Positions 1 to 33,557 of a DNA stretch of 33,557 bases are shown one piece after another. Each line of letters starts with the position of its first letter. Within the stretch, counting starts at the first letter, position 1. This DNA is from Marinosulfonomonas sp. Its GTDB lineage: Bacteria; Pseudomonadota; Alphaproteobacteria; Rhodobacterales; Rhodobacteraceae. A program made the translations under genes and the position numbers. The stretch is taken from the NCBI GenBank assembly GCA_030625325.1, contig DAOURA010000009.1, positions 1 through 33,557 of the forward strand, in the 5' to 3' direction. The notes under the pieces were generated by a model. That model saw only the letters and a list, made by a program, of their open reading frames with translations, was not told where the DNA came from and searched no databases.

Positions 1-1
1 G

Positions 2-1117
2 CGCCCGGGGCTGGCAAACGCTTTCCTGCTGGGCTTCATCGAAAGCATGGCCGATTTTGGCAACCCGCTGGTGTTGGGCGGCAATTATGATGTGCTTTCC
101 ACTGATATTTTCTTTGCCATTGTGGGCGCGCAGTATGACCAGGGGCGCGCTGCGGTTCTGGCGATTGTGCTGCTGACCTTTACCTTGGGCGCATTTTACG
201 CACAGCGTTTTTGGCTGGGCAATAAATCCTACACGTCTGTGTCGGGCAAAGGCGATTCCGGTGTGCACCCGATGATGCCACGCCGCCTTGCCTACCCGGT
301 TTACGGGATCGCTGGTTTTTGGGCGCTGTTCACCATCGTGATTTACGGGATGATCGTTTATGGCTCTTTCGTTGATCTGTGGGGCGTGAACAATACTCTG
401 ACGTTCAAGCATTACATCACCGCGTTTGATTTCAGCTTTGTTGACGGTGCAATTCGCTGGACCGGGGCGGCATGGGACAGTTTCTGGACAACAATGAAAA
501 TCGCGATCGCGGCTGCACCACTTACGGCGGCCCTTGGTCTGGTGACGGCCTATCTTTTGACACGCCAGACATTCGCCGGCAAAAACGCGTTTGAATTTGG
601 TACAATGCTCAGCTTTGCTATTCCGGGAACGGTTATTGGTGTGAGCTATATTCTGGCCTTCAACGTGCCGCCGATTGAACTGACGGGCACCGGCATCATC
701 CTTGTTGTCAGCTTTATCTTCCGCAACATGCCGGTTGGCGTGCGGGCCGGGATTGCTTCGATGAGTCAGCTGGATAAAAGCCTTGATGAAGCATCCCTGA
801 CCCTTGGCGCAAATAGCTGGCAAACCTTCCGCCGGGTGATAATGCCGTTGCTAAGGCCGGCCATTCTTGCAGCTTTGGTTTACAGCTTTGTGCGGGCAAT
901 GACTGCGATTTCGGCGGTGATCTTTTTGGTCAGCGCAGAACACAACATGGCCACGGCTTACATTATCGGGCGGGTTGAAAATAATGACTACGGGCTGGCG
1001 ATTGCCTATTCCACGACGCTGATCATTGTGATGCTGGCGGCTGTTGGTTTGTTACAATTCTTGGTCGGACGCACGCAGATCGGACGCCGCCAAGGCGTCG
1101 GCGCGACGGCACATTAA
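2..1117 (+). CDS. Fbp/Afu-type ABC transporter permease, C-terminal part (5' end outside window)
   Basis: The reading frame is open from base 2, so the gene begins upstream; the first visible ATG (47) is internal. The visible part holds the end of one permease domain, a linker around residues 70-95, and a second complete binding-protein-dependent permease domain. Several hydrophobic membrane segments are visible. An EAA-type cytoplasmic loop is near 790-850 (DEASLTLGA followed by F-x-x-V-x-x-P), where the ATPase docks. Two permease domains in one chain are typical of the FbpB/SfuB/AfuB group. Members move ferric iron, hexose phosphates or 2-aminoethylphosphonate, so the substrate cannot be set without the missing binding protein. 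The ATPase gene follows 9 bp downstream, so the two are almost certainly one operon. Confidence 0.9.
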   Translation, partial: RPGLANAFLLGFIESMADFGNPLVLGGNYDVLSTDIFFAIVGAQYDQGRAAVLAIVLLTFTLGAFYAQRFWLGNKSYTSVSGKGDSGVHPMMPRRLAYPVYGIAGFWALFTIVIYGMIVYGSFVDLWGVNNTLTFKHYITAFDFSFVDGAIRWTGAAWDSFWTTMKIAIAAAPLTAALGLVTAYLLTRQTFAGKNAFEFGTMLSFAIPGTVIGVSYILAFNVPPIELTGTGIILVVSFIFRNMPVGVRAGIASMSQLDKSLDEASLTLGANSWQTFRRVIMPLLRPAILAALVYSFVRAMTAISAVIFLVSAEHNMATAYIIGRVENNDYGLAIAYSTTLIIVMLAAVGLLQFLVGRTQIGRRQGVGATAH

Positions 1118-1126
1118 GGGGGCGAC

Positions 1127-2209
1127 ATGGCTCAAATGTTAAAAAATACCAAGGCGGCCTCGGTCTCTTTCAAAAATGTTACCAAGATATATGGTAAAAC
1201 CGTAACCGCCGTGGATGATATTTCACTGGAAATTGAGCCCGGCAAACTGGTGACGTTGCTTGGCCCTTCGGGCTGCGGAAAAACCACAACTTTACGGATG
1301 ATTGCCGGGCTGGAAATGGCCACCAAGGGTAAGATTTTCATTGGTGACAATGATGTCAGCAGCCTGCCTGCCACGGACCGCGACGTTTCAATGGTGTTTC
1401 AGTCCTACGCCCTGTTTCCGCATATGAGCGTTCTGGAAAATGTTTCCTATGGTTTGAAATATTCAGGCTTTGATAAGGAAGAAACCCGCGACCGCGCACT
1501 GGCCGGTTTGGATCTGGTGGGTCTTAAAGGCTATGACAACCGCCTGCCAAGTGAATTGTCGGGTGGGCAACAACAACGGGTTGCGGTGGCGCGTGCGCTG
1601 GTGCTGGAACCCCAAGTTTTGCTGTTTGACGAACCACTTTCCAATCTGGATGCCAAACTGCGCCGACAGGTGCGACAGGATATTCGCGATATTCAGCAAA
1701 ACCTTGGTCTGACGGTTGTTTATGTGACCCACGATCAGGAAGAGGCGCTGGCAGTGTCAGACCGCATTATCGTCATGCGAAATGCGTCCATCGCACAAGA
1801 AGGCACACCCCGTGACCTGTACGAAGCCCCGGCGGATCGTTTTGTGGCCGATTTTATTGGTGAAGCAAACCTGATCCCCTGTGTGATTGACAGTGTTTCG
1901 GCAGGGATCGCCGAAATCTCAATAGGCAGTTTAAAGCATTCACTGGATGCGCGCGATCTAAGTACAGGTCCTGCACTGGTGGCTGTTCGCCCCGGGCGCA
2001 TTGATTTGGCGGCCAAGGCGGGCAAAGGAATGCTGGCCGCGCGAATCGCAAAATCAACCTATGTGGGAAATCACATGGAATATACGGTTGAGGCCGAATT
2101 TGGGCTGGTTTTTGCCGTTTCTGAAAACGTTGAAAGCCCGTTTGAAACCGGGCAGGACGTGGGGCTGGGCTTTGCCAAGTCAGGCCCGGTTTTATTACCT
2201 GCCGATTAG
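1127..2209 (+). CDS. ABC transporter ATP-binding protein, FbpC/PotA-like
   Basis: A 360-residue ATPase that powers the permease encoded just upstream. The Walker A motif GPSGCGKT is at residues 46-53, the signature LSGGQ at 144-148, and Walker B LLFDEP at 165-170, followed by the D-loop (SNLD) and the switch histidine in VTHDQEE. The C-terminal 120 residues look like the TOBE-type regulatory domain usual in this family. The ATG at 1127 follows a purine-rich AAGGGGG ribosome site. No strong terminator is visible after the stop, only about 120 bp of AT-rich sequence before the nos regulatory box. It fits FbpC (iron), PotA (polyamine) and phosphonate or sugar-phosphate ATPases equally well, so no gene symbol is given. 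Confidence 0.93.
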   Translation: MAQMLKNTKAASVSFKNVTKIYGKTVTAVDDISLEIEPGKLVTLLGPSGCGKTTTLRMIAGLEMATKGKIFIGDNDVSSLPATDRDVSMVFQSYALFPHMSVLENVSYGLKYSGFDKEETRDRALAGLDLVGLKGYDNRLPSELSGGQQQRVAVARALVLEPQVLLFDEPLSNLDAKLRRQVRQDIRDIQQNLGLTVVYVTHDQEEALAVSDRIIVMRNASIAQEGTPRDLYEAPADRFVADFIGEANLIPCVIDSVSAGIAEISIGSLKHSLDARDLSTGPALVAVRPGRIDLAAKAGKGMLAARIAKSTYVGNHMEYTVEAEFGLVFAVSENVESPFETGQDVGLGFAKSGPVLLPAD

Positions 2210-2331
2210 TCGTAAGCTAATATCTAATTATCCTATTTGATGTCCTGTCCTTGACGAGCAATTTATTTATTGTTGTTTTAAAGAGGTGTGTCAAAAGACC
2301 GCAGAACTGTTCATACAACATTTGCTCCTAC

Positions 2332-2345
2332 TTGATTGAAGTCAA
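2332..2345 (+). promoter_or_regulatory. Fnr/Nnr-type binding site upstream of the nos operon
   Basis: TTGAT-TGAA-GTCAA is a near-perfect dyad matching the Fnr/Dnr/Nnr consensus TTGAY-N4-RTCAA. It lies about 65-75 bp before the likely nosC start. A centre at -41.5 would put transcription start near 2380, the usual class II activation layout. The match is read from the sequence; oxygen- or NO-responsive control of nos genes by this family is established; which paralogue binds here is unknown. Confidence 0.75.
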
Positions 2346-2408
2346 AGTATCCGCCTGAATGCCTCCTTACAGGTTGTCAAACTGACGCCATTATTGAATA
2401 GAAACCTG

Positions 2409-2906
2409 ATGAAATCGTACCCGCAGGAAAATCAGCAAAGACACCCGGACCGCCCGCGCATTGATGTGCGGCGTCTGGTGTTTGCGTTTCTGTCTGTGGT
2501 TTTGTTTCTGGGGCAATCCACTGCAACTATGGCCGGGCATGGTGCCGACGGCTCTTCCATCTGGGTCGAAATATGCAGCAATGGTGAAACCTATCTGGCG
2601 CAGGTTGATCAAGGGGATGGCGGGCAAGAACCCGACTGCGAACAATGTTTGATTTGTCTGGTATCCATTGGCGACACCGTGGTGCTTTGGACGCCGGAAA
2701 CCAGTTGGGCGCTTGTTGCCGGGCTTGGCAATATTTCTTTCCCTGAAAACCAGATCAATCAACCTGTGCGACCTGAAAACTATTGGTTCCAAAGCCGGGG
2801 CCCCCCAACTGCGAGCAAAGAAAAAATCATGACAATTACCACCACTTTGGCTATCAATGAACCGGTTATGATAGCCACAAATTCATGGGGTTTCCCATGG
2901 GTTTGA
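2409..2906 (+). CDS. nosC: NosC-like protein with CxxCxxC motif, first gene of the nos operon
   Basis: A protein of about 165 residues directly before nosR. An in-frame TTG at 2394 would add five residues. I prefer the ATG at 2409, although neither has a convincing ribosome site. A hydrophobic segment at about residues 24-42 is a signal anchor or signal peptide. The motif CEQCLIC gives a CxxCxxC at about C77, C80 and C83, with a further Cys upstream. The gene overlaps the start of nosR by 22 bp, so translation is probably coupled. Denitrifying alphaproteobacteria such as Paracoccus have a small nosC with a CxxCxxC motif at this position; its role is not settled, and metal (copper) handling or redox activity is a guess. 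Assignment rests on position and motif, not alignment. Confidence 0.68.
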   Translation: MKSYPQENQQRHPDRPRIDVRRLVFAFLSVVLFLGQSTATMAGHGADGSSIWVEICSNGETYLAQVDQGDGGQEPDCEQCLICLVSIGDTVVLWTPETSWALVAGLGNISFPENQINQPVRPENYWFQSRGPPTASKEKIMTITTTLAINEPVMIATNSWGFPWV

Positions 2907-5122
2907 ACGCAATAGCCAACAATCGGTTTTTTTCCATCATTCGTTTTTTTGCTGCCTTGCAGATCGCCCTTTTGGTGTTTGCGGGCAATGCGCAGGCACA
3001 GTCTCAGCCAGTCCTGCAAAAATTCCTGAATGAAATCCCCGCAAGCGAATTTATTCCGGGCGCCACCGCTTATGGCCCGATGCTGGACAACATCCCCGCC
3101 GTGCCGGTGATGAAGGGCGGCACCGTAATGGGGCACGCCTATATTACTTCTGATTTTGTCAGCACCACCGGGTATTCCGGCAAACCGATTCACGTCATGG
3201 TGGCCATTGACGCAGACGCTAAATTGTTGCGGGCTGAATTGGTAGAACACTCAGAACCTATTGTTTTGATCGGCATTCCTGATCGCAAGATTAAGGCCCT
3301 GACCGAAAGCTATTCAGGCCTTGATATTGTGGCAGAGGCCGCGGCGGGCGGGTCTGGCCATGATCTGAATATTATTTCAGGTGCGACCGTTACCATCATG
3401 ATTATTGACGATTCAATTGTGCGCTCTTCTATCAAAGTGGCGCGCGCGCTTGGTCTTGGTGGCCTGAACAATGACGCGGCAAATGCCGGCCCAACCCATA
3501 TTCTGAATATGGACGAAACCAGTATAAACGACTGGGCGACCATGTCGGGCGACGGCACGGTTCGGCGGATGACACTGGATGTTGGTCAGATCAACACCGC
3601 GTTTGAAGAAACCGGCGATGATCGGGTTTTGAAACACGCGGAACCCGGCGAACCTGACGATACCTATATCGATATGCACACCGCACTTGTGTCTGCCCCC
3701 AGCATTGGCCGCAGCCTGATGGGCGGGGCCGAATATGGCAATCTGGTTGATTGGCTGGAAGACGGCGAACAGGCGATCCTGCTGATGGGGCGCGGGACGT
3801 ATTCCTACAAAGGGTCAGGTTATGTGCGGGGCGGTATTTTTGACCGTATCCAGCTAATTCAGGGCGATATTTCGGTACGTTTCCATGACCGTAATCAGCG
3901 CCGATTGGGTGAACTGGCGGCCAGTGGCGCACCGGTGTTCAAAGAACTGGATATATTCAAAATCCCTGCGGATGCGGAATTTGACCCCACCAAGCCGTGG
4001 CGTATTCAGCTGCTGTCACAGCGTGTTGTCGGGCCGGTTGAAAAGACATTCCTGACGTTTGATCTGGGCTATAATATCCCTGAACAATACCTGACCGCAC
4101 TTGCGCCTGCCGTTCCTGATGCGGTTATTGAATCTGAGGAAGACGCAGCCGCGCGTGCCGCCCTGTGGCAGCGTATCTGGAAAAGTAAGAAGGTTGAAAT
4201 TGGCATCTTAGTGGCGATGCTTACGGTTCTGACCGGCGTGTTTTTCTTTCAGGTTCAGGCCACCAAAAATGCGCGGGTTTTCTATTGGTTCCGCATGGGG
4301 TTTCTGGTTCTGACGCTTGGATTTTTGGGCTGGCACCAGAATGCGCAATTGTCGATCGTGAACCTGATGGCGCTTGGCGCATCGATGACCAGTGGCTTTA
4401 GCTGGGACGCCTTTCTGATGGACCCATTGGTGTTTATCCTGTGGGTGTCGGTGGCTGTATCGCTGCTGTTTTGGGGGCGTGGCGGATTTTGTGGCTGGCT
4501 GTGCCCGTTCGGTGCCTTGCAGGAAATTTCAAATCAAATTGCACGGTTCTTTAAATTTCCACAATGGACACTGCCCTGGGGTCTGCATGAACGCCTTTGG
4601 CCGCTGAAATATATGATATTTCTGGGGCTGTTTGGCCTGTCACTGGTGTCAATCCCGCTGGCTGAACACTTTGCCGAAATTGAACCTTTCAAGACATCGA
4701 TCATCCTGAAATTTGTGCGCAGCTGGCCCTATGTGCTGTTTGCTGCTGCAATGCTGGGGGCGGGCCTGTTTATTGAACGGTTCTACTGTCGCTATCTGTG
4801 CCCGTTGGGCGCGGCGCTGGCGATCCCCGGTCGGCTGCGGATGTTTGACTGGCTAAAGCGTTACAAAGAATGCGGCAGCCCGTGCCAGACCTGCGCCAAT
4901 GAATGTTTCGTTCAGGCGATCCACCCAACCGGTGAAATTAACCCGAATGAATGCCTGTCCTGCCTGCATTGTCAGGTTCTTTATCAGGACGACACCAAAT
5001 GCCCCGTTTGCATAAAGACTGCAAAACGACGAGCGAAAGTGGCCAAAAGCACTGCCCATTCCGGCGATGCCCTTAGCCACTTAACTAACCATCCAAATAT
5101 CAAAGCAACCAAGGAGAGCTGA
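2885..5122 (+). CDS. nosR: NosR, membrane flavo-iron-sulfur protein for N2O reduction
   Basis: A 745-residue inner-membrane protein needed for nosZ expression and for electron supply to NosZ. An N-terminal hydrophobic signal (about 18-38) precedes a periplasmic FMN-binding domain with SGAT at 165-168; Thr168 is the expected covalent FMN site. A cluster of membrane helices follows from about residue 437. Two CxxxCP motifs lie at C536 and C635, and a ferredoxin-like cysteine-rich tail begins at C663, giving the polyferredoxin end on the cytoplasmic side. Length matches family members (about 720-750). The alternative ATG at 2897 would shorten it by four residues. It overlaps nosC and ends 1 bp before nosZ. 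NosX, encoded downstream, is the expected FMN donor. Confidence 0.96.
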
Positions 5123-5123
5123 T

Positions 5124-7022
5124 ATGTCTGATGACATCGAAACTGAAAAAGGAATATCGCGTCGCGCTGTTCTGACTGGCCCGGTGAAGGGTGCAGCAAT
5201 TGCTGGTGCACTTGCAGCCGCTGGTGGCGGAACGCTGTTGGCAACACCGGCAGCAGCGTCTGGCAAAAACGAAGTGGCCCCAGGTGAACTGGACGAATAT
5301 TATGGCTTTTGGTCATCAGGTCAGGCAGGCGAGCTGCGCATTTTAGGCGTGCCTTCCATGCGTGAACTGATGCGTGTGCCTGTGTTCAACCGTTGTTCTG
5401 CAACCGGCTGGGGCAGCACGAACGAATCCCTGAAGATCATGAATGAAAACCTGATGCCCGAAACCAAAGAGTTTCTGGCAAATTCAGGCATGAAAACCTA
5501 CGACAACGGTGACCTTCACCACCCACACATGTCCTTTACAGATGGCACATATGACGGCCGCTATTTGTTCATGAACGACAAGGCCAACACCCGTGTTGCC
5601 CGCGTCGATTGTAAGTTCATGAAATGCGACAAGATGATCGAAATTCCGAATGCATCGGATATCCACGGTCTGCGTCCGCAAAAGTTCCCGCGCACTGGTT
5701 ATGTGTTTGCGAACGGTGAGCACCGTGTGCCGCTGATCAATGACGGCACAAACATGGATGACGTGGAAAACTACGTTTCCATCTTTACTGCCATTGACGG
5801 CGACACCATGGATATTTCCTGGCAGATCATCGTGTCTGGTAACCTTGATAACGTTGATTGTGACTATCAGGGTAAATATGCCGTTTCTTCCAGCTATAAC
5901 TCGGAAGGTGCGACAGAACTTGTCGGCATGATGGAAGCCGAAATGGACCATGCGGTGGTATTCAATATCGCGCGCATCGAAGCAGCCGTCGCTGCCGGTA
6001 AATATGAGGTCTACAATGGCGTGAAAGTTCTGGACGGGCGTAAGGGGTCTGATCTGACCGTTTACATCCCAATCCCGAACAGCCCGCATGGTGTGAATTC
6101 TTCCCCAGACGGCAAGTACGTCATGATCAACGGTAAACTGTCACCAACAGTTTCTGTGATCCAGTACGACAAACTGGAAGCCGTATTTAACGGTGCTGAT
6201 CCGCGTTCGTGTATCGTTGCGGAACCTGAGCTGGGTCTTGGCCCACTTCACACCGCGTTTGACGGTAAGGGCATGGCCTATACAACCCTGTTCCTCGACA
6301 GTCAGATGGTGAAATGGGACATCGACAAGGCTGTTCGTCTGTACGCCGGTGAAGAGGTTGATCCGATCGTTACAAAGACCGACGTGATGTATCAGCCGGG
6401 TCACAACCACACATCCATGGGTGAAACCAAAGAGGCCGATGGTCAGTGGCTGGTATCGCTGAATAAGTTTTCAAAAGACCGTTATCTGAACGTTGGTCCT
6501 TTGAAGCCTGAAAGCGAACAGTTGATCGACATCAGTGGTTCAGTGCCGGAAGTTGTCCATGACAGCCCGACATTTGCTGAACCGCACGACTGTATCATTG
6601 TTCACCGCTCCAAGGTGACACCAGATGCAATCTGGAGCCGCGACAACCCAATGTGGGACGACGCGCGCGCACAGGCTGCGGCTGATGGCATTAATCTGGA
6701 AGAAGACAGTGAAGTCATCCGTGACGGCAACAAGGTTCGGGTTTACATGTATTCGTCGGCCCCTAACTTTTCGATGGAAGAATTCCGCGTGAAGCAGGGT
6801 GATGAGGTTACAGTTTACGTGACCAACATCGATGATGTGGACGACCTGACACACGGCTTCACACTGGGTAACCACAATGTGTGTATGGAAGTAGGGCCAC
6901 AGGCCACAGCATCCATTACATTCACTGCGGGCCGCCCCGGTGTTCACTGGTTCTATTGCCAGTGGTTCTGCCACGCGCTGCACATGGAAATGCGCGGTCG
7001 TATGCTGGTTGAGCCTGCATAA
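5124..7022 (+). CDS. nosZ: Nitrous-oxide reductase NosZ (clade I, Tat-exported)
   Basis: Periplasmic multicopper enzyme reducing N2O to N2. The 632-residue protein starts with a twin-arginine signal (SRRAVLTG at 12-19, then a hydrophobic stretch), which marks clade I. The seven-bladed propeller supplies CuZ histidines: H132 and H133 in DLHHPH, H181, H322 (SPHGVN), H376 (GPLHTAFD), the QPGHNH motif at 425-429, and H488 (EPHDC). The C-terminal cupredoxin domain holds CuA: H577 in THGF, then C612, W614, C616, H620 and M623 in [12 protein letters not shown]. No ligand is missing. A strong AAGGAGAG ribosome site lies 5 bp upstream of the ATG. Codon use and the strong site suggest high expression. 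Confidence 0.98.
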
Positions 7023-7032
7023 GGAAATGATA

Positions 7033-8289
7033 ATGTTGCGCCGTCTGTTCTTGCTGATACTTCTGCTGTTCCCGGCTTTGGCCGGGGCGGTGGAACGTGT
7101 TGTGCCGGCAACTGACGGCGCGCTTGCTCAGGCATTGAAAATTGCACAGGCGGGGGATGTCCTTCGCCTGTCCAACACAACTTATTTTGGGACATTTGAA
7201 ATTGATGTGCCGCTGACGCTGCTTGGTGACGACACAACGATTGACGGCCTTGAAATCGGATCAGTAATTACGGTGAACGCCCCCAATGTCACCCTGCGCG
7301 GGCTGACGGTTATTGGCTCTGGGTCGGGCGGTGACGGGCTGGATGCCGGTATTAAACTGACCAAACTTGCCCATGATGCGGTGATTGATCACAACAGGGT
7401 GCTGGGCAATCTGGTGGGCATTGATGTTCACGGGCCGCAGGGCGCGTTGATCAGTAACAATATCATTCAGGGGCGACAGGATCGCCGGATGAATGACCGC
7501 GGTAATGGCGTCTATGTCTGGAACGCGCCCGGCACACGGGTGATCGGCAATGATGTGCGCTGGGGCCGTGACGGGGTGTTTGTGAACACCTCAAAGAATA
7601 ACGAATTTTCTGGCAACCGCTTTCGCGACCTGCGATTTGCGGTGCATTATATGTATGCCAACAACAGCGTGGTGTCGGGTAATATCTCAACCGGCAATCA
7701 CCTTGGGTTTGCGATTATGTATTCCGATAATGTCCGTATCGAAGGCAACCTGTCACGCGGTGACCGCGACCACGGCATTATGATGAATTACACCAACAAA
7801 AGTCTGATCAGCGGCAACAGAATTGAGCAGGTCGGCGATAAATGCGTGTTTATCTACAACGCCCATAAGAACAACTTTCAGGGAAATTCTTTTGAAGGCT
7901 GCAATATCGGCATCCATTTTACGGCGGGTTCCGAGAAAAATGAAATTGCCGGAAATGCCTTTATCGCCAACCGCACACAGGTTAAATACGTTGGTTCGAA
8001 ATGGGTTGATTGGAGCGCGGGGGGATTGGGGAATTACTGGTCAGACCACGGGGCGTATGATCTGGATGGTAACGGCATTGCAGATTCTGTTTACCGCCCG
8101 AACGACATTATGGACCATGTCCTGTGGACCCAACCGGCGGCTAAATTGCTGCTTGGCTCGCCCGCCGTTCAGTTGATCCGCTGGTCGCAATCTGCGTTTC
8201 CCGCCACGTTGCCCGGCGGTGTAATAGACCGCGCCCCGTTGATGCATCCGGTGCGCCCCGATATTCCGATATGGAAAGAAATTCAATGA
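7033..8289 (+). CDS. nosD: NosD, periplasmic copper-site assembly protein
   Basis: A protein of 418 residues with an N-terminal signal peptide (MLRRLFLLILLLFPALAGA, cleavage after AGA). The rest is a right-handed parallel beta-helix of CASH/NosD repeats, seen as repeated G-N-x-hydrophobic turns such as VIGNDV, FSGNRF, VSGNIS and IEGNLS. With the NosFY ABC transporter it is required to build the CuZ centre of NosZ. I chose the ATG at 7033 because AAGGA at 7021-7025 is 7 nt away; an ATG at 7027 would lack spacing. It begins 10 bp after nosZ and its stop overlaps the nosF start as ATGA. Confidence 0.95.
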   Translation: MLRRLFLLILLLFPALAGAVERVVPATDGALAQALKIAQAGDVLRLSNTTYFGTFEIDVPLTLLGDDTTIDGLEIGSVITVNAPNVTLRGLTVIGSGSGGDGLDAGIKLTKLAHDAVIDHNRVLGNLVGIDVHGPQGALISNNIIQGRQDRRMNDRGNGVYVWNAPGTRVIGNDVRWGRDGVFVNTSKNNEFSGNRFRDLRFAVHYMYANNSVVSGNISTGNHLGFAIMYSDNVRIEGNLSRGDRDHGIMMNYTNKSLISGNRIEQVGDKCVFIYNAHKNNFQGNSFEGCNIGIHFTAGSEKNEIAGNAFIANRTQVKYVGSKWVDWSAGGLGNYWSDHGAYDLDGNGIADSVYRPNDIMDHVLWTQPAAKLLLGSPAVQLIRWSQSAFPATLPGGVIDRAPLMHPVRPDIPIWKEIQ

Positions 8290-9185
8290 CGACGTTACAA
8301 ATTAATAATGTGGGCAAACGCTATGGGCCGCTGGAAACTGTTTGCGGTGTAAACCTGACAGTTGCGCCCGGTGAACGCATTGCGTTGCTGGGCCACAATG
8401 GGGCTGGTAAAACTACGCTGATGCGGATGATCCTTGGGCTGACACCTGTCTCAAGCGGGTCGATCAGGGTTCTGGGGTCTGCCCCCGGATCACGCTCTGC
8501 TCGTGGCTCAATCGGGTTTCTGCCGGAAAGCGTGGCCTTTCACGGTGCCCTTAGTGGGCGTGAACAGTTGCGCCATTTTGCACGCCTGAAATCGGCATCA
8601 ATGAATGCGGTGGATGACTTGCTGGACCGGGTTGGTTTGACGGATGCGGCGGATCGAAAAATCCGCACCTATTCCAAGGGCATGCGCCAAAGGATTGGGC
8701 TGGCACAGGCGTTACTAGGCAAGCCAAAACTGGCATTGCTGGACGAACCCACCAGCGGGCTTGACCCGATCCTGCGTCATGAATTTTATGATATCGTGCA
8801 GGAACTGGCGGACGGGGGGGCGGCCGTTTTATTGTCATCCCATGCACTGACCGAACTGGAAACCCGCACAGACCGCATTGCGATTATGAGTAAGGGCAAA
8901 TTGGTTGCCAATGACGCCCTTGTTAATCTGCGTGAACAGGCCAGCCTGCCTATTCGGGTCAACGTAACTACCATGCAAAAAGATGTTGATCGCGTTGCCG
9001 CACAGCTGGGGGGTGCGCGGATGAATGGTTGTTCTTTTTCACTGACATGCCGGCAAGACGACAAGATCGCGACCCTTGGAAAAGTGACCGCACTGGGCGA
9101 AGTGATCAAAGATATCGACGTAAACCCGGCCAGTCTGGAAGAATTATACCGCCATTACAGCGGCACCAACCAGGGGGGTGAATGA
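8286..9185 (+). CDS. nosF: NosF, ABC ATPase of the CuZ maturation transporter
   Basis: A cytoplasmic ATPase of 299 residues that works with membrane protein NosY and periplasmic NosD. Walker A GHNGAGKT is at 36-43, the signature YSKGMRQR (a variant lacking the usual SGG) near 129-136, and Walker B LALLDEP with SGLD follows at about 149-160. The start at 8286 overlaps the nosD stop (ATGA) and is 7 nt after GGAAAG; an upstream in-frame ATG at 8271 is inside nosD and less likely. A run of seven G lies in codons near 8814. The frame is intact through it. Confidence 0.95.
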   Translation: MTTLQINNVGKRYGPLETVCGVNLTVAPGERIALLGHNGAGKTTLMRMILGLTPVSSGSIRVLGSAPGSRSARGSIGFLPESVAFHGALSGREQLRHFARLKSASMNAVDDLLDRVGLTDAADRKIRTYSKGMRQRIGLAQALLGKPKLALLDEPTSGLDPILRHEFYDIVQELADGGAAVLLSSHALTELETRTDRIAIMSKGKLVANDALVNLREQASLPIRVNVTTMQKDVDRVAAQLGGARMNGCSFSLTCRQDDKIATLGKVTALGEVIKDIDVNPASLEELYRHYSGTNQGGE

Positions 9186-10003
9186 TGTCTATATTTTATG
9201 TTGCCCAGCTTGAACTGCTGATTGCCCGGCGCAATATGTGGGTTGCAACCTCTGTTATTCTTATGGCGCTGTTTAGTGTTGTGCTGACCCTTGCCGGGGG
9301 CGCGCCAACTGGCAGTCTGGGGGTTGATCCGTTGATGGTTGCGGTGACATCAATCACCACCCTGTCGGTTTACCTGATCCCGCTGATCGGTCTGCTGTTG
9401 TCGTTTGATGCCATCGCGGGCGAGGCCGAGCGTGGAACGCTGGCGCTAAGTCTGACTTATCCGTTGTCGCGCGGCGAGATCTTGATTGGTAAGTTCCTTG
9501 CCCACTTTGCCGTTTTGTCCTTTGCCGTTGCGGTCGGGTTGCTGTTGACTGCGGGTCTTACCATTGCACGTTACGGTGCGGGGGATTTGTCGTTCATGCC
9601 GCTGGCCAAGCTGTTTGTAACTTCGCTGGCCCTTGGGGCGGCCTTTCTTGGTGTTGGTTACATCGTGTCGGCAAAGGTGCGCCAGACCGGTGTCGCATCC
9701 GGGATTGTGATCCTTATCTGGCTGATCTGTGTGGTTCTGTATGATCTGGGCCTTCTGGGGGCGTTGGTTGCGGATGGTGGCGGCACGTTCACCAAAAGCA
9801 TCTTTCCGTGGCTGTTGGTCGCCAACCCTGCGGATGCGTTTCGCCTGATCAATATGTCCGCCGAAACGGTGTCGGACCTGGCATCGGGCATTTCGGCGGC
9901 GGGCGGTGTGTCTGGTCTGGTCGGTCAATTGACGTCACTGTTGCTATGGCCGGTGTTTGCACTGTTTGCGGCGTGGCTGGCATTTCGAAAGATCGAACCA
10001 TGA
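9182..10003 (+). CDS. nosY: NosY, membrane subunit of the NosFY transporter
   Basis: A 273-residue integral membrane protein with about six hydrophobic helices. The first follows a short N-terminal amphipathic stretch (VAQLELLIARRNMWV), as in ABC-2 type permeases. The EAERGTLALSLTYPLSRGEIL segment region is the family's conserved coupling area. It pairs with NosF and engages NosD in the periplasm during CuZ assembly. Two ATGs in tandem (9182 and 9185) follow a G-rich ribosome site; the first overlaps the nosF stop. Its own stop overlaps the nosL start. Identity follows from both sequence type and position. Confidence 0.94.
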   Translation: MMSIFYVAQLELLIARRNMWVATSVILMALFSVVLTLAGGAPTGSLGVDPLMVAVTSITTLSVYLIPLIGLLLSFDAIAGEAERGTLALSLTYPLSRGEILIGKFLAHFAVLSFAVAVGLLLTAGLTIARYGAGDLSFMPLAKLFVTSLALGAAFLGVGYIVSAKVRQTGVASGIVILIWLICVVLYDLGLLGALVADGGGTFTKSIFPWLLVANPADAFRLINMSAETVSDLASGISAAGGVSGLVGQLTSLLLWPVFALFAAWLAFRKIEP

Positions 10004-10539
10004 AACTGATCCTTACCCTATTACTGCCCCTTGCCCTGCTGGCAGGTTGCAAAGAAGACAGCGCTGCGTTGAATGTACCTGATCCGGTGGCCCTGACAGA
10101 AGAGGCCGCCGGTCACTATTGCCAGATGATCATTCTGGAACATCAGGGCCCCAAGGCGCAGGTGCATCTGGCGGGTTACCCCGCGCCGCTGTGGTTTAGT
10201 CAGGTGCGTGACGGGATCGCCTATTTGAAATCACCGGAACAGTCGGCTGAGATACTGGTAATTTATGTGAATGATATGGGCCGCGCCGTCAGTTGGGATG
10301 AACCCGGTGCCGACAACTGGATCAGGGCAAGGGATGCCTTTTTTGTTGTTGGCTCTGACGCCGTTGGCGGCATGGGTGCCCCCGAGATTGCGCCATTTGC
10401 AGACGCTGCAATGGCAGAACAATTTAGCGCAGAGCATGGCGGTGATGTCATGCGTCTGAATGAAATTCCGGCAGAGGTGGTTCTTTCCCCTGTCGATGTA
10501 AACACCGCCCTGGGGGATCAACCTGATGACCACTCGTAG
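10000..10539 (+). CDS. nosL: NosL, copper-chaperone lipoprotein
   Basis: A 179-residue outer-membrane-type lipoprotein that supplies Cu(I) for NosZ assembly. The signal ends in a lipobox LAGC with the lipidated Cys17. The expected copper-binding pair is seen as C41-x-M43 in HYCQMI, with H39 and H47 nearby, followed by the family's GPKAQVHL stretch. The ATG at 10000 overlaps the nosY stop (ATGA); a longer in-frame reading upstream lies wholly inside nosY and is rejected. The last 14 bp overlap nosX. Confidence 0.94.
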   Translation: MKLILTLLLPLALLAGCKEDSAALNVPDPVALTEEAAGHYCQMIILEHQGPKAQVHLAGYPAPLWFSQVRDGIAYLKSPEQSAEILVIYVNDMGRAVSWDEPGADNWIRARDAFFVVGSDAVGGMGAPEIAPFADAAMAEQFSAEHGGDVMRLNEIPAEVVLSPVDVNTALGDQPDDHS

Positions 10540-11425
10540 ACGAGTTCTTTCCATTCTTGCCGGGGCCGCTGTTTTGCCCGCAATTGGTGCGCGTGCCAGC
10601 ACAGGCCCGACCCAGTGGCACGGTATTGCACTGGGGGCAGAGGCACGGATCATTCTGGACCATCCGAATGCTGATGCGCTGATTGCAATGGCGGTTGGTG
10701 AAATCCAGCGCCTTGAAAATATATTCAGCCTGTATCAGTCCGACAGTCAGCTTGCCCGCCTGAACCGGGACGGGGTGTTGCACGACCCTGCGTTTGAGAT
10801 GATTGAACTTCTTTCGATCAGCTCTGCCCTGAACGCCCGCACGCATGGCGCATTCGACCCCACGGTTCAAAGCCTGTGGTCCCTGTATGCCCACGAATTT
10901 TCAGCAGGCTCACAACCCGATGACGCACAGATCTTAGATGCGCTGAAACTGACAGGCTGGGAACATGTTAGCTATTCACCGGCAAAGGTTGCGGTTGACC
11001 GGCCGGGTGTTCAATTAACAATGAACGGGATCGCCCAGGGCTATATTGCCGACCGGGTGTCCCGAATTTTCCGTGATAACGGTGTTCAGGACGTTCTTAT
11101 CAACACCGGCGAAATTGCGGCCCTTGGTCAGGCCCCTGATGGAAATGCCTGGCAGGTTTTGCTGGACAATAATGATGGCCCCGGCATTTCATTGCTGAAC
11201 CGGGCTGTTGCAACTTCGGCGCCACTGGGCACCACGTTTGATGGGGCTGGTGTTGTGGGGCACATCATTGATCCGCGCACTGGGCGTAACGGTGCGAACT
11301 GGTCCCAGGTTAGTGTGGTCGCAGATACCGCCGCGGTGGCTGATGGCCTGTCGACGGCCTTTTGCATGATGGAACGGGCCGATATTGGGGCGGCCAAGGG
11401 CAACGCAGAGGTTTTGTTGCAATAG
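10526..11425 (+). CDS. nosX: NosX, ApbE-family FMN transferase for NosR
   Basis: A 299-residue periplasmic FAD:protein FMN transferase that attaches FMN to the threonine of NosR. The N-terminus has a twin-arginine type signal (TTRRRVLS followed by a hydrophobic stretch). ApbE landmarks are NGIAQGYIADRV (flavin and Mg binding), INTGEIAALG, and HIIDPRTG near residues 250. A GGGGGA ribosome site is 8 nt before the ATG, inside the end of nosL. It closes the operon. Only 18 bp separate its stop from the stop of a convergent gene, with no hairpin seen, so transcripts probably overlap at their 3' ends. Confidence 0.94.
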   Translation: MTTRRRVLSILAGAAVLPAIGARASTGPTQWHGIALGAEARIILDHPNADALIAMAVGEIQRLENIFSLYQSDSQLARLNRDGVLHDPAFEMIELLSISSALNARTHGAFDPTVQSLWSLYAHEFSAGSQPDDAQILDALKLTGWEHVSYSPAKVAVDRPGVQLTMNGIAQGYIADRVSRIFRDNGVQDVLINTGEIAALGQAPDGNAWQVLLDNNDGPGISLLNRAVATSAPLGTTFDGAGVVGHIIDPRTGRNGANWSQVSVVADTAAVADGLSTAFCMMERADIGAAKGNAEVLLQ

Positions 11426-11443
11426 GGTCTGTTAACCCCCGCC

Positions 11444-11878
11444 CTAACCCAGTTGTACGACCTGCTCCGCATCTATGACGATTGCCATATCCCAAAACCG
11501 CATCAACTGTTCTTCCAGTTGCCGGTAATCCTGTGGGCTGTCACCGGTCAGGCGTTCAACCCGAAATCCAAAACGTTCAAATCCGCTATCGGGTAGTGTG
11601 GTCAAAATTATAGGGATCACGCCGCGCTCAGATGCAGCGCCTGCCAGACGCAGGGCGGCCTGCGTGCAATCTGCAGGGCGCTTTGTCACCCGCACACCAA
11701 TGTATGACGCAGGGTTTTCACCGCTTTCCCATAGTTTTGCAGACGGTGGGGTTGGGTGGCTGGCAGGTTGTATGTTTTTGATACTGGTCAGCCCCCGATC
11801 AAAAAGTTCCGCGTCCAGATCAAGGGGCTGGGAATGTGAAATCCTTGAAATTACGTTCAGCCATTCGTCAGCATTCAT
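11444..11878 (-). CDS. Conserved-looking protein of unknown function, last gene of a glycosyltransferase operon
   Basis: A 144-residue soluble protein with no signal peptide, membrane helix or motif I recognise. It is a mixed alpha/beta chain with a hydrophobic core segment (GVIPIILTTLPDSG) and a C-terminal amphipathic helix (QLEEQLMRFWDMAIVI). Its ATG overlaps the TGA of the 689-residue glycosyltransferase-like gene (ATGA), and GGGGGTG precedes it, so the two are translationally coupled. It may be an accessory to that enzyme. Function is unknown. Confidence 0.75.
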   Translation of the reverse strand: MNADEWLNVISRISHSQPLDLDAELFDRGLTSIKNIQPASHPTPPSAKLWESGENPASYIGVRVTKRPADCTQAALRLAGAASERGVIPIILTTLPDSGFERFGFRVERLTGDSPQDYRQLEEQLMRFWDMAIVIDAEQVVQLG

Positions 11879-13944
11879 TTTTCAACACCCCCATGAATTA
11901 GGGCTGCCGCATCTCTGGTGCCCGCTTTTGGTAAATCTGTGTTGGCTAGTGCCTTGCGGATTTCCCCGGCTTTGCCATTGTCCAGAAAGTTGGTGATTTC
12001 GCGTTCAAGCAACATGAACTCGTTGTCCAGAACTGTTGATGCCAGCCCCCGGTCTGATGCGGCCCTTGCGCGTTTTTCCTGATCATCCATAAAGGGGGCC
12101 GTTTGGGGGATCAGGATTGATGCAAGCCCGTGATACAGAATTTCGTGGAACGAATTATAACCAACGGCTGATACAAGCAGATCCGATGCCTGACAAAGGG
12201 CCAGTGCATTCTTGCTTTTAATCACGCGGGTGTTTTTCCAGCCATAAAGACCATTTGAAACCTTTGACCCCGGCCAGACAATGATCAGATGCAGGCACTT
12301 TGGCCTGCGTTCGAGCAGGGCGCAGAGTGTTTGTAATTGCGCCGAGCGGTCGGTGGCGACCCCACCACCCAGCATGGTGATCACCAGTTCATCAAATTCA
12401 TGCCCCAGTTGAAAAGTCAGCTTTTGGCGCAATTTCAGGCGATCATTTTCGCCCTGTGCAGATTGCTGAACAATCGGGCCAACCTGGTGAACTTTGCGCC
12501 CAAAGGTGTATGCCGCGTTAAGTTCGTCAAATGCTTCATTTGGCACAATAACCGTATCAAATGCCTTTTCACGTTCCAAAGAAGACGCCCGAACCTGTCC
12601 TGGTTGCCACAGGCCCCGCCGGACCCATGTGGCTGAAAGAGACTTTTCCATTATCGTGCGATAGATGGAATCAAAGACATAACCCCCATCAAAAACCAGC
12701 CTGTCGCCGGTTTGCACCGTGCGCTGCAGCCGCAGGTAATTGACCAGATCATTGGCGTATTCTTCCGTATGATATTCACTTTTCTGAACCAATGGGGTGC
12801 AGGCGAAACCCTTACTGTTGATCAGCGGAATGCAGCTGGGAAAGGCTGCAAATGTACAGTCTGGCGGACGTGGCATTTCAGATGCAATCAACGAACACCG
12901 TTGTGCGTGGCCCAACCCATTGCCGTTGGTTGGCAAAAAAACTGTTTTTGGATTGGTGCGCTTCTTTGGGGATGGCTCTGTTGGTGGTGCGGGTAAATGC
13001 AGGGCTTCTTCCAGGCGTTCAATTGAATTGGTCATCAGCCATTTATCTGTTTGGGTCTGACGCCCAATTTCGTGCCGGTTGGGGATGACAGTGTGTTCCA
13101 GATAATTTGCCAATGACGCCAAATTCTGCGGGCCGCGTATGGCTGGGGCACCGCAGGATACAAATGCACCCGATGCAGTGCAATCAACCAATACCCCTGA
13201 ATGTTTCAGCAGATCCAATGAGAAATTGGCCATACGCTCACCGGGAACACCATCACCAAAAAACACCGCAATATCGGCAAGTGTTGCAAGTGCCGTTGGG
13301 GGTAATTCGGCCAGACCAAAAATAGGCAGGTCAGAAAACTTTGTTTTTCGGACTAATTCCTTGCCCTTACCGCCGGTGATTATGTTCAACTGAAAACCGG
13401 CAAGGTGATCCATTGCCCCCAATACCGGTAAGGTTTCGGGCTCTTCAAGCAAGTCAATTGGCAGGAACAGAAACAGCTCTGGTGTTCCGTGTCGGGCACC
13501 CGTTTTGTGGTGGGGCATTGCCGCCAATGGTGAAATTGACTTTTCCAGAATTGGCCTTGGCTGAAGCTCATTCAAATCAACAACATTTACTTCGCGCCCC
13601 AAGGCAAAAGACAGCTTTGAAGTGGCGGCAATATAGGCCTGATCATCGGCAAACCGCCCCATTGCATTGATCATCGTTTCAGGGGGCAGGCTGTAAGAGC
13701 GTATTGTTGATAGCGTACTTTCGCACAGATCTTCGGCGCCCAGAACAATCAACCCACTGGTGGAAATATCAGATATATTCGCTAAAAGGGGGGCGGCTTC
13801 ATATTTCAGGAAACGACCAGTTTTATCAGGAAAGGTGGAGTCATCTATTACTGGCGAATACCCCCGCTGAACCAGTTGCGCCGCGAACATAACCTTTGCT
13901 TCAAAGGATTTTGCGTTACGTTGCCCAGCTTCAATAATGATCAT
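11875..13944 (-). CDS. Fused surface-carbohydrate / MurG-like GT-B glycosyltransferase
   Basis: A 689-residue cytoplasmic protein in three parts. Residues 1-140 resemble the N-terminus of surface carbohydrate biosynthesis proteins (IIIEAGQRNAKSFEAKVMFA, then LVQRGYSPVI). Residues 155-300 form a second Rossmann-like unit with FLPIDLL and a C-terminal FFGDGVPGERMANFS stretch, like half of a glycosyltransferase. Residues 333-680 look like a whole MurG/GT28-type module: GNGLGHAQR at 341-349 as the N-terminal glycine loop, and SAVGYNSFHEILYHG with LIPQTAPFMDDQ as the nucleotide-sugar site. Donor and acceptor are unknown. It begins 2 bp after the upstream glycosyltransferase gene. Confidence 0.82.
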   Translation of the reverse strand: MIIIEAGQRNAKSFEAKVMFAAQLVQRGYSPVIDDSTFPDKTGRFLKYEAAPLLANISDISTSGLIVLGAEDLCESTLSTIRSYSLPPETMINAMGRFADDQAYIAATSKLSFALGREVNVVDLNELQPRPILEKSISPLAAMPHHKTGARHGTPELFLFLPIDLLEEPETLPVLGAMDHLAGFQLNIITGGKGKELVRKTKFSDLPIFGLAELPPTALATLADIAVFFGDGVPGERMANFSLDLLKHSGVLVDCTASGAFVSCGAPAIRGPQNLASLANYLEHTVIPNRHEIGRQTQTDKWLMTNSIERLEEALHLPAPPTEPSPKKRTNPKTVFLPTNGNGLGHAQRCSLIASEMPRPPDCTFAAFPSCIPLINSKGFACTPLVQKSEYHTEEYANDLVNYLRLQRTVQTGDRLVFDGGYVFDSIYRTIMEKSLSATWVRRGLWQPGQVRASSLEREKAFDTVIVPNEAFDELNAAYTFGRKVHQVGPIVQQSAQGENDRLKLRQKLTFQLGHEFDELVITMLGGGVATDRSAQLQTLCALLERRPKCLHLIIVWPGSKVSNGLYGWKNTRVIKSKNALALCQASDLLVSAVGYNSFHEILYHGLASILIPQTAPFMDDQEKRARAASDRGLASTVLDNEFMLLEREITNFLDNGKAGEIRKALANTDLPKAGTRDAAALIHGGVEK

Positions 13945-13946
13945 GT

Positions 13947-14996
13947 TTAATGGCCGATCTTTTGATCTGAAATTGATTTTAACATTAGCTGGAATTTTTC
14001 AGGCGAAAAGATTTTTAGGACATCCTGTCCTTTTTTTACCTGATCCCGGTATTGGTCTGGATTTGCGACAAACTTTTTGATTATGCTGTCAACGTCACCG
14101 GGCGTTGTGCCTATTACGGCCCCCTGAAAAACGGATGCGGTTTGTGGGTCTGAAATAACAACTTTCCCGGCGGCAATCCCCTCTGCCAGTATCCGCCCAA
14201 AGCTTTCGCGCAATGTCGCGCAGTTGAAATAAACCACAAAATCAATCATTTCGAAAAACTGGTCCACCTCAACCCCGCGAAATGGGATCATGTCCCAGTG
14301 GGTGCGTTTCAGGTTTTCAGTCATAAACAAATCGGCCCCAAGGATTACATTACTTTGCGCATGGGCTGGAAAGCACAGATCCATTTCGGCAAGCGTTGGA
14401 AATTTTTCCATTCCAGGACGGGACAATCGCCCGCGCCGGTCTGCCGGGGTGTTTGTAGGGGGGTGCATCACAAAATCGCAAATATTGAACCAGTCATCGG
14501 CCAGAACTGACCATTTTCCACCGGTTTGGTTGGTGTTGAACCAGTCGCAAATGGTTTCCCGGTTATAGGGGGAAATCGGGGCAATGGATTTACGCAGGGC
14601 CAGTGATGCGTTGTCGATCAGATTCAGGCATTTTGCCACATCAAAGGCCCGCGCTTTGGCCGGGCGTAAGAAGTTTTCATGGGCCACAACGATAAGGTGT
14701 TTTGCGATGATCCTTGTTGAAAGGGTGGTTTCAAATTTCAGAAATGACGGGTTATGAATAAAAACCAAATCAGCACTGATTGTGGGGGCGTCCCAAATCA
14801 GTTCAAGCCCAAGTTCCTGTAAAATATTGCGGATCTGGGGGGCAATTTGTTGCCCCTTGAACATCTGTGAAGAAACCGCGTGAACGCTGGTACGACCAAG
14901 CTGTGCGGCCACCTTTAGTTCGCTGGCAATAGCTGAGGATGTACCGCCCGGAAAACGGGGCTCTATCAGATATGCAATACTTGGCTGGGCTTTCAT
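13947..14996 (-). CDS. GT4-like glycosyltransferase
   Basis: A 349-residue GT-B type enzyme, likely transferring a sugar from a nucleotide donor in surface polysaccharide or protein glycosylation. The N-terminus has the substrate-loop pattern FPGGTSSAIASEL; the C-terminal half carries RESFGRILAEGIAAGKVVIS, the E-x7-E type donor motif of GT4 enzymes, followed by a C-terminal helix bundle. No signal or membrane helix is seen. Its stop is 2 bp from the next gene on the same strand and its start 29 bp after the small secreted protein gene, so all probably share one transcript. Specific substrate not determinable. Confidence 0.82.
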   Translation of the reverse strand: MKAQPSIAYLIEPRFPGGTSSAIASELKVAAQLGRTSVHAVSSQMFKGQQIAPQIRNILQELGLELIWDAPTISADLVFIHNPSFLKFETTLSTRIIAKHLIVVAHENFLRPAKARAFDVAKCLNLIDNASLALRKSIAPISPYNRETICDWFNTNQTGGKWSVLADDWFNICDFVMHPPTNTPADRRGRLSRPGMEKFPTLAEMDLCFPAHAQSNVILGADLFMTENLKRTHWDMIPFRGVEVDQFFEMIDFVVYFNCATLRESFGRILAEGIAAGKVVISDPQTASVFQGAVIGTTPGDVDSIIKKFVANPDQYRDQVKKGQDVLKIFSPEKFQLMLKSISDQKIGH

Positions 14997-15025
14997 CGCC
15001 TGAACATTTTTAATGTGTGGTCATA

Positions 15026-15328
15026 TCAGTAGATGGGCGTCGGATCAGTTGGCAATGTTCCAAAAGGCCCGTCTGGCACAGGAAGGCATTCGATTATTCC
15101 GCCTTCCACCCCATCGGCAAAGGACCTAAGTTCCCGGGCAAGGGGGTCAGATCCTTGCATGATTCCCGGGTTCTCATTCAGATAAGCCAACAGTGCACCG
15201 CAGTCCCTGGACAGGATCAATTGTTCAATGATCTGCAACTGCGCCAGATTGAAAGCAGCATGTGCGCCATGCGAGCCAGCCAAAAACATTAGTGCTGTAA
15301 TGATAGCGGTTAGCCTTGAACCAGGCAT
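15026..15328 (-). CDS. Small secreted protein of unknown function
   Basis: A 100-residue protein with a clear Sec signal peptide: basic start (PGSR), hydrophobic core, and cleavage after AHA near residue 24. The mature part is about 76 residues with two cysteines (C43, C81) that could form a disulfide, and a Pro/Thr-rich tail. No family recognised. Its start codon follows a run of eight G on the coding strand that forms part of the ribosome site region. Gene order suggests it is co-transcribed with the glycosyltransferases. Confidence 0.7.
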   Translation of the reverse strand: MPGSRLTAIITALMFLAGSHGAHAAFNLAQLQIIEQLILSRDCGALLAYLNENPGIMQGSDPLARELRSFADGVEGGIIECLPVPDGPFGTLPTDPTPIY

Positions 15329-15333
15329 AATAT

Positions 15334-15341
15334 CCCCCCCC
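15334..15341 (-). repeat. G8 tract in the ribosome-binding region of the small secreted protein gene
   Basis: Eight C on the plus strand, so eight G on the coding strand, 5 nt before the ATG at 15328. It serves as or extends the Shine-Dalgarno element (CAGGGGGGGGATATT). Slippage here would change the spacing between ribosome site and start. Confidence 0.6.
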
Positions 15342-15469
15342 TGAACGACATCGGTACCCTTAAGAAAAACAGGCCCGACCAGTTAACACCACCAGATGCC
15401 CCCATATCAAGACCGAACGTGCAGATACATCTTGCACGGGCCTTAATGAAACGCGTCAAATTTTCCATC

Positions 15470-17470
15470 CTACAAATGGTCCCCCCGCTTTAGGCTTTTC
15501 AATAACCTGTTTCGCAGTTTTGTTAGTTCCGACGTGCCCTGCCCGGATCGTCGGGTTGACCTTGCAACCTGTCCAGACCCGGCGTTGCCCTTTAACCAGA
15601 CCTCAATGTATCCAACCGGTGGTCTGGGCGAATAATCAGTGAAATCGCGTGCGGGTCCCTCGATCGCATCGGCCAGCTTTTGGGCGGCCTCTGCATCTTG
15701 TGCGTGATAAAACCGTATGTGGCTTTTACTAACCCTGAAACCAACCCGCTTTGGTGATCTGACCGGGTAACCGGTTTCTTCCAGCACCAAAGAAAAGGCT
15801 TTCAGGCTTTCCTCTGACAGGCTGGGTGGGGCCTGAACACGCACAACATATCTAGCTGCGTCACTTGGGCCGCCGTTTTCTTTGGCTTGCTGTTCTTGGG
15901 CTTTAATAGGTTCGGGCGGAACGGCCGATATTTCGGGCAACATGCCAAAAGATGCAGGCCCTATCGGATCAAGCAAAGCCATCCGGCGTGTGTTTTCAAA
16001 GGTGCCCGGGATACCCGAACTTGAAAACCCATCGGTATCTGGTGCAGAAAATGGAATGGCCGTGGCCGTGGCTGGCGTGACATGCGATGGCCAGTCTTTT
16101 CCTTCTTTTCTAGCCAGTGTGTCAAACGAGTTTGGCGTTGCCAGAAAACCCAGGGTATCCCGCTGAAAATGAAGATCGGAAGAATTCAGCGACACAGTCA
16201 GTTTGCCCGGTGGTGCATCCGCTTGCGGTGCCCCAAAGGGGGTTGGTCTGGCGATGGGTATTGCGTTCAACGCAGCAGGGGCGTGAAAGCCACTTATTTC
16301 CAACGGTAATGAAGCAAAGGCAACCGGGACAACCCGCTCAAACACAAAGGCGGTGCGTGTTAACGGGCCATCGGATAAAGCGTAGTTCCCAATAATAGCA
16401 GGTGATGATGGCAGTGGGTCGACGGTAAGTAGCATTGCGATTTCTGATTTGTCTGAAACTGCCTTGCGGGCAATGATTGTTGGCTGCCATGGTGCCGGTG
16501 CCGTTTTGATGCTTTCATCAACAGGCCCTGGGGTTTTCAGGCTGTATTTTAAAACTGGCGGTGGGGATTTGACCGGCCCTGTTGATATTTCGCTGTGTAA
16601 TTGTGGCGGGTCCAAATTTATCAGGGCAATCTGATCTGGCTCTGCCAGTGTGAATGGCACAGATAAAGCCGCGGTCAGGGGGTATACGGTTGGCTGGTGC
16701 GACATTTCTAAAGGGCCGCGCAGGGCTGGGGCCGCCGCAAATTCAGGGGGGGCGGTGATGTCAGGCGAACTGGACAGGCGCGGTGCTTCGGGGTTGCCCA
16801 TATCCAGAAGCGGACCAGAGACATCGCTGGAAACAGGTGAATTTTTGATGCCTGACACTGTGGCGCCTTCAAGCACCGCAACCGCGTCCGACGGAAGTTT
16901 TACCGTGCCCTTCAGGCCACCATTATAGAGGTTGGATAACACGAACCCCAAACCAAGGGCCCCGGCCAACATCGCGGCAAAGGCCAGGGGGGCAAAGCGG
17001 CGCTTTTGCTTACTTTCGCTTGCCTGTGTGATTGGGGCCGGGATTACTGTGGCGGCGGGTGCTTTTTTCCGATCATTTTTTTCGTCTTCAGTCAGGGCAG
17101 AACGAATGACCTTTTTATACAAATCCGGGATCAGAACTGTTCTTGCGTTCTTTTTTGATGGGTTTGATTTTTGCCGCTCTGCCAGAGCACGTTTTCTATA
17201 GGCCTCAGCCTTGGCCATGCGGTCCACCCAGTTTCCGCTGGACAGGTCTTTATCACGACCCACATTTTTTGTGGTTTTAAGCGGGTGTTTGTTTTTCTGG
17301 GGTGGCTTGGGTTCACCACGCGCGGCGCGCTGGGACAGGGCCTGCTCGCGCAAAATTCTGGCTTTTGCCATGCGGTCGGCCCAGTTGCCTGAACTAAGCA
17401 TGTCATCCACGCTTGGAAGGTCTTCCTCCGGTTTAGCCGGGGGGGCGGTATTACTAAGCTTTTTGTTCAT
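15470..17470 (-). CDS. Large single-span membrane protein with duplicated N-terminal motif
   Basis: A 666-residue protein of unknown function. The cytoplasmic N-terminus (1-158, highly basic) has two copies of a 21-residue motif, at 25-45 and 76-96, sharing LSSGNW-x-DRMAKA. One transmembrane helix lies at about 159-181. The long outer region (182-540) is rich in Pro, Ala and Ser and looks poorly structured. A compact C-terminal domain (about 545-640) contains YVVRVQAP, IRFYHAQDAEAAQKLADAI and GYIEVWLKG, and resembles a LytR_C or SPOR-like wall-binding fold, though this is only an impression. The topology is that of a cell-envelope spanning protein. Start at 17470 is preceded by AAGG and a G8 run. 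Confidence 0.75.
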   Translation of the reverse strand: MNKKLSNTAPPAKPEEDLPSVDDMLSSGNWADRMAKARILREQALSQRAARGEPKPPQKNKHPLKTTKNVGRDKDLSSGNWVDRMAKAEAYRKRALAERQKSNPSKKNARTVLIPDLYKKVIRSALTEDEKNDRKKAPAATVIPAPITQASESKQKRRFAPLAFAAMLAGALGLGFVLSNLYNGGLKGTVKLPSDAVAVLEGATVSGIKNSPVSSDVSGPLLDMGNPEAPRLSSSPDITAPPEFAAAPALRGPLEMSHQPTVYPLTAALSVPFTLAEPDQIALINLDPPQLHSEISTGPVKSPPPVLKYSLKTPGPVDESIKTAPAPWQPTIIARKAVSDKSEIAMLLTVDPLPSSPAIIGNYALSDGPLTRTAFVFERVVPVAFASLPLEISGFHAPAALNAIPIARPTPFGAPQADAPPGKLTVSLNSSDLHFQRDTLGFLATPNSFDTLARKEGKDWPSHVTPATATAIPFSAPDTDGFSSSGIPGTFENTRRMALLDPIGPASFGMLPEISAVPPEPIKAQEQQAKENGGPSDAARYVVRVQAPPSLSEESLKAFSLVLEETGYPVRSPKRVGFRVSKSHIRFYHAQDAEAAQKLADAIEGPARDFTDYSPRPPVGYIEVWLKGNAGSGQVARSTRRSGQGTSELTKLRNRLLKSLKRGDHL
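17183..17245 (-). repeat. Second copy of the LSSGNW-x-DRMAKA coding repeat
   Basis: Encodes residues 76-96 of the large membrane protein. It shares 14 identical positions of 21 with the first copy, 51 residues away. Both DNA and protein similarity are visible, so it is a true internal duplication. Confidence 0.8.
17336..17398 (-). repeat. First copy of the LSSGNW-x-DRMAKA coding repeat
   Basis: Encodes residues 25-45 of the large membrane protein. The core S-G-N-W-x-D-R-M-A-K-A is followed by a basic helical stretch ending R-x-x-A-L in both copies. Confidence 0.8.
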
Positions 17471-17471
17471 T

Positions 17472-17479
17472 CCCCCCCC
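17472..17479 (-). repeat. G8 tract between ribosome site and start of the large membrane protein gene
   Basis: Eight G on the coding strand separate the AAGG ribosome site from the ATG at 17470. The run itself forms most of the spacer. It is the second G8 tract in a ribosome site of this gene block. Confidence 0.6.
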
Positions 17480-17510
17480 TTACAAATCAGACACCCACGA
17501 GTCGCGCGTA

Positions 17511-17538
17511 ATTGTATCACAAGGGGGGGTGTTGTCAC
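17511..17538 (-). promoter_or_regulatory. Candidate sigma-70 promoter for the large membrane protein gene
   Basis: On the minus strand, GTGACA (17538-17533) and TACAAT (17516-17511) are separated by 16 bp; each matches consensus at 5 of 6 positions. Transcription would start near 17504, leaving a leader of about 34 nt. The spacer contains a C7 run. Confidence 0.5.
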
Positions 17539-17635
17539 ATCCGTGGCCCCTTGGCCGGGTTTTTGCGTTGGTGTCGGCGAAAACCGCAGTTTTACGGGGG
17601 AATTACGGAAACAATTCCAAGGTTTTGCAGTGATT

Positions 17636-18511
17636 TCAGGTGTGGTTTGTACCGTGATCGCGCGCCAATGCCATGAACATCCTGATCATGCGCACGTCTT
17701 TTCGCTGGTTCACGCAGACAATAGTTTCTTCCATCGGGATTGTCGGGCCTTCGATGGTTATCTTTATCAGTCTTTCATCGTGGCCATATTCTGCGTCCGA
17801 AACAAAGCCAATGCCCCCACCCGCGGCAACAATTTCGCGAACTGCTTCGCGCCCTTCGGCCTCAATTGCAGGGCGCAGCGTGATGCCCTGTTCTTTGGCC
17901 GCACCTTCCAGTTTTTGGCGGGTTTTTGACCCCTTTTCGCGAAAAACCAAGGGAAATTTTTCCAGCGTTGCCAGGGACGCCGAAGGTTCGGGCAATCCGG
18001 GAAACCGTTTTGCAGCAAATGCGATAATTGGTGTCGCGCCAAGGGATACGCTTTGGTATTTGTCGAATTTAACCTTGCTGCCTAAAACACCGATGTCCGC
18101 ATCATACGCGGCCAGTGCCTGTTCAACGTCCTGCGAATTGCCGGTGCGCAGGGTTAGGTGCACGTTCGGGTAACGGGTGCGAAACCGGCTTAGAACCCCC
18201 GTCACGTGATAGGCAGAATCCGCAATGACCCGCAGGGTGCCCGACGTCAGGGCGCGCGTTTCGGTCAGGTATTCAAGTGCGCGCGCCTCTACTTCGAACA
18301 TCGGACGGGTGATTTCGAGTAATTCCTGACCGTGTTTCGTAAGGGTGATTTGCTTTTTGCGACGATTGAACAGCAAAATATCATAACCCTGTTCAAGCCC
18401 CAGAACCTGATCGGATACCGCCGGTTGGGTCAGGCCCATTGCCTCGGCTGCGCGCGAAAACCCGCCGTGGATGGCAACATTGTGAAAGGCGCGAAGCTGA
18501 ACATATTTCAT
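17636..18511 (-). CDS. LysR-family regulator, likely controlling phnWX
   Basis: A transcription factor of about 291 residues. The N-terminal winged helix-turn-helix is plain (LRAFHNVAIHGGFSRAAEAM, then TQPAVSDQV at about 27-35), followed by the linker helix and a periplasmic-binding-protein-like effector domain with the typical GIGFVSDAEYG region. I place the start at 18511 (MKYVQLRAF); an ATG at 18517 would add two residues, but a TATAAT element at 18520-18525 lies too close for it to be well inside the transcript. It is divergent from phnW with about 110 bp between, the classic LysR layout. 2-AEP or a breakdown product is the probable effector, by position only. Confidence 0.92.
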   Translation of the reverse strand: MKYVQLRAFHNVAIHGGFSRAAEAMGLTQPAVSDQVLGLEQGYDILLFNRRKKQITLTKHGQELLEITRPMFEVEARALEYLTETRALTSGTLRVIADSAYHVTGVLSRFRTRYPNVHLTLRTGNSQDVEQALAAYDADIGVLGSKVKFDKYQSVSLGATPIIAFAAKRFPGLPEPSASLATLEKFPLVFREKGSKTRQKLEGAAKEQGITLRPAIEAEGREAVREIVAAGGGIGFVSDAEYGHDERLIKITIEGPTIPMEETIVCVNQRKDVRMIRMFMALARDHGTNHT

Positions 18512-18519
18512 AGCCATGC

Positions 18520-18525
18520 ATTATA
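18520..18525 (-). promoter_or_regulatory. -10 element (TATAAT) abutting the LysR gene
   Basis: A perfect TATAAT on the minus strand lies 8 nt before the preferred ATG at 18511. Transcription would begin at about 18513, so the mRNA may be leaderless. No ribosome site is visible, which agrees. No good -35 hexamer is seen. Confidence 0.45.
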
Positions 18526-18538
18526 TCGAAAAAATCGA
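18526..18538. promoter_or_regulatory. LysR-type T-N11-A operator candidate
   Basis: TCGA-AAAAA-TCGA is a 13-nt dyad with the T-N11-A form of LysR boxes, within a larger imperfect inverted repeat (TTA...TAA, 18521-18544). It sits directly upstream of the LysR -10, in position for autoregulation. Confidence 0.5.
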
Positions 18539-18558
18539 TGATAAGATATCTAATAACG

Positions 18559-18576
18559 ATTTTACATATGTAAAAT
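18559..18576. promoter_or_regulatory. 18-bp perfect palindrome in the LysR-phnW intergenic region
   Basis: ATTTTACATATGTAAAAT is identical to its reverse complement. It lies about 48 bp upstream of phnW. A dimeric regulator site is likely; it may be a second LysR site or a site for another factor. Confidence 0.55.
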
Positions 18577-18597
18577 TTGTGGGCTACTCAGCCACAA
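18577..18597 (+). other. Possible leader hairpin before phnW
   Basis: TTGTGGGCT and AGCCACAA can pair as an eight-base-pair stem with one bulged G and an ACTC tetraloop, ending 26 nt before the phnW ATG. If transcribed it could stabilise the leader. There is no T-run, so it is not a terminator. Confidence 0.35.
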
Positions 18598-18623
18598 GCA
18601 CAACAGCAGACAGGAAATACCTG

Positions 18624-19811
18624 ATGTCGCAAGATGCCAATAAGATCGCCCTGCCACATATGGGGGAACCTTACCTGCTTACCCCCGGCCCGCTGACCAC
18701 ATCTTATGGCGTCAAACAGGCGATGCTGCGTGACTGGGGCAGTTGGGATGATGAATTTCGCGCCGTGACGTCCGAGGTTCGAAAATTACTACTGGAACTG
18801 ACCGGCGACACAGACGGTGTGCTGGACTGTGTTCCGATGCAGGGCAGTGGGACGTTTTCGGTTGAGGCATTGCTGGGGTCTTTCGTTCCGCGAAACGGTA
18901 AGGTTCTGGTGCTGTCCAACGGGGCCTATGGGGCGCGCGCGGTTGAGACATTGGAATACCTTGGGCGGGATCATGTTGTGATCGACAAGGGTGATTACAT
19001 GCCGCCCCGTGGCGATGAAGTCACGGCGGCGCTGATTGCGGACCCTGACATCACCCATGTGGTTGTGGTGCATTGTGAAACCAGTTCCGGTATCCTGAAC
19101 CCGGTGGCCGAAATTTCTGAAGCTGTCTACGCACAGGGTCGCAAACTGTTGATTGACAGCATGAGTGCCTTTGGCGCGATCCCGCTGAACATCAATGAAA
19201 TCCGATATGATGCGATGGTGTCGTCCGCCAACAAATGCATCGAAGGCGTGCCGGGCTTTGGGTTTATCATTGCCCGCAAGGATGAATTACAGGCCGCCAA
19301 GGGGCGCAGCCATTCGTTGTCTTTGGATGTTCATGCCCAGTGGGCGCATATGAACAAAACCGGCCAGTGGCGCTTTACCCCGCCGACACATGTGGTCGTT
19401 GCGTTTCTTGAGGCATTGCGCGCCCATAAGGCCGAGGGCGGCGTTGCCGGGCGTGGGGCGCGGTATGCCAACAACCGTGACGTGATGGTTGCGGGAATGC
19501 GCGAACTTGGCTTTGAAACCCTGCTAAAGGACCGCTGGTTGTCGTCGATTATCGTGACGTTCTTTTGCCCCGCCCACCCGGCGTTTGAATTTGAACGTTT
19601 CTATGGGCTGATGAAGACCAAGGGCTTTATCATCTATCCCGGTAAGTTGACCGTGGCGGATAGTTTTCGCATTGGCTGTATTGGTCAGATGGACGGTGAT
19701 GTGATGCGTGCGGTTGTCACCGCCGCCGGTGAAACCCTGAACGAAATGGGGGTGGATAGTGCCACCCCACCTGAATTTGCATTGAAAGAACGGGCCAAAC
19801 TGGCCGCATGA
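18624..19811 (+). CDS. phnW: 2-aminoethylphosphonate--pyruvate transaminase
   Basis: A 395-residue PLP enzyme (class V fold) converting 2-aminoethylphosphonate and pyruvate to phosphonoacetaldehyde and alanine. The N-terminus LLTPGPLTTS is diagnostic of the family. D178 (LLIDSMSAFGA) holds the PLP ring nitrogen, and K204 in SSANKCIEGVPG is the Schiff-base lysine. Start at 18624 follows AGGA with 8 nt spacing; a longer in-frame reading to 18516 would run across the intergenic operators and is rejected. phnX follows 37 bp downstream with a near-identical ribosome-site sequence. Confidence 0.96.
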   Translation: MSQDANKIALPHMGEPYLLTPGPLTTSYGVKQAMLRDWGSWDDEFRAVTSEVRKLLLELTGDTDGVLDCVPMQGSGTFSVEALLGSFVPRNGKVLVLSNGAYGARAVETLEYLGRDHVVIDKGDYMPPRGDEVTAALIADPDITHVVVVHCETSSGILNPVAEISEAVYAQGRKLLIDSMSAFGAIPLNINEIRYDAMVSSANKCIEGVPGFGFIIARKDELQAAKGRSHSLSLDVHAQWAHMNKTGQWRFTPPTHVVVAFLEALRAHKAEGGVAGRGARYANNRDVMVAGMRELGFETLLKDRWLSSIIVTFFCPAHPAFEFERFYGLMKTKGFIIYPGKLTVADSFRIGCIGQMDGDVMRAVVTAAGETLNEMGVDSATPPEFALKERAKLAA

Positions 19812-19848
19812 ACCTTACAAACCCGAACTGAAACCAAAGGAAATACCC

Positions 19849-20697
19849 ATGGCTGGACCATCAGAATACACCTTCGCCCGTACCTATCGCGGCAAAATCA
19901 AAGCTGCTGTTTTGGATTGGAGCGGCACACTGGCCGATGCCTATGTTATCGCGCCTGCTGTGGTGTTCGTCGAGGTTTTCAAAAACCAAGGCGTAGAAAT
20001 TTCCATGGAAGAGGCCCGTGGCCCAATGGGGCTGCGCAAAGATATCCATATTCAGAAACTAACGCAGGACCCGGTTATTGCCGCCCGTTGGGAGGCCATT
20101 AAGGGTACGCCCCCGGTACAGGCGGATGTTGATGCGATGTTTGCCGATTTCGTGCCTGCGCAGTTGGAGTGCCTGCCAAAATACACCGCGTTGCTGCCCG
20201 GCATCAAAGACGTGGTGAATGGCCTGCAGGCCGAGGGGATCAAGATCGGTGTTTCCACCGGCTTTACCCGTGTGATGGTTGATGTGTTGCTGAACGACGT
20301 GATTGCCCAAGGCGTGGTGCCTGATGCGACTGTGGCGGGTGACGAAGTACTTAACGGTGCGCGTCCATCGCCGCACATGGTGTTCAAGAACCTTGATCTG
20401 ATGGGCATTGATGACGTGAAGTCGGTGGTTAAATGTGACGACACGGTTTCCGGTATTGGCGAAGCCATGAACGCCGGTTGCTGGGGCGTTGGTTTGGTGC
20501 GCTATTCCAACTACATGAATATCAACACACTGGAAGAAGAGGCGACCCTGTCCGAGGCTGACATCGCCGCCCGCATGGCAAAAACACGCAATATTCTGGA
20601 GCAGGCCGGCGCGCATTACGTGATCGATAGTCTGATTGAATTGCCAGCGGTGATTGAAGATATCAACGCCCGTTTGGCGCGTGGCGAAAAACCCTGA
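19849..20697 (+). CDS. phnX: Phosphonoacetaldehyde hydrolase (phosphonatase)
   Basis: A 282-residue HAD-superfamily enzyme splitting the C-P bond of phosphonoacetaldehyde to acetaldehyde and phosphate. The nucleophile is D23 in VLDWSGT. The Schiff-base lysine special to phosphonatases is K64 in MGLRKDIH. The later HAD motif CDDTVSGIGEAMNAGCWGVG binds Mg. Length is normal. The ribosome site AAAGGAAA precedes the ATG. With phnW it forms a complete two-step route from 2-AEP to acetaldehyde and phosphate. A strong terminator follows. Confidence 0.96.
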   Translation: MAGPSEYTFARTYRGKIKAAVLDWSGTLADAYVIAPAVVFVEVFKNQGVEISMEEARGPMGLRKDIHIQKLTQDPVIAARWEAIKGTPPVQADVDAMFADFVPAQLECLPKYTALLPGIKDVVNGLQAEGIKIGVSTGFTRVMVDVLLNDVIAQGVVPDATVAGDEVLNGARPSPHMVFKNLDLMGIDDVKSVVKCDDTVSGIGEAMNAGCWGVGLVRYSNYMNINTLEEEATLSEADIAARMAKTRNILEQAGAHYVIDSLIELPAVIEDINARLARGEKP

Positions 20698-20717
20698 CAT
20701 TGGCTGGTTAAAAGCAA

Positions 20718-20756
20718 GGGTCGCGCAGATGTTACTGCGCGACCCTATATTTATTT
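20718..20756 (+). terminator. Rho-independent terminator after phnX
   Basis: GGGTCGCGCAG and CTGCGCGACCC form a perfect 11-bp stem around the loop ATGTTA, followed by the T-rich tail TATATTTATTT. It separates the phnWX transcript from the transporter operon. Confidence 0.88.
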
Positions 20757-20913
20757 GAACTCCCTGATCACTGCCATTTGGCAAAAAAACCCGGCGCCCC
20801 CCCCCAAAAAACGGACTGTCAGGTTGAAGATTGCCGTGTTTATCAGGGCTGAACGGCCATTCGCAGGTTCACATTGACGCTACGGAACTGCAAATAAACC
20901 TGCACCGCGAAGT

Positions 20914-20942
20914 TTGACAAAAGCAATTTTGATGGTGATAGT
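20914..20942 (+). promoter_or_regulatory. Candidate sigma-70 promoter of the transporter operon
   Basis: A perfect TTGACA (20914-20919) is followed after 17 bp by GATAGT (20937-20942), which matches the -10 consensus at 4 of 6 positions. It would give a leader of about 150 nt, spanning the Pho-box-like repeats. Confidence 0.4.
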
Positions 20943-21010
20943 CGCCGAGGGGTGGGATGTGGCCTTGTTCGCCGGATATGAAATTTCGCTAATGGAGCAA
21001 TAAGTTACCC

Positions 21011-21039
21011 ACTTCATACGACTGTTACAACAGATTCAT
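21011..21039 (+). promoter_or_regulatory. Pho-box-like direct repeats
   Basis: ACTTCAT, CTGTTAC and GATTCAT are three 7-mers at exact 11-nt spacing, each partly matching the PhoB half-site CTGTCAT (two share TCAT, the middle shares CTGT). The spacing is right for PhoB; the base match is only moderate. Confidence 0.3.
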
Positions 21040-21099
21040 AAGAACGATCTGCGCGCGAACTTTGCAAAGCAGACTAACAATAATCAGAGAGGATCTAGG

Positions 21100-23139
21100 A
21101 TGAAAAGCCTACTATTTTCAGGGGTGGCGCTTGTCGCATTAACGGGGGGTGCCTTTGCTGGTTGTACTGGCATCACTGTTGCCGACATGGGTGGTGTTGC
21201 CGCGGGTAAATACCCGCAGCAATTTGAGCTGTCTACATATGAGGCCAACGCTGGCTGTAAAATGACCTTCCAGGGCAACCCGGATGCAGCCGCATTAAGT
21301 GCGCGTATCCGTGGAAACGGCGCAATCGGTGATGTTACTGATCGTTTGCCATCCGAGCCACTGGTCGTTGTGCCCTATGACGCCATCGGGTCATATGGCG
21401 GCACGATGGACGTTCTGTCCAACGCAACCGAGGCGGGTACATCCGACTTTTTGTCGGTACGTCACGTAAACCTGGTACGCATGTCGGACGATCTGAAAAC
21501 TATCGTGCCAAACGTTGCAAAAGACTGGGCATGGAATGACGACTTTACCCAACTGACATTCTTCCTGCGTAAAGGTCATAAGTGGTCAGATGGCACACCG
21601 TTTACATCTGCAGATGTAAAATACTGGTATGATAACCTGGCGCTAAATTCAAACGTCATTGAAAAGCCTAAAGATTATGTTCTGGTGTCGGGCGAGCGGA
21701 TGACTGTGGAAACACCAGACGCGCAGACGGTTGTGTTTAAACTGCCTGCTCCAAAACCAGGCCTGTTGGCGCACTTTGCTACTTCGTTTGCGCAGGGTTT
21801 CCAGCCGATGCATTTCCTAAGCAAGTGGGACCCGGAACTGAGCCCAACCGCCGACGCTGATGCGCAGGCCGCAGGGTTTGAAAATGGGTATGCTGTACTG
21901 TCCGCATATTTTGGCAACTCTGACTGGACCGATACGCCGTCACCTTTGTTGAATAGCCCGGACAAAGTGGCCAGCCTGCCCGCAGATGTTGTGCCGACAC
22001 TGGAATCGCACATCTATATCAGCGACACAACAGAGGGGCGCCATCTGGTTGCGAACCCTTATTTTCACCAGGTGGATACAGCCGGTAATCAGCTGCCATA
22101 TATCAGTGAGCAGGACGAAATCTACGTTAACGAAAACGAAGTACGTATCCTGAAACTGGTAAACTCTGAAGTCGATTACAAAAAGCAATCACTGCAGTTG
22201 GCGTCTGCACCGCTGCTGTTAGAGAACCAGGAAAAGGGCGGTTACACTGTCGATCTCAGACCTGAAATCACAATGTCGACCTTTGCGTTTAACGTAACAT
22301 CCGAGGATTTGGAGAAACGTAAGGTATTTGGTGATGTAAGGTTCCGCCAGGCTATGTCGGTGGCGCTTAATCGCGACGAGATTAACGAAGTCGGATTCTT
22401 TGGCCTGGGTGAACCCAAGCAGTACATCGGGTTCTCACCTGCGCCTGCCTTTATTGATCCGAAATGGGTAACTCATTTTGCGCAGTTTGATCCAGCTCTG
22501 GCGAACTCATTGCTAGACGAAGTTGGCATGGCTGACGTGGATGGTGATGGTTTCCGTGAATTGCCAAATGGTGAAAAAATCGTACTGAACCTTCAGTTTT
22601 CTACGCAGGGTGTTGCGGGACAGGTTGTCGAACTTGTCGGGCAACATTGGGCAGATGTTGGTGTTCAGACCACGGTAAAAGAGATCACACCAGATGAGTA
22701 TCGTTCGGCCCAATCCGCCAACAAGCTTGATGTCATGGTATGGCGTAAGGGTCAGCCATTGGAAATCATGCTTGGTAACAACGAACTTTGGGTGCCACCG
22801 TTCAATGATTATTTCAATGTTCGCACTGGGATGCTTTGGGCGGAATGGATTGATACAAATGGTGCGAGTGGCGTTGAACCTCCGCAGTACGTGAAAGACA
22901 TGATTGGCGATATTAATGTGTTCCAATCTGCGCTTGCAGGTACACCGGAATCTGATGCAGCTGGTCAGCGTTTGGTTGAAAACATGGTGTCCAATGTTCT
23001 GTTTATCGGGACAGTTCAGGCACCGGCGCCGATCTACCATAGCAATGCGCTGAAGAACTTTACTGAGTTCAAGACGCACTCGTATGAGTATTACCGGACC
23101 TATCCGTACCGGGCTACCCAATGGTTCCTGGACGAATAG
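21100..23139 (+). CDS. Family-5 (Opp/Dpp-type) substrate-binding protein, unusually long
   Basis: A 679-residue periplasmic solute receptor. A signal peptide (MKSLLFSGVALVALTGGAFA) is followed by Gly-Cys22. A second Cys at 53 suggests an N-terminal disulfide, or Cys22 could be lipidated with a poor lipobox. The family-5 signature appears as TQLTFFLRKGHKWSDGTPFT with the following SADV, and VRFRQAMSVALNRDEIN. Usual members are about 500-600 residues; the extra length includes some 60 residues before the first domain. Ligand unknown. Position next to phnWX and a PMH-like gene suggests a phosphonate conjugate. A strong stem-loop follows the stop, which commonly keeps binding-protein mRNA more abundant than that of the permeases. 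Confidence 0.9.
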   Translation: MKSLLFSGVALVALTGGAFAGCTGITVADMGGVAAGKYPQQFELSTYEANAGCKMTFQGNPDAAALSARIRGNGAIGDVTDRLPSEPLVVVPYDAIGSYGGTMDVLSNATEAGTSDFLSVRHVNLVRMSDDLKTIVPNVAKDWAWNDDFTQLTFFLRKGHKWSDGTPFTSADVKYWYDNLALNSNVIEKPKDYVLVSGERMTVETPDAQTVVFKLPAPKPGLLAHFATSFAQGFQPMHFLSKWDPELSPTADADAQAAGFENGYAVLSAYFGNSDWTDTPSPLLNSPDKVASLPADVVPTLESHIYISDTTEGRHLVANPYFHQVDTAGNQLPYISEQDEIYVNENEVRILKLVNSEVDYKKQSLQLASAPLLLENQEKGGYTVDLRPEITMSTFAFNVTSEDLEKRKVFGDVRFRQAMSVALNRDEINEVGFFGLGEPKQYIGFSPAPAFIDPKWVTHFAQFDPALANSLLDEVGMADVDGDGFRELPNGEKIVLNLQFSTQGVAGQVVELVGQHWADVGVQTTVKEITPDEYRSAQSANKLDVMVWRKGQPLEIMLGNNELWVPPFNDYFNVRTGMLWAEWIDTNGASGVEPPQYVKDMIGDINVFQSALAGTPESDAAGQRLVENMVSNVLFIGTVQAPAPIYHSNALKNFTEFKTHSYEYYRTYPYRATQWFLDE

Positions 23140-23166
23140 TCCAGCGGTATCGATCACTTGAGATTG

Positions 23167-23194
23167 CTACGGGCGGCCCTTGGGCCGCCCGTAG
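23167..23194 (+). other. Intra-operon stem-loop after the binding-protein gene
   Basis: CTACGGGCGGCCC and GGGCCGCCCGTAG form a perfect 13-bp inverted repeat separated by TT. No T-run follows, so full termination is unlikely. It probably blocks 3' exonuclease decay or attenuates, favouring the binding protein over the downstream permeases. Confidence 0.75.
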
Positions 23195-23254
23195 CCACAA
23201 GCCAAAAATGCCGATTAAAAAATAGGCACAGGGTTTTCAGGGGGCAACCATCCA

Positions 23255-24259
23255 ATGGTTCAATTCTTGCGATTTGCTGCGATTCGAGCATTGTTGGCGG
23301 TTTTTACCCTGATAATGGTTTCGTTCATTGTTTTTTCACTGATGGAACTGGTTCCCGGTGACTGCGCTGAACGATATCTGGCCTTTAAAAACACCCAGGG
23401 GTCGGGCATTTCCATTGCCGATATTGAAGCTGAAAGAATTCGCCTTGGGCTGGATAAACCCTATATCCAACGCTGGGGCGTTTGGATTTTCAACGCATTC
23501 CAGGGGGAGTTTGGCGATAGCTGTATCCTGCGTGTCAATATCAGCCAGCTGCTGGGCCAGAAATTCTGGCTAAGCCTGGGCATATGCCTGACGTCACTTT
23601 TGGTCGCCTACGCGATCGCAATTCCGGTTGGCATCATTTCAGCAACTTCAAACAATGCCACGCTGAACAACAGCCTGCGTCTGGTTAGCTATCTTGGTCT
23701 GGCGATGCCAAACTTTTTGCTGGCGCTGATGATCATGCTATTTTCCACTGTGTTCTTTGGCGACAGTCTGACGGGCCTGTTTTCTAAGGAATTCCGCGAT
23801 GCCGCCTGGTCCTATGAGCGGGTAAAAGATTTTCTGTCACGGGCGTGGTTGCCGGTGTTCATTCTGGGCTGGTCAGCAACGGCGTTTGCCATTCAAACGG
23901 TGCGCGCCCTGATGTCTGATGAAATTGGCAAGCTTTACGTGACGGCGGCCGCCGCGCGTGGCGTGGCCGGGCGACGGTTGTTGTGGCGGTATCCGGCGCG
24001 ACACGCACTGGGGCCGATCATCAATTCGCTTGGCTTTGATTTGAACCGGATTTTCAATGAATTACCGATTGTGGCATTGATCCTGACCCTGACTGAGGCC
24101 GGGTCGCTGCTGCTTGGGGCGCTTGCGCGATCAAATGATCAGCAGCTTGCCGGTGCGATCATCTTCATGTTGACCGCCAGTATTGTGGGGCTGAACTTTA
24201 TCACTGATATCGTGCTTGCCCTGACTGATCCGCGCGTTCGCCGCAGTATAGTGGGATAA
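23255..24259 (+). CDS. DppB/OppB-type ABC permease
   Basis: A 334-residue inner-membrane subunit. The N-terminus RFAAIRALLAVFTLIMVSFI with VPGD is typical of DppB, followed by a periplasmic segment with the family pattern RLGLDKPYIQRWGVWI and GEFGDS. Five further helices and the EAA-like loop (AAARGVAGRRLLWRYPARHA) near residues 230-250 follow. It pairs with the DppC-type protein to form the channel. Start ATG at 23255 after AGGGGG. The next gene begins 5 bp after its stop. Confidence 0.93.
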   Translation: MVQFLRFAAIRALLAVFTLIMVSFIVFSLMELVPGDCAERYLAFKNTQGSGISIADIEAERIRLGLDKPYIQRWGVWIFNAFQGEFGDSCILRVNISQLLGQKFWLSLGICLTSLLVAYAIAIPVGIISATSNNATLNNSLRLVSYLGLAMPNFLLALMIMLFSTVFFGDSLTGLFSKEFRDAAWSYERVKDFLSRAWLPVFILGWSATAFAIQTVRALMSDEIGKLYVTAAAARGVAGRRLLWRYPARHALGPIINSLGFDLNRIFNELPIVALILTLTEAGSLLLGALARSNDQQLAGAIIFMLTASIVGLNFITDIVLALTDPRVRRSIVG

Positions 24260-24264
24260 GCGAT

Positions 24265-25404
24265 ATGACAGATACAGCAACAAATGCCGACGTCGATCGC
24301 AACCTGAAAGAGGCCTATTTTACCGCCGGTCAGGGGCAATTGATCTGGGCCAGATTCAAGAAACAAAAGGCCGCAATGGTTGGGGTCATTGTTCTTGTGG
24401 TTTTGATCTTGTCCGGGCTTTTCGCCCCGTTTCTGACGCCATATGACCCAACGATTGCCGGGCGCGATGCGGATTACCAAAACGGCGCACCACAGATCCC
24501 AAAATTCTGGGATGAAAATGGATTTTCCGCGCGCCCCTTTATTTATACGGCCAGCCGTGAACGCTCTATTAAAACCAATTTCCGATGGGTTACCACGATT
24601 GACCGCGAAGCGCGCCGATATGTTGTGTTTTTCCCCAAGGGGGATGAATACACGCTATTTGGCATTCCTGCCAGCAGGCACCTGTTTGGTGCAGATGTGG
24701 GAAAGGTCCACCTTTTTGGCACTGATAACGGCGGTAAGGATATTTACTCGCGAACGTTCCATGCGATTAATACATCCCTTGCGGTCGGAACAATCGGTGT
24801 TCTTATTGCCTTTGTACTGGCCCTGATTATTGGCGGGGTTGCCGGATATTATGGGGGGTGGATTGATTCAATCCTGCAGATGATCACTGATGCGGTGCGA
24901 ACGATACCGGCGATCCCCCTGTTCATGGCGTTATCTGCATTTATCCCCCCGGAATGGAGCGCCGAAAGCAGGTTTTTGTTCATATCGATGATCCTTGGGT
25001 TTATCGGATGGCCGACGCTGGCCCGGCGGGTACGGACCCACCTGTTAACCGAGAGAAATCAGGAATATGTGCTGGCGGCCGAACTATGTGGTGCGTCTGC
25101 CAGCCACGTTATTCGAAAACACCTGCTGCCCAGTTTCACCAGCTATATCATCGTCGATCTGGTGATTTCATTTCCTTATATGGTGCTGTCCGAAACGGCG
25201 CTTAGCTTTATCGGGCTGGGCCTGAAAGACCCGGTAAATTCCCTTGGTGTTATGTTGCAAAGTGTAACCTCGGCGGATGTTTTGCTGAATTACCAATGGT
25301 ATTTTATCCCGGTGATTTTCTTCATAACCCTTGTGCTTGCATTTGTGTTTGTCGGTGACGGGCTGCGCGATGCGGCCGATCCTTATGGGGAAATCAAAAA
25401 ATGA
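24265..25404 (+). CDS. DppC/OppC-type ABC permease with enlarged periplasmic loop
   Basis: A 379-residue membrane subunit, long for a family whose members are usually about 300. The first helix is at about 38-58; the loop before the second helix (about 171) spans roughly 105 residues instead of about 55-60, with charged and aromatic content (FWDENGFSARPF, RYVVFFPKGDEYTLF). Downstream are the family's FGTDNGGKDIYSR and the EAA loop (ELCGASASHVIRKHLLPS). The enlarged loop may contact the oversized binding protein. Its stop overlaps the start of the ATPase gene (ATGA). Confidence 0.92.
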   Translation: MTDTATNADVDRNLKEAYFTAGQGQLIWARFKKQKAAMVGVIVLVVLILSGLFAPFLTPYDPTIAGRDADYQNGAPQIPKFWDENGFSARPFIYTASRERSIKTNFRWVTTIDREARRYVVFFPKGDEYTLFGIPASRHLFGADVGKVHLFGTDNGGKDIYSRTFHAINTSLAVGTIGVLIAFVLALIIGGVAGYYGGWIDSILQMITDAVRTIPAIPLFMALSAFIPPEWSAESRFLFISMILGFIGWPTLARRVRTHLLTERNQEYVLAAELCGASASHVIRKHLLPSFTSYIIVDLVISFPYMVLSETALSFIGLGLKDPVNSLGVMLQSVTSADVLLNYQWYFIPVIFFITLVLAFVFVGDGLRDAADPYGEIKK

Positions 25405-26402
25405 CGCGCCTGATTGATGTTGAAAACCTGACCCTGAAATTTGATACTGATGAGGGGCGCATAACTGCGGTGGATGATGTGTCATTTTCCCTGCAGGCAG
25501 GCGAAGTTCTGGGGCTGGTTGGTGAAAGTGGCTCAGGCAAATCGGTTACGGCCAAATCCCTGATGAAGCTGAACGCTAATAATGCGATCTACAGCGACGA
25601 TACCAAGGTTACGCTGCACCTGGAATCCGGGCCAGTGGATATCATGTCCCTGAGAACCAGCAAGGAATTGCAGGTGGTTCGCGGCGGTGCAATTTCGATG
25701 ATCTTTCAGGAACCAATGGCCAGCTTTGCCCCGGCAATTTCCATTGGTGACCAGATGGTCGAACAGTTGATGATCCACACCGATATGACGGCCAAGCGCG
25801 CCAAAGAGGTGTCAATTGAAATGCTGGCGCGGGTTGGTATTTCGGATGCGGCGACGCGGTTTAAACAGTTTGCGTTTGAATTGTCGGGTGGGATGCGTCA
25901 GCGCGCGATGATCGCGATGGCCCTGTCCACCAAGCCAAAACTGCTGATTGCTGATGAACCGACAACCGCGCTGGATGTTACCATTCAGGCGCAGGTTATT
26001 GATCTGATGAAGGATCTGGTGGATGATTTTGGCATGGGGATTATTTTCATCACCCATGATCTGGGTGTGATCGCCCAGACTGCCGATAATGTTGCCGTGA
26101 TGTACCTTGGGCGGTTGGTTGAACAGGGGCCGGTTCGCGATGTTCTGCGTAACCCGTCGCACCCGTATACACGGGGCTTGCTGGATGCTCTGCCCGATCT
26201 GGATGATCTGGACACGCCGCTTCGCCCTATCCCCGGTGATATTCCTTCACCCCTTGAACGCCCACCCGGATGCGTTTTCAACACACGTTGCAATGATGCG
26301 ATTGCGGGCCGGTGCAATGTTGATATTCCGCAGTTCATTCAGATTAATGAAAACCACCGGGCCGCATGCCACCTGCACGCACCGGCAGGAGACACGAAAT
26401 GA
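25401..26402 (+). CDS. DppD/OppD-type ATP-binding protein
   Basis: A 333-residue ATPase of the importer. Walker A GESGSGKS is at 41-48, signature LSGGM at 161-165, and Walker B LLIADEP at 181-187, with ITHDLGV downstream. The C-terminal oligopeptide-transporter extension holds four conserved cysteines in GCVFNTRC, RC and ACH, which bind an iron-sulfur cluster in some DppD proteins. GGGGAAA precedes the ATG by 7 nt. It overlaps both neighbours by 4 bp. Confidence 0.95.
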   Translation: MTRLIDVENLTLKFDTDEGRITAVDDVSFSLQAGEVLGLVGESGSGKSVTAKSLMKLNANNAIYSDDTKVTLHLESGPVDIMSLRTSKELQVVRGGAISMIFQEPMASFAPAISIGDQMVEQLMIHTDMTAKRAKEVSIEMLARVGISDAATRFKQFAFELSGGMRQRAMIAMALSTKPKLLIADEPTTALDVTIQAQVIDLMKDLVDDFGMGIIFITHDLGVIAQTADNVAVMYLGRLVEQGPVRDVLRNPSHPYTRGLLDALPDLDDLDTPLRPIPGDIPSPLERPPGCVFNTRCNDAIAGRCNVDIPQFIQINENHRAACHLHAPAGDTK

Positions 26403-27412
26403 GTGATAAGCCGTTAATCTCTACCCGCGACCTTTCAGTTCACTTCCCACTGCGTGGTGGTGGCATATTTGGGCCAAAACCCGTTGTGCGTGCCGTTGAG
26501 GGCGTCGATATCGATATCGATAAGGGGAATTTCTTTGGCCTTGTTGGTGAATCGGGCTCTGGCAAAACCACTCTTGGGCGGGCCATGCTGCGGGCCGCAC
26601 CAATTACCCGTGGTGACATTGTTTATGACGACGGAGAGGTCAGTTATGACCTTCCAAGCCTTGGCGACAAGGAACTGAAAGAGTATCGCAAGCGCGCGCA
26701 GTTGATATTTCAGGATCCTTACGCAGCCCTTAGCCCGCGCATGACTGTGCGCGATATTATAGCTGAGCCGCTTGAAGTCATGGGCCTGACGAAATCAAAA
26801 GGCGAAACTGACGAACGGGTTCGTGAAATTGCCGCCAAGTGCCGCCTTAACCTGGAACACCTGCGCCGTTTTCCCCATGCGTTTTCCGGTGGTCAGCGCC
26901 AGCGTATTTCAATTGCGCGTGCCTTGGTTTCGCGTCCGCAATTTGTTGTGGCCGATGAAAGTGTGGCGGCCCTTGACGTGTCTATTCAGGCGGATGTTTT
27001 GAACCTGCTAAAGGAAATTCAGCAGGAAATGGGCCTGACGTTTCTGTTTATCAGTCACGACCTTAGTGTCGTGGCCCATGTGTGTGACCATGTTGCGGTT
27101 ATGTATCTGGGGCGGCTGGTTGAATCGGCACCAACCCGTGAACTGTTTGCGGCACCGCGCCACCCCTATACCAAGGCGCTGTTGTCAGCCATTCCGTCCC
27201 TTGACCCGGATGACCGGGGCAAGGCGCAAAAACTGGAAGGCGAAATTCCGTCGCCAACCAACCCGCCGCCGGGCTGTAAGTTTCAGACGCGCTGTCCACA
27301 TGCGATTGATATCTGTCGCAAGGATGAACCCAAATTACAGCAATCAGGCAAAGAACATGCCGTTGCCTGCCATCGCTGGCAGGAACTGGCCGAGAATGGA
27401 ATGTCCGCCTGA
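26399..27412 (+). CDS. DppF/OppF-type ATP-binding protein
   Basis: The second, 337-residue ATPase. Walker A GESGSGKT is at 50-57, FSGGQRQR at 162-169, and VVADES at about 183-188. The residue after the catalytic Glu is Ser instead of the usual Pro; activity should be unaffected. The C-terminal extension has the paired cysteines GCKFQTRC and ACHRW. Start at 26399 is set by AGGAG 7 nt upstream and the ATGA overlap; an in-frame ATG at 26366 lies inside the previous gene. It is the last gene of the operon, 6 bp from the convergent hydrolase. Confidence 0.95.
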   Translation: MSDKPLISTRDLSVHFPLRGGGIFGPKPVVRAVEGVDIDIDKGNFFGLVGESGSGKTTLGRAMLRAAPITRGDIVYDDGEVSYDLPSLGDKELKEYRKRAQLIFQDPYAALSPRMTVRDIIAEPLEVMGLTKSKGETDERVREIAAKCRLNLEHLRRFPHAFSGGQRQRISIARALVSRPQFVVADESVAALDVSIQADVLNLLKEIQQEMGLTFLFISHDLSVVAHVCDHVAVMYLGRLVESAPTRELFAAPRHPYTKALLSAIPSLDPDDRGKAQKLEGEIPSPTNPPPGCKFQTRCPHAIDICRKDEPKLQQSGKEHAVACHRWQELAENGMSA

Positions 27413-27418
27413 CCCCTG

Positions 27419-28963
27419 TTAGTCGCCCAAATAGCCGACACTGCCCTGCGGGGTGTTTTTGCACCCGGTCAGGGTTTGATCGGCGTGTTTCATTCGGTGG
27501 CTAAGCAGTTTTTGCGCCATGCGCAGCAAAGTGGCCGTATGTTTCGGATCATCGGCGATATTGCGCATTTCATCCGGGTCATTTTCCAGATCAAACAGCA
27601 ACGGGGCCAGCCCGCCGTTGAAATGCGCCAGTTTGAAACGGTCTTCGCGCAGGATAGCCAGATTGCATTCTTCGCGGCTTAGGCCAGTGGCATGTTGGGC
27701 GGGGGTGATACAATCCGGTTCGGCGAAGTTCAGTTCAAGGTGAACGCAGTCTTTCCAGCCCGCAGGCGTAAGCCCCTGCAAAAATGGTTTTAGCGATTTC
27801 CCATCCATTCCCGGTGGGACCGGCCGGCCGATCAGATCAAGGATTGTCGGGGTGATGTCAATGGTTTCACTAAAGGCATTGACGGTGGTGCCATGTTGGC
27901 CCGGATTGGCCGGGTCACGGATGATCAGGGGGATGCGGTAAGCGGGGTCATAGATATGTTGCTTGCCCCACAGGTGGTGATCGCCCAGCATTTCCCCATG
28001 ATCGGCCTTTAGCACGATAAGGGTGTCGTCGTATTGACCAGTTTCTTTCAGGAATTCGATGATCCGGCCAACATGATGGTCAACCTCAGTGGCCAAGCCC
28101 AGATAAAGCGCGCGCAATTGTTGAACATCGTCATCATTGCGGCTGTTTACCTGCCCGTCACAGCCGCGCACGGTGCTTTCCATTGGTGTGGCGCTGGCAG
28201 CACCGGCAATAAACGGGTGAACGGCGGCTTCTTGTTCGGGGGTGCCCATGCGGGCAGGCATGGGCAGATCGTCCGGGTCATACATCCGGTTATAGGGCGC
28301 GGGGGCCACCAGTGGTGGGTGGGGGCGCAGATAAGTCACCGTTGCGAACCAGTCCTGATCCGTGTGAACCGACAGATGGTTGATCACAGCGTTGGTCAAA
28401 AAGGCGGTGTCGCTGTCTTCGGCCCGGTAAAAGGGTGGGTCACTGGGGCGTGCGGGGCGGTTTGGGTCGGGCGAAATCGCGTCATAGAAATGCGAATAAT
28501 CAGGGATGTCGTATCCCTTGGCCTTTAGGTCCGCGCGCCACGGATAGCTTTCCATATAGCGCATTTCCAGAACCTCTCGAAAACCCGGCAGGACTTCTTC
28601 TTCGGTTTTCAGGGCGGGGTCATTGGGGTGATGCCTGCGCGGGTCACGGGACGTATCGGTATAACCGAACAGCTTTGGCTCATACCCGGATTTGCGCATT
28701 TCGCGGGCTATGTTTGGCAGGTCATGGGCCATTGGTGTCGCGTTGCGGGTTGAACGGTGGTTCATTGCGTATAGCCCGGTGAAGATACTTGCGCGCGACG
28801 GGCCACAGGGGTTGGTGACCGAAAAATGTTTACTGAAGGTCACGGCGTCCCCTTGCAGGGCCCGGATGTTGGGCAGATCAACATGGTCAGCCAGGGCGCC
28901 GGTAATGCAGTCGGCCCGCAGTTGGTCGGCGATGATGAACAGGACTTTGCGACGTTTGGACAA
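27419..28963 (-). CDS. Phosphonate monoester hydrolase-like (formylglycine) enzyme
   Basis: A 514-residue alkaline-phosphatase-superfamily hydrolase closest, from memory, to the rhizobial and Burkholderia PMH/PehA group. It shares the N-terminus, the GLYAMNHR region and the C-terminal HADQTLT tail. Expected active-site residues are all present: D13 and Q14, C53 in CGPSR (to be oxidised to formylglycine), N74, Y101, T104, H215 (RPHPPL), D321, H322 and K334. There is no signal peptide, so it acts in the cytoplasm. The start codon is TTG at 28963, supported by GGGGA 7 nt upstream and by matching the family's N-terminus. Arylsulfatase or phosphodiesterase activity is the main alternative; the family is promiscuous. 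Confidence 0.85.
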   Translation of the reverse strand: MSKRRKVLFIIADQLRADCITGALADHVDLPNIRALQGDAVTFSKHFSVTNPCGPSRASIFTGLYAMNHRSTRNATPMAHDLPNIAREMRKSGYEPKLFGYTDTSRDPRRHHPNDPALKTEEEVLPGFREVLEMRYMESYPWRADLKAKGYDIPDYSHFYDAISPDPNRPARPSDPPFYRAEDSDTAFLTNAVINHLSVHTDQDWFATVTYLRPHPPLVAPAPYNRMYDPDDLPMPARMGTPEQEAAVHPFIAGAASATPMESTVRGCDGQVNSRNDDDVQQLRALYLGLATEVDHHVGRIIEFLKETGQYDDTLIVLKADHGEMLGDHHLWGKQHIYDPAYRIPLIIRDPANPGQHGTTVNAFSETIDITPTILDLIGRPVPPGMDGKSLKPFLQGLTPAGWKDCVHLELNFAEPDCITPAQHATGLSREECNLAILREDRFKLAHFNGGLAPLLFDLENDPDEMRNIADDPKHTATLLRMAQKLLSHRMKHADQTLTGCKNTPQGSVGYLGD

Positions 28964-29005
28964 GGCGTTTCCCCGCAGTTGGCAGATGCATGGCTAAAGC
29001 AGATA

Positions 29006-29034
29006 GGGCGACAGGATCATATTGCCTGCCGCCC
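29006..29034 (-). terminator. Stem-loop between maeB and the PMH-like gene
   Basis: GGGCGGCAGG and CCTGTCGCCC on the minus strand form a 10-bp stem with one G-T pair and a 9-nt loop, about 50 bp after the maeB stop. There is no strong T-run, so termination may be partial or Rho-assisted. Confidence 0.45.
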
Positions 29035-29084
29035 TTTCAATCGGGAAAACGTCATACCGATGTCGGTTTTGGGCTTTGCGTCAA

Positions 29085-31364
29085 TTAGCCGTACTGCGCC
29101 ACCGGTGTTCCGGCCAGTGCGGCAGTGTTCAGCAACCCACGCGCGGTGATCGATGGTGTTACGATATGGGCGCGGTTGCCCATGCCCATCAGGACCGGCC
29201 CGACCTCAAGACCATGGGCCTTTTGCTTCAGGATGTTGCGCACCCCGCTTGCCGCGTCTGTGTTGGAAAAGACCAGAACATTGGCCGGACCTTTCAGGCG
29301 AGAGTTGGGGAATATCCGCGTGCGCAATTCCACGTCAAGGGCGGCGTCAACGTGCATTTCACCTTCGTAGGAAAAATCCCGTGGGGCTGCGTCCAGAATT
29401 TGTAATGCATCACGCATTCTGCGCCCGCTGGTGATGTCCAGACTGCCGAACTGGGAATGGCTGCACAGGGCAATGCTGGGGTCGATACCAAAGCGGCGCA
29501 CGTGGCGGGCGGCGCCCAAGATGCTTTGGGTGATTTGTTCGGGTGTGGGTTCTGGGTTGACCTGGGTGTCAGTGATAAAAATCGGCCCGTCTTCTAGTAT
29601 CATCAGGCTAAGCGCGCCAGCGGGGGACAGTTGGTCAGTGCCAAGAACCTGTGTCACATAATTCAGGTGCCACAGGTATTGGCCGAATGTGCCGCAGATC
29701 ACACTGTCGGCGTCGCCCCTGTGAACCATAACCGCCCCGATTGCCGTGGTGTTGGTGCGCATGATGGCCTTGGCCTGATCGGGTGTTACACCTTTGCGCT
29801 CCACCACACTGTGATACGTTGTCCAGTAATCGCGATAGCGCGGGTCACTTTCCGGGTTCACCAGTTCAAAGTCCCGTGACGGGCGTATTGACAGGCCCAG
29901 CCGTTCACAGCGTGCCTCAATCACTTCGGGGCGACCAATCAGGATTGGCTTATCAACGGTTTCTTCCAGAATGGCGTTGGCAGCGCGCAGCACGCGTTCG
30001 TCTTCGCCCTCGGCAAACACAATGCGGCGCGACGCGGTCTTGGCCGCTTCAAACACCGGGCGCATGATCAGGGCAGATTTAAAGACCGATCCATCCAAAC
30101 TTTCTTTATAGGCCTTCATGTCGGCAATCGGTGCCTTGGCAACGCCCGATTCCATTGCGGCCAGCGCAACTGCAGAAGCAACAACCCCCATCAGTCGTGG
30201 ATCAAATGGTTTCGGGATCAGATAATCGGCGCCAAATGTCATCTGTTCGCCCTGATAGGCGGCGGCGGCCTCGGCGCTGGTGGTGGCGCGCGCCAGTGCG
30301 GCGATGCCTTCGATACAGGCCAGTTCCATGTGGTCGTTGATTTGCGAGGCACAAACATCCAGTGCGCCGCGAAAAATGAACGGGAAACACAGCACGTTAT
30401 TCACCTGATTGGGATAATCGGACCGCCCGGTGGCGATAATCGCATCTGGGGCGACCTTTTTTACCTCATCCGGCATGATTTCTGGTGTTGGGTTGGCCAG
30501 CGCAAAAATAATTGGCTGCTTGGCCATTTTTGTCACCATGTCGGGCGTCAAGACACCGGGCCCAGACAGGCCAAGAAACAGATCCGCACCGCCAATAACG
30601 TCTGCCAGGGTTTTTTCACCACCCGGCTGGGCATAGGCGTCCTTTTGGGGGGTCATGTCGTCGGTGCGGCCCTGATAAACCAGCCCCTTGATATCGCAAA
30701 GCCAGACATTTTCCCGCTTAACCCCCAGTTTCAACAGCATATTCAAACAGGCAATGCCGGCCGCACCACCGCCGGTGGACACCACTTTGATATCGCCAAA
30801 GGATTTACCGGTAACCTGCAGTGCATTGGTGGCCGCAGCCCCCACAACGATCGCGGTTCCGTGCTGATCGTCGTGAAAAACCGGGATGTTCATCCGCTCG
30901 CGGCAAATTTGTTCAACGATAAAACAATCGGGTGCTTTGATGTCTTCCAGGTTGATCGCGCCAAAGGTTGGTTCCAGCGCGCAGACGATATCAGCCATCT
31001 TTTCAGGGTCGGGTTCGTCCAGTTCAATATCAAAGCAGTCAATATTCGCGAACTTCTTGAAAAGAACGGCCTTTCCTTCCATCACCGGCTTGGATGCCAG
31101 TCCGCCGATGTTGCCCAAACCCAGTACTGCCGTACCGTTTGTGACCACGCCAACCAGATTGCCACGGGTGGTATATCGGCGGGCCGTTTCCGGGTTTGCT
31201 TTTATCTCAAGACAGGCCTCGGCCACGCCGGGGCTATAGGCCAGCGACAAATCGCGGCCATTGGCCAGCGGCTTGGTTGCTTTAATTTCCAGTTTTCCCG
31301 GCTTTGGGTATTCATGGTAGCGCAAAGCCGCCTGTTTGTTCCCGTCTTGACGTTTTTTGGTCAT
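29085..31364 (-). CDS. maeB: NADP-type malic enzyme fused to phosphotransacetylase domain
   Basis: A 759-residue cytoplasmic enzyme converting malate to pyruvate and CO2 with NAD(P) reduction. Residues about 15-190 form the malic N-domain ([14 protein letters not shown], then [14 protein letters not shown]). The Rossmann domain has [14 protein letters not shown]. From about 430 onward is a phosphotransacetylase-like domain ([15 protein letters not shown]), usually a regulatory sensor of acetyl-CoA without its own activity. The length is that of the alphaproteobacterial hybrid form. An AGGGAA ribosome site precedes the ATG. Upstream is a palindromic operator. Confidence 0.95.
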
Positions 31365-31386
31365 CAGAAATTCCCTGATTATATAA

Positions 31387-31406
31387 ATAGTTTAATACTA
31401 AACTAT
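31387..31406. promoter_or_regulatory. 20-nt inverted repeat at the maeB promoter
   Basis: ATAGTTTA-ATAC-TAAACTAT is a perfect 8-bp inverted repeat with a 4-nt spacer, 23 bp before the maeB start. It overlaps TATAGT and is adjacent to TATAAT on the minus strand, so a bound dimeric protein would block or control maeB. Its symmetry and AT content suit a MarR- or GntR-type factor; the regulator is unknown. Confidence 0.6.
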
Positions 31407-31577
31407 AATTTTCTGGCCTGCAATTTACCACCTGTACCGGGACCATCAAGCCCTAGTTGCAAAACAATTCAAGCCCTTTGGGTAAACTTACACGTCAGGG
31501 CCGGTCTGGGCACTTGCATACTACCGCCAGCCGCAGCAATCTGTGACAGGTTTAATTGGTGATAGGACTGGGGAAAA

Positions 31578-31970
31578 ATGACACTTTTAAAAGCCGCGAC
31601 AGCGATCCGTGAAATGGCCTATGCGCCCTATTCGAATTTCAAGGTGGGGGCGGCCATCCGTGCTGCATCCGGCAAGGTTTATTCAGGCTGTAATGTTGAA
31701 AACGTTGCCTTCCCCGAAGGCACCTGCGCTGAAGCCGGGGCAATTGCCGCGATGGTGGCGTCCGGTGATACCGAAATAGTCGAAGTTCTGGTAATCGCCG
31801 ACAGCCCAATGCCGGTCAGCCCCTGTGGCGGGTGCCGACAAAAGCTGGCAGAATTCAGCGCAGGCAAAGTTCGGGTCACAATGGCAACGACGGGTGGAAA
31901 AACCCAGCAAACCACAGTTGGTGATCTGTTGCCCGGTGCGTTCGTGCCCGGCCATATGGAAGATAGCTAA
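31578..31970 (+). CDS. cdd: Cytidine deaminase
   Basis: A 130-residue zinc enzyme deaminating cytidine and deoxycytidine to uridine and deoxyuridine. The zinc ligands and catalytic acid are C50 and E52 in TCAEAG, and C83 and C86 in PCGGCRQ. The N-terminus APYSNFKVGAAI is diagnostic. GGGGAAAA lies directly before the ATG. It is first of a salvage operon; deoA begins 2 bp after its stop. Confidence 0.95.
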   Translation: MTLLKAATAIREMAYAPYSNFKVGAAIRAASGKVYSGCNVENVAFPEGTCAEAGAIAAMVASGDTEIVEVLVIADSPMPVSPCGGCRQKLAEFSAGKVRVTMATTGGKTQQTTVGDLLPGAFVPGHMEDS

Positions 31971-31972
31971 CG

Positions 31973-33280
31973 TTGGATGCGCGCACGATCATAGGAAAGC
32001 TTCGGGATAAAAAGCGCCTGACAAATGAAGAATTGTCAGAGTTCGCCTTTGGCCTGGCCAATGGGCAGGTTTCGGCCGCACAGGCCGGGGCGTTCGCGAT
32101 GGCCGTCTGCCTGAACGGGCTGACAATGGATGAACGGGTCGCGCTGACCATGGCGATGCGCGACAGCGGTGATGTTTTGCAATGGGACCTGCCGGGGCCG
32201 GTGATTGACAAACATTCTACCGGTGGAATTGGCGATTGTGTGTCCCTGTTGCTGGCGCCGGCTTTGGCGGCATTGGGCGCCTATGTTCCGATGGTGTCCG
32301 GGCGCGGGTTGGGCCACACCGGCGGCACGCTGGACAAGCTGGAAGCAATTCCCGGCCTGAAGACCGAGGTTGGGGCAGATCGGTTTCGCCAGATCGTGAA
32401 AGACGTGGGAACCGCAATTGTTTCAGCCACCGGCAATATCGCCCCGGCAGACAAACGTCTTTATGCGGTGCGCGATGTCACGGCAACGGTCGAAAGCATT
32501 GATCTGATCACCGCGTCGATCCTGTCCAAAAAACTGGCGGCTGGGCTGGGCGCATTGGTGTTGGATGTAAAGGTTGGAAGTGGCGCGTTCATGAAGTCAA
32601 TGGATGACGCAACCGCGCTTGCGCAATCACTGGTGACAACGGCGAATAATGCGGGTTGCAAGACGTCCGCGTTGATCACCGATATGAACCAGCCCTGCAC
32701 CCCGTCGGTTGGAAATGCGCTGGAAATTATGGACGTTATGACGGCCCTGACCGCGGGGGCACGTGATACGACCCTGATTAATCTTACGGCTGAACTGGGG
32801 GGGGAATTGCTGACGCTTTGTGGCAGTGCCGATAACCCGGCCGAAGGCGTGCGCCAGATACTGGGTACGTTTGATGACGGATCGGTGGCAGAAAAGTTTG
32901 GCCAGATGGTTGCGGCCCTTGGGGGGCCAACCGACTTTGTGGAACGCTGGCGTGATCATTTGCCATCGTCCCCGGTGGTGCGTGATGTGCTGGCCGGAAG
33001 GGACGGTTTTGTGGGCGGTATGAATGGTGAAGACTTGGGACTGGCGGTGGTTCATCTGGGTGGTGGGCGCCTGCGGGGGTCGGATAAGGTTGACCCGTCG
33101 GTCGGCCTGTCGGATGTGGCGGTGATCGGGGCGGCGGTTTCTGCCGATACGCCCCTTGCCACAGTGCATGCGGCAACGTCTGATGGGGCGGATGCGGCTG
33201 AACGGGCCGTACGTGCGGCTATTCAGATCAGTGATACAAAGCCCGACACACCCCCGGTTGTTTGCAGGAGAGTGCGCTAA
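31973..33280 (+). CDS. deoA: Thymidine phosphorylase
   Basis: A 435-residue enzyme converting thymidine or deoxyuridine and phosphate to the base and 2-deoxyribose 1-phosphate. The phosphate and nucleoside site KHSTGGIGD is at 80-88, followed by [17 protein letters not shown]. The start codon is TTG at 31973. It fits because the N-terminus ([15 protein letters not shown]) then aligns with the known family start, and GGAAG is 10 nt upstream. A run of eight G at 32797-32804 is in frame. The stop overlaps the deoB start. Confidence 0.95.
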
Positions 33281-33557
33281 TGCCCCGTTGTTTTCTGATT
33301 GTGATGGATTCCGTTGGCTGCGGTGGCGCACCGGATGCGGACAGGTTTTTTAATGACAAGCTGCCCGATACCGGGGCCAATACGCTGGCCCATATTGCTG
33401 CTGCCTGTGCCAGCGGTCAGGCCGAAAATGGGCGCAGTGGGCCACTGAAATTGCCCCACCTTGACCAGCTTGGGCTGGGGGCCGCGATTAGGCTGGCGTC
33501 AGGTGAAGATGCGCCCGGTCTGGGCGGCGTTCCGCAGGGCAAGTGGGGCGCGGCCAC
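33280..33557 (+). CDS. deoB: Phosphopentomutase, N-terminal part (continues beyond window)
   Basis: The first 92 codons of a gene cut by the window edge. The N-terminus [20 protein letters not shown] holds the metal-binding Asp of the alkaline-phosphatase-like phosphopentomutases, and [11 protein letters not shown] with [10 protein letters not shown] matches the family. It would convert deoxyribose 1-phosphate made by DeoA to the 5-phosphate. ATG overlaps the deoA stop by one base, and AGGAGAG at 33266-33272 is a strong ribosome site. Confidence 0.93.

Follow-up and report, generated by a model that had tools for sequence, protein, structure and literature searches.

A D-type phosphonate monoester hydrolase gene associated with an Opp-type transporter and 2-aminoethylphosphonate catabolism genes in Rhodobacteraceae

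The window analysed here, a stretch of 33,557 nucleotides from Marinosulfonomonas sp. (contig DAOURA010000009.1), carries a predicted D-type phosphonate monoester hydrolase (D-PMH) gene, which is associated across the family Rhodobacteraceae with one particular Opp/Dpp-type ABC transporter and with genes of 2-aminoethylphosphonate (AEP) catabolism. PMHs are well-known promiscuous enzymes that have been assayed mostly on synthetic aryl esters, and to our knowledge their natural substrate is still unsettled. The genomic context suggests that their natural job may be the freeing of AEP from larger imported molecules, and we consider it fairly probable that a cytoplasmic D-PMH catalyses the first enzymatic step of a pathway for the use of AEP esters.

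The PMH gene occupies positions 27419–28963 on the minus strand and encodes 514 amino acids, its 514 codons being uninterrupted by internal stops. The ORF and its TTG start had already been proposed in the first-pass annotation; the ORF was confirmed and its strand was added, while the TTG at 28963 is well supported as start codon, since the nearest in-frame upstream stop (TAG) is located 33 nt away with no alternative start in the gap, a putative Shine–Dalgarno sequence (GGGGA, 28970–28974, minus strand), read directly, lies 6 nt upstream of it, and homologues start at exactly the same position with ATG (the same-genus locus L002 and L042) or GTG (L041). The ORF is a real gene and more than a chance reading frame. 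Comparison with the same-genus homologue gave a dN of 0.24 and a dS of about 2.1, which is near saturation, and the best PDB match of the protein was 4UPK (phmmer E = 9e-175). A strong hairpin with an 11-bp stem was found on the minus strand at 29005–29035, between the malic-enzyme gene and the PMH gene; this region folds better than its shuffles (z −2.4) and a long T run is absent.

The protein contains the Pfam Sulfatase domain (PF00884) and the CxPxR signature in the alkaline-phosphatase/sulfatase fold, features that would also suit a misnamed arylsulfatase or alkylsulfatase. All active-site residues listed in the first-pass annotation were recovered (D13, Q14, C53-G-P-S-R57, N74, Y101, T104, H215, D321, H322, and K334). 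The metal-site residues D13-Q14 (28922–28927, minus strand) and the active-site residue H215 (28319–28321, minus strand) are invariant in alignment A1, and the formylglycine (sulfatase) signature C53-G-P-S-R57 (28793–28807, minus strand), including C53 as the would-be nucleophile, is kept in every homologue of the tree whose contig spans that site. The segment from the metal ligands D321-H322 to K334 (27962–28003, minus strand) includes the clade-specific M325 and W332. Tyr105 and Thr107 of RlPMH separate PMHs from the sister arylsulfatases, of which SpAS1 has Lys and His, and position 107 is Asp in most PMHs (PMC5488252). In the alignment with 2VQR, 4UPK, and the arylsulfatase outgroup, the equivalent residues proved to be Y101 and D103 of the Y101-T102-D103 segment (28655–28663, minus strand), that is, the PMH-diagnostic Tyr and Asp rather than the Lys and His of SpAS1 positions 101 and 103. 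T104, which had been taken for one of the diagnostic residues, is present but lies one residue off the equivalent of RlPMH Thr107; it was dropped in favour of D103, as relatives carry I, S, V, C, M or A in its place but conserve Y101 and D103.

In a 71-row tree with a sulfatase (AS) outgroup, the window PMH was placed inside a 41-row clade together with SpPMH of Silicibacter/Ruegeria pomeroyi (4UPK) at an SH-aLRT of 100, the outgroup was split off at 100, and the T-PMH clade of RlPMH and BcPMH was separate from the 41-row clade. An AlphaFold model built from 16 sequences (mean pLDDT 89.6) could be superposed on 4UPK with a VIA-align Z of 53.9 and an rmsd of 1.9 Å over 502 residues; its five closest structures were all PMHs (Z 52–54), whereas the sister arylsulfatases SpAS1 and SpAS2 gave a Z of about 44. 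Considering the diagnostic residues, the tree, and the fold, the assignment to the sulfatases is extremely improbable and was rejected. The reading of the first-pass annotation, a PMH and not a sulfatase, was thus upheld by the alignment with characterised PMHs that it had called for, and the placement in a sulfatase clade with sulfate-specific residues, which it had named as contrary evidence, was not observed. Membership in the T-PMH/PehA group was ruled out by the NCBIfam PehA score (NF045661, 507 bits against a cut-off of 900) and by D103 in place of Thr. Since the predicted fold matches PMHs, the protein groups with SpPMH, the Y101/D103 pair is present, and the PehA score stays below the cut-off, the sequence and the model support its assignment as a D-type PMH, a further member of a known family.

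Of the characterised enzymes, SpPMH shares with the window protein 54% identity over the full length, the same active-site set, and the Asp at the 103/107 position. RlPMH and BcPMH (2VQR and 2W8S), which are T-PMHs, have the same fold (Z 52–53), formylglycine signature, metal site, and Tyr at 101/105, but they show only 37–39% identity to the window PMH and carry Thr at 103/107. The 'new' arylsulfatases SpAS1 and SpAS2 (4UPI and 4UPL) represent a sister family with the same fold and Cys nucleophile, but they differ by the Lys/His pair in place of Tyr/Asp, by an identity of 27–28%, and by a Z of 44. Some positions are conserved only in the 41-row clade, which is the AEP-linked one: E130 (28574–28576, minus strand) occurs in 100% of its rows and is rare elsewhere, where mostly Pro, Ser or Val is found, and R135 (95%) and W332 (100%), the latter two residues before the catalytic K334, behave similarly. 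It is a speculation drawn from this pattern that E130, R135, and W332 might bind the aminoethyl group, E130 being a candidate ammonium-binding residue.

The neighbourhood of the PMH gene begins with a LysR regulator gene of the AEP-catabolism type (17636–18517, minus strand; TIGR03339, 302 bits, below the cut-off of 341), followed on the plus strand by phnW for 2-AEP:pyruvate transaminase (18516–19811; NF010006, 558 bits, cut-off 296) and phnX for phosphonoacetaldehyde hydrolase (19849–20697; TIGR01422, 282 bits, cut-off 220). The listed phnW ORF begins inside the lysR start region and most homologues align only from about residue 31–45; translation therefore probably begins at an internal ATG (MSQDANK...), about 30–45 codons into the ORF. 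As both PhnW and PhnX are present and exceed the curated cut-offs, the window encodes the AEP phosphonatase pathway; in contrast to the described pathway, its partners are a PMH and an Opp/Dpp-type transporter, and not AepXVW, AepP or AepSTU. The five transporter genes follow on the plus strand and code for a family-5 solute-binding protein of 679 aa, the binding protein of the PMH-linked transporter (SBP5, 21100–23139), the Opp/Dpp-type permease B (23255–24259), permease C (24265–25404), ATPase D (25401–26402), and ATPase F (26366–27412), the last of which converges with the PMH gene, their ends being 6 bp apart. The PMH gene had been described as sitting beside the 2-AEP genes; these genes do exist, but the distance is 7.6 kb for phnW and 6.7 kb for phnX, and the transporter genes separate them from the PMH gene. 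Elsewhere in the window, translations indicated a nitrous-oxide-reductase-like cluster at 2885–11425 (nosR, nosZ, nosD, nosF, nosY, and the following genes), and the minus strand of 11444–17470 contains four ORFs of 144, 689, 349, and 666 aa, of which three had no Pfam match and one had a weak glycosyltransferase-28 C-terminal match.

To examine the association of these genes, 198 genomes of the family were used, each from a separate genus except for one pair; kinship was handled in the statistics only through this sampling. PMH was found in 39 genomes, SBP5 in 36, and phnW in 40 (in the table used). PMH was accompanied by SBP5 in 30 of the 39 PMH genomes (odds ratio 85, Fisher p 1e-21) and by phnW likewise in 30 (odds ratio 50, p 4e-19), and 27 of the 198 genomes contained all three. 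The genes are also physically linked: 25/40 PMH genes are situated within 10 kb of SBP5 or phnW, compared with 1/109 paralogous sulfatases (p 6e-17), and this single sulfatase shares its stretch with a PMH. SBP5 lies within 25 kb of phnW for 18 of the 31 SBP5 genes in PMH genomes and for none of the six elsewhere. Both SBP5 and phnW are absent from six PMH genomes, and PMH is missing from six SBP5 genomes; some of the genomes in these two groups are fragmented. The hint of the first-pass annotation that the AEP neighbours matter was thereby borne out statistically.

As the AlphaFold model of SBP5 was poor (pLDDT 65), this protein was compared by sequence profile. Over its full length it was closest, among proteins of solved structure, to SPH1118, a pectin-oligosaccharide-binding protein (E 1.5e-85; PMC9314435), and it matched other saccharide- and peptide-binding proteins more weakly. 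The location of phnWX directly upstream of the transporter, the lack of a clear other AEP transporter in the window, and two genomes that have SBP5 and phnW with no PMH match would be in line with the import of free AEP or other phosphonates, in which case the PMH would provide a side activity such as alkyl-ester removal or detoxification of phosphonate antibiotics. However, the described AEP transporters are AepXVW, AepP, and AepSTU, and an oligopeptide- or dipeptide-type system is not mentioned among them (PMC8316502). Together with the resemblance of SBP5 to oligosaccharide-binding proteins and a PMH–SBP5 co-occurrence stronger than expected of a dispensable part, this makes such a reading decidedly improbable.

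A survey of 80 named loci from GTDB genomes showed that the same transporter (mostly 63–86% identity) adjoins PMH in about 21 and that phosphonate-catabolism genes are near PMH in 14. At least four gene orders were found: the convergent order of the window (L041–L043, L045–L047, and L063), PMH first (L053, L062, L064, L066, L067, L070, L073, L089, and L096), PMH last (L048, L065, L068, and L071), and phnW-phnX-PMH in a row (L115, L120, G046, and G020), with phnX-to-PMH gaps of 34 bp in G046 and 51 bp in G020. Five loci have PhnA and PhnY in place of PhnX; PbfA is found there too, in some cases along with TmpA. A phosphonate-type LysR also occurs among the PMH neighbours. The PMH–AEP linkage was detected in both halves of the 41-row clade, which, with the differing gene orders, argues against a single inherited arrangement. 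In the Ruegeria close relatives of SpPMH (L059) the PMH gene has moved away from the phnW/SBP5 cluster; consequently, these relatives lack the surroundings that hint at a substrate. The convergent arrangement was also seen, with an SBP5 of 74% identity, on a contig labelled 'Osedax' symbiont bacterium (L063), perhaps as a result of horizontal transfer. Members of the T-PMH clade (Roseomonas, Brucella, Martelella, and others) have their own, different Opp-type binding protein (SBPbru) and transporter next to PMH at 17 loci, so PMHs appear to be paired with importers of two kinds.

An alternative is that the enzyme serves the scavenging of organic P in general, chiefly as a phosphodiesterase acting on, for example, glycerophosphodiesters or sugar phosphodiesters brought in by the transporter, with the AEP genes adjacent as fellow P-acquisition genes. 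Characterised PMHs hydrolyse both phosphonate monoesters and phosphodiesters (PMC5649143, PMC5488252), the agrocinopine precedent is a phosphodiester (PMC4526662), and Phaeobacter-type loci contain Na/Pi symporter and DeoR genes with phnW not nearby. Against this, the partners that recur belong specifically to C-P catabolism (PhnW, PhnX, PhnA, PhnY, PbfA, and TmpA) and SBP5 was seen near phnW only in PMH genomes, so we regard a chiefly phosphodiesterase role as rather unlikely. The Na/Pi symporter gene recurs near PMH at 12 loci, often accompanied by genes for a DeoR/GlpR-like regulator and for an EamA protein similar to TIGR03340 (phosphonate-utilisation-associated membrane protein), and it may perhaps export surplus phosphate.

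In the AEP-ester utilisation pathway that we favour, the periplasmic SBP5 and the ABC transporter encoded at 21100–27412 would import a small organic ester of AEP, possibly a sugar, oligosaccharide or glycerol that carries AEP and originates from phosphonoglycans or phosphonolipids. Such esters are expected in nature since AEP occurs in cell-surface glycans and lipids (PMC6697681). No signal peptide was seen by inspection on the N-terminus of the PMH (MSKRRKVLFIIADQ), from which we infer a cytoplasmic location. There the enzyme, with Cys53 matured to formylglycine and a metal on D13/Q14/D321/H322, would attack the phosphorus and release the alcohol and free AEP; PhnW would then transaminate AEP to phosphonoacetaldehyde, and PhnX (PhnY and PhnA in relatives) would break the C-P bond to yield phosphate. 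The PMH gene of the window is convergent with the phnWX/transporter strand and stands outside it, which was counted against this pathway. A comparable division of labour is known from the Acc agrocinopine system of Agrobacterium, where AccA of a peptide-type ABC transporter imports sugar phosphodiesters and the phosphodiesterase AccF cuts them (PMC4526662), but its hydrolase is a different one that does not belong to the PMH family, and its substrate is a phosphate diester, not a phosphonate ester.

The catalysis outlined above presupposes a matured Cys53. The first-pass annotation had noted that no gene for a formylglycine-generating enzyme (FGE) is in the window, and the genome-wide search for a maturation enzyme that it proposed extended this absence. 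PF03781 gave no match at E 1e-3 in the window and in its own genome (a MAG of 91% completeness) and no match at 1e-15 in 24 other PMH genomes of the family; five of these, including four with a completeness of 99% or more, likewise gave no match at 1e-3. Altogether, 25 of the 39 PMH-bearing genomes had no recognised FGE, and FGE was not enriched with PMH (14/39 PMH genomes against 76/159 others, p 0.21). No anaerobic sulfatase-maturating enzyme (anSME) exceeded the cut-off in 15 PMH genomes. A radical-SAM match of the own genome (at C47) was rejected as anSME with 44.8 bits against a cut-off of 349; by inspection, this ORF has a different C-terminal extension and adjoins an oxidoreductase-like ORF.

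One interpretation of these searches, which is independent of the substrate question, is that the PMH works in vivo with an unmodified Cys53, as multiple turnovers by an unmodified choline sulfatase and a residual activity of unmodified BcPMH have been described (PMC6189696). The same paper, however, quotes gains of 5- to 2500-fold for the formylglycine forms and refers to a third, unidentified maturation system of E. coli. In addition, the CGPSR motif is retained, as expected if a maturase recognises it; we therefore give an unmodified enzyme only a small chance. FGE genes near PMH in three loci (L088, L097, and L099) make it probable that some relatives follow the canonical route. As to the family in general, a sulfatase-family homologue (E 1e-20) was found in 164 of the 198 genomes and PF03781 (1e-15) in 90 only, that is, many genomes have sulfatase-like genes with no recognisable FGE. 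In its widest form, the proposal that the D-PMHs of marine alphaproteobacteria chiefly strip AEP from imported phosphonoglycan or phosphonolipid fragments via a dedicated Opp-type importer, most of them acquiring formylglycine by a yet-unidentified maturation system, is a tentative one that we hold to be possible but not probable.

The open literature covered, which included a 2023 review on the degradation of phosphonates and the paper on AEP transporters, yielded no account of a D-PMH paired with AEP catabolism and a specific Opp-type importer, and searches for glycerophosphonoethanolamine or for AEP with an oligopeptide transporter returned nothing relevant. For marine DOM, the action of a PMH on phosphonate esters has been proposed before (PMC5649143); that proposal concerns a different genus and does not involve the present cluster. 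An import-and-deesterify front end thus appears undescribed in the literature searched, subscription papers being outside the search. The linkage names a concrete substrate class, so the transporter, the hydrolase, and the downstream pathway can be tested together, and the 25 of 39 PMH genomes with no recognised FGE make up a defined set for seeking another maturation system. If the pathway is true, it would give marine bacteria an added route to recover phosphorus from glycan- or lipid-bound AEP, and not from free AEP.
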